DNA from: Pseudidiomarina planktonica
GTDB lineage: Bacteria; Pseudomonadota; Gammaproteobacteria; Enterobacterales; Alteromonadaceae
Assembly (NCBI RefSeq): GCF_900177775.1
Contig: NZ_FXWH01000001.1
Span: 248,001-312,000, forward strand
DNA: 64,000 nucleotides
Reading direction: 5' to 3'
Below are positions 1 to 64,000 of the stretch, in pieces. The notes under the pieces were generated by a model. The model made no database searches. It saw only the letters and a list, made by a program, of their open reading frames with translations, and was not told where the DNA came from. A program made the translations under genes and the position numbers. Every line of letters begins with the position of its first letter. Positions within the stretch are counted from its first letter, which is position 1.

Positions 1-197
1 TGCATTCCTCTTGTTAGGTGGCTTTCACGTTCCTGAGCAAGACCAAAAAGACGCAAAAAAGATGCAAGCTTGGTTTCATCATACGACTACAAAATCTTAC
101 TTCTATACACAGATGCGTCTTTTCCTGAGGTACAGCGTCAGTTAGAAAACGACTAAAAAAGATACAACCATTCTATGACCTGATCAGGAGAAATGCG
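1..197. other. unassigned left edge
   Basis: No complete gene can be supported here. One forward frame is open from about base 2 to 142 and another closes with a TAA near 155, so this may be the tail of a gene whose start lies outside the window. Neither frame gives a recognisable family. The last 20 bases hold the ribosome binding site (AGGAGA) of the next gene. Confidence 0.3.
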
Positions 198-599
198 ATG
201 AAACATCCCTTCAGTCAGCAGCTTTTTCCATCCAGCAGTTCGTTCTTGTATTACATAGAGGAGGGCAGTCTTGGCTTTATCTCAGGGGTTATTGCGCAGC
301 ATCCGGATACCGGAGAACTAATCTCTGGTGACTTCTCAGAGCAGGTTGAACAAACTTTTCATAACCTAAATGCCTTGCTAGCTGAGCTCGGTTTGTCGAG
401 CCAGGACATTTCACGTACCTGTATTCAGCTGTGCGGCTATTCTCACTTGGAAGAACTCAATCAGCTTTATTCAAACTACTTTAAAGTTCCACGCGCCACG
501 GTGCTGGTTTCTTCATTACCGCTGAGTGCGAAGATTCAATTAGACGCTGTGGTTCGTCTGAACTCCGAGCAACAATCGCAACTTCAATTCGCAAAGTGA
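198..599 (+). CDS. RidA/YjgF-family protein (first copy)
   Basis: This 133-aa protein has the layout of the RidA (YjgF/UK114) family, small trimeric proteins of which the archetype hydrolyses reactive enamine/imine intermediates made by PLP enzymes. Family marks are the phrase GFISGVIAQ near the N-terminus, the arginine in VPRATVLV, and the closing pattern AKIQLDAVV. The conserved arginine that binds the carboxylate in RidA is present. The ATG follows a good AGGAGA site. A paralogue of similar length lies at 4669-5046. Both are divergent from classical RidA, so the substrate is unknown and a non-deaminase role is possible. Confidence 0.75.
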   Translation: MKHPFSQQLFPSSSSFLYYIEEGSLGFISGVIAQHPDTGELISGDFSEQVEQTFHNLNALLAELGLSSQDISRTCIQLCGYSHLEELNQLYSNYFKVPRATVLVSSLPLSAKIQLDAVVRLNSEQQSQLQFAK

Positions 600-626
600 A
601 GCTCGCAAGCAAAGGGGGGTGTGAGC

Positions 627-2237
627 TTACTCTTTGAACTTTGAAGATACCGAGGAAAGTGTTTGAGAAAGGTTATTCAGTTCGCCAGAAATTGACTCAA
701 CATCTTTCAATAAATCCTGCGCCTGACTAAACGACGACGTCATTTTTTCCGTATTACTTACTATCATGGCCGCAACGCTTGATTGCTGGCGGGTTGCCGC
801 GGCAATTTGCGTGTTCAGAGTATTAATTTCATCAATCTCAAGGTTAATACTGGTAATAGAACCACCCGCATCGGTGGTCAGTTGAGCGCTTTCGCTGGCA
901 GTTTGTATAGCATCCCCAACAATGCTCACGGTGCTGTCGATGTTCTTGACCAACTCATTTAACACGTTGCGTATGTTGGAAACCGAACTCGCCGTTTTTG
1001 ATGACAAATGGCGAACTTCTTCCGCTACCACCGCGAAGCCTTTGCCATGCTGACCTGCACGAGCTGCTTCAATAGCCGCATTTAAGGCCAGCAGGTTGGT
1101 TTGGTCGGCAATGTCATTAATATTTTTCAGAATGTCGGTGACCTGACCGGTTTGCTCTGACAGCTTATGAATAACTTGTCCGGCGGTTTCCATTTGTTCA
1201 GTTAGTGAGCGTGAATGAGAAACCGACTTGTTCGCTTTGGCTAAGCCGGTGCCGGCAACAGATTTCGCGTTCTCAGCGCGGTCAGAAGCCTCGTGTGCGG
1301 ATTCACTAATTTCGGTCACCGAACTTTGCATTTCCAGCATGGCTTTAGCCACTTGCTGCACTTCTTCCGCCTGATGGTCTGTCATCTGATTCAATGAGTC
1401 CATCCCCTGACGAAGGTTCTGTGCGCTATCTCTTAGCGGTTCTATCAGCTGAGTAATATCTCCGAAAGAGTTTTGCAACAGGCTGATAAAAGCATTGAAT
1501 TCTTCCGCAACGCGGCCAAGTTCATCGTTACTGTTAATGGTTAAGCGTACCGACAGCGACCCGGTGCCGGTGGCAAGTTCATGCAGGGAGCGGACCAACG
1601 AGTTTGCCACCGCAACAATAGAACGACCGATAAAATGGCCGGTTACAGCGATTAGTAACACCAAGACCACACCAATAGTTGTGGTGGCCGTTAAGGCACT
1701 TTGCATATTCTCGGTTATTTCGTTTAGCTCCTGCTCAAAGGCGGCATGCGCATGCTGGTCAAAGTCGTCGAAGGCTTGGGTCAACTGATTAAAAAGCTCG
1801 GTTTTGTGCTCTATGTTTTTACCAACGGTGTTGAAGTCAACGGTGCCATCAACAAATGAAGATGCAATTCGGGAGGACAGCTGGGTATAGGTTTCCAGCA
1901 CCTGATTGGACTTAGTGAGCTGACTATAACTGGGGTCAATTTGAGTAACCTGCTGAATTAATTTGGCCAGATAACTGCTGCGTTCTTTGGCATTATTCAG
2001 CAAATCCGGGTCGGATAAGGTCACTGCTTGAGTAAAAAACTCGTCAACTGATTTGAATTCAACTTTGATTTGAGAAGCCAACATAGAAACGTCGTACATC
2101 TGGTCTTTCACCAGCGCCAGTCCGGTGTTGCTTTTCATGGTGAAAACGATGGATGAGCCTACCACGCAAGCAAAAGCTACGGCGGCCATAGCAATGATAA
2201 GCCAAATTTTTTGTAAAATGGATAAGTGGTTTAACAC
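627..2237 (-). CDS. methyl-accepting chemotaxis protein
   Basis: A 536-aa transmembrane chemoreceptor. It has an N-terminal membrane segment (about residues 8-30), a roughly 150-residue helical periplasmic ligand domain, a second membrane segment (about 185-208), a HAMP linker, and a long coiled-coil signalling domain. The conserved hairpin tip contains [19 protein letters not shown], which contacts CheA and CheW in this family. I chose the GTG at 2237 because GAGG lies 8 bases upstream; a TTG at 2258 is also in frame. It sits next to a porin and a periplasmic binding-like protein, so sensing of a periplasmic solute is possible but unproven. Confidence 0.9.
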
Positions 2238-2336
2238 TCGCAACGCCTCACAAACCAAACTTTAAGATTTCGAAGTTAAGTGTTTGAAAGGTCTAAATAT
2301 AGGTACAGGGAGTGTGTAAAAAACCGCTACACCGGG

Positions 2337-2912
2337 CTAGCCCGCGCTTCTGTTTCGTACCAGCTCGATCAGAGTCGCGCGTGTTTCATTTAACAACGCA
2401 ATAGATTCGTCATTGCTGACTATTCGCGCTAGCTGAATAGTTCCGAGCATAGAGGTAACGATAAGATGACCCAGTCGCGCGTCGCCGGCGCGTTCGGCGT
2501 AATCATTCAGCCAAGCTTGTACATGGCTTGAAAACTGAGCTTTGAGGTCAGCGGGTAGTCTGGCGATGTCGCTTGCCAGCGCACCAACAGCGCAACCCTG
2601 GGCAGGAGTGTCACGATGCTCAACCGCAAGGTATTGCTCAATCAATGCGATCAGTTGGGCCGTAGCATCGGGCTCAGCGTCGGCCTTGGTAGCCAGGCGT
2701 TCACGAACCTGATTGAAGCTCAAGGTTACGGCTTCCAGAACCAGCGCGTTCTTCGACGGGAAGTGCGCGTAAAAGCCGCCGTGCGTAAGCCCTACGCGGC
2801 TCATCAGCGTACTTACGCCGGTGCCGTCTACGCCGTTTTCCTTAAAGCTGCTGGCCGATTCTTCCAGTATATGTTGCCGGGTTCTGGCCTTGTGATCTTT
2901 GGAATACCGCAA
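2337..2912 (-). CDS. TetR/AcrR-family transcriptional repressor
   Basis: An N-terminal helix-turn-helix (TRQHILEESASSFKENGVDG, then VGLTHGGFYAHFPSK) is typical of TetR regulators, especially the LmrA/YxaF-like group. A helical ligand-binding domain follows, with the GCAVGALASDIAR pattern of that group. I chose the TTG at 2912, preceded by GAGG 5 bases away, giving 191 aa. The open frame extends upstream to 2990 without a better start. It is divergent from the porin gene at 3094, so control of that promoter region is a reasonable inference. Confidence 0.8.
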   Translation of the reverse strand: MRYSKDHKARTRQHILEESASSFKENGVDGTGVSTLMSRVGLTHGGFYAHFPSKNALVLEAVTLSFNQVRERLATKADAEPDATAQLIALIEQYLAVEHRDTPAQGCAVGALASDIARLPADLKAQFSSHVQAWLNDYAERAGDARLGHLIVTSMLGTIQLARIVSNDESIALLNETRATLIELVRNRSAG

Positions 2913-3093
2913 CTGAACCTCAAGTTTTTTAACAAGCTGTACTGGTAAGTATAACCGAAGCTCGATCCGTTTCAATCGCCTTTGTAGCAACGGCTAGCGG
3001 CTATTTTGGAGCGCAATACAGCTCAAAATTTTCTACTTGCATCGGTAAAACCTTCTGATTAAATTATGATCATCATATAAAGAGGGTAAGAAA

Positions 3094-4221
3094 ATGCGAT
3101 TGCTTATATACACACTAATCATCGGTTTTTCGCTGGGAGTTAGCAGCAAAGCCAACGCAGATATAAGATTTAATGGATTTGCATCGGTGAAAGCAGGAAC
3201 AACGCTTGGAAGCGGTGAAACACTTTATAAATATGAAGATGAGTTGAGTTGGCGACATGAAACTCTGGTGGGACTGCAGTTTGGGGCCGATTTACAACAA
3301 GATCTTTCGGTAACGGCTCAGCTAGTTGGTAGAGGTAGCGAAAGCTATGAAACGAATCTTGAGTGGGCTTATATATCTTATCGAATAACCGACAATCTCA
3401 AGTTTAATGCTGGTCGAATTCGAACGCCATTCTATAAATACACCGACTTCATTGATGTTGGCTATGCGTATGACTGGGTGCGAGTGCCGCAGTCTGTGTA
3501 CAACCTCAATTTCACCAACCTTGACGGCGTGTCGCTGTACTACACATCTCAGCTAATGGGGTTCGATTCAACCCTACATCTTACTGCTGGCAGTAATGAT
3601 GGGAGACCAGAAATCGCTGGTCGTAAAGTTGATGGGAAGGTTCGAGGTGGTTACGGCATTATCTGGGAGCTAAACCGAGATTTCTTTACGGTTCGTCTGG
3701 CGCACTTAGGTGGCGAATTGACAGCATCAGATCCTGAGTTGAATGGTTTTACCGAAATGCTAAGAGGAATCGGCTACGCTAGTTTAGCTGACGACCTTTT
3801 ACTTGATGATAGCCACTCCGATTTTAATGGGTTAGCCGTTACCCTCGACAAGTATGACTGGGTTCTGGTTAGTGAGCTTACCAATGTGACCTTCGAGAAT
3901 TCTTTTGTACCTGAACAAACTGGTTTTTATGTTTCGCTGGGGCACCGAATGGAATCATTCACTCCTTATATTTCGTACGAAAAGCGCGACGATTCCGCCA
4001 AGAGAGAGATATATGCTGACGTACCTCAAACGGCGCCGTTTTACTCAGATTTGGCGGGGCTTATAGATAGCCTCGCAGTGGACCGAGAAGCATGGAGCTT
4101 AGGTATGCGCTATGACTTTCATTCTTCGGCTGCGTTTAAAGTTCAACTGACGCACTCTGATAACAAAATTACCAATGAACAAAACCAGCTTTTAACTTTC
4201 GGTATCGATCTGGTTTTTTAA
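3094..4221 (+). CDS. outer-membrane porin-like protein
   Basis: A 375-aa protein with a signal peptide (hydrophobic stretch, cleavage probably after SSKANA). It then has many alternating aromatic and polar beta strands and ends in a beta strand with terminal phenylalanine (FGIDLVF), the outer-membrane assembly signal. The opening RFNGFASVKAG and the GRIRTPFYKYTDFIDVGYAY region resemble porins of marine gammaproteobacteria. A GAGGG site precedes the ATG. It is followed after 9 bases by a periplasmic binding-like protein, so the two are probably one operon for solute uptake. The substrate cannot be read from the sequence. Confidence 0.8.
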   Translation: MRLLIYTLIIGFSLGVSSKANADIRFNGFASVKAGTTLGSGETLYKYEDELSWRHETLVGLQFGADLQQDLSVTAQLVGRGSESYETNLEWAYISYRITDNLKFNAGRIRTPFYKYTDFIDVGYAYDWVRVPQSVYNLNFTNLDGVSLYYTSQLMGFDSTLHLTAGSNDGRPEIAGRKVDGKVRGGYGIIWELNRDFFTVRLAHLGGELTASDPELNGFTEMLRGIGYASLADDLLLDDSHSDFNGLAVTLDKYDWVLVSELTNVTFENSFVPEQTGFYVSLGHRMESFTPYISYEKRDDSAKREIYADVPQTAPFYSDLAGLIDSLAVDREAWSLGMRYDFHSSAAFKVQLTHSDNKITNEQNQLLTFGIDLVF

Positions 4222-4230
4222 GGGGACACC

Positions 4231-4644
4231 ATGTCAAAACTAGTAAGCTTGATAATCTTAACTTTGCTGACCTTTCAGGCTCAAGCCGGAACCAGTGTCA
4301 TTGTTCATCCTTCCAATAGCTTTAGCTTAACGGCGGACGACGTAACCCGGCTATTTACCGGGCGCAGTAAAACCTTTCCGGACGGGCGCACTGCGGTTCC
4401 GGTGAATCTTACCGAAGATGTTGCTGTGCGTGCTGTATTTGACGAAAAAGTACTGGGGCGTTCGTCCAGTCAAATTAAAGCACACTGGTCGAAACTTCTG
4501 TTTACCGGTAAAGGAACGCCACCGAAAGAGGTTGATTCCGATCAGGAAGTTATTGATTTGGTGAAGAGCAATCCGAATATCATTGGTTACATTAGCAGTG
4601 AGAATGCTACTGGTGACGTAAAAGTTGTGTTGTCGGTAGACTAA
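4231..4644 (+). CDS. PstS-like small periplasmic binding protein
   Basis: A 137-aa secreted protein whose signal peptide ends near TFQAQA. The body resembles the short PBP-like proteins related to phosphate-binding PstS. It has an N-terminal strand VIVHPSN, then LTADDVTRLFTGRSKTFPDG, and near the C-terminus the phrase NIIGYIS, close to the GxIGY phrase seen in PstS homologues. It is half the length of a real PstS and lacks the second lobe. It follows the porin by 9 bases. It could be a ligand-binding partner for the chemoreceptor or a porin-associated protein; either is inference. Confidence 0.7.
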   Translation: MSKLVSLIILTLLTFQAQAGTSVIVHPSNSFSLTADDVTRLFTGRSKTFPDGRTAVPVNLTEDVAVRAVFDEKVLGRSSSQIKAHWSKLLFTGKGTPPKEVDSDQEVIDLVKSNPNIIGYISSENATGDVKVVLSVD

Positions 4645-4668
4645 TGTGCTTGGTTCAGAGGTGCTGCA

Positions 4669-5046
4669 GTGAAGCATGTATTTAGCAGAAAGTTATTTCA
4701 ATCCTCAGCCCCATTTTCACATTATGTTGAAGACCAGGGGCTGGGGTTTATTTCAGGAATTATCGCTCAGGACCCAACATCCGGTTTATTGCAGGCCGAG
4801 GATTTCGAGCAACAACTTCTGGGCACCCTAAATAACTTACGAGTATTACTAAGAGAGGTTGGCGTAACTGAAAAAAACGTTCTTCGCATTTGTATTTATT
4901 TACGCGATTATCAGAATTTTGATTGTTTGAATAAATTATACGGTGCTCACTTTTCTAGGCCATATCCGGCTAGAACAACCATTGCGGTTGCAGGTTTACC
5001 CCTAGGCGCGAAAGTGCAAATTGATGCTGTTATTAAATTGGCATAG
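4669..5046 (+). CDS. RidA/YjgF-family protein (second copy)
   Basis: A 125-aa paralogue of the protein at 198-599. Both start MKH.FS..LFQSS-like, share GFISGIIAQ, and end with AKVQIDAVIKLA. The arginine in YPARTTIAV is at the RidA ligand position. The start is a GTG with GAGG 7 bases upstream. The gene lies 24 bases after the binding protein and ends at a strong terminator, so it is probably the last gene of the porin transcript. Two RidA-like copies bracketing one transport/sensing cluster is unusual. Confidence 0.75.
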   Translation: MKHVFSRKLFQSSAPFSHYVEDQGLGFISGIIAQDPTSGLLQAEDFEQQLLGTLNNLRVLLREVGVTEKNVLRICIYLRDYQNFDCLNKLYGAHFSRPYPARTTIAVAGLPLGAKVQIDAVIKLA

Positions 5047-5074
5047 GCATGAGCACTGCTCATGCCTTTTTTTT
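5046..5074. terminator. bidirectional rho-independent terminator
   Basis: An 8-bp perfect stem GGCATGAG / CTCATGCC with a 5-base loop is followed by eight T residues on the plus strand. It lies between two convergent genes (RidA-like and flavoprotein) and starts on the last base of the RidA-like stop codon. Confidence 0.85.
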
Positions 5075-5087
5075 ACCAATAATAAAT

Positions 5088-6401
5088 TTAGCAACAGGAG
5101 TTAGTGGTTGCATCAACCGTCTGACAGCAGTTGGGGTTATCTTCGGAACTACAAACTCCAGTAGCAGGCAAGGATAGCTTCACATCAAAAGCTGCGTCGA
5201 AATCACCGTCCAGGTAGGCAACCACAGAACGAACTTGTTCATAACCTACAATCATTAAAAATCCTGGTGCGCGCCCGTAGCTCTTATTCCCGACAATAAA
5301 AAAATTCGCTTCCGGTTGTTTTAGTTCTCTGGCTCCGTGGGGAGCAATGGTGCCGCAGTGATGGAAGTTCGGATCTATCATATGCGCAAGACTGCGAACG
5401 CATTCAAGGCCCGGGTCTAAATCAACTCGTAACTCACGATTCATGGTTAAATCGGGGCGTTGGCCGGTGGCAACAATCACGTGATCGACGCTTAGTTCGG
5501 TAAAGTCGCCTGAAGCTGTCGTTGCGGCCAGATACACGCCGTTAATAGCTTCAGAAACGGCATACACTTTAAAGTCAGTTAAAACTTTCAAGCGACCACT
5601 TTCAACCAGCTGTTGTAATTGTTTACCAAGGCGAGCTCGCTCCGGCAGTTCGTCGTTAATACCACCACCGAAAACCCGACGGGTATCATTACCACGCAAA
5701 ATCCAGAACAGTTCAAGGTCGTTTCTGGAGCCGGCGGCTTTTGCCAGTGAAATCAGATTGTGGGCGGCAGAATGGCCGGAACCAATTACCGCCACACGAC
5801 GTTTTAGCCAAAGTGATTCGTGAGCCAAATTGGGCATGCCGTAACTGATATAGGTGGCAGCATCATCTTCGCCGTCCGCAGGCAGGCCGTTCGCACCAAT
5901 AGGATTTGGTTGACCCCAGGTGCCGGTTGCGTCAATAACAGCTGCGGCCAGATATTCCTTGCAGGCACCTCCCGAGGTTCGGGTTTTTATTACGAAAGGA
6001 GCTTGCTCGCGGTTAACTACTTTTACTTTATCGAAGGCTTCACGCGAAATAGCGACAGCCGTTTCTTCGTAGTGAATGAAAGGTGCTATTTCAGGTAATT
6101 GCGCTAGAGGCTCCAGATAGGCTTGATAAAACTCACCTGCAGTAGGATGGTCGTTTTCATCGGGCGCTTCCCAGCCTGACGCCTGCAGTAGCTCCACAGC
6201 GGTTTGATCAAGGTTATATTGCCAGGGGGAGAATAGCTTTACATGCTCCCATTCTTCCATGTGTCCGCCAACACGATCGCTTCGCTCAATAACCATAAAT
6301 GACATACCGCGTTTGGCGAGATGTGCTGCGGCGGCAAGGCCAACTGGCCCGGCGCCAATAATCACGACTTTATAGTCATGGCTTTTTAATACAGATTCCA
6401 T
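5088..6401 (-). CDS. FAD-dependent oxidoreductase with Cys-rich tail
   Basis: A flavoprotein of the class B monooxygenase/thioredoxin reductase type. The FAD Rossmann motif VVIIGAGPVGLAAAAHLAKR is near the N-terminus. A second nucleotide motif, VAVIGSGHSAAHNLISLAKA, lies mid-protein, and VIVATGQRPDLT is the ATG motif. The chain ends in an unusual cysteine-rich tail (CSSEDNPNCC, then NSCC) that could bind metal or metalloid. ATG 6401 follows AAAGG with 8 bases between; the frame stays open to 6479. It follows a rhodanese gene in the same direction. An arsenic- or sulfur-handling role (ArsO-like monooxygenase) is possible but not shown. Confidence 0.75.
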   Translation of the reverse strand: MESVLKSHDYKVVIIGAGPVGLAAAAHLAKRGMSFMVIERSDRVGGHMEEWEHVKLFSPWQYNLDQTAVELLQASGWEAPDENDHPTAGEFYQAYLEPLAQLPEIAPFIHYEETAVAISREAFDKVKVVNREQAPFVIKTRTSGGACKEYLAAAVIDATGTWGQPNPIGANGLPADGEDDAATYISYGMPNLAHESLWLKRRVAVIGSGHSAAHNLISLAKAAGSRNDLELFWILRGNDTRRVFGGGINDELPERARLGKQLQQLVESGRLKVLTDFKVYAVSEAINGVYLAATTASGDFTELSVDHVIVATGQRPDLTMNRELRVDLDPGLECVRSLAHMIDPNFHHCGTIAPHGARELKQPEANFFIVGNKSYGRAPGFLMIVGYEQVRSVVAYLDGDFDAAFDVKLSLPATGVCSSEDNPNCCQTVDATTNSCC

Positions 6402-6488
6402 TACTAGTGCCTTTCGTTGGTGATAGTCACCAACCAAGACGCGCCTGTTAGAGAATGGATGCAGTGCTACATACTCCATTATGCTCAG

Positions 6489-6938
6489 CTATAGTTCTGG
6501 AAAGGCCAGTGCATGCGCCAGCTTGCCATCAAAAGGGTAGCGCTGGCGCTCCCAACCTTCAATACCACCAAGCATGATTTTTACTCTAAAGCCAAATCCG
6601 GCAATGGCTGCGGCGGCTTTATCTGCTGCGTTGCAGTGAGTTCCGGCACAGTAAACAACAAAGCAGCGTTCTTCGTGCCCGGTTTGTAACATCTGAAGTT
6701 CGGCACGACTTAGTTCACTACGAGGAAAATTTTTTGCGCCCGGCAAGTGATATTGTTCAAATGACTTTTTACTGCGAACGTCGAGCAAAATGAAGTCGAC
6801 GTTGCCGGTTTGATAAGCTTCATAAACATCCGCGCAGTCGGTTTCAAATTGCAATTTAGCGGCAAAATAGAGCTGACTCTCATCGGGGTCTGCAGGTGGC
6901 GTAGCCATTACTTTGGAAACTGTCGCTGAATGTATCAT
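6489..6938 (-). CDS. single-domain rhodanese-like protein
   Basis: A 149-aa rhodanese domain: VDFILLDVRSKKSFEQYHLPGAKNFPRSEL is reduced here to its marks LLDVRS and LPGAKNFPR, followed by the active-site loop VVYCAGTHCNAADKAA, whose first cysteine is the catalytic position. The end has GGIEGW, typical of the family. It has no signal peptide, so it is cytoplasmic. It lies 87 bases upstream of the flavoprotein and in the same direction, so both may act on the same sulfur or metalloid chemistry. Confidence 0.85.
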   Translation of the reverse strand: MIHSATVSKVMATPPADPDESQLYFAAKLQFETDCADVYEAYQTGNVDFILLDVRSKKSFEQYHLPGAKNFPRSELSRAELQMLQTGHEERCFVVYCAGTHCNAADKAAAAIAGFGFRVKIMLGGIEGWERQRYPFDGKLAHALAFPEL

Positions 6939-7092
6939 GGGTATCCTCGCTAAAGCCTCTGCTGAGGCTAGTCACTTGTGGATTAACGAGAGTACGTTTG
7001 GTGTTGGGCAAAGAATAGATACACTTGCAGAGCATAAGCTATGCACAGCTGTGAATTTAGCTGTGACTACACTGATGAGCCAAAGTGTGAAT

Positions 7093-8529
7093 TCAGGCCA
7101 CAGATGCCGATCGGCTCCGGTTCGCGCGGGTAATTAAACTTCCAAGAGCTTTCATAGCAGTGCGGAACTCGGCTTCCCAGGCGCTTGCGAAGGATATTCG
7201 CAAGCAGTTTCTAAACTTGCCGGTGGGTGAAAAAATTGGACCTGGTGCAATGGAAATGGCTTTGTCGAGGGCTTGCCCAGCCAACATTACGGCATCTATG
7301 TGTTCCGGCAGTTCTAGCCAAAGCACATAGCCGCCTTGCGGCTTGCTAACGCGAATTTCATCAGGGAAAAACTCTTCCAGCAACTGCTGCGTTCTGTTCA
7401 GGGCACGTTCGTATTCACCTTTAACCTGACGCAGGTGGCGATCGTACTTTCCCGACTCCAAAAAATAGGCAACGGCTAGCTGGGTAACCGATGGACAGGC
7501 TAAATTGGTGGTGAACTTTAAAAACTCCAGCTTGCTCTGACGATGGTTGGAGGTAAGCCAGCCAACCCGCAGATCGGGTGCTATTGTTTTGGCGAAACCG
7601 CTGCAATACAAAACATCTGCGGTGTCATCTAATCCAAGAAAACTCGATGGCCGGGGGCCATTAAAACCAAGATCACCAAAGCTGTCGTCTTCAATTAACG
7701 GAACTTGTTTGGATTTCAATAGTTTCAGAATAGCTTTCTTGCGGTAGTCGCTCATGACATAACCGAGCGGATTACTAAAATTCGGCACAATAACGCAAGC
7801 CTTTACCGGCCAGTTTTCCAGTGCTACCTGCAAAGCGTCGGCGGCAATTCCTTCGGTTGGGTGAGTCGGTATTTCAAGGGCTTTCAAACCCAGCGATTCA
7901 ATAACTTGTAGCACACCATAAAAAGTCGGTGACTCAATAGCTACTATATCGCCGGGTTTAGTGGTGGCGCGCAGTGCCAGCGTTAGCGCTTCCTGACAAC
8001 CGTTAGTAATCAGAATATTGTCCGGCGTCACCATAGCGCCTGTTTCAGCCATTCGACGAGCCAGCTGTTGCCTTAATTCGGGGGCTCCGGCGGGCATTTC
8101 GTAGCTGGCCAAACGGCGTTGCGTACGAATCGCTTTGGCAAGTGACTTCTCAATACCTCGCAGCGGTAAAAATGCGGACGCGGGAATGGCCGATCCCAGC
8201 TTAATAACACGCGGGTCACTGGCGGCTTTCGCCATCGCCATAACCATTTCTTGCCCTTCTACTGCACAGGGTTGGGCCTGCTTATTCGAATCGCTTTGCT
8301 TAATGGTTTTAATGTCAGCGCGGGCGCGGATAAAGAAGCCGGACTTGGGGCGGGTTTCCAGATAACCGTGATCCTGCAATTGTCGGTAGGCCGCTAGCAC
8401 CGTGGCTATGCTCAGATTGCGGTGAATGCTCATGCGGCGGATACCGGGCAGCCGGTCACCGGACAGATAATGGCCATTCACAATTTCAGCTTTCAGCTCG
8501 TCGGCGAGTTCTTGATACAAAAACGACAT
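7093..8529 (-). CDS. MocR/PdxR-type GntR regulator with aminotransferase domain
   Basis: A 478-aa fusion of an N-terminal GntR winged helix (YQELADELKAEIVNGHYLSG ... GIRRMSIHRNLSIATVLAAY) and a C-terminal class I aminotransferase fold. The PLP lysine is likely in YCSGFAKTIAPDLRVGW. The ITNGCQEALTLAL and VPNFSNPLGYVMS motifs are also present. MocR regulators use the aminotransferase-like domain as an effector sensor. ATG 8529 follows GCGGGG; five extra codons to 8544 are less likely. The rhodanese and flavoprotein lie downstream in the same direction and are candidate targets. Confidence 0.9.
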   Translation of the reverse strand: MSFLYQELADELKAEIVNGHYLSGDRLPGIRRMSIHRNLSIATVLAAYRQLQDHGYLETRPKSGFFIRARADIKTIKQSDSNKQAQPCAVEGQEMVMAMAKAASDPRVIKLGSAIPASAFLPLRGIEKSLAKAIRTQRRLASYEMPAGAPELRQQLARRMAETGAMVTPDNILITNGCQEALTLALRATTKPGDIVAIESPTFYGVLQVIESLGLKALEIPTHPTEGIAADALQVALENWPVKACVIVPNFSNPLGYVMSDYRKKAILKLLKSKQVPLIEDDSFGDLGFNGPRPSSFLGLDDTADVLYCSGFAKTIAPDLRVGWLTSNHRQSKLEFLKFTTNLACPSVTQLAVAYFLESGKYDRHLRQVKGEYERALNRTQQLLEEFFPDEIRVSKPQGGYVLWLELPEHIDAVMLAGQALDKAISIAPGPIFSPTGKFRNCLRISFASAWEAEFRTAMKALGSLITRANRSRSASVA

Positions 8530-8748
8530 GGCGATACCCCGCAAAGGTTACCGGCGCAGACGGCTCTGTGTTCATCTGTGCTGGTCATTTCATTGGTTGT
8601 CTGTATCTGTATAGATTAAGTGTAAGCAACTAGCCTGTCAATTCACGGTGCAACTCATTGGTGGATGCGCCTGCAGGTATTTAGATTGGTAGGGTGAGCT
8701 AAGGTGTTCGAGTTCGAAATCTGAATGGCCTGATTACTCGGGAGACAT

Positions 8749-9093
8749 ATGATGTCAGGTCAGCAAACTACAGAACCGCCCCCTGGGCTTATGGCAAGTG
8801 CTGAAGCAAGGGAACGCAGCAAGTTCGGAGGGAATCTGGAAATCAGAACTTACATCAGTACGCCGTCGTTAACAGAAACGGCAAGTTTAGAGGTCGGTGA
8901 CGCACTGAATTTAGGGTTTTATAAAGTCGGTCCATTGCAGGTAGTAGCAGTGTTTCGGCATGGAAAGCTATTAGGTGGAGTTGCCAATCACCATCAAACC
9001 TTAAAAAGCTATTTAGCCAGAGGCTATAAGTTTGAAGTTGAAGTGGTTAGCAAGCGGTGTGACAAATTCCAAATCATTATCAGTTCTGTGTAA
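8749..9093 (+). CDS. hypothetical protein
   Basis: A 114-aa soluble protein I do not recognise. The N-terminal 35 residues look disordered (PPP, EARER), followed by a compact beta-rich part with TASLEVGDALNLGFYKVGPL and HGKLLGGVANHHQTLKSYLA. The ATG follows GGGAG closely. The next gene starts 27 bases after it, so it may be the first gene of the ketopantoate reductase-DinB-thioesterase run. Confidence 0.55.
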   Translation: MMSGQQTTEPPPGLMASAEARERSKFGGNLEIRTYISTPSLTETASLEVGDALNLGFYKVGPLQVVAVFRHGKLLGGVANHHQTLKSYLARGYKFEVEVVSKRCDKFQIIISSV

Positions 9094-9120
9094 TGGAACT
9101 AGGTGCAGGAGTATGAGTTT

Positions 9121-10059
9121 GTGAGTTCAACAGAAGAAAAGCCCGTTTACGTGATTGGTGCTGGTGCTATCGGCTTCCCCCTGGCGGCTTGCTTAACTCT
9201 TGCCGGTCGCTCGGTGATTGCTGTGCGTAGCAGTCGCAGCGATATTTCGTCCAGTGTGGTGGCGATTACTATGCATCACAATGGCCGTCCGGTAAGTGTT
9301 GCAGTAAAAACCATTTCGTTAAATAAGCTGCCAAAACTTGATGGCATCGTGGTTATTGCTTCTAAGTCGTACGCCAATAAAACCATTGCCGATGCTCTGA
9401 AAGAAAAATCGGTTAAGGGCCCTATTATAGTGATGCAAAATGGCATTGGTGTTGAGCAGGCATTTATTGATGCCGGTTTTACCAATATTTATCGCTGTGT
9501 ACTGTACCTAACCAGTCAGTCTTATTCCGAATATGATTTCAGCGTAACGCCGGTAAGGCCGTCGCCCGTAGGCATAGTAAATGGCAATGAATTTGAACTG
9601 TCTAGCTGCATAACCAAGCTTCATACCGACGAGTTTCCATTCTGTCGCCAGCCAAACATTCATCGTGAAGTTTGGAAGAAAACCATAGTAAATGTGGCCT
9701 TTAACTCCATTTGCCCGCTGCTGGGTGTCGATAATGGCATCTTTGTTCGCGACACCAGTGCAGCACAGTTGGCGCGTGAGCTTGTGCAGGAATGTTTGCT
9801 GCTGCTCAGCAAGCTTGCCATCGATCTGGATGAAGCCGAGCTAATGACCCAAATCATGACTATTAGCAGTCGCTCCGATGGGCTCTACATTTCCACGCTG
9901 CAAGACATAAACACCGGCCGGCCTACTGAAATAGAGTTCTTGAACCTGGAGATTGCACGCATTGCGCGGGCGCTTAGTCCTAGTCTTGAATTACCGAAAA
10001 TTGAGTTGCTTGGCAACATGATTGCAGCGAAGTCGCAACTGGGGCTTAAGGTTAAGTAA
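9121..10059 (+). CDS. ketopantoate reductase-family protein (ApbA/PanE-like)
   Basis: A 312-aa NAD(P)-dependent reductase. The N-terminal Rossmann motif is VYVIGAGAIGFPLAACLTLA, then IVMQNGIGVE (the PanE substrate-site asparagine region), then a C-terminal helical domain with EVWKKTIVNVAFNSICPLLG, where the lysine matches the catalytic position in PanE. The usual product is pantoate in coenzyme A synthesis, but many ApbA paralogues have other substrates. I chose GTG 9121, with AGGAG 9 bases upstream; GTG 9103 is in frame too. Confidence 0.8.
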   Translation: MSSTEEKPVYVIGAGAIGFPLAACLTLAGRSVIAVRSSRSDISSSVVAITMHHNGRPVSVAVKTISLNKLPKLDGIVVIASKSYANKTIADALKEKSVKGPIIVMQNGIGVEQAFIDAGFTNIYRCVLYLTSQSYSEYDFSVTPVRPSPVGIVNGNEFELSSCITKLHTDEFPFCRQPNIHREVWKKTIVNVAFNSICPLLGVDNGIFVRDTSAAQLARELVQECLLLLSKLAIDLDEAELMTQIMTISSRSDGLYISTLQDINTGRPTEIEFLNLEIARIARALSPSLELPKIELLGNMIAAKSQLGLKVK

Positions 10060-10088
10060 GCAACAAATAGATGCAGGAGCCGGTAGTT

Positions 10089-10628
10089 ATGACCACGTGT
10101 GAAATTTTAAAATTTAAGAGCCAGTACAATATTTGGATGAATCATCAGCTTTATGAAATCTGCACAGAATTAACCGACAGTCAGCGTAAGCGCGATCTTG
10201 GTGCTTTTTTTAAGTCTATTCACGGCACTTTTAATCATATTTACCTGGTAGATACCTTATGGCTCTCGCGCTGTAATGACAGCGTTCTTCGCGTTGGTAA
10301 GTCGCTGGGCGATGAAGTATTCAGTGATTTCGAAACCTTGCACTTGGCTCACACCGCACTATCACAGCAGCTCAGCCAGTTCGTTGAAGGCTTAAGTGAA
10401 TCCGATTTAGACGAATCCGTAACTTACAACAGCATGCAATCTGGCAAGCAAAAATCACTACCACTCGGGTTATTGTTATTTCATTTGTTTAATCATCAAA
10501 CGCATCATCGCGGTCAGCTTACCGCCATGATTTCGCAGTATGTGGATGACTTCGGTAGTACCGATATGATTTTCATGCCCCTGGCTGAAGTGTTCTTTAA
10601 AACCCCAGTTGAGGAATTTACGTTATGA
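10089..10628 (+). CDS. DinB-family metal-binding protein
   Basis: A 179-aa four-helix-bundle protein of the DinB/YfiT superfamily. The metal ligands are visible: a histidine in FFKSIHGTFNHIYLVDTLWL and a C-terminal pair in HLFNHQTHHRGQLTAMI, the HxxxHRGQ signature. Members include thiol-dependent transferases. ATG 10089 has AGGAG 9 bases upstream. The stop codon overlaps the next ATG (ATGA), which indicates translational coupling with the thioesterase. Confidence 0.85.
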   Translation: MTTCEILKFKSQYNIWMNHQLYEICTELTDSQRKRDLGAFFKSIHGTFNHIYLVDTLWLSRCNDSVLRVGKSLGDEVFSDFETLHLAHTALSQQLSQFVEGLSESDLDESVTYNSMQSGKQKSLPLGLLLFHLFNHQTHHRGQLTAMISQYVDDFGSTDMIFMPLAEVFFKTPVEEFTL

Positions 10629-11104
10629 GTGGAAAAACACTGTCAGTGCTCGACTACCTGAACAAACTGGTTGCTGGCCATCTTCAACCCGGCGATAAAA
10701 CCCACATGCTGTATCCAACTGCCATATCGCAAACCTTGAAAATGCGAATTGTGGACGTAGGCGAGGGAATAGCGACCATAGAAATGGATACCGACCCCGA
10801 CATTCACGGTAATCAGCAGGGAACTGTTCATGGCGGTTTACTGGCGGAATTGGCCGACGCGGCAATAGGCACCGCACATTCTACCTTAATGAGTGAAACC
10901 GAGTCGTTCACTAGTATTGAGCTGAAAATGAATTACTTCCGGCCAGTTTGGACCAATCGACTGAAGGCTATTGCGCGACCCGTGCAGTCGGGCCGCACTA
11001 TTACGCATTACCAATGCCAGATCGTTCGCGATGATGGCAAGGTTGCGGCACTGGCTAGCAGCGTCGTTATGACACTGCGAGGCGAAAAAGCTGCAGGGCG
11101 TTAA
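10625..11104 (+). CDS. PaaI-family hotdog thioesterase
   Basis: A 159-aa hotdog-fold acyl-CoA thioesterase. The family signature is NQQGTVHGGLLAELADAAIG, and the second half carries SIELKMNYFRPV and the end strand ALASSVVMTL. It is translationally coupled to the DinB gene by an ATGA overlap. Its 3' end overlaps the convergent DoxX gene by 4 bases. Confidence 0.88.
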   Translation: MSGKTLSVLDYLNKLVAGHLQPGDKTHMLYPTAISQTLKMRIVDVGEGIATIEMDTDPDIHGNQQGTVHGGLLAELADAAIGTAHSTLMSETESFTSIELKMNYFRPVWTNRLKAIARPVQSGRTITHYQCQIVRDDGKVAALASSVVMTLRGEKAAGR

Positions 11105-11568
11105 TTCGCTTTCGTTTTTTTGATAGCAGCATAAATAACACCAATGAGTAGTGCCTGAATAAAGGTACGTAAAAATAGGGGCGTTGCTGGCCGATCATTA
11201 AATGGAATGTCATTCAGTGCCGCATTTATATTGGCCGGGAACACGCAGATAAGAAACAGGATTAAACAAATACCGGTGAGTTTTGCGAAGCGGGGAACAA
11301 GTATGCCAATGGCACCGGCAAACTCAAGCAGGCCCGTGGCATAAATAATCCACATCTGTTTTGGCACCGGGCTGGGCAGCATGGCCAGCATGTCGTGTTT
11401 CAACTCGGTGAAGTGGGCAATGCCAGTAGTGACAAACACAACCGCTACCGACAGACGTAAACTGTGCTGCCAGGTCAGTTCAGAGGCAAACTGCCAGTGC
11501 GGTGTGAGCAGCCTTCGACAGGCTTCGAATACAGGTATCGCTATGAGCAATATATATAAAACAATCAT
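11101..11568 (-). CDS. DoxX-family membrane protein
   Basis: A 155-aa inner-membrane protein with about four transmembrane segments. The GIAHF motif in the second segment and ATGLLEFAGAIGIL in the third are typical of DoxX/DoxD-like proteins. Conserved charged residues are few, and the function in this subgroup is not established. It is convergent with the thioesterase and divergent from the alpha/beta hydrolase at 11665. Confidence 0.8.
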   Translation of the reverse strand: MIVLYILLIAIPVFEACRRLLTPHWQFASELTWQHSLRLSVAVVFVTTGIAHFTELKHDMLAMLPSPVPKQMWIIYATGLLEFAGAIGILVPRFAKLTGICLILFLICVFPANINAALNDIPFNDRPATPLFLRTFIQALLIGVIYAAIKKTKAN

Positions 11569-11664
11569 GTTCTTTCCTTTTTCAAGTTAACAGTGTTAAT
11601 ATTGGTTATTGTATAAGCGCATTTAAAAAAGTAAATGTGAATTTTAGAAACAGGTAGGCAAATT

Positions 11665-12492
11665 ATGTTGCTCAAATTATTCCGATTCGGTTTCAATTGC
11701 TACGCACGACTATTTCCGGTGCGCGCCCGCGAAAGCGCGCGTAAGCTTTTAATGACGCCGCGCCTGAGCAATAAGCCACTGCGAGAGCTTAACGACTTGC
11801 CAAATCCTGAGGCCTCACCCCTGGCTAGCGGCGGCATGTTATACAGTTGGTATGGGGGTAATAAAACAGCGGTGTTTCTGCATGGTTGGGAGGGTAACTA
11901 CCTGCAGTTTCAGCCGTTATTCCGGAAACTATACACGAAGGGGTGGAGTGTTCACTCAATTGCTGCGCCTGGGCATAAAGGTGCGAAAGAATCTGAGTCG
12001 CACCCAATTAAATTCTTAGATAGCTTGCAGGAAGTGGCGAAGCGTTTAGACAACATTGATTTGCTTGTTGGCTATTCTATGGGGGCTGGCGTTTCCGCTG
12101 CGCTTGGGGCTGATTCCGGCGATTCGACCCTAAGCTTACCAAAGAAAATGGTACTTATTGCACCACCATCATCATTTCAGAATGTATTGCAGCGCTTTTG
12201 CCAATTTATCGGCTTGCCGGGTTCACACCAACAGGCTTTTATAAGTTATGTGAGTGACTATGTGAAGCGTCCGGTTAGCGAGCTGGACTTACTTGTTGCA
12301 GGCCAACAGATAACAGCAAAAACCTTGGTTATACATGATTATGCAGACAAAGAGATTCCACACGATGAGGGACATGCGCTCGCTAAGGCCATTCCTGCCG
12401 GAGAGTGTATGAGCACGATTGGCTTTGGGCATCGCCGAGTTCTAAAGGCTGACTCTGTGATTGCGAAGATCGTTGAGTTTGCGAACACCTAG
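11665..12492 (+). CDS. alpha/beta hydrolase
   Basis: A 275-aa alpha/beta hydrolase. The oxyanion strand is AVFLHGWEGN, the nucleophile elbow is LVGYSMGAG (Ser in GYSMG), an acid is in LVIHDYADKEIPHDEG, and the catalytic His is in STIGFGHRRVL. There is no clear signal peptide. AGGTAGG lies upstream of the ATG. The substrate cannot be told. Confidence 0.85.
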   Translation: MLLKLFRFGFNCYARLFPVRARESARKLLMTPRLSNKPLRELNDLPNPEASPLASGGMLYSWYGGNKTAVFLHGWEGNYLQFQPLFRKLYTKGWSVHSIAAPGHKGAKESESHPIKFLDSLQEVAKRLDNIDLLVGYSMGAGVSAALGADSGDSTLSLPKKMVLIAPPSSFQNVLQRFCQFIGLPGSHQQAFISYVSDYVKRPVSELDLLVAGQQITAKTLVIHDYADKEIPHDEGHALAKAIPAGECMSTIGFGHRRVLKADSVIAKIVEFANT

Positions 12493-12599
12493 TCCGAGCT
12501 GCGCTGTCGGCAAATAGCTACAGAAGAAGCATCCTTTCACCGCTAGTTTGGCTGGGGCAAACTATTTAGTCTGGTAGTTTTAGCCAACAAGGATGTGGC

Positions 12600-13453
12600 A
12601 TGAAACTCGCAACGGTGTTTACCAGAGCGGTGCAGGGTATTAGCGCGCCGCAAGTAACCGTAGAAGTGAACCTATCCGACGGTTTACCAGCTTTTACTAT
12701 TGTAGGAATGCCCGAAGCTTCGGTACGGGAAGCCCGTGACCGGGTGAAAACGGCCTTAGTAAACGCTGGCTTCGATTTTCCTGCGGCCACTAAAATAATG
12801 GTAAATATGGCGCCTGCCGATGTTCCCAAGCAGGGCGCGCGCTACGATCTCGCTATTGCCATTGGCATTTTGGTGGCTTCAAACCAGCTCCCTGAAGCTG
12901 CGGTTGCAGGTCGTGAATTTTATGGCGAGCTTACTTTAACCGGTGATTTACGCGGGGTACCGGGAGTGCTTCCAGCCGTTATCGCCTGTCGCGATGAAGG
13001 TCGCGAAGCCGTTATTCCGCAGGCAAATCAAGCCGAAGCCAGCGTGCTGAAACAACAAGAATGTGTAGCAGGTATTAGCCTGGCCGATGTTTATGAGCAT
13101 CTTCATGGGCGGCATCCGTTGCCATTTATCAAGCCGCTGGCCGAGCAAAAAGACTATGACTACTTTGGCGATATTGCCGATGTTGTTGGGCAGCAGCAGG
13201 CGAAACGTGCGCTGTTATTAGCGGCGGCAGGTGGGCATCATTTACTCTTTGTGGGGCCGCCTGGCACCGGCAAAACCATGCTGGCGCAGCGCTTGCTAGG
13301 GTTACTGCCCGCGCTGTCAGAAACTCAGGCGCTGGAAGTGGCAGCGTTGCGATCCGTAAGTGGTCAACCCTTTGAACCTAAGCACTGGCGTCAGCGAAGT
13401 TGCCGAGCACCGCATCATAGTTGTTCGGCGGCCGCACTGGTTGGTGGTGGTTC
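12600..13453 (+). pseudogene. comM: comM (yifB) 5' half, split by transposon
   Basis: This is the first 284 codons of ComM, a hexameric AAA+ Mg-chelatase-like helicase that promotes branch migration of incoming DNA in natural transformation. Visible parts are the Lon-like N-terminal domain and the Walker A motif HHLLFVGPPGTGKTML. The reading frame is cut inside VGGGS, before the Walker B motif, by the Tn7-like element at 13454. The open frame runs on to 13505 through transposon DNA. Joining to 43433-44105 gives 1527 bases, exactly 509 codons including stop, so there is no other lesion in length. The split protein should not have ATPase function. Confidence 0.96.
13449..13453. repeat. target site duplication, left copy (GGTTC)
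   Basis: Five bases of comM, GGTTC, lie directly before the element and recur at 43428-43432 directly after it. Five-base duplication is the known size for Tn7-family insertion. Confidence 0.95.
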
Positions 13454-13495
13454 TGTCAATTCCCATAATAAATGCAAATTTCCCATAATAAGCGC
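13454..13495. repeat. transposon left end: terminal repeat plus one internal copy
   Basis: The 22-bp terminal repeat occupies 13454-13475. A second, related copy follows at about 13477-13495, sharing TTCCCATAATAA. These are expected TnsB binding sites. The left end has two recognisable sites and the right end more, the same asymmetry seen in Tn7-like elements. Confidence 0.88.
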
Positions 13496-13865
13496 AAATA
13501 AATGATTTTGAACGACTATCGAATAGAAGGTATTAAAATCAGTGGGATATCTCATCTCGTTAGCAATAGCTACGTGCTGAGTGGTTTAGTTTCTAAATGG
13601 AACTAACCGACTCCCGTAGCTTCGACTAAAGGCTCAACATTATGACGACCAGTCTTGTCATGTTCTACTCAATGCCTGGAATATGACTAACCAGCCATGC
13701 TTTAGGCTTTGGTTCCGTTCATAACTGACCTTTATGGCAACGATAGTGCGACACCTGTATTTGAGAATAAAAAAAATTTCCGGAAAAAGCTTATGACGCT
13801 GAGTGCCATTACTGTTGAGCGAATATCATCTTTACTGCTAAAGACTGATAATTAGATTTTGCATT
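13496..13865. other. left-end non-coding stretch
   Basis: About 370 bases just inside the left end. I see no convincing coding frame, RNA gene or further clear TnsB site. It is probably non-coding DNA between the end and the cargo. Confidence 0.4.
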
Positions 13866-14009
13866 ATGTTGTATAAGTATTGGATAGTAGCTTCTTCACG
13901 GCATGACAACATGCTGAATGACGGGGAGCTTTTTGGTATTTTCGATAATCTAGAGCGTGAACGATACAAAAGTCTAAAAGACTTAGTTGGTGTTGTTCGC
14001 AATAGATAG
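13866..14009 (+). CDS. small ORF or gene remnant
   Basis: An ATG-started frame of 47 codons with protein-like composition (WIVASSRHDN, then GIFDNLERERYKSLKDLVGV). There is no obvious ribosome binding site, and it is much shorter than most cargo genes, so it may be the surviving end of an older cargo gene. I do not recognise it. Confidence 0.25.
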   Translation: MLYKYWIVASSRHDNMLNDGELFGIFDNLERERYKSLKDLVGVVRNR

Positions 14010-14073
14010 ATGAACTGAATCGCAGCGCTTTTTGCTAGGATAAGATTTCCACATAAATAATTGGAGAATTCAG

Positions 14074-15186
14074 ATGCCTTTGACGGCGTATTCAAGAACC
14101 GAAGAAAGAGAGGTCGATGTTAATCAAGTCTTGAATCTCCTGTCGCTTCGGTATGGGACACAATACCCGGTAAAATCGAATGAAATACCAGAGAAGTGGA
14201 GGACATTTCTCCGAACCGATATTGAATGCCCATGTTGTTTTGTTACTGGCGTAGATGTTGTTCAAGAAAGCATCTCCAAAACCTCTCAGAAGGTAGTAAG
14301 GCAGGGCTATTTTAGGTTTTCCTCTCCTGGTCACAAACCAGAGTGTGATTTTGCCAAAAATGATTCTCTTGGTTTTATTCCTGAAAATCTAGTTGCTTTC
14401 GGCACAGAAAGATCAAACCTTACTAGAGTTATTAGAGAGCTGGTTTGCAAGGGAATACAAAACAGAGCATTTAGCCAAAAATCCATTCGAGATATGCGAG
14501 AATGGTTTTTCCAGAAAAAAGTAACTGCCTTATTATATGTGGATCTTGACCCACACCTTCCTAACTGGCTGAAGAATCTGCATTATACCGCTTTACCAGC
14601 GGTGAATTCGGTCAGTATACCTCTGTCAGCCAAAATTGTGGCCATGCCAGGCTTCGACTGGAAATACGCAGCAAAGAGGGTTTTAGCTACACGCCATAAA
14701 TCTACTTTAGAGACTATCCAGAATAAGCGTCTCTGGCTTCACGAACTCTCAACTCGTGTTGAATCATTAGCAAAACGCTATAGTGGCGAGAATGTTTTTG
14801 ATCCAACCGCGCTCAAAGCTGAGTATATTCAGAGCATTTCGCTTGCGAAATTTATATCCGCTAATTACGGGCCTTTGGTGTCGGCAAACAAAAAGAGGAA
14901 TGGTGAGGTCGCTAGTTGTGTACTTGCACTATCAGCACTTCTTTTATTTGTAAAAGATTGGGATTTAGCTAAGGCAGCAGATCTGTTTGCATCGATTTCG
15001 AGTTCCTCAGAGAGTTTCGACCCTGATCTCGGCAACGTGATGGGTCTGAATCCGTTCCATGACTTCAAGGCATGGGAGATGTTGAAGATACTTCAAGAGA
15101 GTGGGTTGACTGTTCCCGACGAACTTTCTCCTATCGACGAGTTAAGCCAGATAGAGAGCGACCTCCGTGAACAATTCCAGACTTAG
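14074..15186 (+). CDS. cargo protein with Cys/His cluster, unknown function
   Basis: A 370-aa soluble protein, unrecognised. Near the N-terminus it has ECPCC (residues 51-55) and GHKPEC (86-91), which together could form one zinc site. The rest is mainly helical, with an acidic C-terminus. A GGAG site precedes the ATG. It is the first substantial cargo gene and is transcribed toward the convergent reverse transcriptase module. The position suggests a single-gene defence factor or a regulator; neither is shown. Confidence 0.6.
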   Translation: MPLTAYSRTEEREVDVNQVLNLLSLRYGTQYPVKSNEIPEKWRTFLRTDIECPCCFVTGVDVVQESISKTSQKVVRQGYFRFSSPGHKPECDFAKNDSLGFIPENLVAFGTERSNLTRVIRELVCKGIQNRAFSQKSIRDMREWFFQKKVTALLYVDLDPHLPNWLKNLHYTALPAVNSVSIPLSAKIVAMPGFDWKYAAKRVLATRHKSTLETIQNKRLWLHELSTRVESLAKRYSGENVFDPTALKAEYIQSISLAKFISANYGPLVSANKKRNGEVASCVLALSALLLFVKDWDLAKAADLFASISSSSESFDPDLGNVMGLNPFHDFKAWEMLKILQESGLTVPDELSPIDELSQIESDLREQFQT

Positions 15187-15433
15187 AGTCAAATTCCACA
15201 ATGGATGGTGTGTGTTATTTGACACCTTTAAATGTATGGCCAGTGTATATGAAGTACTCTACCCCACTTGACCCAATTTAATGGAAATTTCATCGATATC
15301 GTGGCCCTATTCTTAGGGAGGGTCACTATTGATAGACTCTCATTTTAAGAATTTCTCGCAGAATGAATTGAACTGTTGCTTTTGAAATAACCGGAACTGC
15401 TCCAGCAAGTAGCGAGGGGTAAATGTTAACCCC

Positions 15434-15778
15434 TCAAAAATATGTCTGCAAAAGGACTCGACTGCTTTTACGAGTTAAAAGTTCAGTACACATAGGTAGC
15501 GAGAGGAATACCCTCAAACCTAGCAGAAAAAGAGTGGATCGAAAGTAGACTGAATTGACGCCTCTCAAAATGGATGTTTTGATTTTATTCAAGTTTCTTG
15601 TGGTCAAATTATTTATACTTTCGTTCATAGATAGTACCTCGGTATTTTCTGTGGAGATTCGAACTCCAAAGTGATTGTTAAAGTGAATTGTTAAGTCATA
15701 TGGGGCAACAGAAACCGCCAGTATATTAGTTAAAAATTCGAACCACTCTCCCACGCTACCTATATGTACTGTCACCAA
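15434..15778 (-). CDS. small ORF downstream of the RT gene, tentative
   Basis: A frame of 114 codons opening with TTG then GTG (15778/15775). The first 70 residues look protein-like (GSVGEWFEFLTNILAVSVAPYDL is cut here to GEWFEFLTNILAVSV), and a hydrophobic stretch (STLFLLGLRVFLSL) near the end could span a membrane. No strong ribosome binding site is visible. It lies 46 bases after the 15824-15994 gene in the same direction. It could be an accessory to the RT-nitrilase, or chance. Confidence 0.3.
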   Translation of the reverse strand: MVTVHIGSVGEWFEFLTNILAVSVAPYDLTIHFNNHFGVRISTENTEVLSMNESINNLTTRNLNKIKTSILRGVNSVYFRSTLFLLGLRVFLSLPMCTELLTRKSSRVLLQTYF

Positions 15779-15823
15779 CTATTTTAACATTAATATCGAA
15801 TTATTAAACGCGCCTATGTTTAA

Positions 15824-15994
15824 TTAGCCTGTCGATTCGCCGGTTGAATTTAACAGTTCCTCGTTGCGGTGAATCTCTTCAGACAAGTCGTGTATTTTAC
15901 TCTCTGCGTTACTGTAAGCCCATTGCCAAACGCGTCTGATTTTCTTTAGCTCATCAATATATTCAATTAACTCGCCGCTCGACTTTTTCGTCAT
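15824..15994 (-). CDS. small helical protein behind the RT-nitrilase gene
   Basis: A 56-aa, highly charged, helical protein (SGELIEYIDELKKIRRVWQW, then SKIHDLSEEIHRNEELLNS), probably a short coiled coil. I chose ATG 15994, which has GGGAAA upstream; the frame extends to a TTG at 16084. It lies 245 bases downstream of the RT-nitrilase gene on the same strand. Some described type 1 DRT loci carry a second small gene; whether this is one cannot be decided by eye. Confidence 0.45.
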   Translation of the reverse strand: MTKKSSGELIEYIDELKKIRRVWQWAYSNAESKIHDLSEEIHRNEELLNSTGESTG

Positions 15995-16238
15995 GATTAG
16001 TTTCCCATTCAGAGTATTCTTCGTCCTATTATATGATTTTATGGCTCGAGCTGCCTTACCCCGCGTGTACGTAATATCTGACAATGTTGTAGGAAATGAG
16101 GCTCTGAACTAACGACGCCGAGATCTACTACCAATTGAAGGGTTTAAGATAGCGTGAATTACGCCAAGTCCTTCGAAAGGGCTCCGACGTATTTAAAATC
16201 CGCAGCCTGCTGTGACGACTCTTAACTTACATCGTTTT

Positions 16239-19200
16239 TTATCTATGTTTTCTTTTACGTCTTATTACTGTCGCTCGGACGCGGTCCCGCTCGAATCCGG
16301 CTGGCCGAGATTTAACTTGCTTGTACTCTTCCACCTTCCTAGTAAATGCGTCTAAATCTATATCTGCCATGTTGATAGCAATCTGTCCGGAACCGTGGAC
16401 GTGAGCAATTATCTTGTCGTAGGGTTGTTTGTATGGAGCTTGGATTGTAGAACCGCCGTAAATGCCAATATTTGCTATGACGACATGTTGGTACATATGC
16501 CAGTGCAAAGCTTTGGCCATATTATCGAACGTTGCGACGTCTGGGTTATAGGCTGCGACAATGAAAAGGTCTGACTTATCACGTAAGTCTGCTGATAAAT
16601 TTATATCTGTAGCATCATAGCAAATAGCGCCAGTAATCAGACGAGAGTTACCATCGTCACCGAAAACCTCTAGGAAGTGTTGGCATGGGCGGTGGGATTG
16701 CACCTCATTTGCCTTTTCTAATGGGATCAAATTTTGTTTACCTTGGTCCCGGAACATCCAAGTGCGTTCAGTACCTCTGTAATTAGGTATGAACCAACGC
16801 CCAAAATTAACTAATTTGCCATCTTTTTGGTTAAACACCATACCAGCGAAAACTATGGCCTTGGTCTTGTCCGCCAAACTTTTAATTAAATCTTGATCGT
16901 CGATATGAACCGATATCTCAGGAAAAACAATTAGATTTGCGCTCCGCTTATCTTTATTCCCAGCCGCAGAGGATCTTGTTTCTAACGTTTTATAAACTAG
17001 GCTGCAGACCGATGCAATATGCTCGCGATGAGATGCTCTAACTGTTGCTCGATTAAGCTCTATATCGTTTGTGAACCACTCTGGCTTTGGTAGTACGGGT
17101 TGAACTGTTACGATTCGGAAATTATTCAAGTCAAGATTCGGTCCCACCCGAGTTGGTAAACTAGGTACATCAGTAACTCCGCAGTACAATGAATCGAGCT
17201 TGACTATCCTATTTTCAATAACTTGAATAAGCTGCGAAATATCAGCTGCACCTGCTATATCTCTATGTTGTATCTTACTAACTTCAAAACCAGGCCATTG
17301 CAGGCACTTCATCAATAGCTCTGAAAACCAATCTGACACCGTTGCATCTTCGCCGACCATGGACTCCGGTGAGTGCATCATGGCCATACGCCTTTTAAAC
17401 CAAGTAGCCTTCACACCTTTATAAGAATCTACTTTGCTGTTGTGCCAAAGATTACCAGTATAATCTGGTGATCCAAGGATTGCGGCTCTAAGAACCATGC
17501 CTATCCAGTATACTTTTCGCTTATCTTCGTCATCGTCTATCCAGTTTGGAATAATGTATCTTGGATCTTTCGATTTATCTGACGCCACCTCATCTTTCAA
17601 TATATGAATATCAGTTGATGGTCGGTGAAGTTCATTCCATGTAGAGTCTTTTCCAAGCTTTATAGGAATTCCGTGTAACGAGATCGGGAAAAAGGCTTCG
17701 GTCGCTTTAAAATGCATAAGTAATGCTTTTGCTAGTTTCAAAAGCGAGTGTTCATAAGCGAAGATATGGTCGTTGGAAGTTATCAAGTCGAATAGAGTTT
17801 GCTTATCGCGTCGAAGTGTATGGGAGCGATATGGCCTGGCCCATTTAAATTCGTCTAATACTGGACTGTACTGCTTACGGTTTTGCTCTAGCTCAGTCCA
17901 GATATTCTCCCAAAATAAGCCACCTCTTTTTGCAAACGGAAGTAATCGGTCATTAAGTCGTCGAGTTGTTCTCTTACTTGCAATCTCTAAAAATCGTCTC
18001 GCGTAACTGTCATACTGACCTGTAATTTGACTTGCGATTTCGAATAATACCGCGGTCTGATGGCGATACTGGATATCTAACCCCGATAAAATTCGGAGAA
18101 GTTCGTTTTGTAGCGTTAGTTGTTGAATGCCGTCAAAATTTGGTGACTTACTATTATCAGAGCTTTTAAGATTTCCAACTAACGTAGGGCGATTTAAGGC
18201 CGCCAGAAGCATTAAGGCCTGACGACGGACGAATGTGGCATATTTGAACTCACGGTTAAGCGTTTTTACGGCAAATCTGGATAAGAGTTCGAGGATAGAT
18301 TTTGGTTCAAGACTACTGGGGAAATCCATTTTGTTGAAATAATATACAAAATCGACACCACAACGAAAGAGGTCTGCCAACAAGAAATTCATAATAGCTT
18401 GATTTATCGTATCGCTATTCTTTTTAGATCCACTCCTATCTGCAGCATCTGCGAAAGAACTCCGGTCAAAGATAACTTGAAGTACTGGTTCGAATAGCTT
18501 TGCATCGGGGTAGATTTCCATTGCCTTTCTAATCAACAACACTAATGAAGGGTCTGTAGTCCAGGCATGAATGAGCTTCTTTGCTAAGAGCTCATTCTCG
18601 GTATCAGCCAACAGTTCATTGTCGGTTTCACTAACCATTGATAGCGAGATGCGTCTCTTTTCTTTTACTACCGACTCGAGCCGGTTTGCGGCGAATCGCT
18701 TTAATGTATCGGCTCGTACATCATGATCATATTGGATTAACGTGTACAACTGCCGTTCATGTTTGTTACTTGGTGGGGTATTTTTTCCAGGAGCTGATGA
18801 TGGAGGTGTTAATAAACTTTCTAAAATACCTAACGTTGTATCAAGGCTATCCCGGTCATTGGGACCACTTAACTCCTGCTGAACTGATCTCAGACGGTGA
18901 GACATACTCCCAGAACTCGCCAAGTCGGCGACAGGATTTACTTTAGTTTTATCCTTGTTTATTTTTAATGTCGATCTACTCGAATTATCTAAAATCTCTT
19001 GAACAAACTTATCAACGATACCCTTTAACTCTTCCGTGTTGTTAATCTCTGCACTCACTACAAGACGTAAGTCGTCCACATAGCGGCAGTAATCATGAAG
19101 CCAAACGGATTGGGTTTTTGTAATAGGTTTATCAATCTTAGATATAATTGCCTCGTCAAACTCGATCATATAGACGTTTGCAAAAAAACCTGATGCTACT

Positions 19201-20126
19201 AGGCCTTGAGGTAGCCCCTTTGCAACATCTTTCAAGCCAAGCTTTGTCGCATGCTTGACTTCGTCTATATCCCAAGTCCAGTTTAAAACTCGTTTAGCGG
19301 TTAGCCAAAATACTTCATCCTTATCTGACGTATGAGTACTTTTATCTTCATTAGACATTTTCAGAAGTAGATCATTTAAATGTGCCAGATCGATTGAGTT
19401 GAAGAAGGATTTTAAATCTAAGCTAACAATATATACTTCGCGCTCACCAGACAGGTTCTTTTGAATGCTCTGGCCAATAGAGGCGGGGCGGCTTAGAAAA
19501 TTCTGATAATCGACAAAAAATTTCCGATAAGACTCTGAGTTGCCCCACCTGAACCAAGCGTCATGAGGGCTTCGCCAATCACAAACTAATCGGTTGCCAT
19601 AACTACATACCTTGTTTCTTTGGTCTGAGAACGGATCTTCTGTACATTCGCCTTGACGACTCTCTATACAATCAGCGAGACACAACATAACAGCGGTTGC
19701 ATATGTCTGATCTCTCACCGAAAGGTGTGAAAGCGGGCGTAATGGTAAACGAGAGTTCGATTTCCCAGATTTACTCTTTGATGAACTAACTAACTCTGTA
19801 GGTTGCCACCCTTGCTTATCACTAAATTCCCAAGTTTCACTTTTGCCAGCTAATATCAGTTCCGCTTTGTGAGTAGTAAGGTTTGGGCCTAAATCACTCC
19901 GCCACTTCTTAACGGATTCTTCGATGGTGAGTGCAGATACATCAAGGGCTAATGTATCTGCATACCAATTACGCGTACGGATGTAAGAATGAGATTTTTT
20001 CCATGCCTGAGTAAGTATCAATTCGTCTGAAAGTAAATCAAACGAAGGTTTTAACTTCCAATATTTTTCACGTAATAATTTCATCATGATATCCGCATCG
20101 GGTTTTGACGTACTTAAATTACACAT
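16239..20126 (-). CDS. defence-associated reverse transcriptase type 1 (RT-nitrilase)
   Basis: A 1295-aa fusion. Residues 230-360 hold reverse transcriptase motifs: YIVSLDLKSFFNSI (first catalytic Asp near 237), GLPQGLVASGF (305-313) and the catalytic YVDD (349-352). A long helical middle follows. The C-terminal 230 residues are a nitrilase (C-N hydrolase) domain with the complete Glu-Lys-Cys triad at about E1070 (FPE), K1130 and C1169 (AICYDAT). RT (UG1 clade) plus nitrilase is the architecture named DRT type 1, reported to protect against phage. The gene is divergent from the peptide cluster. The nitrilase substrate is not known to me. Confidence 0.92.
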   Translation of the reverse strand: MCNLSTSKPDADIMMKLLREKYWKLKPSFDLLSDELILTQAWKKSHSYIRTRNWYADTLALDVSALTIEESVKKWRSDLGPNLTTHKAELILAGKSETWEFSDKQGWQPTELVSSSKSKSGKSNSRLPLRPLSHLSVRDQTYATAVMLCLADCIESRQGECTEDPFSDQRNKVCSYGNRLVCDWRSPHDAWFRWGNSESYRKFFVDYQNFLSRPASIGQSIQKNLSGEREVYIVSLDLKSFFNSIDLAHLNDLLLKMSNEDKSTHTSDKDEVFWLTAKRVLNWTWDIDEVKHATKLGLKDVAKGLPQGLVASGFFANVYMIEFDEAIISKIDKPITKTQSVWLHDYCRYVDDLRLVVSAEINNTEELKGIVDKFVQEILDNSSRSTLKINKDKTKVNPVADLASSGSMSHRLRSVQQELSGPNDRDSLDTTLGILESLLTPPSSAPGKNTPPSNKHERQLYTLIQYDHDVRADTLKRFAANRLESVVKEKRRISLSMVSETDNELLADTENELLAKKLIHAWTTDPSLVLLIRKAMEIYPDAKLFEPVLQVIFDRSSFADAADRSGSKKNSDTINQAIMNFLLADLFRCGVDFVYYFNKMDFPSSLEPKSILELLSRFAVKTLNREFKYATFVRRQALMLLAALNRPTLVGNLKSSDNSKSPNFDGIQQLTLQNELLRILSGLDIQYRHQTAVLFEIASQITGQYDSYARRFLEIASKRTTRRLNDRLLPFAKRGGLFWENIWTELEQNRKQYSPVLDEFKWARPYRSHTLRRDKQTLFDLITSNDHIFAYEHSLLKLAKALLMHFKATEAFFPISLHGIPIKLGKDSTWNELHRPSTDIHILKDEVASDKSKDPRYIIPNWIDDDEDKRKVYWIGMVLRAAILGSPDYTGNLWHNSKVDSYKGVKATWFKRRMAMMHSPESMVGEDATVSDWFSELLMKCLQWPGFEVSKIQHRDIAGAADISQLIQVIENRIVKLDSLYCGVTDVPSLPTRVGPNLDLNNFRIVTVQPVLPKPEWFTNDIELNRATVRASHREHIASVCSLVYKTLETRSSAAGNKDKRSANLIVFPEISVHIDDQDLIKSLADKTKAIVFAGMVFNQKDGKLVNFGRWFIPNYRGTERTWMFRDQGKQNLIPLEKANEVQSHRPCQHFLEVFGDDGNSRLITGAICYDATDINLSADLRDKSDLFIVAAYNPDVATFDNMAKALHWHMYQHVVIANIGIYGGSTIQAPYKQPYDKIIAHVHGSGQIAINMADIDLDAFTRKVEEYKQVKSRPAGFERDRVRATVIRRKRKHR

Positions 20127-20500
20127 TATGTAAGCGAATGTTAATAGTAAACGTTAAAAAATATAACATTTGTAATCAGAGTAATTGACGATTATCAATA
20201 AGCCTAAAGTCTTTTGATTTTATTTATAGTATTGATTAATAATGTTTTTATTTGGTGTTTTTATGAGTGCGCTAAAATTTTATAGCGATGCTGTACCTAG
20301 CTACACGAATTAAAAATAGCTATAAGAGGAATGAATGGCTGTAAATCTGTTAATTTTTTGTTGCGGTTACTTTTTATGGCTGATAGGGTCGTTAGGTATC
20401 TTAAAAAGATATGGAGGTCACTGCGAGATACAAATGTTTATCGCCCTCCTCAATACATGTCTAGATACAAACTTTAAACTCAACAAGAAAGGAAGCAAAG

Positions 20501-20608
20501 ATGAAATTAGCAAAACTAGAAAACCAAGTTGCAACTGCGAGCGATGGTGCGAACCTTGTCGGTGGACCATGCATGGTAATTGCTCTTGTTCTGTTTGTTG
20601 CAAAATAA
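20501..20608 (+). CDS. putative double-glycine precursor peptide (35 aa)
   Basis: ATG 20501 has a strong AGGAAG site 6 bases upstream. The product has a charged leader (MKLAKLENQVATASDGANLV) ending in GG at residues 21-22, then a 13-residue hydrophobic core (PCMVIALVLFVAK) with one cysteine. A leader with a GG site and a short core is the form of bacteriocin and RiPP precursors. The gene ends 25 bases before a perfect hairpin and is followed by two cupin-like proteins and a two-gene ABC transporter. The transporter lacks a C39 peptidase domain, so leader removal would need another protease. I do not recognise the class. Confidence 0.6.
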   Translation: MKLAKLENQVATASDGANLVGGPCMVIALVLFVAK

Positions 20609-20633
20609 ATAGAGCAGAAGTTCTGTAAAGGAC

Positions 20634-20663
20634 AATGTGGCTCAGAGTGATTTGAGCCACATT
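20634..20663. terminator. hairpin between precursor peptide and processing genes
   Basis: An 11-bp perfect stem (AATGTGGCTCA / TGAGCCACATT) with an 8-base loop, followed by only a short T run. It lies between the peptide stop and the next ribosome binding site. Such partial terminators or RNA stabilisers are common after RiPP precursor genes, where they let the precursor outproduce its enzymes. Confidence 0.75.
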
Positions 20664-20678
20664 TTAAAGGGAAAATTT

Positions 20679-21536
20679 ATGCAATTTTATGAAAGCACAT
20701 CTTCTAAGGTTCTAGATAAACTTCTCGATTTAGATGTTGATCCACTTGGTCAGTTCGACGAAATCATACAAAAAAATGATATAAAAGAAGAGGTGGCTAA
20801 GAAGATTAATGATCTCTTAGAGAATCCAGCTGCGAGTAATTTCAATAATTACTTAAACACTGTCCAATTAAATGACGTTGACAGCTTTATTGAGTTCAGG
20901 CTCGGAAGAGGAGAACGGTCGGCGGCAGTAGTTAGAATATTAGATACATCGCGACCACTCACAGAAAGAAAGCAATACATTATACCTAACGACGTCTGCA
21001 TAATTTTTTTTGGTAAGGGCGAGTGTGAAGCAACGGTTTATGAGTTTGAAGATGAACCAAATAATGACATTTTAAATCACAACAGAAAACTCATACGTAA
21101 AACGACGTCCATATTTAAAGATGGCGATGTAATTTACCTTAAATCAGGGATACATGCGTTTAGAATAAATTCGAATCGCAACCTGGCTTTTCTAGAGTTA
21201 AGCTCTAACTCGCACCAGCCTTTAGTATGGAACTTTGATGTACAAACGGAAAAAATGCTTCATCTTTCTTCGGGGAGCATACTTGACGCAAGAACCGCGG
21301 TTGCACTTGACATAATATCGTGTTTGGGAAAAGAGGATTGTGTAGATGTTGTAAGGAAGCATTACCACAGTACAAGTCAACATTACATAAAATGGAAAGC
21401 TATTGAAGCGGCGAGCTGCATTTCAACCAATTTAGCTACAGAGTTACTAATTGACGCATCACGTCAACCCCATCCAGATTTAAAAAATGCGGCTATAAAA
21501 TCCTTAGAGATGAATGGAGTCACTTATAATGGCTAG
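20679..21536 (+). CDS. degenerate cupin-like protein with helical repeat tail
   Basis: A 285-aa protein, start ATG 20679 behind AAGGGAAA. It shares its N-terminal helical part (LLENP..SNFNNYL) and beta-rich middle with the next protein (YLENPDSQNINHY), so the two look paralogous. At the position of the partner's HxH motif this copy has no histidines (IPNDVCIIFFGKG), so it probably does not bind the metal. It has an extra C-terminal 80 residues of HEAT-like helices (WKAIEAASCISTNLATELLI, then HPDLKNAAIKSLEMNG), suggesting a peptide- or protein-binding partner. Function inferred only. Confidence 0.55.
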   Translation: MQFYESTSSKVLDKLLDLDVDPLGQFDEIIQKNDIKEEVAKKINDLLENPAASNFNNYLNTVQLNDVDSFIEFRLGRGERSAAVVRILDTSRPLTERKQYIIPNDVCIIFFGKGECEATVYEFEDEPNNDILNHNRKLIRKTTSIFKDGDVIYLKSGIHAFRINSNRNLAFLELSSNSHQPLVWNFDVQTEKMLHLSSGSILDARTAVALDIISCLGKEDCVDVVRKHYHSTSQHYIKWKAIEAASCISTNLATELLIDASRQPHPDLKNAAIKSLEMNGVTYNG

Positions 21537-22296
21537 TTATTACGAACTCAAAAATGCCCCTGAGCCCATCAGTCTTGATGTCTTTTTGGATGAACTAGAC
21601 AAACTAGGTGACTCCATCTTTTCAAAAGAACATTTCGATAAAACCTTGCATCTTTTGCAGCGCCTATATGCAAATAGAGAGTTTCTCTTGGATGTTGTAA
21701 AAAACTATCTTGAAAACCCAGATAGTCAAAATATTAATCACTACACAAGCCAAGTATTCATCCTGGCGGAAAGGGAAAATTACACCATAAGAGCCCCAGT
21801 CTGGATCCCTGATGGTGAACTAGTATCAAGTCGAGTGTTTGCGTACGGATTAGCGCATGACCACAATTTTGACCTGTTAACTATAGGTTACCTTGGTACA
21901 GGCTACACTACCTATATGTACTCATATGATGCGGATGCTGTGACAGGGTTCAAAGGAGAAGATGTAAAGCTCAGTGATTGTAGCACCTTCAAATTAACCC
22001 AAGGATCAGCATTGTTCATGAAAGGTAATCATGATATTCACGTACAATTGCCGCCTAACGAACTAAGCATCTCGCTCAATATCTTAAAATCCTCTGGTTC
22101 GTCAACAAAGCAATTTGAATTTGATATTGAAAATCAAAAAATAATTAGACCTATTAGAAATGAAATAGGAAAATCGATACTGGAGTTGTCAGGCTACTTT
22201 TTTAACGATGAAACAGAAGGTAGATTAAAGACTTTCAGCAAGGCCACGGGCCTTATAAATTTTAACCAAAGAAATGAAGGTAATCTACTAAAGTGA
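21529..22296 (+). CDS. cupin-like putative metal enzyme of the peptide cluster
   Basis: A 255-aa protein. An N-terminal helical segment is followed by a double-stranded beta-helix-like region with cupin motif 1 as AHDHNFDLLTIGYLG (His about 110 and 112) and motif 2 as GSALFMKGNHDIHV (His about 168 and 171). These could form one iron or zinc site, as in cysteine dioxygenase-type cupins. I chose ATG 21529, overlapping the previous stop, with GGAG 9 bases upstream; ATG 21514 is also in frame. Paired with the degenerate paralogue upstream, it is the best candidate for a peptide-modifying enzyme, perhaps acting on the core cysteine. Confidence 0.55.
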   Translation: MASYYELKNAPEPISLDVFLDELDKLGDSIFSKEHFDKTLHLLQRLYANREFLLDVVKNYLENPDSQNINHYTSQVFILAERENYTIRAPVWIPDGELVSSRVFAYGLAHDHNFDLLTIGYLGTGYTTYMYSYDADAVTGFKGEDVKLSDCSTFKLTQGSALFMKGNHDIHVQLPPNELSISLNILKSSGSSTKQFEFDIENQKIIRPIRNEIGKSILELSGYFFNDETEGRLKTFSKATGLINFNQRNEGNLLK

Positions 22297-22302
22297 TCGT
22301 TT

Positions 22303-22974
22303 ATGCATATTAAATCATTGAAACATAAATATAAATCTGGATTTTCGATAGAAGTGTCAAACTTAAAAATAGATGATGGTTGCATAAATGCTTTCGTAGG
22401 AAAAAATGGTAGCGGAAAATCAACCTTTATCAAATCTCTTATAGGGATAATAGAGAGTGATGAATATTCTATTGCACCGAACTTTAGAGCAGCTTCTGTT
22501 CGGCGGGAGACGTCTGTTTTAATAGAAGGCAGTGATTGCTTCTATCCGACACATACAACGAGACAAAACTCAAAATATTTATCCTCTTGTCGAGGTGTGA
22601 AAGCCACTGACAACTACATTGAGTATCTAGCTGATGCGTTATCCTTTAAAGACAAAATAGACTCTCGTTGTTCTGAGCTTTCCACCGGTAACAAGCGCCT
22701 AGCTAGTATTATATCGTTACTAAGCTCCCGGCCTAAATATCTCTTTTTGGATGAGCCAACATTAGGTCTAGATTTCGAAGCGCTAGGAAAACTTCATTCG
22801 CTCTTGAGAGAGCTTGTAGATTGTGGATGTACGATAATACTTACGTCGCACGACCTGAGTTTTGTAGAAAATGTGTCTGATTCTTTTTACTTTGTTGCCA
22901 ATGGGAGTGTATCGAAAAAAAGTACATCTTTTGACATATCCTCTCTCTCTGACGGTGTATTAGAAAATGCTTAA
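22303..22974 (+). CDS. ABC transporter ATP-binding protein
   Basis: A 223-aa nucleotide-binding subunit. Walker A is FVGKNGSGKSTF, the signature is the variant CSELSTGNKRLAS, Walker B is YLFLDEPTLGLD, and the switch histidine is in ILTSHDLSF. It has no peptidase or membrane domain. The gene starts 6 bases after the cupin-like gene and overlaps the permease gene by 8 bases. Together they would export the peptide or give self-immunity in the manner of LanFEG-type ABC-2 pumps. Confidence 0.85.
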   Translation: MHIKSLKHKYKSGFSIEVSNLKIDDGCINAFVGKNGSGKSTFIKSLIGIIESDEYSIAPNFRAASVRRETSVLIEGSDCFYPTHTTRQNSKYLSSCRGVKATDNYIEYLADALSFKDKIDSRCSELSTGNKRLASIISLLSSRPKYLFLDEPTLGLDFEALGKLHSLLRELVDCGCTIILTSHDLSFVENVSDSFYFVANGSVSKKSTSFDISSLSDGVLENA

Positions 22975-23665
22975 TAAAATTAAAAATGAAGCTTTATTTT
23001 TCTTACAAGAGTTAAACGCTAAAAAGATAGAAGTTCTGTTTGGCACGATTTTTCTCTGTGCGATTTTTGTTGGTATTTTCTGGTTTACGGACAAAGAGCA
23101 AAGTAAGATAACTCAATATCTTCCTTATTATATGTTATGGGTATTGCTGTCTGGAGTCATATCTCATGTAATTAGCAGTATTAAAAACGATACTGATAAC
23201 AAAATGTTAGGCGTTCTAACTACATCGTTTTATTCCTACAAGAAAACGCTTGCCGCGAGAGTCCTAGTCAGAATCCCTTACGATATATTATTGTTTTTAA
23301 TTTACTTTTTCGTTCTGAAATTCATGTTCGATCTTAGTCAAGCTAATACTGGCATGATAATAGATATAATTATTTATTATGTTATTTTGATTCCCGTAGT
23401 TGTTTGTATTTCAATCTCTATTGGTAGTGCGCTATTTTTTGTTAAGCAACACGAATTAGTATCTATTATATCAAGTATAATGGTCGCACTCTTATTATAT
23501 CTGGCTTATGCATATGAAGCTTTCTTCGTCATAAGCGAAGGATTTTCTTCTACTACGGCTATTTACTTAGCAATTTACTCGCTACTATTTACAGCTTTAT
23601 CAGCGATAGGATTCAAGACTTTTGATTACACTCTCTACAGAAAAAAAAGAACTGGGGGGGTTTAA
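22967..23665 (+). CDS. ABC-2-like permease
   Basis: A 232-aa membrane protein with six hydrophobic segments: about residues 18-36, 50-67, 100-118, 128-152, 160-178 and 190-210. It has the ABC-2 style of a loop with conserved charged residues before the third segment. The start overlaps the ATPase stop, so they are translationally coupled. It ends the peptide cluster; 263 bases later a separate small transcript begins. Confidence 0.75.
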   Translation: MLNKIKNEALFFLQELNAKKIEVLFGTIFLCAIFVGIFWFTDKEQSKITQYLPYYMLWVLLSGVISHVISSIKNDTDNKMLGVLTTSFYSYKKTLAARVLVRIPYDILLFLIYFFVLKFMFDLSQANTGMIIDIIIYYVILIPVVVCISISIGSALFFVKQHELVSIISSIMVALLLYLAYAYEAFFVISEGFSSTTAIYLAIYSLLFTALSAIGFKTFDYTLYRKKRTGGV

Positions 23666-23927
23666 GTCCAAGGATCTGGTCATTCTCTACTACGCTTTTA
23701 GTCAAGGTGATCTCTATAGTTCGGATTCGATACGGTCAATGAGTCCACACTGCAAGTTTACCTGGCCCATCAATCGTAAGAGATGACCGTTCCCATTGTC
23801 TAGATTCTAATTTTCGTTGATATTTCTGGCAGTAGAATGTGAAAACGTCTTAAAAAAAAGCGCCTACCGAGTATCTAGTGAGCTAGTAGCGACTCAAGTA
23901 CCTCGAGAGTGATTTCGGAAAATGTTG

Positions 23928-23933
23928 TATAAT
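23928..23933 (+). promoter_or_regulatory. candidate -10 element of the small transcript
   Basis: A perfect TATAAT preceded by TG (TTGTATAAT). No good -35 box is seen 16-18 bases upstream, so it may rely on the upstream TG. The expected transcript start is near 23940. Confidence 0.4.
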
Positions 23934-23939
23934 TAGGCT

Positions 23940-24109
23940 TACTATGTTTAGAATGTTGTACTAGATTTAAGCTTGAAAGAGTAGTCGTAAAGGTACTAGG
24001 AGGAGCAAGTATGAGTATCAATGAGAAAAAAGGCGTTTAACCCAATTGTGTATAAAAAAATGGTCTAGCGGTTTTAAAGCCGTTAGGCCATTTTTTTTAT
24101 ACAAAATTG
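23940..24109 (+). ncRNA. putative small transcript with 9-codon ORF and terminator
   Basis: A TATAAT box at 23928 and a strong terminator ending near 24109 bound about 170 bases. Inside is a perfect AGGAGG at 23998-24003, 7 bases before an ATG (24011) that opens a 9-codon frame reading MSINEKKGV. The heptamer GTACTAG occurs twice, before and at the Shine-Dalgarno site. It does not read into the DUF4760 gene unless the terminator is bypassed. It could be a leader with attenuation for that gene, a small peptide gene or a regulatory RNA. Confidence 0.4.
24043..24109. terminator. long bidirectional terminator hairpin
   Basis: Two arms of about 30 bases pair with few mismatches (TATAAAAAAATGGTCTAGCG against CGTTAGGCCATTTTTTTTAT). 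Each arm ends in an A or T tract, so it can terminate in both directions. Confidence 0.8.
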
Positions 24110-24170
24110 TTTCGAATGGTTAGCAACCCCTATCAATGCTTCGACACGAGGTTAGTCCTCGTGATTATGT

Positions 24171-24827
24171 ATGGTCAAGAACCAAAGCATCACTATCGTT
24201 TTTGAAGGATCTCAAGTGCCTGTAACAATTTATATAATCTCTATCGCCGCTGCTGCTCTGATGGCTTACTTGGGAATAGTTAATCAACGAGAGGTTAACC
24301 GTAAACGCGCGGCAATTGATATGCTCGCCTCTCTAGAAGCGGATAAAGAGTTTCAGGACGCTGCAGAGGCGTTCAGAGATGTGCGTGATGGCAAAGGCGG
24401 GCTACTCGCAATGTCGCAGCTTCTTGAAAGAGTAACTGGCGGGTCAGAAAAAGCTTTAAAAAGCCAACAGTTTTTAATCGACAATTACCTTAACCAATGT
24501 GAATTACTATGTATAGGAATATACTATGGAGCTATTGATGAGCTCATTATGTTTAAATGGATGCGGGGTTCTTTAGTACATGATTGGCATGCCTCCAAAG
24601 ATTATGTGTACGCTATTAGAGAGAGTTCTGGTAATGACAATATTTTTGAGTACTTAGAAAAATTCGGGAAGGCTTGGAATGGTCCTCTTGACCCGAAGAA
24701 AATAGATGGAGTCGAGTATAAGATTTGTTTTGTCACCCGTAAGGACAATCCATATGATCTGTTAAACGGAAAAGGCAAGCCAGATGTGACCCAAGGATCG
24801 TTTTTTCGTTTCCGGACAAGACGCTAA
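24171..24827 (+). CDS. DUF4760-like membrane-anchored protein
   Basis: A 218-aa protein with one N-terminal transmembrane segment (about residues 17-37, VPVTIYIISIAAAALMAYLG) followed at once by a basic helical region (NQREVNRKRAAIDML) and a soluble helical domain with LIDNYLNQCELLCIGIYYGA. This is the layout of DUF4760 proteins, whose function is not established. It sits after the terminator of the small transcript and before an antitoxin-like gene. Confidence 0.6.
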   Translation: MVKNQSITIVFEGSQVPVTIYIISIAAAALMAYLGIVNQREVNRKRAAIDMLASLEADKEFQDAAEAFRDVRDGKGGLLAMSQLLERVTGGSEKALKSQQFLIDNYLNQCELLCIGIYYGAIDELIMFKWMRGSLVHDWHASKDYVYAIRESSGNDNIFEYLEKFGKAWNGPLDPKKIDGVEYKICFVTRKDNPYDLLNGKGKPDVTQGSFFRFRTRR

Positions 24828-24892
24828 TATTTTGATTGCAGTAAAAGCTATCAGGCGATTTTTGATCAGCGCTATTTTATGTAAGAAAGTCG

Positions 24893-25348
24893 ATGCGAAA
24901 AGGAGCCTTCAAACGACTGAGGGAATATATTGTGCAAACGAATACACTCACTGAAGACCCGAACCGATTTCAAGAACATCATAGCGGCGCTAGCGTTGAT
25001 GATGACCGACGATGTTTTGATATCGCCGTTAGAATGTTGGATTTTTGGGGGTTTAACGACCAAGAGAAGGCAAAAGTTCTTGGTGATATTTCTGTTTCAA
25101 CTTTTCGCAGATACAAACGAGGAGAAATGAAGAGGCGTTTAACTGCAGATTGCAGAACTCGCATTTCCTTAATCTTGGGTATCTATAAGGCTCTTCGCAT
25201 CATTTTTGTCCAAGATATGCACCACGCTAAGTGGGTCAACAATCCTAACAAACGTCTAAATGAATTGTCACCAAAAGCCGTGATGGTAATGGGGTCAATG
25301 ATAAACCTATACGATATACGTCGATATTTAGATGCGGTTCGAAACTAA
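24893..25348 (+). CDS. Xre/MbcA/ParS-type antitoxin-like protein (orphan)
   Basis: A 151-aa protein. The middle contains the Xre-like helix-turn-helix of this antitoxin group (WGFNDQEKAKVLGDISVSTF, RRYKRGEM). The C-terminal half matches the MbcA/ParS toxin-binding domain (WVNNPNKRLNELSPKAVMVM ... IRRYLDAVRN). The partner is normally a RES-domain toxin directly downstream, but none follows. A GTG at 24932 with GAGGG upstream is an alternative start. It may be an orphan regulator, or its toxin may have been lost. Confidence 0.75.
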   Translation: MRKGAFKRLREYIVQTNTLTEDPNRFQEHHSGASVDDDRRCFDIAVRMLDFWGFNDQEKAKVLGDISVSTFRRYKRGEMKRRLTADCRTRISLILGIYKALRIIFVQDMHHAKWVNNPNKRLNELSPKAVMVMGSMINLYDIRRYLDAVRN

Positions 25349-25409
25349 ATGACTAAGAATAATATAAGCGTACGAAATATTCGAAAACGTTAAGCTCCGT
25401 TAATCTGCG

Positions 25410-25565
25410 CTACTTATCCTTCATCAAATCGACTAACGATTTAGTAGGCTCTGGCGGGGTATCGAGAGATTGTAATAATTTCTTCCACGCATGAGGGTTA
25501 AGCTTCATGACCCTCGGTTGCGGTAATCTGTTTTCAGCCTCTTCTTGCTTATTAACTTTGTCCAT
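25410..25565 (-). CDS. short DUF1778 (TacA)-like antitoxin remnant
   Basis: A 51-aa frame with an AAGGG site upstream. Its end, MKLNPHAWKKLLQSLDTPPE then PTKSLVDLMK, resembles the C-terminal toxin-wrapping tail of DUF1778 antitoxins (pattern ..F..AL..PP.P...L). The N-terminal ribbon-helix-helix DNA-binding part is missing, and no GNAT toxin gene follows. It is probably a truncated remnant, or a tail-only anti-toxin peptide. Confidence 0.45.
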   Translation of the reverse strand: MDKVNKQEEAENRLPQPRVMKLNPHAWKKLLQSLDTPPEPTKSLVDLMKDK

Positions 25566-25725
25566 ATCTTATCAAACCCTTTCGAGTTGAGCTCCTACTG
25601 ATACTGAGTTTGCCGTCTCTGAACTTAATTATAGGTCCAGCTGCAGATGTAAGCATCCCTTAAAATAGGACCAGTGAATTTTTAGTGTGTCTGTGGATAA
25701 TACCCTTAACCACGGAGACAATAAA

Positions 25726-26106
25726 ATGCGAAAATCATGTTTTACAGAAACTCAGATCCTGAAGGTTTTGAAAGAGGTTGAAGCAGGCCGCCAGGTAAAG
25801 GATGTTTGCCGTGAATACGGCATCGCCGACGCCATTTACTACAACTGGAAATCAAAATACGGTGGTATGGACGTCTCAGACATCAAGCGACTGAAGGAGC
25901 TTGAGGAAGAGAATGCCAAGCTTAAGCGCATGTACGCGGATATGGCGCTGGAAAACACCGCGCTCAAGGATGTCATAGAAAAAAGCTCTGACGCCGGCAG
26001 ACAAGCGCGAAACCGTCGACTACTTGATATCAGAGCACGGTTTGAGTGTAAGACGCAGCTGCAAAGTACTAAAGCTGAGCCGCTCTGTTTACACCTATCA
26101 ACCTGA
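25726..26106 (+). pseudogene. IS3-family orfA (helix-turn-helix), fused read-through
   Basis: Transposase subunit A: CFTETQILKVLKEVEAGRQV and YGIADAIYYNWKSKYGGM form the helix-turn-helix, then LKELEEENAKLKRMYADMAL is the leucine zipper. ATG 25726 follows GGAGAC. Related orfA genes end soon after VIEK; here the frame continues about 40 codons into orfB DNA. The likely cause is loss of one A in the run near 25979-25984, which would normally also serve programmed frameshifting. Confidence 0.75.
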
Positions 26107-26545
26107 TACAAGCAAAGAAGACGAGGTCATTGAAACGTTGACGATAGAGATTGATTTAAACCTACTGGCAACTCGAGTGATCAGAACATTGAAGCGTCTA
26201 GCCGCCTGGCGTGGCTATCCAGAGCAGGTTCGCGTCGACAATGGACCCGAGTTCATTTCAATCGCTCTGGCTGAATGGGCGGAGGAAAACGGGGTTCACC
26301 TTGAGTTCATCAAGCCCGGAAAACCGACGCAAAACTCATATATTGAACGATTTAACCGAACTTACCGCAATGAAGTGCTTGATTGCTACGTATTCAGAAG
26401 CCTGAGAGAAGTCCGGGATATAACTGATAATTGGTTGCCACAATATAACGATGAGCGACCACATGAATCACTCGGTAACCTGACACCGTCACACCGTCAC
26501 ACCGTCGGAATACGGATTGGTAAAAACGAACGAACAGACCTCTAA
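26024..26545 (+). pseudogene. IS3-family orfB with deletion of the first catalytic Asp
   Basis: The N-terminal part (ISEHGLSVRRSCKVLKLSRS) and the C-terminal half of the integrase core are present, with the second Asp in VRVDNGPEF and the Glu in NSYIERFNRTYR. Between EDEVIETL and TIEIDLNL about 85 residues are missing, including the first Asp of the DDE triad. It is catalytically dead; the deletion kept the frame. Confidence 0.85.
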
Positions 26546-26694
26546 AAATGCGTAGCACTAACTAAGGGATGTTTACATACTGAGATGAACATAAACTTAG
26601 TTCTTCAAAGCAATGTTTTTTATGCGCCTCTTTAAATATCGCTGTATATAGTGTGATGCTCCAATATTCAATCTTAGGTATTTAAAGGCGTGTA

Positions 26695-29600
26695 TTAGCT
26701 TCGATCTGAGTATTTAATGTTAAGATTCATCTCGTACTTCGGATCAGAAAGGCTAAATTTTTTCGAATTTCTTAGGTAGTTCGATGAATAGAGCTTTATG
26801 AGACGGGAGGCCTCAACCACCTCTATTTCTTTGGGTATGTGTTTTACTAATTCTTTGCTAATAATTACAATAGCTTTGTGCTTTGCTCTAGAGATAGCAA
26901 CATTAAAGCGCTCTAAACCAAAAATAAACTCTTCCTCCTGCATGATCGAGTCTCTATCACTTAAAGCGTAAGAAACAATAATTACATCTTTCTCTTGGCC
27001 TTGGAAACGCTCTACGGTATCAATCGCATCATATATTTTTGATTTATCAATACTAGGGCTCGACAATTTTTTGGTCAGTGAGGAATATATAGATGATTTC
27101 TGCGCGACATGTGGAGTGACGATACCCACCCCATGCTCAAAAAAATCGTCATGTCCGTAAGCTAGTGACTTTTCGCTAGGAGCTAAACTTCCATATAAAG
27201 CCTCGATAATTTCTACAGTCAACTCTGTTTCGACAGTGCTTCTCTGTGGGCTTGTGGTGTCGTCGTGGACTATACAAACAAGAGCTTTTTCTGGATCGAC
27301 CACAAACTCTAACCAATTATCGGATTGTCGGCTTGGCGTATTCGTGCGCTGTAAAGCGATTTTAGATTGCGCGTTATTAGAGCGGAATTCCTTTCTGTAG
27401 CCGGCATTTCTGCTGAAAGCAACAATTTCTTCATTCGAACGATAATTCAACTGAAGCATGGTCTTTTCTATGTTCCAATAACCGGTGTAGAAATTAAAAA
27501 TGCTTCCGAGCTGGCTTTCACAATGAAGAGGCATTTCCGCCTGAAATATCGGAGGCATTTGCTTATCGTCTCCCACAACCGTGAGAGATGCGTTTTCCGC
27601 AAAGCTTGGAAATACCATCATCATTGATGCCATATCTAGTTGCGATGCTTCGTCAACGATAATATGGTCAAACATTGGCTCAGTGCTACATTCATTTCCT
27701 GCCATTTTATTACGAATGTTGAAAACTTGCTGAGGGGTTGCGAATACTACTGTATGACGATTTTTGGTCCTTAATTGATGCAAAAGTTGACGCAAGTCAG
27801 GATTTTTTTCATCACTAGTTGCTACTAGACGAATTGGCTCGCTCAAGTGTTTTGGAGTAACCAGTTGGCTGGAAAATAGCCGATATAAATCAATTTCTAA
27901 ATCTTTATTAAAATTGTTTACCTCGTTTGCTAACTTGCGACATAAAGTGTCAATTGCTACCCAGGTGTTAGCCGTCACAAGCACTCTTAATGGTGCTTCT
28001 TCGTTGATGTTTCTATGATGGATAAGGGTCGCAATGCCTCTGGCAAGGGTTGATGTTTTTCCTGTCCCCGGTGGACCCCAAATAATTCCTAGTTTCTTAT
28101 CATGAATGGTTGAAACTGCATCGCGCTGGCTTTCATTAAGTTTTGAGTTTTCCGATGCTTCTAACAGGTCCAAAGTTTTAAGTATCTCATTAGGTTTTTT
28201 GGCTTTGGTGGGGAGCGAGCTTGCTGCCCATATAAAACTCTCACATGGTACCGTAGGGGTTATAGAACGCCTCTTCTGACGAGGTTTTATCCGATTAGGA
28301 ACAGATAAAACAGGTTTGCTATTAGCTAATGGGGGGTTCTTAATCGCTTTTATGCTGGATTTTATTTTTTTTAGAGAAAAGTTGATATGGATTGGATCAA
28401 TGATCGCTCGGTTTTTCGCAGTGATGCTTGAAAAGTCCACCGTGCCTGTACTGAAGAGTTTACTCCTGATTTCTGAACCCCAGTCCCTGAATCTAACAAC
28501 AATATATTTTGAATCTCTGTCAAATACTTCAACTGTTATGTCAAAGAGATTTCGTAATGGTTTATTCAAGATGCTTTTGTGTTTATCCGCAAAGTTCCGG
28601 TAATCCAAGCCTAGCTTTCTTAAAAAATATATTACTTTGTATGATGCTTCTGAAGATAGCTTTTCCGGCAAGATAGAATACCCAATGGAGTTCACTTTTA
28701 TTTTTGAGTGTATAGAGCGAGCGCAAACTTTGAAAACCATAGTGTTTTTTGAGTGAAGGTTATGCTCCTTCAGAATCTTCTTGGCGTCTGCTCCAGTGAT
28801 TCGTTGGTCCAATCGAATAGAGTAGAATCGCGCTTCTCGTTCATATTCATCTAAGCTTTGGACTCTATCTGTTTCAAATTCTTGAAGGGCGTTGTTTAGG
28901 CTAGCAAATGAGTACCAAATCTCACCATCGTGGCTAACTCCTGGTAGATCGTTTCTCGGCTCTAGTAACTTTAAAGCGGGACCATTTGGCCTTGCTTTGA
29001 GAGGAAAATCCTCATTGGCTCTTAGTATTATTCGATCTAAATTATTTAGCTTGTTTTTGCACGTCTGAATAACCTGCTTTTCAATTTCTTTGTAGTGGAA
29101 ATTGTTTCGCTCTGATTTCGACCAAATATCGTGGGCCCTCTCTGAGGGGATGTGATCTGATAAAGGATCGTTGTACATTGTTGAAAAAACACTACTTGGG
29201 GCAGCATCAAAAAAGCTTGGATAGTACTGCTGCGAAAGCAAGGTCATATTATAGTAGAATGGAATGTCTGCAGATACAGAGTTCATAATTAATGACTTAA
29301 CTATAGATAACGGTCGGCTGCTATTCGCGTACTTAGGATCGGGCAAAACCTCCTCGGATGGAAACATCCAACTGAATGATGCCAAGTCATCCGGAGAATT
29401 TAAAATATCTGTTAAATGTCTTGATATCACTCTTTTTAGTTGAGCAAAGGAAGTCTCATCCCATAAATATACTTGATATTTCAATTCATCATTTTCGGTT
29501 TTATGTTCATTTAAAAATTGCGTTATTTTGGTCAGCCATAAAAGGAGTATTGATCGCTCTGTATCATGCTTTTTCTCTTCAACAATATAAACGTCGCTCT

Positions 29601-30939
29601 TCAAACTTTCCCTTTTACCATTGTGAAGTTTCCAGGCTTTCCACGAGAAAGCTAAAGTTAGGCCAGAAGAAATATCAAACTCAACGCCGAGCAAAACATA
29701 AACACTTATAGACTTAGGTAATAAGGTATTACTTGAACGTGGAGCTCTTTTTGCTGTAAGTGAACCTAGCGCTGAAGCTCGTTCTGCGAGAACTGAGCGA
29801 GACGCTGTTAACGTATAGTGTTTGTCATATACTTTGTCCGTAGCTGACAAAGCTGATAGATCTTTAATAGTTTTTATTTTATGTTTAACTAAAACATCAG
29901 AAGCTCCTCGAGTGAGCCCAATCACTTGGCATAGTTCTTCTTTATCCACCGCTTTCGGCCAACAGTGCTCTTCGTGAATTTTGGTATTCTTAGTCCATTT
30001 ATAGCCTAGGTATTCGCAACCGATACAGGCCGGAGAAACATGCCATGGCAATTCATCCCATTTTTGTTCCAATAAAACTTGAGGAAGATCTTCCTCTAAG
30101 AACTCTTTGACACGGGATGTATATACGTCTTTCGGTAGAACAGTTAGGTCCTCATGCAGGGAGCTCGTAGCTTCCTCTGAGGAAAGTATGACTTTCGCTT
30201 TTTCCGCTTCTAAGTATTTTGTTCCTAACGTCGAGCCCAAGTGTTTTCCGGGCCAAACTGCAGCTTTGGCCGATACAAAGAAACGATCACTCAAATTATT
30301 ATCGACAAGCCACGCGGCGAGTATCATTGAATAAAATGCGACCTCACCAAAGTATGGGATTGATGCACTTGCCGCCAGCTTTATATCAATTACCCGCAAG
30401 CCAATAAGGTTTTGGGAAGCTATTTCAATTTCTCCGTTACTGGATATGGCCTCTCTATCAACGTCGTCATTTGGCGTAATTAGTTCTATTATGTCTGGGC
30501 GAAATTCTTTGGAGAATCTTAGTCCATGTTCACCTCGCTTCTTCAACTGCTCAGAGAGGTAGTTCAATTGAAATGTCTTTTCGAAGGAGGGAGAGACAGT
30601 GAAAGAAGGCTCTAAAATAAACCGTGGCAGCTCGCTTCGATTTAATACGTCTAGAAGGCTACAGCTTGTAAATTTTGACTTGGTATTGACTTTAAACAGG
30701 ACCTCATCGGAGAACACTTTTATGAGGTCGTTAAAAACCTCTTCTTCCCACGCTTGTCCAGCTTCTGTGAGGCCAACTAGAGCTGGCCGTCCTGAGTCTG
30801 CAGGTGGCATGGTGAGTTGCGCCGCCCGCTCATCACGAGCTTCAATGTTCGAGTCCTCGGGATATAAATCGAGTCTGAGTCGGCGAGCGCAATTAGTGCG
30901 TAAAAAGTGAGATAAAGCTTTCTTTTTTAGAGTTGCCAT
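26695..30939 (-). CDS. Fe-S RecB-like nuclease / SF1 helicase fusion
   Basis: A 1414-aa protein. The N-terminal third is a Cas4/Dna2-type PD-(D/E)XK nuclease, with D149 (RPDIIEL) and D185-x-K187 (LRVIDIKLA). Four cysteines, C17, C305, C308 and C326, are placed to hold an Fe-S cluster. A helix-hairpin-helix-like stretch follows (LCQVIGLTRGASDVLVKHKI). The C-terminal 460 residues are an SF1 (Upf1/Dna2-like) helicase: Walker A GPPGTGKT (955-962), Walker B VDEAS (near 1096), VERFQGQE and RFNVAISRAKH. This resembles TM0106-type nuclease-helicases. It is divergent from a DNA methyltransferase with 71 bases between, which suggests a restriction-like pair. Confidence 0.88.
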   Translation of the reverse strand: MATLKKKALSHFLRTNCARRLRLDLYPEDSNIEARDERAAQLTMPPADSGRPALVGLTEAGQAWEEEVFNDLIKVFSDEVLFKVNTKSKFTSCSLLDVLNRSELPRFILEPSFTVSPSFEKTFQLNYLSEQLKKRGEHGLRFSKEFRPDIIELITPNDDVDREAISSNGEIEIASQNLIGLRVIDIKLAASASIPYFGEVAFYSMILAAWLVDNNLSDRFFVSAKAAVWPGKHLGSTLGTKYLEAEKAKVILSSEEATSSLHEDLTVLPKDVYTSRVKEFLEEDLPQVLLEQKWDELPWHVSPACIGCEYLGYKWTKNTKIHEEHCWPKAVDKEELCQVIGLTRGASDVLVKHKIKTIKDLSALSATDKVYDKHYTLTASRSVLAERASALGSLTAKRAPRSSNTLLPKSISVYVLLGVEFDISSGLTLAFSWKAWKLHNGKRESLKSDVYIVEEKKHDTERSILLLWLTKITQFLNEHKTENDELKYQVYLWDETSFAQLKRVISRHLTDILNSPDDLASFSWMFPSEEVLPDPKYANSSRPLSIVKSLIMNSVSADIPFYYNMTLLSQQYYPSFFDAAPSSVFSTMYNDPLSDHIPSERAHDIWSKSERNNFHYKEIEKQVIQTCKNKLNNLDRIILRANEDFPLKARPNGPALKLLEPRNDLPGVSHDGEIWYSFASLNNALQEFETDRVQSLDEYEREARFYSIRLDQRITGADAKKILKEHNLHSKNTMVFKVCARSIHSKIKVNSIGYSILPEKLSSEASYKVIYFLRKLGLDYRNFADKHKSILNKPLRNLFDITVEVFDRDSKYIVVRFRDWGSEIRSKLFSTGTVDFSSITAKNRAIIDPIHINFSLKKIKSSIKAIKNPPLANSKPVLSVPNRIKPRQKRRSITPTVPCESFIWAASSLPTKAKKPNEILKTLDLLEASENSKLNESQRDAVSTIHDKKLGIIWGPPGTGKTSTLARGIATLIHHRNINEEAPLRVLVTANTWVAIDTLCRKLANEVNNFNKDLEIDLYRLFSSQLVTPKHLSEPIRLVATSDEKNPDLRQLLHQLRTKNRHTVVFATPQQVFNIRNKMAGNECSTEPMFDHIIVDEASQLDMASMMMVFPSFAENASLTVVGDDKQMPPIFQAEMPLHCESQLGSIFNFYTGYWNIEKTMLQLNYRSNEEIVAFSRNAGYRKEFRSNNAQSKIALQRTNTPSRQSDNWLEFVVDPEKALVCIVHDDTTSPQRSTVETELTVEIIEALYGSLAPSEKSLAYGHDDFFEHGVGIVTPHVAQKSSIYSSLTKKLSSPSIDKSKIYDAIDTVERFQGQEKDVIIVSYALSDRDSIMQEEEFIFGLERFNVAISRAKHKAIVIISKELVKHIPKEIEVVEASRLIKLYSSNYLRNSKKFSLSDPKYEMNLNIKYSDRS

Positions 30940-31010
30940 GGTTTACAAAATCCTTTTTTAACTGGACCATGTTTTAACACGATGTTAAAGTAATAGTAAC
31001 CTTATTGTAA

Positions 31011-31943
31011 ATGCGAAAGACCATGCTAAAACCTGAAACGACAATACCGGGAACCAATTTCCAGAATAAAATCTATCAAGGCGACTGCGCTGAGATGTTG
31101 AAATCAATCGCTGATAATAGCGTGGACTTTATAATCACATCTCCGCCATACGCTAACCAGCGCTCTAAATCATACGGCGGAGTAAAGCCAAATGAATATG
31201 TAGAGTGGTTTCTTCCCATTGCGGAGCAACTTAAAAGGGTTCTAACCCAAGATGGTTCGTTCATTCTTAATATTAAAGAGCACGTAGAGAACGGTGAGCG
31301 ACATACTTATGTTCTCGAACTAATCTTAGCATTGAGGAAAATGGGGTGGCGTTGGACTGAGGAATATAGTTGGCACAAGAAGAATGCGTTTCCAGGAAAG
31401 TGGCCAAATAGATTCAGAGATTCATTCGAAAGGTGTTTACACTTTAATTTGGATAAAAGCTTCTATATGGATCAAGACTCAGTAATGGTCGAGATGGGCG
31501 ACTGGAAGGACAAGCGATTTAAGTATCTGACAGGTAATGATTTAGAGCGACACGCTTCGCAAGTTGGCAACTCGTTTGCGAAGAATATTGCTAACTGGGA
31601 GAAACGTGATAAAGCCTACCCAAGTAATGTCCTCAGCTTAGCGACAAACTGTAAAAACGTGGGTCACCCCGCGGCGTTTCCTGAATCACTACCTAGTTGG
31701 TTTATTAAGCTATTTACTCGTGAGAGAGGCGTAGTTTTAGATCCATTCATGGGCTCCGGTACAACAGCGCTATCCTGTATTAAATTGAAAAGGCAATTTA
31801 TTGGGATTGAAATGAGTGAGGAGTATGTCAAGTTGAGCTGTGATAAAATAAACAAGGCACTAGGATTAACCATAAAGCCTAAATCTAAACCAAAATCCAG
31901 AAAAAAAGGCGAGTGCCCTCACATGGCTCCGCTCGCTCCGTAG
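31011..31943 (+). CDS. DNA methyltransferase, beta class (N4-cytosine or N6-adenine)
   Basis: A 310-aa methyltransferase. Catalytic motif IV is DFIITSPPYANQ (SPPY at 44-47) and comes before the AdoMet motif I, VVLDPFMGSGTT (244-252); this order defines the beta class. SPPY is more usual for N4-cytosine enzymes. The C-terminal tail is lysine-rich. There are two possible ATG starts, 31011 and 31023. It is divergent from the nuclease-helicase, and the two most likely form a self/non-self module. The target sequence cannot be read from the protein. Confidence 0.88.
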   Translation: MRKTMLKPETTIPGTNFQNKIYQGDCAEMLKSIADNSVDFIITSPPYANQRSKSYGGVKPNEYVEWFLPIAEQLKRVLTQDGSFILNIKEHVENGERHTYVLELILALRKMGWRWTEEYSWHKKNAFPGKWPNRFRDSFERCLHFNLDKSFYMDQDSVMVEMGDWKDKRFKYLTGNDLERHASQVGNSFAKNIANWEKRDKAYPSNVLSLATNCKNVGHPAAFPESLPSWFIKLFTRERGVVLDPFMGSGTTALSCIKLKRQFIGIEMSEEYVKLSCDKINKALGLTIKPKSKPKSRKKGECPHMAPLAP

Positions 31944-32003
31944 CCCTTAGAATAATTGATGTGATATTTCTTAAGTAGTAGTTAGATCGTTGAAATTGGG
32001 CAT

Positions 32004-32879
32004 TTAAGTAGAGTCAGGTACCCCTCCAGGTGCTAAATGCTTGTTGGGAAAGTGAACAGTCGATGTGTTTCTTAAATGCAGCATAATGTGATCGCCGTTT
32101 AATAAAGCATCAACTGAAACATCAATATTCCAGCTATCGAGCAAATAGCCGGCCAACGCCCGACGAACTCGTTTACAGAGCAAGTTGTCTTCCATGCGGT
32201 ACTCATGGGCGATTACGTTGGTACTGCCTTGCAGTCGAGGATGGGGCTGTATCTCTAACTCTACAAAAGTGTTCCAATCATCGTCTGCTTTAGCTTTCTC
32301 TTCACTACTTATTATCTGACTTGTGCTTTTTGTTACCGACAAAATTCGATTGATAACGAAGTCTATGAACTGATTTCTTTTCCGATCAAAGGCTCTTACG
32401 TGCCAACGTAATCCACTATCAGCAATTGAGTGAGGTACGATATCTCTAGTTGACCCATCAGGGTTTGATTTGGAGAGGTAAGATATTGAAATAACCTGGT
32501 TCCGTCGAATCGCTCTTGTTACTGCAGACAAGATATTTAGGTCGACATTGAACAATGAGTTCTTAATTGCAATCGCTTGCCCTTCTATATGTGCAAAGCT
32601 ATCACCAAAGCCATCTGTTAATGTACTTACACACTTTGCTGTAGATACAGGAATAATTGGTTGTGCGCCTTCCTGCCACTCATAACGTTTGATATTAGGC
32701 CTGTAAATGATGTTATCTGGCGCTAATTCGTTATAAATCCGGAACGTCCGCGTTGCACTGGCGTCGCTAATTTCGAAACGGGAAGTCAGATCAGCTCGTG
32801 AGACTACTCCGTAGAAACGCCCCATAAACTCTATATGTGCGAGCAGTTCTTTTTGATACCCAGTAAGTTTGCTTAACAT
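32004..32879 (-). CDS. WYL-domain regulator (BrxR/CapW-like)
   Basis: A 291-aa protein. The N-terminal winged helix (GVVSRADLTSRFEISDASAT) is followed by a WYL domain (ISISYLSKSNPDGSTRDIVP, then GLRWHVRAFDRKRNQFIDFV) and a C-terminal extension. This is the BrxR/CapW layout of ligand-responsive repressors that control defence operons. ATG 32879 has GGAG 5 bases upstream; an ATG pair at 32912 is in frame but has no site. An inverted repeat at 33015-33038 lies upstream of the divergent genes and may be an operator. Its nearest defence partner is the methyltransferase, convergent with it. Confidence 0.82.
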   Translation of the reverse strand: MLSKLTGYQKELLAHIEFMGRFYGVVSRADLTSRFEISDASATRTFRIYNELAPDNIIYRPNIKRYEWQEGAQPIIPVSTAKCVSTLTDGFGDSFAHIEGQAIAIKNSLFNVDLNILSAVTRAIRRNQVISISYLSKSNPDGSTRDIVPHSIADSGLRWHVRAFDRKRNQFIDFVINRILSVTKSTSQIISSEEKAKADDDWNTFVELEIQPHPRLQGSTNVIAHEYRMEDNLLCKRVRRALAGYLLDSWNIDVSVDALLNGDHIMLHLRNTSTVHFPNKHLAPGGVPDST

Positions 32880-32942
32880 CCGCTCTCCATTGGAAAAATC
32901 GATCAGCATCAAAATTTCGATCGGAAAAACTAATCAAAAAGC

Positions 32943-32970
32943 TTGACTACGTCAATATGACTAGTATTAT
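32943..32970 (+). promoter_or_regulatory. sigma-70-type promoter for the YegP pair
   Basis: TTGACT (32943-32948), a 16-base spacer, and TATTAT (32965-32970). It faces the small genes at 33113 and lies just upstream of the divergent WYL regulator. Confidence 0.6.
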
Positions 32971-32983
32971 CGTAAGTGCAGAA

Positions 32984-33008
32984 AAAAAGCCACCTTTGGT
33001 AGCTTTTT
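32984..33008 (+). terminator. leader hairpin with U tract (possible attenuator)
   Basis: AAAAAGC-C-ACC pairs with GGT-A-GCTTTTT across a 3-base loop, with one mismatch in the stem. It begins about 14 bases after the -10 box at 32965, so most transcripts from that promoter would meet it at once. Confidence 0.5.
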
Positions 33009-33014
33009 CTCTGA

Positions 33015-33038
33015 GGTAACTAACTGGAGTTAGTAACC
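33015..33038. promoter_or_regulatory. inverted repeat, candidate operator
   Basis: GGTAACTAACT and AGTTAGTAACC are 11-base arms with one mismatch and a 2-base centre. The compact palindrome near a WYL-regulator gene resembles the inverted repeats bound by BrxR/CapW dimers. Binding is inferred only. Confidence 0.4.
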
Positions 33039-33112
33039 ACTGTCGTGTGAGAACCATAGTGTCTATTAACTCCTGATTAGTGTCAAATCATTTAGATATA
33101 GGAGTAGCAACT

Positions 33113-33277
33113 ATGGCTACCAATCCCCCTGTTGGTGATAACCAACGCCGTGGCGCTGTGCGCCAACGCTCTCAGACTCAAAGTGGTCATTGGGTTAAGC
33201 GTGACTCTGCAACGGGTCAATTCATGGATGTAAAATCAGACGGGGCCCCTTTTAAAGGGGTTCGGAAGGAGAAGTAG
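33113..33277 (+). CDS. small basic protein paired with YegP-like gene
   Basis: A 54-aa basic protein (PPVGDNQRRGAVRQRSQTQS, then FMDVKSDGAPFKGVRKEK). ATG 33113 has GGAG 8 bases upstream; an in-frame start at 33080 has none. I associate this short type with being placed before DUF1508/YegP genes, but its function is unknown to me. The next gene starts 2 bases after it. Confidence 0.65.
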   Translation: MATNPPVGDNQRRGAVRQRSQTQSGHWVKRDSATGQFMDVKSDGAPFKGVRKEK

Positions 33278-33278
33278 C

Positions 33279-33608
33279 ATGTCAGCACGATATGAGATTT
33301 TCCTAGCCCGTAACACCCAATACTACTTCCGTCTTAAAGCTGCCAACAGCGAGGTGATTTTACAAAGTGAAGGGTATCTCTCCCGCCAAGGCGCAGAAAA
33401 TGGCGTCCGATCGGTTAGAGAGCATAGCCCCCACGACCATTATTACTCGCGTTTGCGTAGCGCTGATCAGCAGCATTACTTCACGTTAAAAGCAGCCAAC
33501 AACGAAGTTATCGGTGTCGGTGAAACCTATACGACCAGCTCATCTCGTGATGACGGAATTGAGTCTGTTAAGCGTAATGGGCCGACTGCACCAATAACTT
33601 ACGTTTAG
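33279..33608 (+). CDS. DUF1508/YegP-family protein
   Basis: A 109-aa protein made of two tandem DUF1508 repeats: YYFRLKAANSEVILQSEGYL with GAENGVRSVREHS, and HYFTLKAANNEVIGVGETYT with RDDGIESVKRNG. E. coli YegP has the same two-repeat layout. The role is not established. It is followed by a terminator-like hairpin at 33631-33649. Confidence 0.9.
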   Translation: MSARYEIFLARNTQYYFRLKAANSEVILQSEGYLSRQGAENGVRSVREHSPHDHYYSRLRSADQQHYFTLKAANNEVIGVGETYTTSSSRDDGIESVKRNGPTAPITYV

Positions 33609-33630
33609 TTACTTCCTTTAGGACCAAGTT

Positions 33631-33649
33631 GGGGCCCCGCGCGGGCTCC
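33631..33649 (+). terminator. GC-rich terminator after the YegP pair
   Basis: GGGGCCC pairs with GGGCTCC (one G-T pair) around a 5-base loop, followed by ATTATTT. Confidence 0.55.
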
Positions 33650-33736
33650 ATTATTTGTGCACGCATGCGCAGTTTGGACCCTTATTCTCCGAATAAGGAA
33701 GAATGCTGCCTCTTAAAATTAGTAAGGCTGTTATTG

Positions 33737-35452
33737 ATGACTGAATTAGTGATTAAGGATTTCCCTCAAGATGATATTCCTTGGACTGTAATCGAGTATA
33801 GGCATGTTAGTTGGAATGAGCAGTTACCTGACGAACCCCTAATAGAAGTTGTTCTCACGAATAAAGTACAGAAAAAGACCAAGATCGTGAAAATTGCAAA
33901 AAGCTACACATTGTACGCGACAAAGGGAACGATTTGGCTCAAGGGTGAGAGAATTGGTGTGCGTAGCGATGCTGTAGAAACAGAATTTAGATTTGACACG
34001 CTCGAATACAGTAAAAGCATCACGCCTTGGGAACCAATAATTTCTAGCGTTTCCGAGACCCCTAAATTATTTTATATCCCGCCCTATAGTTATTATATCC
34101 CTAAAGAACTCAGAGACTGTCGGTTCCACGTTTTTTATGCCAAAGACGGGACTGAAGTCATCGTGAGCTCAATAACTCTGTTTGACGGGTTATTCGGGCA
34201 CAGCATGAAAGCCAAGCAGATTGTATTTAACTATAGTGCTGAGGATTCGATGAAACTGATGGAGTTTACGGACTTCGATGTGGAGGATTATCAAGAGCAA
34301 CCAACAGAAGATGAGGTGGTGATTGGGCTTGCGAAAGATATACGCGATAACGATAGATACTTTTTGTATCACCTAAAAACGGCCATTAATGCAGCACATG
34401 CGGTTAATAAGATATATCGGCAATTAAGTGAGAATCGCAGCAAAAAAAGTTATATCGAGGTTCAGCCGTGGTTTAATCAAGATCATTATTGGAAAGTTCA
34501 AGGTGTCTGGCTAAGTGAACGGAAGCGATTTTTCGTATTACAAATTTTGAATTTCCAATACCCGTCGAGTCCGAATTTCTTTGTAGTCCGTGAAAACCAT
34601 AATATTGCTGCAGAAGAGCATAAAGAAGAGGAAAAACCGCGACCTGGCAAAAAGAAAAACACGAATACTAAACCGACTGCAGCATCAAAGACTCGTCCCG
34701 GCAGCAACTCGATTCCAACTGATATAAAAATGTCTGGTGAAGATGAACTATGGGGTAGCACTGAGCTTCGAAAAGCGATTCCGAAAGAGAACAAAACTAA
34801 AAAGCTGACACTCCCACCTAAAGAAAGCGATCTTGGAAATGTATCTCCTAGCGGGATGAACAAATCTAACTCAACAGCAGGTAAAGCTAATCTGACTCGA
34901 AATCCCGAGGAGGATAACAAGACATCGGAGCGTCCAAAAACGATGCCTAATGCAGTCACTTTGATACAAAGAGCGTTGACCATACTATCGAACACTTTGT
35001 CGACGAATGAGATTGAATATTTAAACAAAAATGGTGAGTGGGTTAGCGCTATTGACGCCGGTTTATCGGAGTTATATGAACTACCTGGCCGTCAAAGATG
35101 GGGCGTCAATAGAACTAATGTTTTAATGAATATTAATGGCAAACAGATATATTCTCCCCGTGTTCTTGGTGTTTTTCATATGTCGATCAATGGCTCTTCA
35201 TATTTTTTTGTTGCTATCGAGAGAATTAAAAAAGAGAGTTTTCGAACGGCTATCTTTGATATGGGGTGTAAAGAAGAATTTGTTAATTCTTTGGGCGCAA
35301 TCGCGATGGTTCTAGAAATACACAAAGGCGTTTGGAAGAAGGTTTTTGATTCCGACTATTCGCTGGACAGGGTTATTACTCATTCAGGAAATGCAAAAAG
35401 TATCGCATCTCAAATTCGAATGAAGCTAAAGCTTAGCGACAGCAGTTCTTAA
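33737..35452 (+). CDS. large cargo protein, TnsE-like layout (tentative)
   Basis: A 571-aa protein; ATG 33737 follows AAGG 9 bases away, and a TTG at 33629 is in frame but unlikely. It has a beta-rich N-terminal half (FYIPPYSYYIPKELRD), a disordered Lys/Glu/Ser-rich linker (about 310-410) and a compact C-terminal domain with PRVLGVFHMSINGSSYFFVA and VFDSDYSLDRVITHSG. Tn7 TnsE has a similar order: N-domain, linker, and a C-terminal domain containing an IKAVGVQRNGSEFVLLEV stretch. I compared these from memory only. If it is TnsE-like, it is oddly far from the tns operon; it may instead be a cargo defence protein with a TnsE-type domain. Confidence 0.4.
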   Translation: MTELVIKDFPQDDIPWTVIEYRHVSWNEQLPDEPLIEVVLTNKVQKKTKIVKIAKSYTLYATKGTIWLKGERIGVRSDAVETEFRFDTLEYSKSITPWEPIISSVSETPKLFYIPPYSYYIPKELRDCRFHVFYAKDGTEVIVSSITLFDGLFGHSMKAKQIVFNYSAEDSMKLMEFTDFDVEDYQEQPTEDEVVIGLAKDIRDNDRYFLYHLKTAINAAHAVNKIYRQLSENRSKKSYIEVQPWFNQDHYWKVQGVWLSERKRFFVLQILNFQYPSSPNFFVVRENHNIAAEEHKEEEKPRPGKKKNTNTKPTAASKTRPGSNSIPTDIKMSGEDELWGSTELRKAIPKENKTKKLTLPPKESDLGNVSPSGMNKSNSTAGKANLTRNPEEDNKTSERPKTMPNAVTLIQRALTILSNTLSTNEIEYLNKNGEWVSAIDAGLSELYELPGRQRWGVNRTNVLMNINGKQIYSPRVLGVFHMSINGSSYFFVAIERIKKESFRTAIFDMGCKEEFVNSLGAIAMVLEIHKGVWKKVFDSDYSLDRVITHSGNAKSIASQIRMKLKLSDSSS

Positions 35453-35486
35453 GGGGGATAGCGGCTTTATGATAAGGAACAAAATT

Positions 35487-35957
35487 ATGCGATATGAAGC
35501 ACTTGATACTGCTGCCAAGGACGCAGCGTTTGAACTCTTTTACTGGTTTGCGCGATTTGAGTTTGCTCTAAAAGAAAAATCGTATCTTCGTGACCGAACT
35601 GAGGGATCCAAAGCTCGCCCTTGTTGGGAGCGCTTTACCAATAGGTACAAAGGCACATACGTGGTTTCATCGGAAGCAGCAGAGCTAATAGAGCTGGTCC
35701 CTAAAACACAGTATATATCAGGAACCGGCGGACTGATTTGGGCTAAAACAAAACTGAACCACTGCAACAACGACTTATGCGTTTTAGTCGCGTACTTAAA
35801 AGCAGTAAGGAATAATCTATTTCATGGTGGTAAATCTGGTGATATCGAACTATATGATGTTAAACGCAATATTAGGCTGATGAGCTTAGGCAAAATAATA
35901 CTGGACCAATTAGCATGTCAATCGGACATTGAGTCTGACTATAAGAGCCATTATTAG
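35487..35957 (+). CDS. HEPN-domain protein
   Basis: A 156-aa, mostly helical protein. It contains RNNLFH (about residues 108-113), which fits the Rx4-6H motif of HEPN ribonucleases, within LVAYLKAVRNNLFHGGK. ATG 35487 has AAGGA 8 bases upstream; ATG 35469 is also possible. It starts 34 bases after the TnsE-like gene in the same direction, so the pair is likely co-transcribed. HEPN proteins are often RNase effectors in abortive infection. Confidence 0.7.
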   Translation: MRYEALDTAAKDAAFELFYWFARFEFALKEKSYLRDRTEGSKARPCWERFTNRYKGTYVVSSEAAELIELVPKTQYISGTGGLIWAKTKLNHCNNDLCVLVAYLKAVRNNLFHGGKSGDIELYDVKRNIRLMSLGKIILDQLACQSDIESDYKSHY

Positions 35958-36030
35958 CATCTTACTCACGGATGGGAATGACAGCTTACTTCAACAAACA
36001 TAACTGAACCATTTCAAAAGGAGAATTGAT

Positions 36031-36954
36031 ATGCCAGGAGCTTTCGCGCACATTACAGCTGCTAACTTAGCTTTTGCAGGTACAAATAGTTTAGATCAAA
36101 TAGCGATTCCAAACAGCGCTCGGCTAATTTTAAGTCAGAACATTAAGTTTACAGAGCTTGGGTGCGTCTCTCCAGACTACCCATACCTAGTACTTGGTAA
36201 TTCAGTCCAGAATAAGTGGGCAGATTTAATGCACTATGAGCATACTGGTGAGTTAATTAAAGAGTTGGCGAGGCGCTGTAAGGAAATGAATGGAAAGCCT
36301 CAGGAAAAGGTTTTTGCTTGGCTTTGCGGATACATTTCACATGTTATCGCCGACATAACGATTCATCCGGTTGTCGAGATGAAAGTCGGAGAATATGAAC
36401 AGAATCAAAGTGATCATAGGACCTGCGAAATGAACCAGGATACCTATATTTGGAAACGTTTAAATTTAGGCCAAATAGGTGTCGCTGATCGCGTTAAGTT
36501 AAATATTGGTGATTGCGTTGACCGTAGCGGTGATATTGATCCAGACATTCAAAGTATATGGGAGGCTGGGTTGCTCGAAGTTCATCCGAGTTATGCCCGT
36601 GAAGCTCCCCCGCAAATGAGTGATTGGCACAATGGTTTTCAAAGAGTTGTCGACAATGCTGAAGAAGGATATCGGCGCTTATTTAAATGGGCCCGACATG
36701 TATCAGCTGCACTTGGTGCCGGCATTGCCTACCCAACTCCTGAAGAGCTGGAAATGACATACATAGAAGACTTAGATACTCCAAAAGGGAAAATGCACTA
36801 CGACGATATTTTTGACTTAGCTGTAAGCAATATTCAGCAGTACGTCGGGTATTTAGGCCGATATGTATTCTCTGACGGTTCGCTCGATGAGTTTAAGAAC
36901 TGGAACCTTGATAACGGAAAGGATGAACATCAGGAGTTAACGGCATGGCTATGA
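36031..36954 (+). CDS. zinc-dependent phospholipase C-like protein
   Basis: A 307-aa protein of the zinc-dependent phospholipase C (PF00882-type) superfamily. Metal-ligand patterns are MPGAFAHITAAN at the N-terminus, GCVSPDYPYL, DLMHYEHTG and WLCGYISHVIADITIHP. No signal peptide is seen, so it would act inside the cell, unlike the secreted enzymes. AAAGGAG precedes the ATG. The lipoprotein gene overlaps its stop codon. An intracellular lipase would fit an abortive effector; this is inference. Confidence 0.75.
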   Translation: MPGAFAHITAANLAFAGTNSLDQIAIPNSARLILSQNIKFTELGCVSPDYPYLVLGNSVQNKWADLMHYEHTGELIKELARRCKEMNGKPQEKVFAWLCGYISHVIADITIHPVVEMKVGEYEQNQSDHRTCEMNQDTYIWKRLNLGQIGVADRVKLNIGDCVDRSGDIDPDIQSIWEAGLLEVHPSYAREAPPQMSDWHNGFQRVVDNAEEGYRRLFKWARHVSAALGAGIAYPTPEELEMTYIEDLDTPKGKMHYDDIFDLAVSNIQQYVGYLGRYVFSDGSLDEFKNWNLDNGKDEHQELTAWL

Positions 36955-37364
36955 TTTATAGAACAGTCACGGGAATTGCAGTTGTTTTGGCAGTCTTATT
37001 ATCCGGCTGCAATAGTCACGCTGATACCAAAGATCCGGAAACTATGTACGATATCGCGTCAGAGCTAAAAGATATATCAACATCAGTTCAGGGGCTTGTT
37101 AAATATGGTAATGGCAATGAACTCTCTGAGTCTAACTTGATACTGCAGGCTATCGATAACGACGAATCTAGATTAGAGATCTTTAGCGATTACACCTTGC
37201 GCGTGCGAGTGGACGGACAACGCTCATCTGTTTTGCTTTGTGATGATGATATAGCGCTTATCGAGGATTCGGGATGCACGCCTGAAGTTGATCTTCACCA
37301 CTGGAATACCGACGTAGCAAATCAATGCAGTTTTGTTCTTAACCTTGACAAAGTATGTGACTAA
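36951..37364 (+). CDS. small lipoprotein coupled to the phospholipase-like gene
   Basis: A 137-aa protein with a lipoprotein signal peptide (VLAVLLSGC, lipidated Cys near residue 20) and a soluble domain with several further cysteines (LLCDDD, DSGCTPE, NQCSF, KVCD), which may form disulfides in the periplasm. ATG 36951 overlaps the upstream stop as ATGA. Its stop overlaps the convergent tniE stop by 4 bases, so it marks the boundary between cargo and transposition genes. Family not recognised. Confidence 0.65.
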   Translation: MIYRTVTGIAVVLAVLLSGCNSHADTKDPETMYDIASELKDISTSVQGLVKYGNGNELSESNLILQAIDNDESRLEIFSDYTLRVRVDGQRSSVLLCDDDIALIEDSGCTPEVDLHHWNTDVANQCSFVLNLDKVCD

Positions 37365-38764
37365 TTCTGTTTAGCCCTTAGGCGTGTCAGGGGGTTAGGT
37401 ACCCAGTAACTCTCTCCGTAAAGAGAGACACTAAAACCATCTTCGACGGTATTAAATTCTGTTATGTCTTGTGCCCAAGCGCTGATGTGATGAAGATATG
37501 ATATCGAAGTCGCTAAGTATTCTCGGATATTTAGCGGCTCATTTGTTGGCGTTAAGCAACTTTCGACTAAGTGTTTTAGTTTTAACTCTGCGCTGACATT
37601 TGGGTACATCAATGGGCGGTCGACAAACAGAGATAAGTAGCTGATGAATCGGGTTAGCGAGCACCGCACTCCGGGCGATTTTATTGCCAATGTTAATAGA
37701 CCATCTTCGATGAGATTCAGGTCAGTTATGGTTTCAAATAACAATCGCACGCTAGTTGATTCAAGTCGTATGGTTAGAAGCTTCGTTTTCCCAGTCTTAT
37801 ACTCATCAATGCGATCTGCAAAGTAAGTTTCAACAAGGGGGATGCAGTTTGCGGCAGATTTCAGTCTAATAATATCCAAGTTCTTATTTATTGTGCGCAG
37901 GTCCATGGCTTCTTTTAGGGCCAGGCGATGAAAGTGAGTGCCGGTTGATTCTAGATATCGTCTCGGTAGCGAAGATGCCCTGAGGAACCCGCCGTGAATA
38001 GACGATAGAAAGAATACATCTTCTGTCCAAACAATAGGACTTTCCTGCAGTCGCATAAAGAATTCTACAAACCGATTCTGAGTAAACGCTGATTTTTCAG
38101 CGCCCACTTCCAGAGTCAACCAATCGACAAAACCTGAGAATAACTGCTCGATACGTGGGGATGTAAAACCTGCACAGTTAATGTCTTTGCGCTTGCCATT
38201 GCGCCTCAGGGCTGAGCAATGATCACACAAGGCATTTCTAGCGCCTTTAGTTGGTGTGTTGCATCCCTGACAAAAATAGATTTTACTATTCGCGCAGCCA
38301 GAGCAGATAGATATGCCTGATTTTATCTCGTGCAAAGCCCGCCTAGCACCGCATTGAGGGCATTTAGGATTCAAGCGATAACGGCAATTTCTGCATAATG
38401 CTGTGCTTAAGTTGTATTTCTTACCGATAGATAATATTGCTACTCGGCCACAAAGGGAGCACTTACTTTCTGGCCTTAATTCATTTGCGCATGAACTGCA
38501 AAACAAGCCGAATTTATCGATCTTTCCGACCGGACGGCCAATACGTTCGCAGCGTCTGCACGGCGTTACTTTGGAGTAGCATTGATAACATAGAGGACGC
38601 TTTTCCGCACGGTGAATGCGTTTTGTTTTGTTGCAATTCGAGCACTCTCTTTTTATAAAAAAGTATGTATAACATGGGCCACAGTAACGCTTACCGCGAT
38701 ACTTACGATGAATAGTATCTGCGTATTGTTTGCATTGGTCGCATTGTCTTAGATCGTCCATCAT
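37361..38764 (-). CDS. tniE: TniE-type accessory protein with zinc-ribbon array
   Basis: A 467-aa protein, fifth gene of the transposition operon. The first 210 residues hold about a dozen CxxC pairs (CDQCKQYAD, CGPC, CSNCNKT, CYQC, CRRCER, CSSC, CSLCGR, CRNC, CPQCG, CSGC, CQGC, CDHC), a string of zinc ribbons. The C-terminal 250 residues are helical and unrecognised. In Tn6022/AbaR backbones a gene called tniE holds this place; I name it by position and layout. It overlaps tniQ by an ATGA. Multiple zinc ribbons suggest DNA recognition, perhaps of the comM site. Confidence 0.7.
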   Translation of the reverse strand: MMDDLRQCDQCKQYADTIHRKYRGKRYCGPCYTYFFIKRECSNCNKTKRIHRAEKRPLCYQCYSKVTPCRRCERIGRPVGKIDKFGLFCSSCANELRPESKCSLCGRVAILSIGKKYNLSTALCRNCRYRLNPKCPQCGARRALHEIKSGISICSGCANSKIYFCQGCNTPTKGARNALCDHCSALRRNGKRKDINCAGFTSPRIEQLFSGFVDWLTLEVGAEKSAFTQNRFVEFFMRLQESPIVWTEDVFFLSSIHGGFLRASSLPRRYLESTGTHFHRLALKEAMDLRTINKNLDIIRLKSAANCIPLVETYFADRIDEYKTGKTKLLTIRLESTSVRLLFETITDLNLIEDGLLTLAIKSPGVRCSLTRFISYLSLFVDRPLMYPNVSAELKLKHLVESCLTPTNEPLNIREYLATSISYLHHISAWAQDITEFNTVEDGFSVSLYGESYWVPNPLTRLRAKQN

Positions 38765-39861
38765 GACAGCCCATGCTTCTTCAAGAACGTTTCCCAGCGT
38801 CTTTGGACAAGTCGCTTGGGTGTTGGTTTAAGTGAGCTTTTAGGTGAAGTTTTATTTAATCGACATGATTTAGTCTCTCTTCGTGGAAAGTGTTGCTCTA
38901 ATGACTTTGGGAGGTGTGGCACGAAACTTCTAAGTCGACCAATTGGGATGCCTGAGTTTAGGAGAACAGAAGCTAACTCCTTTGGTGGCAGTTCTATAAG
39001 CGGAGCTGTCATTGTGAGTAAGTTGCGGCGGTCGTCGGAGTTGAGCCAGTCAAACGATAGCCTCCTAATATCAGAAAGTCTGCATTCATCCGTTTGTGCT
39101 GCGAGACTCAGAAGCAGTGGATCTGTAATGGCGTATTTTGAATCAGTTAACCGACGAAGCAATGCTATTGTGAAACGTAACAACTCAAACTTAGACTCGG
39201 CTTTCTCTTTATTTCTTAGCTCACTTATAAGCTGTTCCGTAAGTATTAGGATGCCTGGGTTACAATTTACCGTATCTGTATCACTGATATCCCACCGACA
39301 ATGAGCACAATACTTTAGTTTTCCTCGTTTGAGCTTGTGGATCTCAACAGACTCCCCACATTGCGGGCAACAGTCAAGAAGTTCTACTTGGTGTTTGGTA
39401 CAGATAGTAATGAAGGAGAGTCGCCATTTAAGGCGCAAGTATGGTTTATGGTCAGTGCGCAGGCACTCAGGGCAGAACTGAGTTGAACGGTTGGTGTTTA
39501 CGCTTCTAGTACTGCGTTGAACTACCCATTTCCATGCAATTGAGTTGCTCAGACTATCTTTGCCTGTGATTTTCTGAACTATTGGGGCTAGTAACATTTG
39601 CTTAATTACTTCAGGATGAAGTGTAGAAATTTGGGTGAGTGCATTCGTTTGAGAAACATCTAAACCACGGTCAACATCCCGTGTCCAAGCACGCCACTTT
39701 GGCCATACGTGATTAACAATTTGTGAGGGCGTCGAGCGGTTGGCTAGACTTGCACGAACAAGCCAAGAGGATAAGCTCTCATCATCTAGGGGTTTAAGTC
39801 GAGCGGGCCATGGACCTCTTACAACTGAATTTCCCGCGGCCCTTCCGTTGGTGTATACCAC
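38761..39861 (-). CDS. tniQ: TniQ/TnsD-family target selector
   Basis: A 366-aa TniQ-family protein. The family opening WPARLKPLDDESLSSWLVRA is followed by zinc fingers FCPECLRTDHKPYLRLKW, CTKHQVELLDCCPQCG and YCAHC. TniQ/TnsD proteins choose the target and recruit TnsC. The start is GTG 39861, giving a 43-base overlap with tnsC. It is the only tniQ in the element, so it should be the comM-directed selector. Confidence 0.92.
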   Translation of the reverse strand: MVYTNGRAAGNSVVRGPWPARLKPLDDESLSSWLVRASLANRSTPSQIVNHVWPKWRAWTRDVDRGLDVSQTNALTQISTLHPEVIKQMLLAPIVQKITGKDSLSNSIAWKWVVQRSTRSVNTNRSTQFCPECLRTDHKPYLRLKWRLSFITICTKHQVELLDCCPQCGESVEIHKLKRGKLKYCAHCRWDISDTDTVNCNPGILILTEQLISELRNKEKAESKFELLRFTIALLRRLTDSKYAITDPLLLSLAAQTDECRLSDIRRLSFDWLNSDDRRNLLTMTAPLIELPPKELASVLLNSGIPIGRLRSFVPHLPKSLEQHFPRRETKSCRLNKTSPKSSLKPTPKRLVQRRWETFLKKHGLS

Positions 39862-40709
39862 GAGAAAGACTCCACGATTGATTTATCAATCTGCTCTGTT
39901 CCATTATTTATAGCTTCTATTGCGCAAACTTGCAGTAGTCCGTGAATATTTCCTAAATTTCCTTTTGAGATATTAAGAATTTTCTCACCAATTTCACGGC
40001 TCGCAAGGTTCGATGGTTTACGCAAGGGCAGCATTGTTTCGAATGTTTTTAGCAACGAAATAAAATCTTTTCCCTTTTCCCAAAGAGGTAAACGAACGAT
40101 GGAAAAGCGACTCTGGATCTGAGCATCCTCTCTTATCACATTCGCAGCATTAGGGACGCCGCTTGCAATTACTGGGATCCGAAGTTTATTTGAAATTCGT
40201 TTAATCTCCGCCAGTATTTCACTTCGAGCTCTAGCGGTACCATTCATAAGTGTGTGGAACTCATCAATGATTAATAATTTTGTTTTGCTCTGCATCATTT
40301 GGTCGATAGCTGTACGCCGGAGCATGGCAAGGGTCTCGTTGGGAGTAATTGGGGCCCAAAACTCTTGAAGAATCGTATAGTACAAATCACGCATGTTCGG
40401 ACCGGATAATTCAATCGCCACAACGGGCTTAATAAGCAGTTCGGTCTCTTCGCAGGTATAGCTTTGTCCGTGTAAGTGGGAAAACCGCTCGATCATTGAG
40501 GTCTTACCGTTATTCGACTCCCCAATAAACAGGATTGATGGCATCCGAGCTTGTTTGGGGTGATTGAGTGTTTCTGCAAACACATCTAACACACGGTTGG
40601 CCACTGGATAACTAATCCATCGTTTTTGCTTAAGAAACTCAATTCTGTTTTCATTAGATTGAGCGGCAACTTCTTTAAACTTGGGTGATAGATGTTTGAA
40701 CTGGTCCAT
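39819..40709 (-). CDS. tnsC: TnsC/TniB AAA+ regulator
   Basis: A 296-aa AAA+ ATPase. Walker A is FIGESNNGKTSM (63-70), Walker B is LLIIDEFHTLM (D149, E150), and sensor region VIASGVPNAANVI follows. TnsC links the target selector to the transposase and enforces target immunity. It starts 6 bases after tnsB ends. Confidence 0.93.
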   Translation of the reverse strand: MDQFKHLSPKFKEVAAQSNENRIEFLKQKRWISYPVANRVLDVFAETLNHPKQARMPSILFIGESNNGKTSMIERFSHLHGQSYTCEETELLIKPVVAIELSGPNMRDLYYTILQEFWAPITPNETLAMLRRTAIDQMMQSKTKLLIIDEFHTLMNGTARARSEILAEIKRISNKLRIPVIASGVPNAANVIREDAQIQSRFSIVRLPLWEKGKDFISLLKTFETMLPLRKPSNLASREIGEKILNISKGNLGNIHGLLQVCAIEAINNGTEQIDKSIVESFSWYTPTEGPREIQL

Positions 40710-40715
40710 AGTGTG

Positions 40716-42632
40716 TTACTCAATATCGAAAATGTCGATTTCATCGCCTGAGTCCCAATCGTCTACCTCTTGTTCGGGGGATATTTCGGTTGAGATAGCG
40801 TTTGATTCTTCTTTAGCAGCAAAATGCTGGGCGGGAGTGATGGTCTTTTGATGGTTTTTCTTGCGTTGTGTTTTGCGTCGCGCGTCTTTTGTTTTTTTGC
40901 GAGCTTTCTCTTCTATTTCGCGCATATTATTTACAGCTCGGGATAGCATGTTCTGGTTGTACTCAGATTGCCCCTTTTTCTTCAAATAAAGCTTCGCTTC
41001 GTTGAGTTCCCAAATGCTTGTGAAATTGAGAGTTGGGTCTGCAAGCCCAACTTTGTGGTAGCTCTTTATGTCTTCATCGTACACCCAAACGTATCGAATA
41101 TTTCTGGGATCTCGCCTTACAACATATTTCCGAGGCTTGCGAGTTTCTTGATCACGGATGCCGATCAGATGCCGAATATTGTCAGAGAAATAATAAATAC
41201 CATCCCAAACGACACCCTGCGATCGGATCGTACGTTCTTTGTAGGGTAAAAAGCTAATCTCAATTGATAGTGGATCTGCTGGGACGTCCGGCCAACCGTG
41301 GGGTAACTCTTCAAGCTCGCCCTCAACAGACATCATCCACTTGGTCGTTGGCGGCACCCCGATACTTTCGTGGTTTGTATGGTGATACTCAATAATCGCG
41401 TTAGTTAGCCAACGCTCAAGTGAATTAAAGTCAAATATTGCGTTCTTTTCTGAGTCGTAAGAGCCGCGTACTTTGGGGCTATTAAAGGTTTTACCATCAA
41501 GCGCTTTTAGTCGGTTTTGAAAAGCGCCAAGAAGTCGTTCAATGTGCCCACCGTATTGCGGCTTTGCAACGGGGCGAAACTCTAAGTTTATGTTGTTCTC
41601 TAAGCAACCTATTCGCAAGGCATCTGAAGTAAAATCAGCACCATTATCAACGTGTACTTTTTTAGGGATGCCCCATACGTACCAATCAAGAGCTATATCT
41701 AAGTGCTTAAGCCATTGCTGCTTAGGTAGTATCGAGTGTGATAAGCACATGGCTACCGAGGTCGTGCTGGGGGCATCTAATGAGAGATAAAAGCCAGTTA
41801 CCATCCGTGAATAGATATCAATCGCCATGGTAAGCCAAACACGTTTAATTGATTCACGGTGCTCATCATCAACAATGATGATATCTAGGGGTGTGTGATC
41901 GACTTGAATAACGCTTAATATTGAATCTACATTTGGGAATCTCCCGGCCCGAGCCGAAAAGCGGTTGTTAGCAAGATCCAAATGTCCGCGAGAGCGAAGT
42001 CGTCGCTCTTCAGGTACCAAGTTAATTCTTCTATAGATGGTTGATTGGGCCGGCGCTTTGAGTCCAGCGCTCTTGCATGCCTCTTTAATTCGGTCGTACA
42101 CCATCTTTGGTGTGAATCGAGCTTTAGTGAGGTAGTAGTTTGCTATGCAATGCTCGATTATCTTATTCACGTCGTCACTAGTACGTATGTTCTTTCTTTG
42201 CCAACCGCGCTTTTGGTTGATAAGGCTTACCAGTGAGTTCGTGGCTAAATACGCATTAAGCCACCGGTATAGTGTTGTGTAATGAACTCCAGACTTCACG
42301 GCTTGTATCTTTATGTCTTGCACTGATGCAGTAGGTCCAAGCTCCAAAATAGGCTCTATGGCTTTAAACTTCCGCTTGGCTGCTTTTAATTCATCGGGAG
42401 GAATGGCGAGTATTTCGTCAGACGCTAAGTGTTCGCTCGGCGCTGCTTGAATAACATCAGTGACAATGTCTTGTAGTTTGGCGACTTTTACGTCTTTATC
42501 GTCTACTTTTTGAAGCAATACTTCTGACGACGTTAGGAACTCTTTAAGTAAGTAGTCGCCATCATCCATCTTCAGCAATGAGCCTCGGCGTAACTGTACC
42601 TTCGATTTTGATAGCTTGTGCAGGTCAGTCAT
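40716..42632 (-). CDS. tnsB: TnsB/TniA DDE transposase
   Basis: A 638-aa transposase. Helix-turn-helix domains lie in the first 215 residues. The RNase H core has D245 (VIQVDHTPLD), D329 (VHVDNGADF) and E365 (GGHIERLLGA), a complete DDE triad. The C-terminus is a basic tail (KKTKDARRKTQRKKNH) and an acidic end, DEIDIFDIE, which could contact TnsC. The ATG overlaps tnsA by 8 bases and has AAGGTGA upstream. Confidence 0.95.
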   Translation of the reverse strand: MTDLHKLSKSKVQLRRGSLLKMDDGDYLLKEFLTSSEVLLQKVDDKDVKVAKLQDIVTDVIQAAPSEHLASDEILAIPPDELKAAKRKFKAIEPILELGPTASVQDIKIQAVKSGVHYTTLYRWLNAYLATNSLVSLINQKRGWQRKNIRTSDDVNKIIEHCIANYYLTKARFTPKMVYDRIKEACKSAGLKAPAQSTIYRRINLVPEERRLRSRGHLDLANNRFSARAGRFPNVDSILSVIQVDHTPLDIIIVDDEHRESIKRVWLTMAIDIYSRMVTGFYLSLDAPSTTSVAMCLSHSILPKQQWLKHLDIALDWYVWGIPKKVHVDNGADFTSDALRIGCLENNINLEFRPVAKPQYGGHIERLLGAFQNRLKALDGKTFNSPKVRGSYDSEKNAIFDFNSLERWLTNAIIEYHHTNHESIGVPPTTKWMMSVEGELEELPHGWPDVPADPLSIEISFLPYKERTIRSQGVVWDGIYYFSDNIRHLIGIRDQETRKPRKYVVRRDPRNIRYVWVYDEDIKSYHKVGLADPTLNFTSIWELNEAKLYLKKKGQSEYNQNMLSRAVNNMREIEEKARKKTKDARRKTQRKKNHQKTITPAQHFAAKEESNAISTEISPEQEVDDWDSGDEIDIFDIE

Positions 42633-43290
42633 TTGACTTCACCTTAAGGATGATAGTTTTTTCAGAAAGAGGAGTTGATAGATCAAGTTCGATATCATGT
42701 TGAAGAGTCAACCACCAAATCCGACTTATATTAGTTAGGTAGTCATTTCGGTTATTCGTGTAGCTTTCCAAAAATGCTTGGACAGTTGACGGTGTATTAA
42801 TGGTGGCGAGGGATGTCAGAAGTTTTTCTCGTAATTCGGCCGATACGCTATGTGATGAAAAATTTTTTAGTTTTCGAATGTTCTCAAGCCGTAATCCTCG
42901 AATGCGCATATCATCACATATTTTGAAAATCCAACCTTGCTTTTTCGCTTCAGCAAAACCTGCTGCAAATTTCAGTCTTAGCTTTCCGAAGTCTTTCTTA
43001 ATTTCATCGCGCTCTTTTACTTCAACGAGCCATGGTTTGACGTTTGATGAGCGGAAGTAAACTAAATAGTCGGGCGTGTAACGTTGGCGCCTGCCGCTCA
43101 TGTCTATGTAGGACAGTTCAATTGGCTGAGAGACCACCTTAGCAACATTCGCGTCAAACTCCATTTGCATAATGAAGTCACGCTCCACTGTAGATTCGTG
43201 AGGAATACTTTCTTGTCCCCTGAACGCATAATAACCTCTACTGCTGCGACGGTTCGTGGGAATTTTACGTACGGGCGTTTGATATTTCAA
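42625..43290 (-). CDS. tnsA: TnsA endonuclease
   Basis: A 221-aa TnsA. It has a nuclease domain with E36 (STVERDF), D74 (RYTPDYLVYF) and E90/K92 (WLVEVKERDE), the type II restriction-like catalytic set that cuts the 5' ends of the element. Having TnsA predicts cut-and-paste transposition. The first start in frame is TTG 43290, only 11 bases from the innermost right-end repeat; no strong ribosome binding site is seen. Confidence 0.93.
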   Translation of the reverse strand: MKYQTPVRKIPTNRRSSRGYYAFRGQESIPHESTVERDFIMQMEFDANVAKVVSQPIELSYIDMSGRRQRYTPDYLVYFRSSNVKPWLVEVKERDEIKKDFGKLRLKFAAGFAEAKKQGWIFKICDDMRIRGLRLENIRKLKNFSSHSVSAELREKLLTSLATINTPSTVQAFLESYTNNRNDYLTNISRIWWLTLQHDIELDLSTPLSEKTIILKVKSND

Positions 43291-43300
43291 TTTATTCGCA

Positions 43301-43427
43301 GCTATTTCGGGAATTTATGACAATTTATCATCTATTATGGGAATTTCAATAGTATTTATTTCGGAAATAAATGCCTATAGGCCGCATTCTTATGTTTTAG
43401 TGTTAGCATTTATTGTGGGAATTGACA
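43301..43427. repeat. transposon right end: terminal repeat and internal TnsB-type sites
   Basis: The terminal repeat is at 43406-43427, ending GGGAATTGACA. Further copies toward tnsA are at 43301-43316 (CTATTTCGGGAATTT), 43329-43346 (CTATTATGGGAATTTC) and 43351-43375, the last being an almost perfect palindrome centred on TTTCGGAAA. The array abuts the start of tnsA, so TnsB binding here could repress its own operon. Confidence 0.85.
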
Positions 43428-43432
43428 GGTTC
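43428..43432. repeat. target site duplication, right copy (GGTTC)
   Basis: Identical to 13449-13453. One copy must be removed to rebuild comM. Confidence 0.95.
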
Positions 43433-44105
43433 TCCGCCGCGACCTGGAGAAATCTCGCTGGCGCATCAAAATGTTCTTTTCTTAGACGAATTACCCGAGT
43501 TTTCACGTCACGTATTAGACTGCCTGCGCGAACCCCTTGAAGCTGGATGCGTGACCATTAGTCGTGCCGCACAACAGACTACGTTTCCGGCAAAATTCCA
43601 GCTTATTTGTGCACTTAATCCTTCGCCCTGCGGTCATTTTGATGGCGACTTAAGTAGCGCCCGAGCCACCCCGGATCAAATCCTAAAATACCTAAACAAG
43701 TTGTCGGGACCTCTGCTCGATCGCATCGATATGCAAGTATCCGTTCCCCGGCAACCAGAAGCACTGCAACAGCAACAACCCGTTCATGAACCGCTCAGCA
43801 ACAGTTGGCGCAAATTAGTGGTGCAGGCAAGGGAACGCCAACATAACCGCCAGCAGTGCTTAAACAGCGAACTGAACACTAAGCAGCTAACCAAGCATTG
43901 CTTACTTACTGAGGAAGACCACGGGTTTCTGGTAAAGGCAATCGACAAGTTTGGCCTATCGCACCGCGCTTATCATCGCCTATTGCGACTGGCCCGTACT
44001 ATCGCCGATCTTGAAGGCGTGAATACTATAAGCCGCCAGCACCTGGCCGAAGCACTGAGCTACCGCGCACTGGACCGGTTGCTACAACAACTCCGCGATT
44101 TATAG
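43433..44105 (+). pseudogene. comM: comM (yifB) 3' half
   Basis: Continues ComM from PPRPGEISLAHQ through Walker B NVLFLDELPEF, the sensor region (LICALNPSPCGHFDG, LLDRIDMQV) to the C-terminal helical domain ending LEGVNTISRQHLAEALSYRA. It has no promoter or start of its own; the frame runs out of transposon DNA. See 12600-13453 for the other half. Confidence 0.96.
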
Positions 44106-44116
44106 GTTCCGGATTC

Positions 44117-44431
44117 TTAATTCTTTCGATACTTAAGGTTGCAATAAATAGCGCTGACGATAATAAAAACAACACCAAGCAATAGCATCAATCCAAATAG
44201 GTGTTCGTATGAGGGGTCTTGATAGAGCATGGCACATCCAATAAAAGATAATACGGACAAAGCGAACAAAGCACGGCCAAAAATGCTACCTATTTTGTCA
44301 TGTTCTTTGTATTTATCAGGGTTCCATCCCGCGAGCATGTTCATCTTCTTTTTCACGCCGACTAGATAAGACGCAACGAGAGTTGGAACCGACACTAGAA
44401 GTATCACTAAAAGTATGCCAAATTCGTTCAC
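44117..44431 (-). CDS. small membrane protein, DUF3784-like
   Basis: A 104-aa protein with three hydrophobic segments (about residues 3-22, 50-68 and 78-98). The GWNPDKYKEHDKIG phrase after the first segment resembles DUF3784 proteins. Its 3' end is 11 bases from the comM stop, in convergent orientation. Function unknown. Confidence 0.55.
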   Translation of the reverse strand: MNEFGILLVILLVSVPTLVASYLVGVKKKMNMLAGWNPDKYKEHDKIGSIFGRALFALSVLSFIGCAMLYQDPSYEHLFGLMLLLGVVFIIVSAIYCNLKYRKN

Positions 44432-44530
44432 TCTGAAATACTCCGCTGTTTGTTGCTTCTCATCAGGAGTAGTTATAAAGGTTGTTCTCTATCCGAGCCA
44501 CCAAATAATCAAAATTTGGCTGTCGTTCAA

Positions 44531-45550
44531 CTACCCGCGCCTGGCAAAAAACTCATGAATAGCCGAACTAACCGTGGCAATGTCACCAGCAGTAACGTCT
44601 AAGTGCGTTACTAAGCGCATGCGCTGGCTGGCAGGTACGCGAATCTGCTGAGCCATTAAATGGTCGGCTAATGCTTTGGCGGTGTCAGTGTCGGGCAGGT
44701 TCAGATACACCATATTGGTGTGCTGGGGTTCTACCCGAATGGCGTCAATGTCTTGTAGTAAGTCGGCAAGTTGCGCGGCATTGGCGTGGTCTTCAGCAAG
44801 TCGTTCCACATGATGCTCAATGCTGTGATCAATGGCTGCCGCTAGAATACCGGCCTGGCGCATACCGCCGCCCAGCATTTTGCGCCACCGGCGCGCTTTG
44901 GCAATGAGTGCCTCAGAGCCACAAAGTAGTGAACCCACCGGGGCACCAAGCCCTTTTGAAAAGCAAATAGAGACACTGTCGAATGGCTGGCCTAATTCGG
45001 CTACTGAGGAGCCTGTTGCTACTGCGGCATTGGCAATACGGGCGCCGTCTAAGTGCAATTGTAATCCGTGGCGATTGACCAGTTCACGCGCCTTTTGCAT
45101 GTAGGACTGCGGAATGACTTTCCCGGTGTGCGTGTTCTCCAGAGCCAGCACACGGGTGATTGGAAAGTGTGGGTCATCGGGCTTAATACGCTGTTCAACC
45201 AGGTTCAAATCAAGCGTGCCGTCACTTTGTACTTCAAACGGCTGCGGTACTATGCCACCTAAAACTGCGGCGCCACCGGCTTCGTATCTGTAGGTGTGGT
45301 ATTCCTGGCCAACCAGATATTCTTCGCCGCGCTGGCAATGGCTAAGTAAACCCAATAAATTACTCTGGGTACCACTGCTGCACAAAATGGCGTCGGCTTT
45401 GCCACTAAATTTGGCAACGCGTTGTTCCAGCGCATTTATGGTTGGGTCATCACCGAACACATCATCGCCTACCGGCGCAGCGGCCATAATGGCGCGCATA
45501 GCGGCGGTAGGGCGGGTAACGGTGTCGCTACGTAAATCAATGTAGTGCAT
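44531..45550 (-). CDS. ltaE: low-specificity L-threonine aldolase
   Basis: A 339-aa PLP enzyme of fold type I. Marks are IDLRSDTVTRPTAAMRAIM, VGDDVFGDDPTI, HLDGARIANAAVATG and the PLP lysine in SICFSKGLGAPVGS. It splits threonine to glycine and acetaldehyde. I chose ATG 45550, since HYIDLRSDT is the usual N-terminus; the frame extends to 45613. Confidence 0.92.
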   Translation of the reverse strand: MHYIDLRSDTVTRPTAAMRAIMAAAPVGDDVFGDDPTINALEQRVAKFSGKADAILCSSGTQSNLLGLLSHCQRGEEYLVGQEYHTYRYEAGGAAVLGGIVPQPFEVQSDGTLDLNLVEQRIKPDDPHFPITRVLALENTHTGKVIPQSYMQKARELVNRHGLQLHLDGARIANAAVATGSSVAELGQPFDSVSICFSKGLGAPVGSLLCGSEALIAKARRWRKMLGGGMRQAGILAAAIDHSIEHHVERLAEDHANAAQLADLLQDIDAIRVEPQHTNMVYLNLPDTDTAKALADHLMAQQIRVPASQRMRLVTHLDVTAGDIATVSSAIHEFFARRG

Positions 45551-45566
45551 AAACTTCGGAAGTTCC

Positions 45567-46199
45567 TTACTGAGCGTCAGGCTCATATCCCCACGCCGGC
45601 GGTGGTACGTCAACTGGCTTGGTTAAATCAAAATGAACCTCGAACAAGCGGCCCGGACGCGACAATTGATAACTAAAAGTGTTGTCATCAATAAAGGTAA
45701 TCGTCCAGGTGTTTTGCTGAGAGGCAATTAAGTTGTTCGCAGCAAAAATAGTTTTGCTAGCTTCGTCAACCGGGAAGGCTTGTTGATTTGCGGTGCCGGG
45801 TTCATTGGTGTGACCGCCATAAGGCGAGGTGGCATCGGGCGTGCCGTCTTCATGCAGGTGAATATGCTGCAGTTGCAGGCCGGTATCGGTTTCGCTGATA
45901 ACCCAGGTACGTGAGCGGTCTTCACCTACATGTAGTGGAATTTTCACTTCGTCAACAGCACAGTCGCGAATGTGCATGACCAGCCGTTGTTGCCACACGC
46001 TGTCGTCGGTATCGTCGCTTACCACTTCGCCTTCAAAAGCTTTACCGCAATGCGCAGTGATATTCGCTATAAACTGCTGCTGAACATCTTCGGACGCAAC
46101 TGCTGCTGAACCAGGCTCGGTAGTTTGATCACAAGCACTGAGGAACAGTACAGATGCCAGAGTAATTGGGAGAAAACGAACTGCACGTGCTTTGGTCAT
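45567..46199 (-). CDS. putative lipoprotein
   Basis: A 210-aa protein with a lipoprotein signal (ASVLFLSAC, lipidated Cys in the lipobox) and a soluble beta-rich domain (TWVISETDTGLQLQHIHLHE, then SRPGRLFEVHFDLTKP). ATG 46199 follows AGAGGC. It lies 16 bases upstream of the threonine aldolase gene. No family recognised. Confidence 0.75.
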   Translation of the reverse strand: MTKARAVRFLPITLASVLFLSACDQTTEPGSAAVASEDVQQQFIANITAHCGKAFEGEVVSDDTDDSVWQQRLVMHIRDCAVDEVKIPLHVGEDRSRTWVISETDTGLQLQHIHLHEDGTPDATSPYGGHTNEPGTANQQAFPVDEASKTIFAANNLIASQQNTWTITFIDDNTFSYQLSRPGRLFEVHFDLTKPVDVPPPAWGYEPDAQ

Positions 46200-46395
46200 G
46201 ATACTTGCCTCTTGAAAATTCGAACCTACACTTTGCCATAACTTATACCAAAAAGCATGAACAGAATTGCCTTGGGACATTGGCATAACGGGTCTGCTTC
46301 ATGGATAATAGCGAGCATATTTCGCGCATGCTTTGCAGCGGTAATTGAACGAACCCGAGGCAAAGTTAATTCGCCCAACACAAAAGGGACAACGC

Positions 46396-47370
46396 ATGAA
46401 AGTTTTCACGAACGTACTGGATATGATTGGCAAAACGCCAATGCTGAAGGTAAGCAACATGGATACCGGGCCGTGCGAGCTCTATTTAAAACTTGAGCTA
46501 ATGAACCCAGGTGGCTCTATTAAAGACCGCATTGCGGTGAGCATGATTGAAGCGGCCGAAAAAGACGGCAAGCTTAAGCCGGGTGACACCATTATTGAAG
46601 CCACCGCCGGTAACACTGGCCTGGGCCTGGCATTAGTAGCGGCTAGTAAAGGCTACCCACTGCAAATCATTATGCCCGACAAAATGAGTCAGGAAAAAGT
46701 AAACAACCTGAAGGCAATGGGCGCACAGGTCACTATGACCCGTTCTGACGTGCAGAAAGGTCACCCTGAGTATTACCAGGACATGGCTGCACGGCTAGCC
46801 GAAGAGCATGGCTACTTTTACGTAAACCAGTTTACTAATCAGGCCAACGTAGACGCGCATTATCGTACTACCGGACCAGAGTTGTGGGAACAAATGGACG
46901 GTAAGCTGGATGCCTTCGTATGTGGCGTAGGCTCAGGTGGCACCTTAAGTGGTGTTGGTAAATTCTTACGTGAAAAGAATGCCAAAGTAGATTTAGTGCT
47001 GGCCGATCCTGCCGGCAGTATCTTAGAACCTATGGTGAATCGCGGTGAAGTGGTTGAAGCCGGCAGTTGGCTGGCGGAAGGTATTGGTGAAGATTTCGTC
47101 CCTGATACCTGTGATATCGAGCTGGCCAACAAAGCCTACGCTATTACCGACAAAGAGGCCTTTAACACCGCACGCGAAGTGCTGGTGAAAGAAGGCATTA
47201 TGGTGGGATCCTCCAGCGGTACTCTGATAGCCGCGGCGCTACGCTACTGTCGTGATCAAACTGAGCCAAAGCGCGTAGTAACCTTAGCCTGTGATACCGG
47301 GAATCGTTATTTGTCCAAGCTCTACAATAATGACTGGATGCGTGACAACAATTTATTAGACGGAGAATAA
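46396..47370 (+). CDS. cystathionine beta-synthase-like / cysteine synthase family
   Basis: A 324-aa PLP enzyme of fold type II. The PLP lysine is in NPGGSIKDRIAVSM, the substrate loop in EATAGNTGLGLAL, and the phosphate-binding glycines in GVGSGGTLSGVG. There are no CBS-domain repeats. The next gene is a cystathionine gamma-lyase type enzyme starting 3 bases later. The pair therefore looks like reverse transsulfuration (homocysteine to cysteine), so I favour a cystathionine beta-synthase role over CysK. ATG 46396 has AAGGG upstream. Confidence 0.85.
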   Translation: MKVFTNVLDMIGKTPMLKVSNMDTGPCELYLKLELMNPGGSIKDRIAVSMIEAAEKDGKLKPGDTIIEATAGNTGLGLALVAASKGYPLQIIMPDKMSQEKVNNLKAMGAQVTMTRSDVQKGHPEYYQDMAARLAEEHGYFYVNQFTNQANVDAHYRTTGPELWEQMDGKLDAFVCGVGSGGTLSGVGKFLREKNAKVDLVLADPAGSILEPMVNRGEVVEAGSWLAEGIGEDFVPDTCDIELANKAYAITDKEAFNTAREVLVKEGIMVGSSSGTLIAAALRYCRDQTEPKRVVTLACDTGNRYLSKLYNNDWMRDNNLLDGE

Positions 47371-47373
47371 AGC

Positions 47374-48537
47374 ATGTCCGACAACAAGAATTTGAAATTT
47401 GCTACGCGCACCATTCACGGCGGTCAATCGCCTGAACCAGTTACCGGTGCGGTAATGCCTCCAATTGTAACCAGCTCTACCTATATTCAGGAGAGCCCGG
47501 GTGTACACAAAGGCTTTGAATACTCGCGTTCACACAACCCAACGCGGTTTGCCTGGGAGCGCTCTGTTGCCAATTTGGAAGGTGGTAAGCAAGGTCTGGC
47601 GTTTGCCTCTGGCATGGCAGCCACCTCAACCATTATGGAATTGCTGGACAGCGGCGATCACGTGATTGCTATGGACGACCTTTACGGTGGAACTTTCCGC
47701 CTGTTTGATAAAGTTCGTGGTCGTTCTGCCGGGCTTAAATTTGATTATGTGGATTTAGCGGACATTAGCGCTATTGAAGGCGCTATTAACGACAAAACCC
47801 GCATGATTTGGGTAGAAACGCCAAGTAACCCAATGCTGAAATTGGTTGATATTGAAGCCATTGTGAAGCTGGGTAAAAAGCACGACTTGTTAGTGGTCGT
47901 AGACAACACCTTTGCCACGCCATATAACCAGCGCCCGCTGGAAATGGGTGCTGACATTGTGATGCACTCAGCTACTAAATACTTAAACGGTCACTCTGAC
48001 ATGGTTGGCGGTATTGCCGTAGTTGGCGATAACGACGACTTAGTGGAAAGAATGCTGTTTTTGCAAAACTCAGTTGGCGCAGTTGCGGGTCCGTTCGACA
48101 GTTACCTGGCGCTGCGCGGCGTGAAAACGCTGGCGCTACGTATGCAGCACCACAACCAGGCTGCCATGCAGCTGGCTGAGTGGCTGGAGCAGCATCCGCA
48201 AGTTGAGAAAGTTATTTATCCAGGGCTTGCCAGTCACCCGCAGCACGAATTGGCCAAACGCCAAATGAGTGGCTTCGGTGGCATGATTTCAATTTTGCTG
48301 AAAGGCGACATTGAAAAAGCTCGACGTTTTCTTGAATCGGTAGAGATTTTTGCGCTGGCTGAAAGCCTTGGTGGCGTGGAAAGTTTGATTGAGCATCCGG
48401 CCATTATGACGCATGCCTCAATTCCGAAAGAAAACCGTGAAAAACTTGGAATTCTCGACAACTTTGTACGCATTTCGGTGGGTATTGAAGACTTAGAAGA
48501 CCTTATGGCAGACCTGGATCGGGCGTTAAGCGCCTGA
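47374..48537 (+). CDS. cystathionine gamma-lyase/synthase family PLP enzyme
   Basis: A 387-aa fold type I enzyme. Marks are FEYSRSHNPTRFAWERSVAN, LAFASGMAA, the PLP lysine in MHSATKYLNGHSDMVGG, and SLGGVESLIEHPA. It probably cleaves cystathionine to cysteine, following the upstream beta-synthase-like enzyme, with which it forms a tight two-gene operon. Confidence 0.9.
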   Translation: MSDNKNLKFATRTIHGGQSPEPVTGAVMPPIVTSSTYIQESPGVHKGFEYSRSHNPTRFAWERSVANLEGGKQGLAFASGMAATSTIMELLDSGDHVIAMDDLYGGTFRLFDKVRGRSAGLKFDYVDLADISAIEGAINDKTRMIWVETPSNPMLKLVDIEAIVKLGKKHDLLVVVDNTFATPYNQRPLEMGADIVMHSATKYLNGHSDMVGGIAVVGDNDDLVERMLFLQNSVGAVAGPFDSYLALRGVKTLALRMQHHNQAAMQLAEWLEQHPQVEKVIYPGLASHPQHELAKRQMSGFGGMISILLKGDIEKARRFLESVEIFALAESLGGVESLIEHPAIMTHASIPKENREKLGILDNFVRISVGIEDLEDLMADLDRALSA

Positions 48538-48630
48538 TCTGGCAAGGCTATTTACATTCTTTTACAATAGATTAAAAAACTAGTAGGCTTATTCCACAAT
48601 AAAAATACAGAACAATAAAGGAATACAACT

Positions 48631-48840
48631 ATGCTACTTAGCCTCCTATTATTACAAGGGTTAGTGGCGGCGCTGTTGTTCTACGTGCTGGCCGGGCAAT
48701 ATCAGCGTCAGCCATTGTGGAATATGCTTGCTGTTTTAATCAGTGGTTTTGTACCGCCGCTAAACTGGTGTTTATTATTGGTTGCTGTGGGTGTTCGTAT
48801 GTGGCGCCGCAGTCCTTCAATGGTACCTGCCAAGCACTAA
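48631..48840 (+). CDS. small two-span membrane protein
   Basis: A 69-aa protein with two hydrophobic segments (about 2-22 and 32-55). AAAGGAA lies upstream of the ATG. It is unrecognised and sits between the sulfur-metabolism pair and the VOC protein. Confidence 0.6.
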   Translation: MLLSLLLLQGLVAALLFYVLAGQYQRQPLWNMLAVLISGFVPPLNWCLLLVAVGVRMWRRSPSMVPAKH

Positions 48841-48864
48841 ACTAAATCCGGAGAAGTCGTTAGT

Positions 48865-49290
48865 ATGGCATCAGAATTACGTCCATTTCATTTAGCCATA
48901 CCGGTGGATGATATTGCCAAAGCCCGTGCTTTTTATGGCGATGTGTTGGGACTGCAGGAAGGTCGCAGTTCTGAACAGTGGGTAGACTGGAACTTCTACG
49001 GACATCAGTTTGTAACGCACCTGGCACCCGATCAGGTAGCCAAACTTCATCATAATTCTGTCGACGGGCATTCGGTGCCGGTTCCGCACTTCGGTGTGGT
49101 GCTGACTATGGATGACTGGAAAGCGCTTGCCGAACGTGTGCAGCAAGCCGATGTTAAGTTTGCGATTGAGCCGCATATTCGATTTGAAGGGCAGCCCGGC
49201 GAGCAGGCCACCATGTTCTTTTACGATTACTCAGGCAACGCGCTTGAGTTCAAAGCCTTTCACGACTTAGGCAAACTGTTCGCCAGCTAA
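48865..49290 (+). CDS. glyoxalase/VOC-family protein
   Basis: A 141-aa vicinal-oxygen-chelate protein. [20 protein letters not shown] is the typical opening, with first metal His in it, then [13 protein letters not shown], and [12 protein letters not shown] with the metal Glu. GGAG precedes the ATG. Its end overlaps the convergent dehydratase gene by 24 bases. Substrate unknown. Confidence 0.85.
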
Positions 49291-50229
49291 GGCGACATTC
49301 CCACCACTTAAAATAATGCCTACATCCTGGTGCTTAAATAACTCAGGATGATTAATAACGGCTGCCAGTGTAATAGCTGCCGATGGTTCTACAATTACCT
49401 TTAAATGCTGCCAAATCAGCTGCTGTGCTTTGCGTGTGTCGGTATCTTCTACTAACAACACCTGATCCAGATGTTCACTCAGAATACCAAAGGTATGTTT
49501 ACCCAAGCTGGTGAGCAGACCGTCACAAATACTCACAGGTTTGCGCGCCGGTTGAATATGTCCCTTCGCTAGTGATTCATGGGCATCGTCGGCGTTAGCA
49601 GGTTCAGCACCATAAACGGCATCAATACCATGCTGGCGCGCCACTACTGTGCTGCCACTAAGCAAGCCACCACCACCAAGCGGGGTAAGCAGCCGTGTTA
49701 GCTCAGGGTGTTGCTGAACCAGTTCCAGAGCTGCGGTGCCCTGGCCCTGAATAATATGTGGGTGGTCGTAGGGTGGAATAAAGGTTTGCTCGCCATTATC
49801 GGCTTGTTGCTGCGCCACAAAGGCTTCGCGTGCTTCCATACCAGGCTCAATCATGATGATATTGGCCTGATAACGGGCGATATTCTCTTGCTTTACTTTA
49901 GGCGCAGTGCGCGGAACAGCAACTGTTACCGCAATATCGAGCAATCGCCCTGCGCAGGCTAATGCCGCGCCGTGGTTACCGGATGACACCGTATACACGC
50001 CGGCTTGCCGTTGGTCAGAAGTTAATTGTAGTAGCGCGTGGCAGGCGCCACGAAATTTAAAGGCACCAGTGCGCTGCAAATTTTCGCATTTAAAGTATAA
50101 TCTGGCAGACGTCAGCGCATTAAGCTGTTCGTTACAAAGAACAGGCGTTTTGACCGCATAGGGTGCGATCATATCGGCGGCAATTTGTATTGCCGGATAA
50201 TAGTTAGCAATATCAATGCTTTTTGACAT
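49267..50229 (-). CDS. threonine/serine dehydratase or racemase, PLP fold type II
   Basis: A 320-aa PLP enzyme. The PLP lysine is in [14 protein letters not shown], the carboxylate loop is [11 protein letters not shown], and the phosphate loop is [11 protein letters not shown]. It lacks the C-terminal ACT domains of IlvA, so it is the short TdcB/serine racemase-like type. It would deaminate threonine or serine, or racemise serine. Confidence 0.85.
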
Positions 50230-50388
50230 TAGAACCCTCGGTCATTTAATTAACTAACTGTTGGTCACTTAAATTTGACCCTTTGCGCAGGTTACACCAG
50301 ACGTAGCGCAAGTGCGCGACAGTTCTGGCCGGCGGCCTTTTGCAGCAACGCGACCTCTTATTTATACCATTGAAGGCACGGAATCGAC

Positions 50389-51033
50389 ATGGCTAGTTTA
50401 AATACATTTGAACGAATACGCGCACTTTCCTTTGAATATCAAACCATTATGGCGCTTTATCTGTGCCAGCGCATGCTGCCGAATTACGAGCTGTTTCATC
50501 AGGTAACCGGCTTTGGCGATCCTAAGCCATTAAATAGCGCATTGAACGCATGCTGGGACTGGGTGTGGCAGCCGAAGCAGGTAAAAGTAAACTTCAGCCG
50601 TTGGCAGGAAAAGGTTGAAGATGTTGCGCCAAGTGAGCACGGGCATGACATGCTGGGGGTTTATCCGGCCATGGATGCCTGTACCGCTATCAGCACTTTG
50701 TTGCAGGGGTTAATTGATAACAATGGCAGCGACATGCTTGATGTGGCAAAAATCTCTCAGGCCAGTGTGCAAAAATTTCTGGAACTCACCGAGGGCGAGC
50801 ACTTGGATGCCCCTGATCGGGAAAAGATGTTGCGGGAGCACGAACTCACTGGTTATGAAATTGAAATTCAGCAGGCCATGCTGCATTTCTTAGAATCTTT
50901 GTATGGTACTCAGCCTAAACCCTCGAAGGAGCTGGTACAGCAAATTCGGGCGATGGTGCAGGAAGAGGGTATTTCCAATATCGGTGTTGATATTGAGGCG
51001 CCGTCTGCCGCTCAGGCTCGCGGCGCCGAATAG
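50389..51033 (+). CDS. DUF416-family protein (YjaG-like)
   Basis: A 214-aa soluble helical protein. The N-terminal ALSFEYQTIMALYLCQRMLP, then LNACWDWVWQP and VYPAMDACTAISTLLQGLID, match YjaG/DUF416 of enteric bacteria. Function not established. The ATG follows a long leader; there is no close co-directional neighbour. Confidence 0.85.
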   Translation: MASLNTFERIRALSFEYQTIMALYLCQRMLPNYELFHQVTGFGDPKPLNSALNACWDWVWQPKQVKVNFSRWQEKVEDVAPSEHGHDMLGVYPAMDACTAISTLLQGLIDNNGSDMLDVAKISQASVQKFLELTEGEHLDAPDREKMLREHELTGYEIEIQQAMLHFLESLYGTQPKPSKELVQQIRAMVQEEGISNIGVDIEAPSAAQARGAE

Positions 51034-51043
51034 CTGCCGATTA

Positions 51044-51319
51044 CTATTGGTTGCGCTGGCGATGCATAATGGCCAGCCAACCGATAATGCCGAATATAAA
51101 CACTTGCCAGTAGTCGCCCCGGCGCCAGTTAATTACGTGCTTATAGGTGGCTACAAACATGCCTAGTTGCAGCAAATGCATAATTACCAGTATGCCCAGC
51201 AACAACAGGAATACTCCGTAGGCACTGCCTTGAAAAGGCCATACCACGTTAGCCAGCAATACTGCCCAGATAATGGCGAAAATAAACCGGCCCAGCCAAA
51301 TTCCTAGTTTCATGACCAC
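51044..51319 (-). CDS. DUF1145-family membrane protein (YhhL-like)
   Basis: A 91-aa protein with three hydrophobic segments. It follows rsmD by 1 base; in enteric bacteria the DUF1145 gene yhhL also neighbours rsmD. An internal ATG at 51313 is possible. Function unknown. Confidence 0.75.
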   Translation of the reverse strand: MVMKLGIWLGRFIFAIIWAVLLANVVWPFQGSAYGVFLLLLGILVIMHLLQLGMFVATYKHVINWRRGDYWQVFIFGIIGWLAIMHRQRNQ

Positions 51320-51320
51320 C

Positions 51321-51896
51321 TTAACTTCCTCGCTTTTGAAATAATCGATAGCTTACTTGCCCGGCCTGCTTCTCGCGGTGCAGCTGCCAGTTGGCGGGCC
51401 ACTGGGCGTTCAATTCGGTTTCTGTTTCTACGTAAATCCAGGCGTTGTCAGCCAGCCAGCCGCCTTGCTGCAGCGCACTAACAACCTGTGGTAGCAACTG
51501 TTGTCGAAATGGTGGGTCAATAAACACCACATCGAACGGCGCCTCCGGTGGCGTTAGCAGAACTTTCAATGCATCGGCTTGCAGTACTTGCCCGGCTGCA
51601 TTTAATGTTTTTATGTTTTCGCTAAGACAACGTGCGGCGGGAGCGTGTTGTTCTACCATCAGCGCATGAGCGGCACCGCGTGATAGCGCTTCAAATGCCA
51701 AGGCGCCAGTGCCGGCAAATAAGTCCAGTACGCGGGCGTCATGTAATTCAAACTGCAACCAGTTAAATACCGTTTCGCGTACGCGATCTGTGGTTGGACG
51801 TAAGCCTTCGGCATGGGGAACCGCCAGTTTACGGCCACGCCAGCGGCCACCAATAATGCGTATGTTGCCGACGTTTTTGGCGGAAGATTTTGCCAT
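51321..51896 (-). CDS. rsmD: 16S rRNA (guanine966-N2)-methyltransferase RsmD
   Basis: A 191-aa methyltransferase. The N-terminal RIIGGRWRGRKL and RPTTDRVRETVFNWL are hallmarks, then motif I VLDLFAGTGALAFEALSRGA and catalytic VFIDPPF. It modifies G966 of 16S rRNA. ATG 51896 gives the usual length; the open frame to 52028 overlaps the divergent ftsY. Divergence from ftsY is the common enteric order. Confidence 0.93.
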   Translation of the reverse strand: MAKSSAKNVGNIRIIGGRWRGRKLAVPHAEGLRPTTDRVRETVFNWLQFELHDARVLDLFAGTGALAFEALSRGAAHALMVEQHAPAARCLSENIKTLNAAGQVLQADALKVLLTPPEAPFDVVFIDPPFRQQLLPQVVSALQQGGWLADNAWIYVETETELNAQWPANWQLHREKQAGQVSYRLFQKRGS

Positions 51897-52021
51897 GCGA
51901 AAGTAACATCCTATAGTGACGGGCAATGCTTGGGCATTGCCTCGTGAAGCAGTCGTCAGCAGCGGTTGCTCATGGTAAACTGACTTCCATCTGGCAGGTA
52001 TTGTAAACGGGGTTCCAAAAC

Positions 52022-53299
52022 ATGGCAAAAGGGTCTTTCTTCGGATTATTTGGGTCGAAGCCTAAATCTAACCAAGAGTCGAAACCGGAAGCGGAAGAAA
52101 AAGCTGACGACAAGGCGAAACAAAATGAAGAAGAACAGGCAAGTGCGCCAGCTGAAACTAAGCAGGTTGAGCCCGAGCAGCCGCAGTCAGAGCCACAACA
52201 GTCGCAGCCAAAACCGACTGAGGCCGAAACTCCGCCAGAGTCAGATCCACAACCAGAGCAAGAACCAGAATCCGTAGCTGCCGCACTTGCCCCCGACGCT
52301 GCTGAAGTGTGCGCCCAGGTTACCGCCGAAGTGGCTGCCCGCGAAGCACCAGCCAAGCGACCTACCCGCAAGGGCTTGTGGTCGCGCTTAACCGACGGTT
52401 TACGCAAAACCTCAGATTCTATCGGCGAAGGTCTGTTTGGATTATTCCGCGACAAACAAATTGATGACGAGCTATTTGAAGATTTAGAAACCCAGTTGTT
52501 AACTGCGGATTTGGGTGTGCCTACCACTACCCGAATTGTGAAGCGCTTAACGCAACAAGCCAATCGCAAGCAATTGAAAGACGCCGAAGCTTTATATGAA
52601 TTGCTGCAAGAAGACATGGCCGAAATTCTGGCGCCGGTAGACAGACCTCTCGTGATTCCAACTCAGGACGGGCCTTTCGTTATTTTAATGGTTGGCGTAA
52701 ATGGCGTTGGTAAAACCACCACTATTGGCAAGCTGGCGCAACAATTTAAGCGCGAAGGCAAGTCAGTGATGCTGGCGGCAGGCGACACCTTCCGTGCCGC
52801 AGCTGTGGAGCAACTGCAGGTGTGGGGTGAGCGCAACGACATTCCGGTTATAGCGCAGCACACAGGTGCTGACAGTGCGTCGGTTATTTATGATGCGGTG
52901 GAAGCGGCCAAAGCGCGAAACGTTGACGTACTGATTGCCGACACGGCCGGACGTTTACAGAACAAAGCACACCTGATGGACGAGCTGAAAAAAGTTGTAA
53001 GGGTGATGAAAAAACTGGACGTAAACGCACCACACGAGGTTATGCTAACTCTGGATGCGGGCACGGGTCAGAATGCTATTAGTCAAACCAAGCTCTTTAC
53101 TGAAGCGGTTGGTATTACAGGTATTACGTTAACTAAACTCGACGGCACCGCCAAAGGCGGAATTATTTTTGCAATTGCCGACCAATTTGCTATTCCAATT
53201 CGGTATATTGGGGTTGGTGAGGGGTTAGAAGATTTACGTCCATTTGTAGCCAAGGAATTCGTGAATGCGCTGTTTCGTCGCGACCAGCAGCAACAGTAA
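52022..53299 (+). CDS. ftsY: signal recognition particle receptor FtsY
   Basis: A 425-aa SRP GTPase. The first 110 residues are an acidic, Glu/Gln/Pro-rich A domain, then the N domain (GLWSRLTDGLRKTSDSIGEG). The G domain has GVNGVGKTTTIGKLA, DTFRAAAVEQL, DTAGRLQNKAHLMDEL and TKLDGTAKGG. It docks ribosome-SRP complexes at the inner membrane. It is the first gene of the ftsYEX group. Confidence 0.97.
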   Translation: MAKGSFFGLFGSKPKSNQESKPEAEEKADDKAKQNEEEQASAPAETKQVEPEQPQSEPQQSQPKPTEAETPPESDPQPEQEPESVAAALAPDAAEVCAQVTAEVAAREAPAKRPTRKGLWSRLTDGLRKTSDSIGEGLFGLFRDKQIDDELFEDLETQLLTADLGVPTTTRIVKRLTQQANRKQLKDAEALYELLQEDMAEILAPVDRPLVIPTQDGPFVILMVGVNGVGKTTTIGKLAQQFKREGKSVMLAAGDTFRAAAVEQLQVWGERNDIPVIAQHTGADSASVIYDAVEAAKARNVDVLIADTAGRLQNKAHLMDELKKVVRVMKKLDVNAPHEVMLTLDAGTGQNAISQTKLFTEAVGITGITLTKLDGTAKGGIIFAIADQFAIPIRYIGVGEGLEDLRPFVAKEFVNALFRRDQQQQ

Positions 53300-53326
53300 A
53301 TTAAATGTGCCAACGGGAAGCAGGCA

Positions 53327-54004
53327 ATGATTAAATTTGAGCAGGTCAGTAAAACCTATCCGGGCGGCTTCCAGGCGCTTAGCCATGTCGACTTTCACCT
53401 ACAAAAAGGTGAAATGGCATTTCTGACCGGACATTCGGGTGCGGGCAAAAGTACCTTGCTGAAATTAATTAGCATTATGGAGCGGCCAACGGCTGGTCGG
53501 GTGCTTATAAACGATCACGATCTGAGCAAAATTCCACGCCGTCAGGTGCCTTTTGTGCGTCGCGACATTGGCATGATTTTCCAGGACCACCGGCTGCTAA
53601 TGGACAAAACCGTATTCGATAACGTGGCTTTGCCGTTGCTTATTGAAGGTTACAGCATTCAGGAAGCGCGCAAGCGTGTGCATGCCGCGCTCGATAAAGT
53701 TGGATTGGCAGATAAAGTTCGGCATTACCCTATGATGCTGTCCGGTGGTGAACAGCAACGGGTGGGTATTGCCCGGGCGGTAGTAAACAAGCCGCCGTTA
53801 CTGCTGGCCGATGAGCCTACCGGTAATCTGGATCCGAAACTTTCAATGGATATTATCCGTTTGTTCGAAGCCTTTAATCAGGTTGGTGTTGCGGTGTTAA
53901 TTGCCACGCACGACTTAGGCCTAATTGCCCGTATGCGCTATCGCACGCTCACGCTGCGCGAGGGTAAGATGATTGATGATGGCCTGCAGGAGCCGTCAGC
54001 ATGA
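53327..54004 (+). CDS. ftsE: cell division ATP-binding protein FtsE
   Basis: A 225-aa ABC ATPase: Walker [16 protein letters not shown], signature [15 protein letters not shown], Walker [13 protein letters not shown]. With FtsX it controls periplasmic EnvC and thereby amidases at the septum; envC is nearby at 57040. It overlaps ftsX by 4 bases. Confidence 0.96.
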
Positions 54005-54999
54005 GTTTATTATTTCGCAATCGCAGCACGTCAAAAGGCAACCCCCAAGGCGCCAGGAAAGTAAAAATTTCCGGCTTTCGCCGTTTTGTCATGTTCTTCG
54101 TGCACAATGCTCAACAAGCGGTCGGTAGTTTGGGCGAACTGGCTCGTTATCCCTTTGCCTCAATGATGACTATGGCGGTATTGGGATTAAGTTTAACCTT
54201 GCCAGCAACGCTTTATGTGGTGGTAAAAAATACTCAAACCGTGGGCGCACAGTGGCAGGAAGCTTCCGAGCTAACCTTGTTTTTGCAAAAAGGTTTAAAT
54301 GAACGTGAAGTAGAAACCTTTACGCGCCGGGTGGGCTTAGACAAAGAAGTCGCCAGTGTAAAACTGATTCCAAAAGCAGAAGCCCTGGAAGAGTTTAAAG
54401 AATACTCGGGCTTCGGCGAGGCCCTGGATTATCTGAATAATAATCCGTTACCAGATGTGTTGTTGGTAACCCCGGCCGAATCCATGCGCTCGGCGGCAGC
54501 GGCGCAATCATTGCTGCAGCGGTTTGAGCGCGAACGCGAAGTTGATTTTGGTAAATTAGATGTGCAATGGCTGAACCGCTTGCAGTCATTACTGGATTTA
54601 GTGCGCGATAGTTTTGGCGCTTTGGCATTTTTATTATGCGTGTCGGTGGTGCTGATTGTAGGTAACACTATTCGCCTGAATATCCTAAGTAAGCGCGACG
54701 AAATTGTTGTAATGAAGCTGGTGGGTGCAACAGATGGTTACATTCAACGGCCATTTTTATACACCGGCTTGTGGTACGGTATTGTGGGTGGAGTAATTGC
54801 CTGGCTGGCAACCTTCATTCTGCTGTGGTGGATAGACGGCGCTGTAATGCGAATTACAGAACTGTATGAAGGCCAGTTTGAATTAGCCGGATTAACGGGC
54901 ATTGAAATGCTTATTCTATGGGCAGTGGCAATAGCATTAGGGCTTATTGGCTCTTATTTAGCGGTAAGAAAACACGTAAGTGCTATTGAACCCCGGTAA
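54001..54999 (+). CDS. ftsX: cell division membrane protein FtsX
   Basis: A 332-aa permease-like protein with four transmembrane segments: one after a basic N-terminus (ASMMTMAVLGLSLTLPATLY) and three in the C-terminal half. A periplasmic domain between segments 1 and 2 receives EnvC. It overlaps ftsE (ATGA). Confidence 0.95.
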   Translation: MSLLFRNRSTSKGNPQGARKVKISGFRRFVMFFVHNAQQAVGSLGELARYPFASMMTMAVLGLSLTLPATLYVVVKNTQTVGAQWQEASELTLFLQKGLNEREVETFTRRVGLDKEVASVKLIPKAEALEEFKEYSGFGEALDYLNNNPLPDVLLVTPAESMRSAAAAQSLLQRFEREREVDFGKLDVQWLNRLQSLLDLVRDSFGALAFLLCVSVVLIVGNTIRLNILSKRDEIVVMKLVGATDGYIQRPFLYTGLWYGIVGGVIAWLATFILLWWIDGAVMRITELYEGQFELAGLTGIEMLILWAVAIALGLIGSYLAVRKHVSAIEPR

Positions 55000-55162
55000 T
55001 CCACTCCCCATATTTAATCGTATAATGATGTAGAGCAAACATAACGGATGTGAATATTGCGCTTCGCTTCCACTTTGCTAGAATAACTGGTCCAGTGAAC
55101 TTTTTAGCAAAAAAATGGTCAATTGAGGCAGCAAGTGAAGCTGCCAAAGAGGATGTAATTGA

Positions 55163-56026
55163 ATGAGTACTGAACTTACAAAAATGGCGTTAGCGGTTCC
55201 CCAAAGCGGGAGCCTGGAAAGCTATATTCAGTCAGTCAATCGCATTCCTATGCTAAGCGCAGAGGAAGAGCAAGAGCTTGCCGAACGCTTGGTTGCTGAA
55301 GAAGATTTACAGGCCGCACGCCAACTTATTATGTCGCACTTGCGCTTTGTGGTGCACGTGGCGCGTAGCTATTCCGGTTATGGTTTGGCACAAGCCGACC
55401 TGATTCAGGAAGGTAATATCGGTTTAATGAAAGCGGTAAAACGTTTTGACCCGTCGTTTGGGGTTCGCCTGGTGTCTTTTGCGGTGCATTGGATTAAAGC
55501 TGAAATTCATGAATATGTATTGCGTAACTGGCGTGTAGTGAAAGTAGCTACCACCAAGGCACAACGTAAATTATTCTTCAATTTACGCAAAATGAAGAAG
55601 CGTCTGGGTTGGTTCACGCAAGACGAAGTAAATACTGTGGCTGAAACTCTGGGTGTAAGCACCTCAGAGGTAATGGAAATGGAAGCTCGTATGAGCGCCC
55701 ACGATCAGGCGTTCGAGTTAAGTTCAGACGATGACGATGCGCGTGAGAGCACTAACTATTCGCCGGCTCAGTATCTGGAAGACAAACGCTCTGATTTGGC
55801 TACTGAAGTAGAAAACGAAGACTGGGAAGCGCATACCCAGAAGCGTTTGTTCTCGGCTATTAAAACGCTTGATGAACGTAGTCAGGACATAGTGCGGGCG
55901 CGTTGGTTAGACGACAACAACAAGAGCACTTTGCAGGAACTGGCAAATAAATATGAAGTGTCAGCCGAGCGTGTGCGCCAACTTGAACAAAATGCGATGA
56001 AGAAATTACGCAACGCGATGGCTTAA
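55163..56026 (+). CDS. rpoH: heat shock sigma factor RpoH (sigma-32)
   Basis: A 287-aa sigma-70-family factor. Marks are [20 protein letters not shown], region 2 ([39 protein letters not shown]), the RpoH box-like [13 protein letters not shown], and region 4 helix-turn-helix ([20 protein letters not shown]). Regulation through 5' mRNA structure is usual in this family. It lies directly after ftsX, as in enteric bacteria. Confidence 0.97.
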
Positions 56027-56277
56027 TGGATTGTCGCAAAGGGTGCGGTGCTTGCTGCATCGCACCATCTATCTCTTCCCCAATACCAGGCATGCCCCAG
56101 GGGAAACCCGCCGGGGTTCGCTGTATTCACTTAACTGATAACTTTTTGTGTGGCTTATTTGGGCAACCGGAGCGACCGCCTGTGTGTGATCAGTTCTCTG
56201 CTAGTTTGGATAGCTGTGGCAGTAGCCGTGACGAAGCTTTAATTTTGCTTACTGATCTTGAGCAGCAGACGAGCTGA
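56026..56277 (+). CDS. YkgJ-family cysteine cluster protein
   Basis: An 83-aa protein with the cysteine pattern CRKGCGACC, then RCIHLTDNFLCGLFG and RPPVCDQF, typical of YkgJ/UPF0153 metal-binding proteins. The ATG overlaps the rpoH stop (TAATG). Its end overlaps the convergent yibQ gene by 29 bases. Confidence 0.85.
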   Translation: MDCRKGCGACCIAPSISSPIPGMPQGKPAGVRCIHLTDNFLCGLFGQPERPPVCDQFSASLDSCGSSRDEALILLTDLEQQTS

Positions 56278-57040
56278 TTGTTTGCGGTAATAGCTTTTGT
56301 TGTACTAGCAATTCAGACATCGGAACTACTTCAATTCCTAACCGGGCAAGCTCAGGTAACCGTTGTTTCAACATGGTTATGGTAGCTGGGTGTGGATGTC
56401 CAATAGCAATGGCCTCACCGTGCTTAAGTGCATACCGAATGAGTTGGTCGAATTGACCGTTCAGGTTTTCCTCGGAAGCACTGTTATCCAGAAATACATG
56501 GCGACGGGAGGTTGGAATACCAGCCGCCAGCGCAGTTTGTTCGGCAACCGTGGCAAGGCTGGTGCGGCTGTCCACAAAATAGAGTTTACGAGCACTGAGT
56601 TCCTGCATTAACCATTGCATGGGCTGCTGTTGCTCGGTAAGCAGGCTACCCATGTGATTATTAACGCCTACGGCGGTTGGTAACGATGCCAGAGCTTCAG
56701 CAACGGTTGCCTGAAACTCCGTTTGACTCATTGCCAGGGTAAGCCCGCCCGGACCGAGCTTGTTGCCACTGTGTGCCTGCATGGGCAGGTGGGCTATCAC
56801 TTCTTTGTTTGCATGACCTGCTGCTGTGGCGATTTTCGCTGCTTGCGGCGTATGCGGCAAAATAGCCAGAGTTAACGGGCTATTAATGGTTAATACCGAG
56901 CTGTCCTGACGGCTGTTGCCCACGTCGTCAATAATAACCGCCACGCGAGCCTTAGGCTTATCTGCAGCTGCTGCCGCATGAGCCATGCTGAGCAAAGCCA
57001 GGCACAGTGCTACCGGTATCACCTGCAGCCGCTTAAACAT
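56249..57040 (-). CDS. yibQ: divergent polysaccharide deacetylase YibQ
   Basis: A 263-aa periplasmic protein with a signal peptide (LCLALLSMAHAAAA). The divergent deacetylase domain follows: RVAVIIDDVGNSRQDSSVLT, LAILPHTPQAAKIA, VIAHLPMQAHSGNKLGPG and VGVNNHMGSLLT. ATG 57040 overlaps the envC stop (TAATG). Role in the cell envelope not established. Confidence 0.88.
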   Translation of the reverse strand: MFKRLQVIPVALCLALLSMAHAAAAADKPKARVAVIIDDVGNSRQDSSVLTINSPLTLAILPHTPQAAKIATAAGHANKEVIAHLPMQAHSGNKLGPGGLTLAMSQTEFQATVAEALASLPTAVGVNNHMGSLLTEQQQPMQWLMQELSARKLYFVDSRTSLATVAEQTALAAGIPTSRRHVFLDNSASEENLNGQFDQLIRYALKHGEAIAIGHPHPATITMLKQRLPELARLGIEVVPMSELLVQQKLLPQTISSSAAQDQ

Positions 57041-58197
57041 TAACGACACCACTGGGTTGGGTTCACCGCGTTACCACGCACGCGTATTTCGAAATAGAGT
57101 GCCGGCTCAGAACGACCACCACTTTGGCCCATTAAGGCAACAGTTTCGCCGGTGCGCACTTTGCTGCCGACTTGCGGCAGTATGGTTTGGTTGTGCCCAT
57201 ACAGACTCATGTAACCATCACCATGGTCAATGATCAGTAATAAACCAAAGCCACGCATCCAGTTGGCGTAAAGCACCCGGCCGTCGGCAATGCTGACTAC
57301 GGCTTGACCCGAGTCGCCGTTAATCAAAACCCCTTTCCAGTCGACCGAGCCACTGCGTGACGTTGCGAACAAGCGTTGTACCCGGCCTTCGGTTGGCCAG
57401 CGCAATGAGCCTTTTTGCTTACTCAAGCCGTTTAGCTGAACATCTTCGCGTAAAGCCGCAATAATGGCATCAAGAACGTTCTCAAGCTCTGCCTGATCTT
57501 GTCGCAGCTGTTCAATGCGCTGGGTGTCGGAAACCAATTCACGTTGCAACTTGGCAACCAATTGCTGTTGCTCGCTTTGCTGTTCGCGCAGTACCGTTTG
57601 CTGACGTTGCTGTTGCTGCTGGCGCTTAGCCAATTGTTGTTCCTGCGCCGCAACCTGTTCACGCACTTGCTCAATTTCAGCACGGGTAGCCAGTACCGCT
57701 TCAATTTCTTCAATGCGGGCTTCGTTTAAATACTGATAATACGTGAGCATACGTTCTACCCGCGCCGGGTCATTTTGATTCAATACCATTTTCAAGAAAT
57801 CATGCTGGCCACCGCGATAAGCGGTATCTACTTGTTTCTCAAGTAATTCCAGTTGGCGCTTTTCCTGTGCTTGAAGCTGTTGCAGCTGGGTGGCTAGCTC
57901 ATCTAAGCGTAATTGGATATCACGCAAAGCGTTTTCGGTGTCGTTTAGTTCGGTGGCAACGGCACTGATTTGCGCTTCCATTTGTTGCAACTGTCGCTCG
58001 GTACGCGACAGGCGGCGCTCACGCTCGCCCATGTCGGCCTGGCGCTTCTCCAGCTCCTGCTGAATTGCCTCAAGTTGGGCTTCAGTGGCGGCCCGCTCAG
58101 CTTCGGCGTCGGAGCTTTGTGCCTGTACTGTCGGCAGTGCCAGGGTGGCAAGCGTAACAAACAGAAGCAGTACTGGGCTGAGCCGGCTTTTTGTCAC
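57040..58197 (-). CDS. envC: murein hydrolase activator EnvC
   Basis: A 385-aa periplasmic protein: signal peptide ending TVQAQS, two long coiled-coil stretches (about residues 30-110 and 160-245, rich in Gln/Glu), and a C-terminal LytM (M23-like) domain, GYMSLYGHNQTILPQVGSKV, that lacks the full zinc ligand set. EnvC activates amidases AmiA/AmiB under FtsEX control. Start is GTG 58197. Confidence 0.93.
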   Translation of the reverse strand: MTKSRLSPVLLLFVTLATLALPTVQAQSSDAEAERAATEAQLEAIQQELEKRQADMGERERRLSRTERQLQQMEAQISAVATELNDTENALRDIQLRLDELATQLQQLQAQEKRQLELLEKQVDTAYRGGQHDFLKMVLNQNDPARVERMLTYYQYLNEARIEEIEAVLATRAEIEQVREQVAAQEQQLAKRQQQQQRQQTVLREQQSEQQQLVAKLQRELVSDTQRIEQLRQDQAELENVLDAIIAALREDVQLNGLSKQKGSLRWPTEGRVQRLFATSRSGSVDWKGVLINGDSGQAVVSIADGRVLYANWMRGFGLLLIIDHGDGYMSLYGHNQTILPQVGSKVRTGETVALMGQSGGRSEPALYFEIRVRGNAVNPTQWCR

Positions 58198-58199
58198 TG

Positions 58200-59747
58200 C
58201 TATTTAGCTCCGTTTTTTAGTTTCATAATGGGCGTGCCGGTCATTTCTTGCGGCTGTTCCATTCCCAGTAAATGCAGCATGGTTGGCGCAACATCTGACA
58301 ACCGCGCTCCGTCACGCGCTGTAGCATCCCGACCGACATAAATAAAGGGTACCGGCTGGCTGGTATGAGCCGTGTGCGACTGCCCGGTATGGTCGTCATT
58401 CATTTGTTCGGCATTACCATGGTCTGCGGTAATCAGGCATTCACCGCCAACTTTCTGCAGGGCTTCCACCACGCGACCAACACTTTTATCAACGGCCTCA
58501 CAGGCTTTCACCGCCGCATCGAAATTACCTGTGTGGCCAACCATATCACCGTTCGGATAGTTACAAACAATCACGTCGAAGCTGCCACTTTGAATGGCAT
58601 CTACCAGCTTGTCGGTTAACTCTTCCGAACTCATTTCTGGCTTTAAATCATAGGTAGCAACGTCAGGGGAGGGCACTAGTACACGCTTCTCGCCTTTGAA
58701 TTCTTGTTCACGACCACCGCTGAAGAAAAAGGTAACGTGTGCATACTTCTCGGTTTCCGAAATGCGTAACTGGGTTTTGTCATGCTTGGCCAGCCATTCG
58801 CCCAGCACGTTGTTTAAACTTTCCGCTGCATAGGCAACCGCGCCGCCGGTTAACTGGGCATCGTATTCAGTCAACATAACGAACTGGCTTAGCTTTGGCT
58901 TGCGGTTCCGTTTAAACCCGTCAAAGTTTTCGTCTAAAAATGCGTGACTAAGCTGACGTGCGCGGTCGGCCCGGAAATTCATAAAGAACACCGCATCGCC
59001 ATCATTAATAGGTGCGGCGTCGCCAATTATTGTAGGCGCTACAAATTCATCGCGTTCGCCCCGCTCGTAGGCATTGGCAAGTGCATCTTCTGATGAGTCG
59101 TACTGATGTTTACCTTTGCCGTCAACCAGCAGTTGCCAGGCTTGTTCAATGCGATCCCAGCGTTGGTCTCTGTCCATCGCAAAATAACGGCCACAAATAC
59201 TGGCAAAGCGTCCGGTACCGGCTTGAGCAAAACGATTTTCAAAACGCTCCAGAGTTGGCTTGGCTGAGCGCGGCGGGGTGTCGCGGCCATCTAAGAAACC
59301 ATGCACATAAATGGTTTTGGCGCCTTTTTCAGCGGCCAAATCAACCATGGCCAGAATATGATCTTCGTGACTGTGCACGCCGCCTGGCGACAGCAAGCCC
59401 ATAATATGAATGGCCTTGTCGTTACTAATAGCAGCGTCAACAGCGTCAGTTAACACTGGGTTGTTGCGGAACTCGCCGTCGGCAATCGCTTTACTAATAC
59501 GCGTTAAATCTTGGTACACCACGCGCCCGGCACCAAGGTTCACATGACCAACTTCAGAGTTACCCATTTGCCCGTCTGGTAAGCCAACAGCTTCGCCGGA
59601 ACCATTCACCAGCGTGTGTGGGTATTTATCCCACAGTGCATCCAGATTAGGGGTGTTGGCTGCGGTAATAGCATTGTCGGGAGCCGCTTCACGGTGGCCC
59701 CAACCGTCTAAAATTAACAGGGCCAATGGTGTCCGATTCGTCGTCAT
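58200..59747 (-). CDS. gpmI: 2,3-bisphosphoglycerate-independent phosphoglycerate mutase
   Basis: A 515-aa metal-dependent mutase. [38 protein letters not shown] (catalytic Ser in NSEVGH), [23 protein letters not shown] and [11 protein letters not shown] are visible. It interconverts 3- and 2-phosphoglycerate in glycolysis. Two bases separate it from envC. Confidence 0.97.
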
Positions 59748-59945
59748 GGCAACCTCAGTGTTTTAAATAGAATCAAAAAGTTAAACCCATTTTAAGTGAT
59801 CTTAGCCAAGAACGCATCTTTAGCGGCTACATTCCGATGGAATGACCGAAGATAACGAAAGCACCATATTTTGCTGGCAACTCGATGCTTAATCGGTATA
59901 CTCTGTGGCCTGTTTTTAAGCTGCAGCAACAGGAGTTTTAGCAGT

Positions 59946-60374
59946 ATGGAGCAACTCATTGAGTTTGCCGGTGATCATTACCTGATGTCGCTGTTGTGGG
60001 TAGGTTTGCTATTAGCTTTGGTTGTCACTTTGGTGCAGTCGAAGTTATCAAATGTAAAAACTTACACGCCGCAACAAGCTACGTTACTGGTTAATCGTCA
60101 AGACGGCGCGTTTCTGGATATTCGTTCAGTAGAGGAATATCGGAAGGCGCACATACAAGGTGCTATCCACCTGACAGCGGAACGCGTTAAGAATAACGAC
60201 ACCGCTAGCCTTGAAAAATTTAAAGATGCCCCCATCGTGGTGGTATGTGCAACCGGATTAACCTCAAAAGCTGTAGCAGCACAATTACAGAAAGCAGGGT
60301 TTAGTCAGGCTGCAGTAATGCAAGGCGGGATATCAGCGTGGCAAAGTGCCAGTTTCCCAATGACTAAAAAATAA
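59946..60374 (+). CDS. yibN: rhodanese-like membrane protein YibN
   Basis: A 142-aa protein with one N-terminal membrane segment ([19 protein letters not shown]) and a cytoplasmic rhodanese domain ([20 protein letters not shown], active-site Cys in [20 protein letters not shown]). It sits before secB, as in enteric bacteria. ATG 59946 follows AGGAG. Confidence 0.92.
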
Positions 60375-60399
60375 ACGTATCAATATAGGAATTTTTCGC

Positions 60400-60897
60400 A
60401 TGGCTGAAGAACAGCAAGCAAACGGCGCTGCCGCAGAGCAAGAACAGCAACAACAAGCATTCGCAATTCAACGTGTTTACACCAAAGATGTTTCTTTTGA
60501 AGCACCGAATTCGCCGCAAATCTTCCGTAGAGAATGGAAGTCTGATTTGAATCTTGACTTAAACGTTAAGAATGAAAAAATCGAAGACAACCTGTACGAA
60601 GTTGTATTGAAGCTTACCGTTACCAGCAAAATTGATGACGACGTAGCTTTCTTATGTGAAGTGCAGCAGGCTGGTATTTTCACTATTGGTGATCAGGTGG
60701 AAGAAGGTCAACGCGCTCACATGCTGGCCGCATTCTGTCCAAACATCTTGTTCCCGTACGCTCGTGAAGTTGTATCAAGCCTGGTAGGCCGTGCAACCTT
60801 CCCGCAACTGAACCTGGCTCCAGTGAACTTTGATGCTGTTTTCGCACAGCACATGGAACAGCAACAGAAGCGTGCGCAAGAACAAGCTGACGCCTGA
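60400..60897 (+). CDS. secB: protein export chaperone SecB
   Basis: A 165-aa tetrameric chaperone. Marks are [41 protein letters not shown] and [20 protein letters not shown]. It keeps preproteins unfolded for SecA. It is followed 19 bases later by gpsA, the usual order. Confidence 0.97.
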
Positions 60898-60916
60898 AAA
60901 GCACAGCTGCACTAAT

Positions 60917-61918
60917 ATGAGTGACCAAAAAGTCACAATTCTGGGGGCGGGATCTTACGGGACCGCCCTTGCTTTATGCTTTGCCCGCAAAGGCGTTGAA
61001 ACCCTGCTCTGGGGTCGTAATGCTGAGCATATGGCCACTATGCAACGCGAGCGCGAGAACCAGCGCTATCTGCCTGATTGTAAATTCCCCGATTGTTTAA
61101 CTGCTACCAGTGATCTTGCCGCTACCTTAAAAGATGCGCGCAATGTTGTTGTGGTGGTACCCAGTAGTGCATTTTCGTCAGTACTGGCTGAGGCTAGCCC
61201 ATTACTTCAAAAGAATGCTCGTATTGCCTGGGCCACCAAAGGGCTTGAGCCAGACACTGGCCGCCTGTTACTGGATGTAGCCAAAGACATTCTGGGTGAA
61301 AGCCGTTCGCTGGCAGTGCTGTCGGGGCCAACCTTTGCGCTGGAAATGGCGAAAGGTCTTCCTACCGCTATTTCAATGTCGTCAAACGATCCCGAGTTTG
61401 TCACCGAATTGTCCGATATGTTGCATTGTGATCGCAGCTTCCGGGTGTATACCAACGACGACTTTATTGGTGTGCAGTTAGGTGGTGCGGTGAAAAATGT
61501 TATCGCCATTGGCGCTGGCATGGCCGACGGTATCGGTTTTGGTGCGAATGCGCGTACGGCGTTAATCACTCGTGGTTTAGCCGAACTCACCCGTCTGGGT
61601 TTGAAGCTAGGTGCGAAACCGGAAACCTTTACTGGTATGGCCGGGCTTGGTGATTTAATTCTTACCTGTACCGACAACCAGTCACGTAACCGACGGTTCG
61701 GCTTGGCGTTGGGCAAAGGCAAGTCGGTTGATGAAGCTATGCAATCTATTGGTCAGGCGGTAGAAGGTTATCGCAACACCAAAGAAGTGGTTGCGCTGGC
61801 GCGTCGGAACGACGTTGAAATGCCGATTTGCGAACAGCTGTACGATGTTTTATACGGTGACACCACGCCTCAGCAAGCCGCTATTAACCTGCTTAGTCGC
61901 GCTCGTACCTCAGAGTAA
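60917..61918 (+). CDS. gpsA: glycerol-3-phosphate dehydrogenase [NAD(P)+]
   Basis: A 333-aa enzyme with [20 protein letters not shown] (NAD site), [17 protein letters not shown], the catalytic lysine in [18 protein letters not shown] and [11 protein letters not shown]. It makes sn-glycerol 3-phosphate for phospholipids. ATG 60917 matches the usual start; a frame to 60830 overlaps secB. Confidence 0.96.
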
Positions 61919-61938
61919 TTTCAACCAGAATCATTTGA

Positions 61939-61975
61939 AAACGCCGGTTAGGTTTAATCCTAACCGGCGTTTTTT
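61939..61975. terminator. bidirectional terminator between gpsA and slmA
   Basis: A 14-bp perfect stem (AAACGCCGGTTAGG / CCTAACCGGCGTTT) with a 6-base loop, followed by a T run on the plus strand and preceded by A residues. It serves both convergent genes. Confidence 0.92.
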
Positions 61976-61977
61976 GT

Positions 61978-62565
61978 TTAGCTTAGTAGCTGTTGTTCAA
62001 TCGCCTGCCACTGCTCATCAAAGTGGGTGGTGGGTAAGCGTTTGAAATCTGACCGTACAAATTGACTGACTTTGCCGTCAACATAGGCCAGTAATAAGTT
62101 CGCCAGTACGCCCTCATCTAAACTGAAACTGGCCTGTTCACGCAGTTTGCGTTCGCGCAGTGCTTGTTTTACCTGACTTTCTATTTTCTCAAATAAAAGT
62201 TCTACGCGGGTGCGCAGGCGTTCGTGCTCGCCCATCAGTGCGTCACCGGTCAGAATACGGCTAATGCCCGGGTTGCGTTCAGCAAAGGTTAGCACCAGCT
62301 TCAAAATTACCTGACAACGGGTGAGCGTGTCTTTCTCAACTTCCAGAATCTGATTAATACGCGACAAAATAGTGTCTTCGGTAAACTCAATAAGCCCTTC
62401 AAACATACGTGCTTTAGAAGGGAAATGACGATACAACGCAGCTTCTGAAACACTTAATTCAGCAGCCAAACGTGCAGTAGTAATGCGCTGGCCAGGCCTG
62501 GTTTGTAACATGGTAGCCAGGCTTTGCAGAATCTCTTCGCGACGATTACGCTTTTGTGCTGTCAT
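61978..62565 (-). CDS. slmA: nucleoid occlusion factor SlmA
   Basis: A 195-aa TetR-family protein with [35 protein letters not shown] and [19 protein letters not shown], the SlmA signature. It binds DNA and blocks FtsZ assembly over the nucleoid. It follows dut, the usual order in gammaproteobacteria. Confidence 0.95.
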
Positions 62566-62582
62566 GGTTAACTATCCTTGTT

Positions 62583-63038
62583 TTACTGTTTACCTGAGTG
62601 GCCGAAACCGCCTTCACCCCGATCGCTTTCGGTGAAGTTATCAACCACCTGAAACTGCGCTTGCACTACCGGCAAAATTACCAGTTGCGCAATACGGTCG
62701 CCCGGCTCGATAGTAAAGGCCGTAGTCGAACGGTTCCAGCAGGATACTTTCAGCTCGCCCTGATAATCTGAATCAATCAGACCCACCAGATTACCCAGTA
62801 CAATACCGTGTTTATGGCCAAGGCCAGAGCGGGGTAGGATAGTGGCGGCCAGACCCGGATCGCCAATGTGAATAGCTATGCCAGTGCCGAGCAAGTGGGT
62901 CTCGCCCGGCTCGATAGTTAACGGGGCATCCAGGCAGGCGCGTAAATCTAATCCGGCTGAACCAGGGGTGGCGTATTCAGGTAGGGCAATGGTGTCGCCC
63001 ACACGAGCATCTAAAATTTTTACATCAATGGTTGTCAT
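62583..63038 (-). CDS. dut: dUTP diphosphatase
   Basis: A 151-aa trimeric dUTPase with motifs [47 protein letters not shown] and C-terminal [10 protein letters not shown]. It removes dUTP and supplies dUMP. Confidence 0.97.
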
Positions 63039-63082
63039 GTTGCTGCATGTCCATAGTTTGAATTATTAAATGGATAGAACTA

Positions 63083-64000
63083 TCAGGAATTGTTTGGCAA
63101 CTGCCCGGCTATTCGCTCCAGCATTGCCTGTGCCAGCTGCGTTTTCGGCATACTGGTAAACTCGTGTTGCTGTAACTGTTGTTTACTATTGTGCCAGTAC
63201 AGAGTTACCGCATTATTGTCGCTGTTAAAGCCAATACTTGTATCACTCACATCGTTGGCTGCAATCATGGTCAGCTGTTTGCGCTTCAATTTATCTACCG
63301 CATAGCTTTCCACATTGTTGGTTTCCGCGGCGAAACCTATAGTTACCGGCGGATTTTCCAGTGCTGCAACTTCGGCAAGAATATCCGGGTTGCGCACCAA
63401 CTGCAGGGTGAATTCGTTTTGTTGCTGTTTCTTCAGCTTTTCATGAGCAACTTCGGCAGGGCGATAATCGGCTACCGCTGCGCAACCAATAAAAATATCC
63501 GCCGCTGCTACCTGACGCATTACCGCCTGGTGCATGTCTTTGGTGGAAACAACATCAATGCGATCAACTCCAGCCGGAGTGGGCAGTGGGCAAGGGCCTG
63601 CCACTAAAGTAACGCGAGCGCCCATAGCCGCGGCCTGACCAGCCAGGGCAAAGCCCATTTTTCCGGAGCTGTCATTGGACAAATAACGAACCGGGTCAAT
63701 AGCTTCGCGAGTAGGGCCTGCGGTAATTAAAATATGTTTGCCGCTTAGTAGCGCTGGTGTCGTGGTGGCTGCTGATTGATTGCCAAGCAGCTCAGTTAAC
63801 TGTTGTACCAGCTCCAGCGGCTCTAACATGCGACCTGCGCCAATATCACCACAAGCCTGACTGCCACTGCCCGGACCGAACACAGCCACACCACGTTGCT
63901 GTAACAGCGCCAGGTTGGCGGTTACCGCAGGTGCCGCCCACATTTGTTGGTTCATAGCAGGTGCTATAGCTAGCGGCGCCGCTGTGGCCAGACATAAGGT
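63083..64000 (-). CDS. coaBC: CoaBC (phosphopantothenoylcysteine decarboxylase/synthetase), 5' end outside window
   Basis: The C-terminal 305 codons of CoaBC. The frame is open to the window edge, where TAAPLAIAPAMNQQMW is the end of the CoaC flavin-dependent decarboxylase part. The CoaB ligase part follows: HILITAGPTREAIDPVRYLS, NDSSGKMGFALA, IGFAAET and LKRKQLTMIAAND. It makes 4'-phosphopantetheine in coenzyme A synthesis. Confidence 0.95.
   Translation of the reverse strand, partial: TLCLATAAPLAIAPAMNQQMWAAPAVTANLALLQQRGVAVFGPGSGSQACGDIGAGRMLEPLELVQQLTELLGNQSAATTTPALLSGKHILITAGPTREAIDPVRYLSNDSSGKMGFALAGQAAAMGARVTLVAGPCPLPTPAGVDRIDVVSTKDMHQAVMRQVAAADIFIGCAAVADYRPAEVAHEKLKKQQQNEFTLQLVRNPDILAEVAALENPPVTIGFAAETNNVESYAVDKLKRKQLTMIAANDVSDTSIGFNSDNNAVTLYWHNSKQQLQQHEFTSMPKTQLAQAMLERIAGQLPNNS

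Follow-up and report, generated by a model that had tools for sequence, protein, structure and literature searches.

A recurrent operon of a short peptide gene and two predicted cupin-fold proteins, carried by a Tn7-like element in Pseudidiomarina planktonica

Cysteine dioxygenase has a Ser-His-Tyr triad. In two described systems, proteins likened to cupins act on or lie beside small ribosomal peptides: PbsQ, a JmjC-related cupin-like protein, is described as hydroxylating a RiPP precursor (PMC12257519), and the Mcc17978 microcin locus, situated on a mobile element, is described as holding the cupin-like protein McaB (PMC10333792). Here we describe an operon in a window of 64,000 nucleotides from Pseudidiomarina planktonica (contig NZ_FXWH01000001.1, positions 248,001 to 312,000; coordinates below are those of the window) in which a short peptide gene (P) precedes two homologous genes for predicted cupin-fold proteins (A and B) and an ABC transporter pair. 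We consider it reasonably probable that this is a ribosomal small-peptide operon comprising a precursor (P), an attenuating hairpin, a presenting protein (A), an oxidising enzyme (B) and an ABC pair for export or protection.

The operon lies in a Tn7-like element of 29,974 bp (13454–43427) inserted in a gene for a Mg-chelatase-like protein, which we take to be comM/yifB and of which both halves are present. The element ends in TGTCAATTCCCA(T/C)AATAAATGC at 13454 and 43427, is flanked on either side by GGTTC as a 5-bp target duplication and encodes TnsA, a Mu-type transposase, TniB (that is, a TnsC-type ATPase) and TniQ; these proteins, terminal repeats and duplication bear out the Tn7-like transposon named in the first-pass annotation. 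P (20501–20608, forward strand) runs from an ATG at 20501 to a stop codon at 20606–20608 and encodes the 35-residue, precursor-like peptide MKLAKLENQVATASDGANLVGGPCMVIALVLFVAK; AAAGGAAG stands 5′ of the start codon, and a GG pair is followed by 13 residues to the C terminus. The assignment draws on this sequence, on the position of P in relatives and on profile rank: searched with a profile that was built from 15 peptides of relatives and excluded P itself, P ranked first among the 864 small open reading frames (ORFs) of the window (E = 0.017, next 1.7), a test biased towards it because the 15 had been selected for a GG..C motif. A broader profile also ranked it first of 864 (E = 0.21, next 0.35) and scored it at E = 2.1 in a search of 12,564 ORFs, that is, as a weak member by sequence. 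Downstream on the same strand follow A (20679–21536) and B (21529–22296), which overlap by 8 nt, then, starting 6 nt past B, an ABC ATPase gene (22303–22974; ABC_tran, E = 6.8e-19) and, overlapping it by 8 nt, an ABC-2-type permease gene (22967–23665; ABC2_membrane, E = 2.9e-5, just below the family cut-off). The 35-codon gene with its GG leader, the overlapping or touching genes and every other operon feature listed earlier were thus found where they had been placed. In PADLOC, neither A nor B nor the permease had a family, and the matches to the ATPase were ABC/AAA-type ATPase components.

Between P and A, a hairpin (20634–20663, forward strand) forms 13 pairs, one of them G-U, and the 70-nt stretch that contains it (20609–20678) folds with z = −5.03, a fold equalled by none of 200 dinucleotide shuffles. 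A consensus terminator scan did not list this hairpin, given that too few T follow the stem. Promoter-like sequences were no commoner here than expected by chance (10 against a mean of 13.3). Of the 17 loci folded, 12 showed a strong fold in the P–A interval (z ≤ −2) and five had z above −2; most of the 16 loci folded besides the window carried a hairpin of different sequence at the equivalent place. The hairpin is probably a partial terminator (that is, an attenuator).

Relatives of B span at least three phyla, with members in Sphingomonadaceae, other Pseudomonadota, Bacteroidota and one planctomycete. In 81 of 84 loci A precedes B in the same orientation, and in 77 the spacing is −60 to 100 nt. 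The first-pass annotation had proposed looking for a conserved short peptide upstream of both proteins across genomes, and P was recognised at 71 of 83 loci (63 by profile and 8 by eye, one divergent); the contrary outcomes that it had named did not arise as a rule, yet no P was found at 12 of the 83. The broad profile was built from seven peptides chosen upstream of A; applied without regard to position, it matched 66 of the 12,564 small ORFs, 64 of them within 700 nt upstream of A. At 14 loci outside the training set, some of them near-copies of training loci, it found P in ten, each time directly upstream of A, and at another (L111) the only ORF was divergent and not accepted by the profile. 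Tandem copies of P occur at four loci (L012, L054, L079 and L085), and at L012 three different copies stand ahead of a single A–B pair. P is under coding selection, its differences numbering 517 at codon position 3 against 299 and 173 at the others (30 non-independent pairs). Ten P peptides tested per library matched no Pfam or NCBIfam family above cut-off, plasmids gave no tblastn match to A and E. coli genomes no blastn match to the operon, and we found no description of the P–A–B operon in the open-licence literature. The single relative among viral contigs, L112, sits at the edge of its contig.

In most relatives the leader of P reads I-D-x3-LPxLxTxVGxxGS and is followed by a hydrophobic core: a run of at least eight hydrophobic residues within the last 25 occurs in 89% of the 66 profile-found peptides, whereas 5% of the 3,968 remaining ORFs with 35–60 amino acids contain one. 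The leader motif is conserved over distant genera and better than the core, which varies between relatives, suggesting a common recognising partner; no core residue is conserved across the family that would mark a modified position. A cysteine follows the leader motif in 20 of the 66 peptides and is absent in 46, on which ground we rejected thiol dioxygenation of a universally conserved cysteine. GG at the leader end is confined to the window peptide and one subfamily (VGGPxC), and the C39 peptidase family (PF03412) has no match in the whole genome of the window, where a cut after GG by a C39 protein is thus unsupported; GG as a universal cleavage site was also rejected. The GG leader and cysteine core singled out in the first-pass annotation are accordingly traits of a subfamily. 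The earlier remark that no C39 protein is seen extends to that entire genome, but not to the relatives: a C39 exporter adjoins the operon in L015 and L109, L021 has a C39 protein and L015 also a neighbouring LanC-like protein. In the window and at L005 and L009, B is followed by genes for an ABC ATPase and for a hydrophobic protein; most Sphingomonadaceae-type loci are without an ABC-like gene adjoining B.

The modelled structure of B (pLDDT 87.8) has thiol and cysteine dioxygenases as its closest folds in the PDB, and A is predicted to share this type of cupin barrel (match to 8vni, E = 6.4e-9), which bears out the term 'cupin-like' first used for both. The two proteins are homologous (hhalign, 97.8%). 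All 55 B sequences keep H110, H112 and H171, as well as R88 and W92, a pattern that suggests catalysis; B, which adjoins P–A and has an enzyme-like predicted metal site, is likely a metalloenzyme. A combines its predicted barrel, in which no His-rich column was found, with C-terminal HEAT-like helices (HEAT_2, E = 3.6e-4 and below cut-off in the window, with matches in 35 of 48 A sequences, HEAT repeats being the chief match of A). The alignments make A look like a pseudo-enzyme, with the metal site kept by B only, and A as a second metal enzyme was rejected because the ligand residues are absent; of the cupin pair proposed as modifiers, B with its three-histidine site remains a candidate and A does not. 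The 55 B sequences matched no Pfam or NCBIfam family above cut-off, and when the B profile was run against PDB sequences, the best hit (E 0.075) was no real relative.

P, hairpin, A and B recur together in many bacteria, which points to a family of small peptides that the cells synthesise, probably modify and export. We envision that P serves as the precursor, with a leader and a hydrophobic core; that the hairpin, as a partial terminator, would yield more mRNA of P than of A and B; that A, homologous to B but lacking its metal ligands, may bind the leader and present the peptide; and that B, as a cupin of cysteine-dioxygenase fold with a three-histidine site, would oxidise the core, perhaps at the cysteine in the VGGPxC subfamily and at another residue elsewhere. 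The ABC pair may export the product or protect the producer. A precedent is PbsQ, the cupin-like protein described as hydroxylating a RiPP precursor. Counting against the model are the lack of a family-wide conserved core residue, the 46 peptides without a cysteine after the leader motif, the weak membership of the window P, the loci with no P or no strong fold, the missing C39 match in the window genome, the scarcity of ABC-like genes beside B in Sphingomonadaceae-type loci and the absence of the cysteine-dioxygenase triad from B. The RiPP-like reading of the first-pass annotation keeps its core here (that is, the conserved P–A–B order and the leader), without the generality of GG and cysteine and without A as an enzyme. 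That B and its paralogous pseudo-enzyme A constitute a new RiPP class, oxidatively modifying hydrophobic, mostly cysteine-free peptides under guidance of the LPxLxTxVGxxGS leader, is a more tentative proposal, to which we give slightly less than even weight.

The hydrophobicity of the P peptides and the C39 exporters at some relatives would also suit an unmodified microcin- or bacteriocin-like peptide with A and B as immunity or handling proteins, and for the microcin locus of Acinetobacter baumannii ATCC 17978 the available description has the cupin-like McaB alone protecting against the microcin (PMC10333792). However, the three histidines, R88 and W92 invariant in every B sequence suggest catalysis and the leader, conserved better than the core, a shared recognising partner, and we regard such an arrangement as unlikely. 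It is far less probable still that P acts solely as a regulatory leader whose translation sets the hairpin and expression of A and B, with A and B doing something else: the hairpin does stand directly 3′ of P in most loci folded, but an amino-acid motif kept over distant genera, three different tandem copies for one A–B pair in L012, the third-position bias and the C39 peptide exporters that adjoin the operon at L015 and L109 all argue otherwise.

Compatible with the modified-peptide operon that we favour, although itself rather improbable, is a long-resident signal or cofactor peptide system of Sphingomonadaceae-type bacteria, taken up elsewhere by mobile elements and yielding no antibiotic. 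In its favour, B is present in 87 of 249 genomes sampled from one Sphingomonadaceae-type family, gene clusters flanking the operon are common to several loci (cluster 4 in 16, cluster 6 in 15 and cluster 10 in 11) and regulators lie nearby at L023 (ECF sigma), L037 (OmpR-type) and L007 (histidine kinase and LytTR); yet the core varies between relatives, as is commoner in antagonistic peptides, and outside that family B is patchy (15 of 398; 2 of 274). Its frequency within the family makes its role there a physiological question. Given that the B and P sequences tested match no Pfam or NCBIfam family above cut-off and A chiefly HEAT repeats, this candidate peptide class would be missed by family-based mining, and if B does oxidise cysteine-free peptides, a cysteine-dioxygenase fold would have been recruited for new peptide chemistry.

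With RiPP operons, the present one shares a short precursor with a conserved leader and variable hydrophobic tail, tandem precursors, a hairpin, an adjacent candidate enzyme and a transporter, P having the genetically encoded leader and core by which RiPP precursors are recognised; it differs in that a known RiPP enzyme is absent among the operon proteins. A daptide likeness, ten residues of the L083 peptide matching the MpaA2 model NF041806 (E = 0.067), scores 12.9 bits where the cut-off is 40 and likely reflects composition only. The C39-type exporter typical of class II microcins is found at L015 and L109, whereas the window genome has none and the operon an ABC-2 pair instead. By description, PbsQ/BpmG resembles the proposed B as a cupin-fold protein oxidising a ribosomal peptide precursor, although PbsQ is described as acting after an MNIO and an arginase (PMC12257519), and neither these nor a JmjC relative is seen in the operon. 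The Mcc17978 locus, again as described (PMC10333792), shares the leader peptide, a cupin-like neighbour of the peptide and the mobile element, whereas the operon has two homologous cupins with HEAT-like tails. The predicted fold of A and B is that of cysteine and thiol dioxygenases (CDO_I, PF05995; mercaptosuccinate dioxygenase), and the HDH and DIH motifs of B, with the three invariant histidines, align with HDH and DIH of these enzymes. Among 55 B and 48 A sequences PF05995 has no match (E ≤ 0.01), the profile comparison is weak (probability 27%, E 6.5e-4) and CDO_I is present in 0 of 59 relatives against 8 of 150 of the phylum. The Ser-His-Tyr triad is not kept in B, where, in a by-eye motif alignment of columns, S182 and N184 each occur in 54 of 55 sequences and position 186 is M, L, V, I or C, never Tyr. 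What sets A and B apart from thiol dioxygenases is their extra N-terminal and HEAT-like C-terminal helices and their place beside a peptide gene.

We conclude that gene P (which encodes a 35-residue precursor-like peptide) and the downstream genes A and B (two homologous predicted thiol-dioxygenase-type cupin proteins) form a real, conserved peptide operon family, the kind of which we call RiPP- or microcin-like until a product is seen; no description of a P–A–B operon was found in a library of open-licence papers. The operon layout stated in the first-pass annotation was borne out, with all features at their coordinates: P (20501–20608), a hairpin (20634–20663; z = −5.03 for a 70-nt stretch), A (20679–21536), B (21529–22296), an ABC ATPase (22303–22974) and a permease (22967–23665). 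The operon is held by a Tn7-like element of 29,974 bp (13454–43427) that has inverted ends, is flanked on both sides by GGTTC, encodes TnsA, a transposase and TniB and TniQ proteins, and interrupts a gene that we take to be comM/yifB, both halves of which match the Mg-chelatase ChlI family. Adjoining the operon within this element, 16239–20126 (minus strand) matches the DRT type 1 reverse transcriptase–nitrilase defence protein over the full length (PADLOC Drt1a, E = 0), and 24171–25348 encodes a DUF4760 protein together with an antitoxin-type protein that is Xre/ParS-like. A 1,414-residue helicase-like protein (26695–30939, minus strand), partially matching DpdJ and MkoA/MkoC proteins, and the DNA methylase after it (31011–31943) are possible further defence cargo, and a 467-residue cysteine-rich protein without a Pfam match, immediately after TniQ (37361–38764, minus strand), is possibly a target-selection protein of the element.

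With A as the query, 4 of 295 genomes of the order matched, including the window's own genome (2.57 Mb; a single match); at each of the three other loci (L005–L007; L numbers denote relative loci in other genomes), A is followed by B and preceded by a hairpin and a short hydrophobic-tailed ORF. L006 has a 245-residue ORF without a Pfam match between A and B (1258–1995, minus strand). Queries with B matched 2 of 274 genomes of the class, 15 of 398 of the phylum and 87 of 249 of one family, here called Sphingomonadaceae-type, as named Sphingomonadaceae loci encode peptides identical to its own. The best 80 of 177 places matched by a four-sequence B alignment in a species-genome collection (L008–L087) are mostly in Sphingomonadaceae and Erythrobacter-type genera, and also in Lysobacter, Dyella, Tahibacter, Nevskia, Niveispirillum, Maricaulis, Mucilaginibacter, Flavobacterium, Dyadobacter, Hymenobacter and Blastopirellula. 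In 81 of 84 loci (the window and L005–L087, with L074 a duplicate of L005), A lies 5′ of B and both genes share a strand, and the A–B spacing is −60 to 100 nt in 77; A is missing upstream of B in L027 and L071 (contig edges) and in L024, where, by eye, apparently just its 3′ end is left near a transposase-like ORF. Two Sphingomonas genomes (L054 and L085) carry two tandem A–B pairs, with a separate peptide type 5′ of each pair, and one viral-classed contig has a B relative at its edge (L112, 1–884) beside ORFs judged by eye to be recombinase-like and replication-like.

A profile for P, seeded with seven short ORFs that lie 5′ of A and have a ribosome site and iterated over all 12,564 small ORFs from 83 non-duplicate loci, found 66 ORFs, counting the seeds, at E ≤ 0.05. 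Of these, 64 (in 60 loci) lie within 700 nt 5′ of A; the other two are a divergent ORF in L017, on the strand opposite to A, and an extra copy in L079. To these 61 loci a six-frame search added L029 and L072, and P was assigned by eye in L005, L006, L009, L012, L018, L057, L082 and the window, giving 71 of 83 loci, in 70 of which P and A share a strand. The remaining 12, without a recognised P, comprise six from Bacteroidota (L015, L021, L024, L025, L044 and L047), four in which most upstream sequence is missing (L027, L028, L067 and L071), and L008 and L075. Among 14 loci outside training (L088–L097, L107–L109 and L111), the profile found P in ten (L088–L097), always directly 5′ of A, some of these being near-copies of training loci; L107–L109 have one P each by eye only, and the sole candidate 5′ of A in L111 (342–494, minus strand) is a divergent 50-residue ORF that begins with an acidic, leader-like stretch and contains IAGA; it lacks a hydrophobic tail and was not counted.

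The leader of P is conserved and its tail is not; a hydrophobic run of at least 8 residues occurs in 89% of the 66 tails versus 5% of 3,968 other ORFs (last 25 residues), and 20 of the 66 peptides have a Cys after the leader motif. In 30 close, non-independent pairs, 517 differences fall at third codon positions versus 299 and 173 at the others. The window's P groups with the VGGPxC subfamily (GG-type leader end plus Cys): among the 864 window ORFs it takes first rank both with a profile made from 15 peptides hand-chosen for that motif (E = 0.017) and with the broad profile (E = 0.21 versus 0.35 for the next), and reaches only E = 2.1 in the 12,564-ORF search. Ten P peptides, including the window's, had no NCBIfam match above cut-off, and neither a set of ten (nine of them shared) nor the window's P had one in Pfam. 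One A–B pair in Niveispirillum (L012) is preceded by three tandem, differing precursor-like peptides. The P–A region gave z ≤ −2 in 12 of 17 loci picked, non-randomly, for folding; the exceptions are L012 (−1.90), L084 (−1.66), L083 (−0.72), L063 (−0.61) and L009 (0.00; no strong stem in the folded region), and stem sequences differ between loci.

The structure model of B (pLDDT 87.8, pTM 0.81) has thiol and cysteine dioxygenases as its top PDB matches (best 3uss, E = 1.2e-7, TM about 0.6 by target), and H110, H112, H171, R88 and W92 are each invariant in 55 of 55 aligned sequences. Cysteine dioxygenase has metal ligands and a Ser-His-Tyr triad; in by-eye alignment with dioxygenase sequences, the HDH and DIH motifs of B fall on the ligands and the triad is absent. 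Profile comparison with five dioxygenase-like sequences was weak for B (probability 27%, E = 6.5e-4), as was a probability of 16% for A against dioxygenase-like sequences. A is homologous to B (hhalign 97.8%, E = 1e-12), and its model (pLDDT 88.1) best matches mercaptosuccinate dioxygenase (8vni, E = 6.4e-9); its alignment has no His-rich barrel column, and HEAT_2 is present in 35 of 48 A sequences. In 55 B sequences, Pfam gave weak matches only (HEAT_2 in ten, two other families in one each) and NCBIfam none.

Selected neighbouring genes were annotated as examples rather than frequencies. In the window and L005, B is directly followed by an ABC ATPase and a hydrophobic protein, whereas in L009 one gene intervenes (the membrane proteins of L005 and L009 have no Pfam match); judged by motif, most Sphingomonadaceae-type loci have no ABC-like gene adjoining B. 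ABC exporters containing Peptidase_C39 (PF03412), which cuts double-glycine leaders, lie beside L015 and L109, a C39–VKOR protein is near L021, and L015 has a LanC-like protein. Regulators near the operon include an ECF sigma factor (L023), an OmpR-type regulator (L037) and a histidine kinase with LytTR (L007).

On the basis of conservation, gene order, predicted fold and site conservation, from which we infer all further steps, we favour a reading in which P would be a precursor, the hairpin would act as a partial terminator, A would be a partner that binds the leader, B would be a metal-dependent enzyme that modifies P, and the ABC pair would serve export or self-protection. Peptidase_C39 had no match in the whole 2.57-Mb genome of the window, and this pulls in the opposite direction to the precedent of a cupin acting on a RiPP, which leaves the odds as they were. 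Precedents, likened to A and B by description, speak for either side, and other cupins near RiPP genes are mentioned as well (PMC9426513, PMC10783134). The JmjC-related cupin-like protein PbsQ is described as hydroxylating an ornithine of a RiPP precursor (PMC12257519), which would favour modification, whereas McaB, a cupin-like protein from an Acinetobacter microcin locus, is described as sufficient for protection (PMC10333792).
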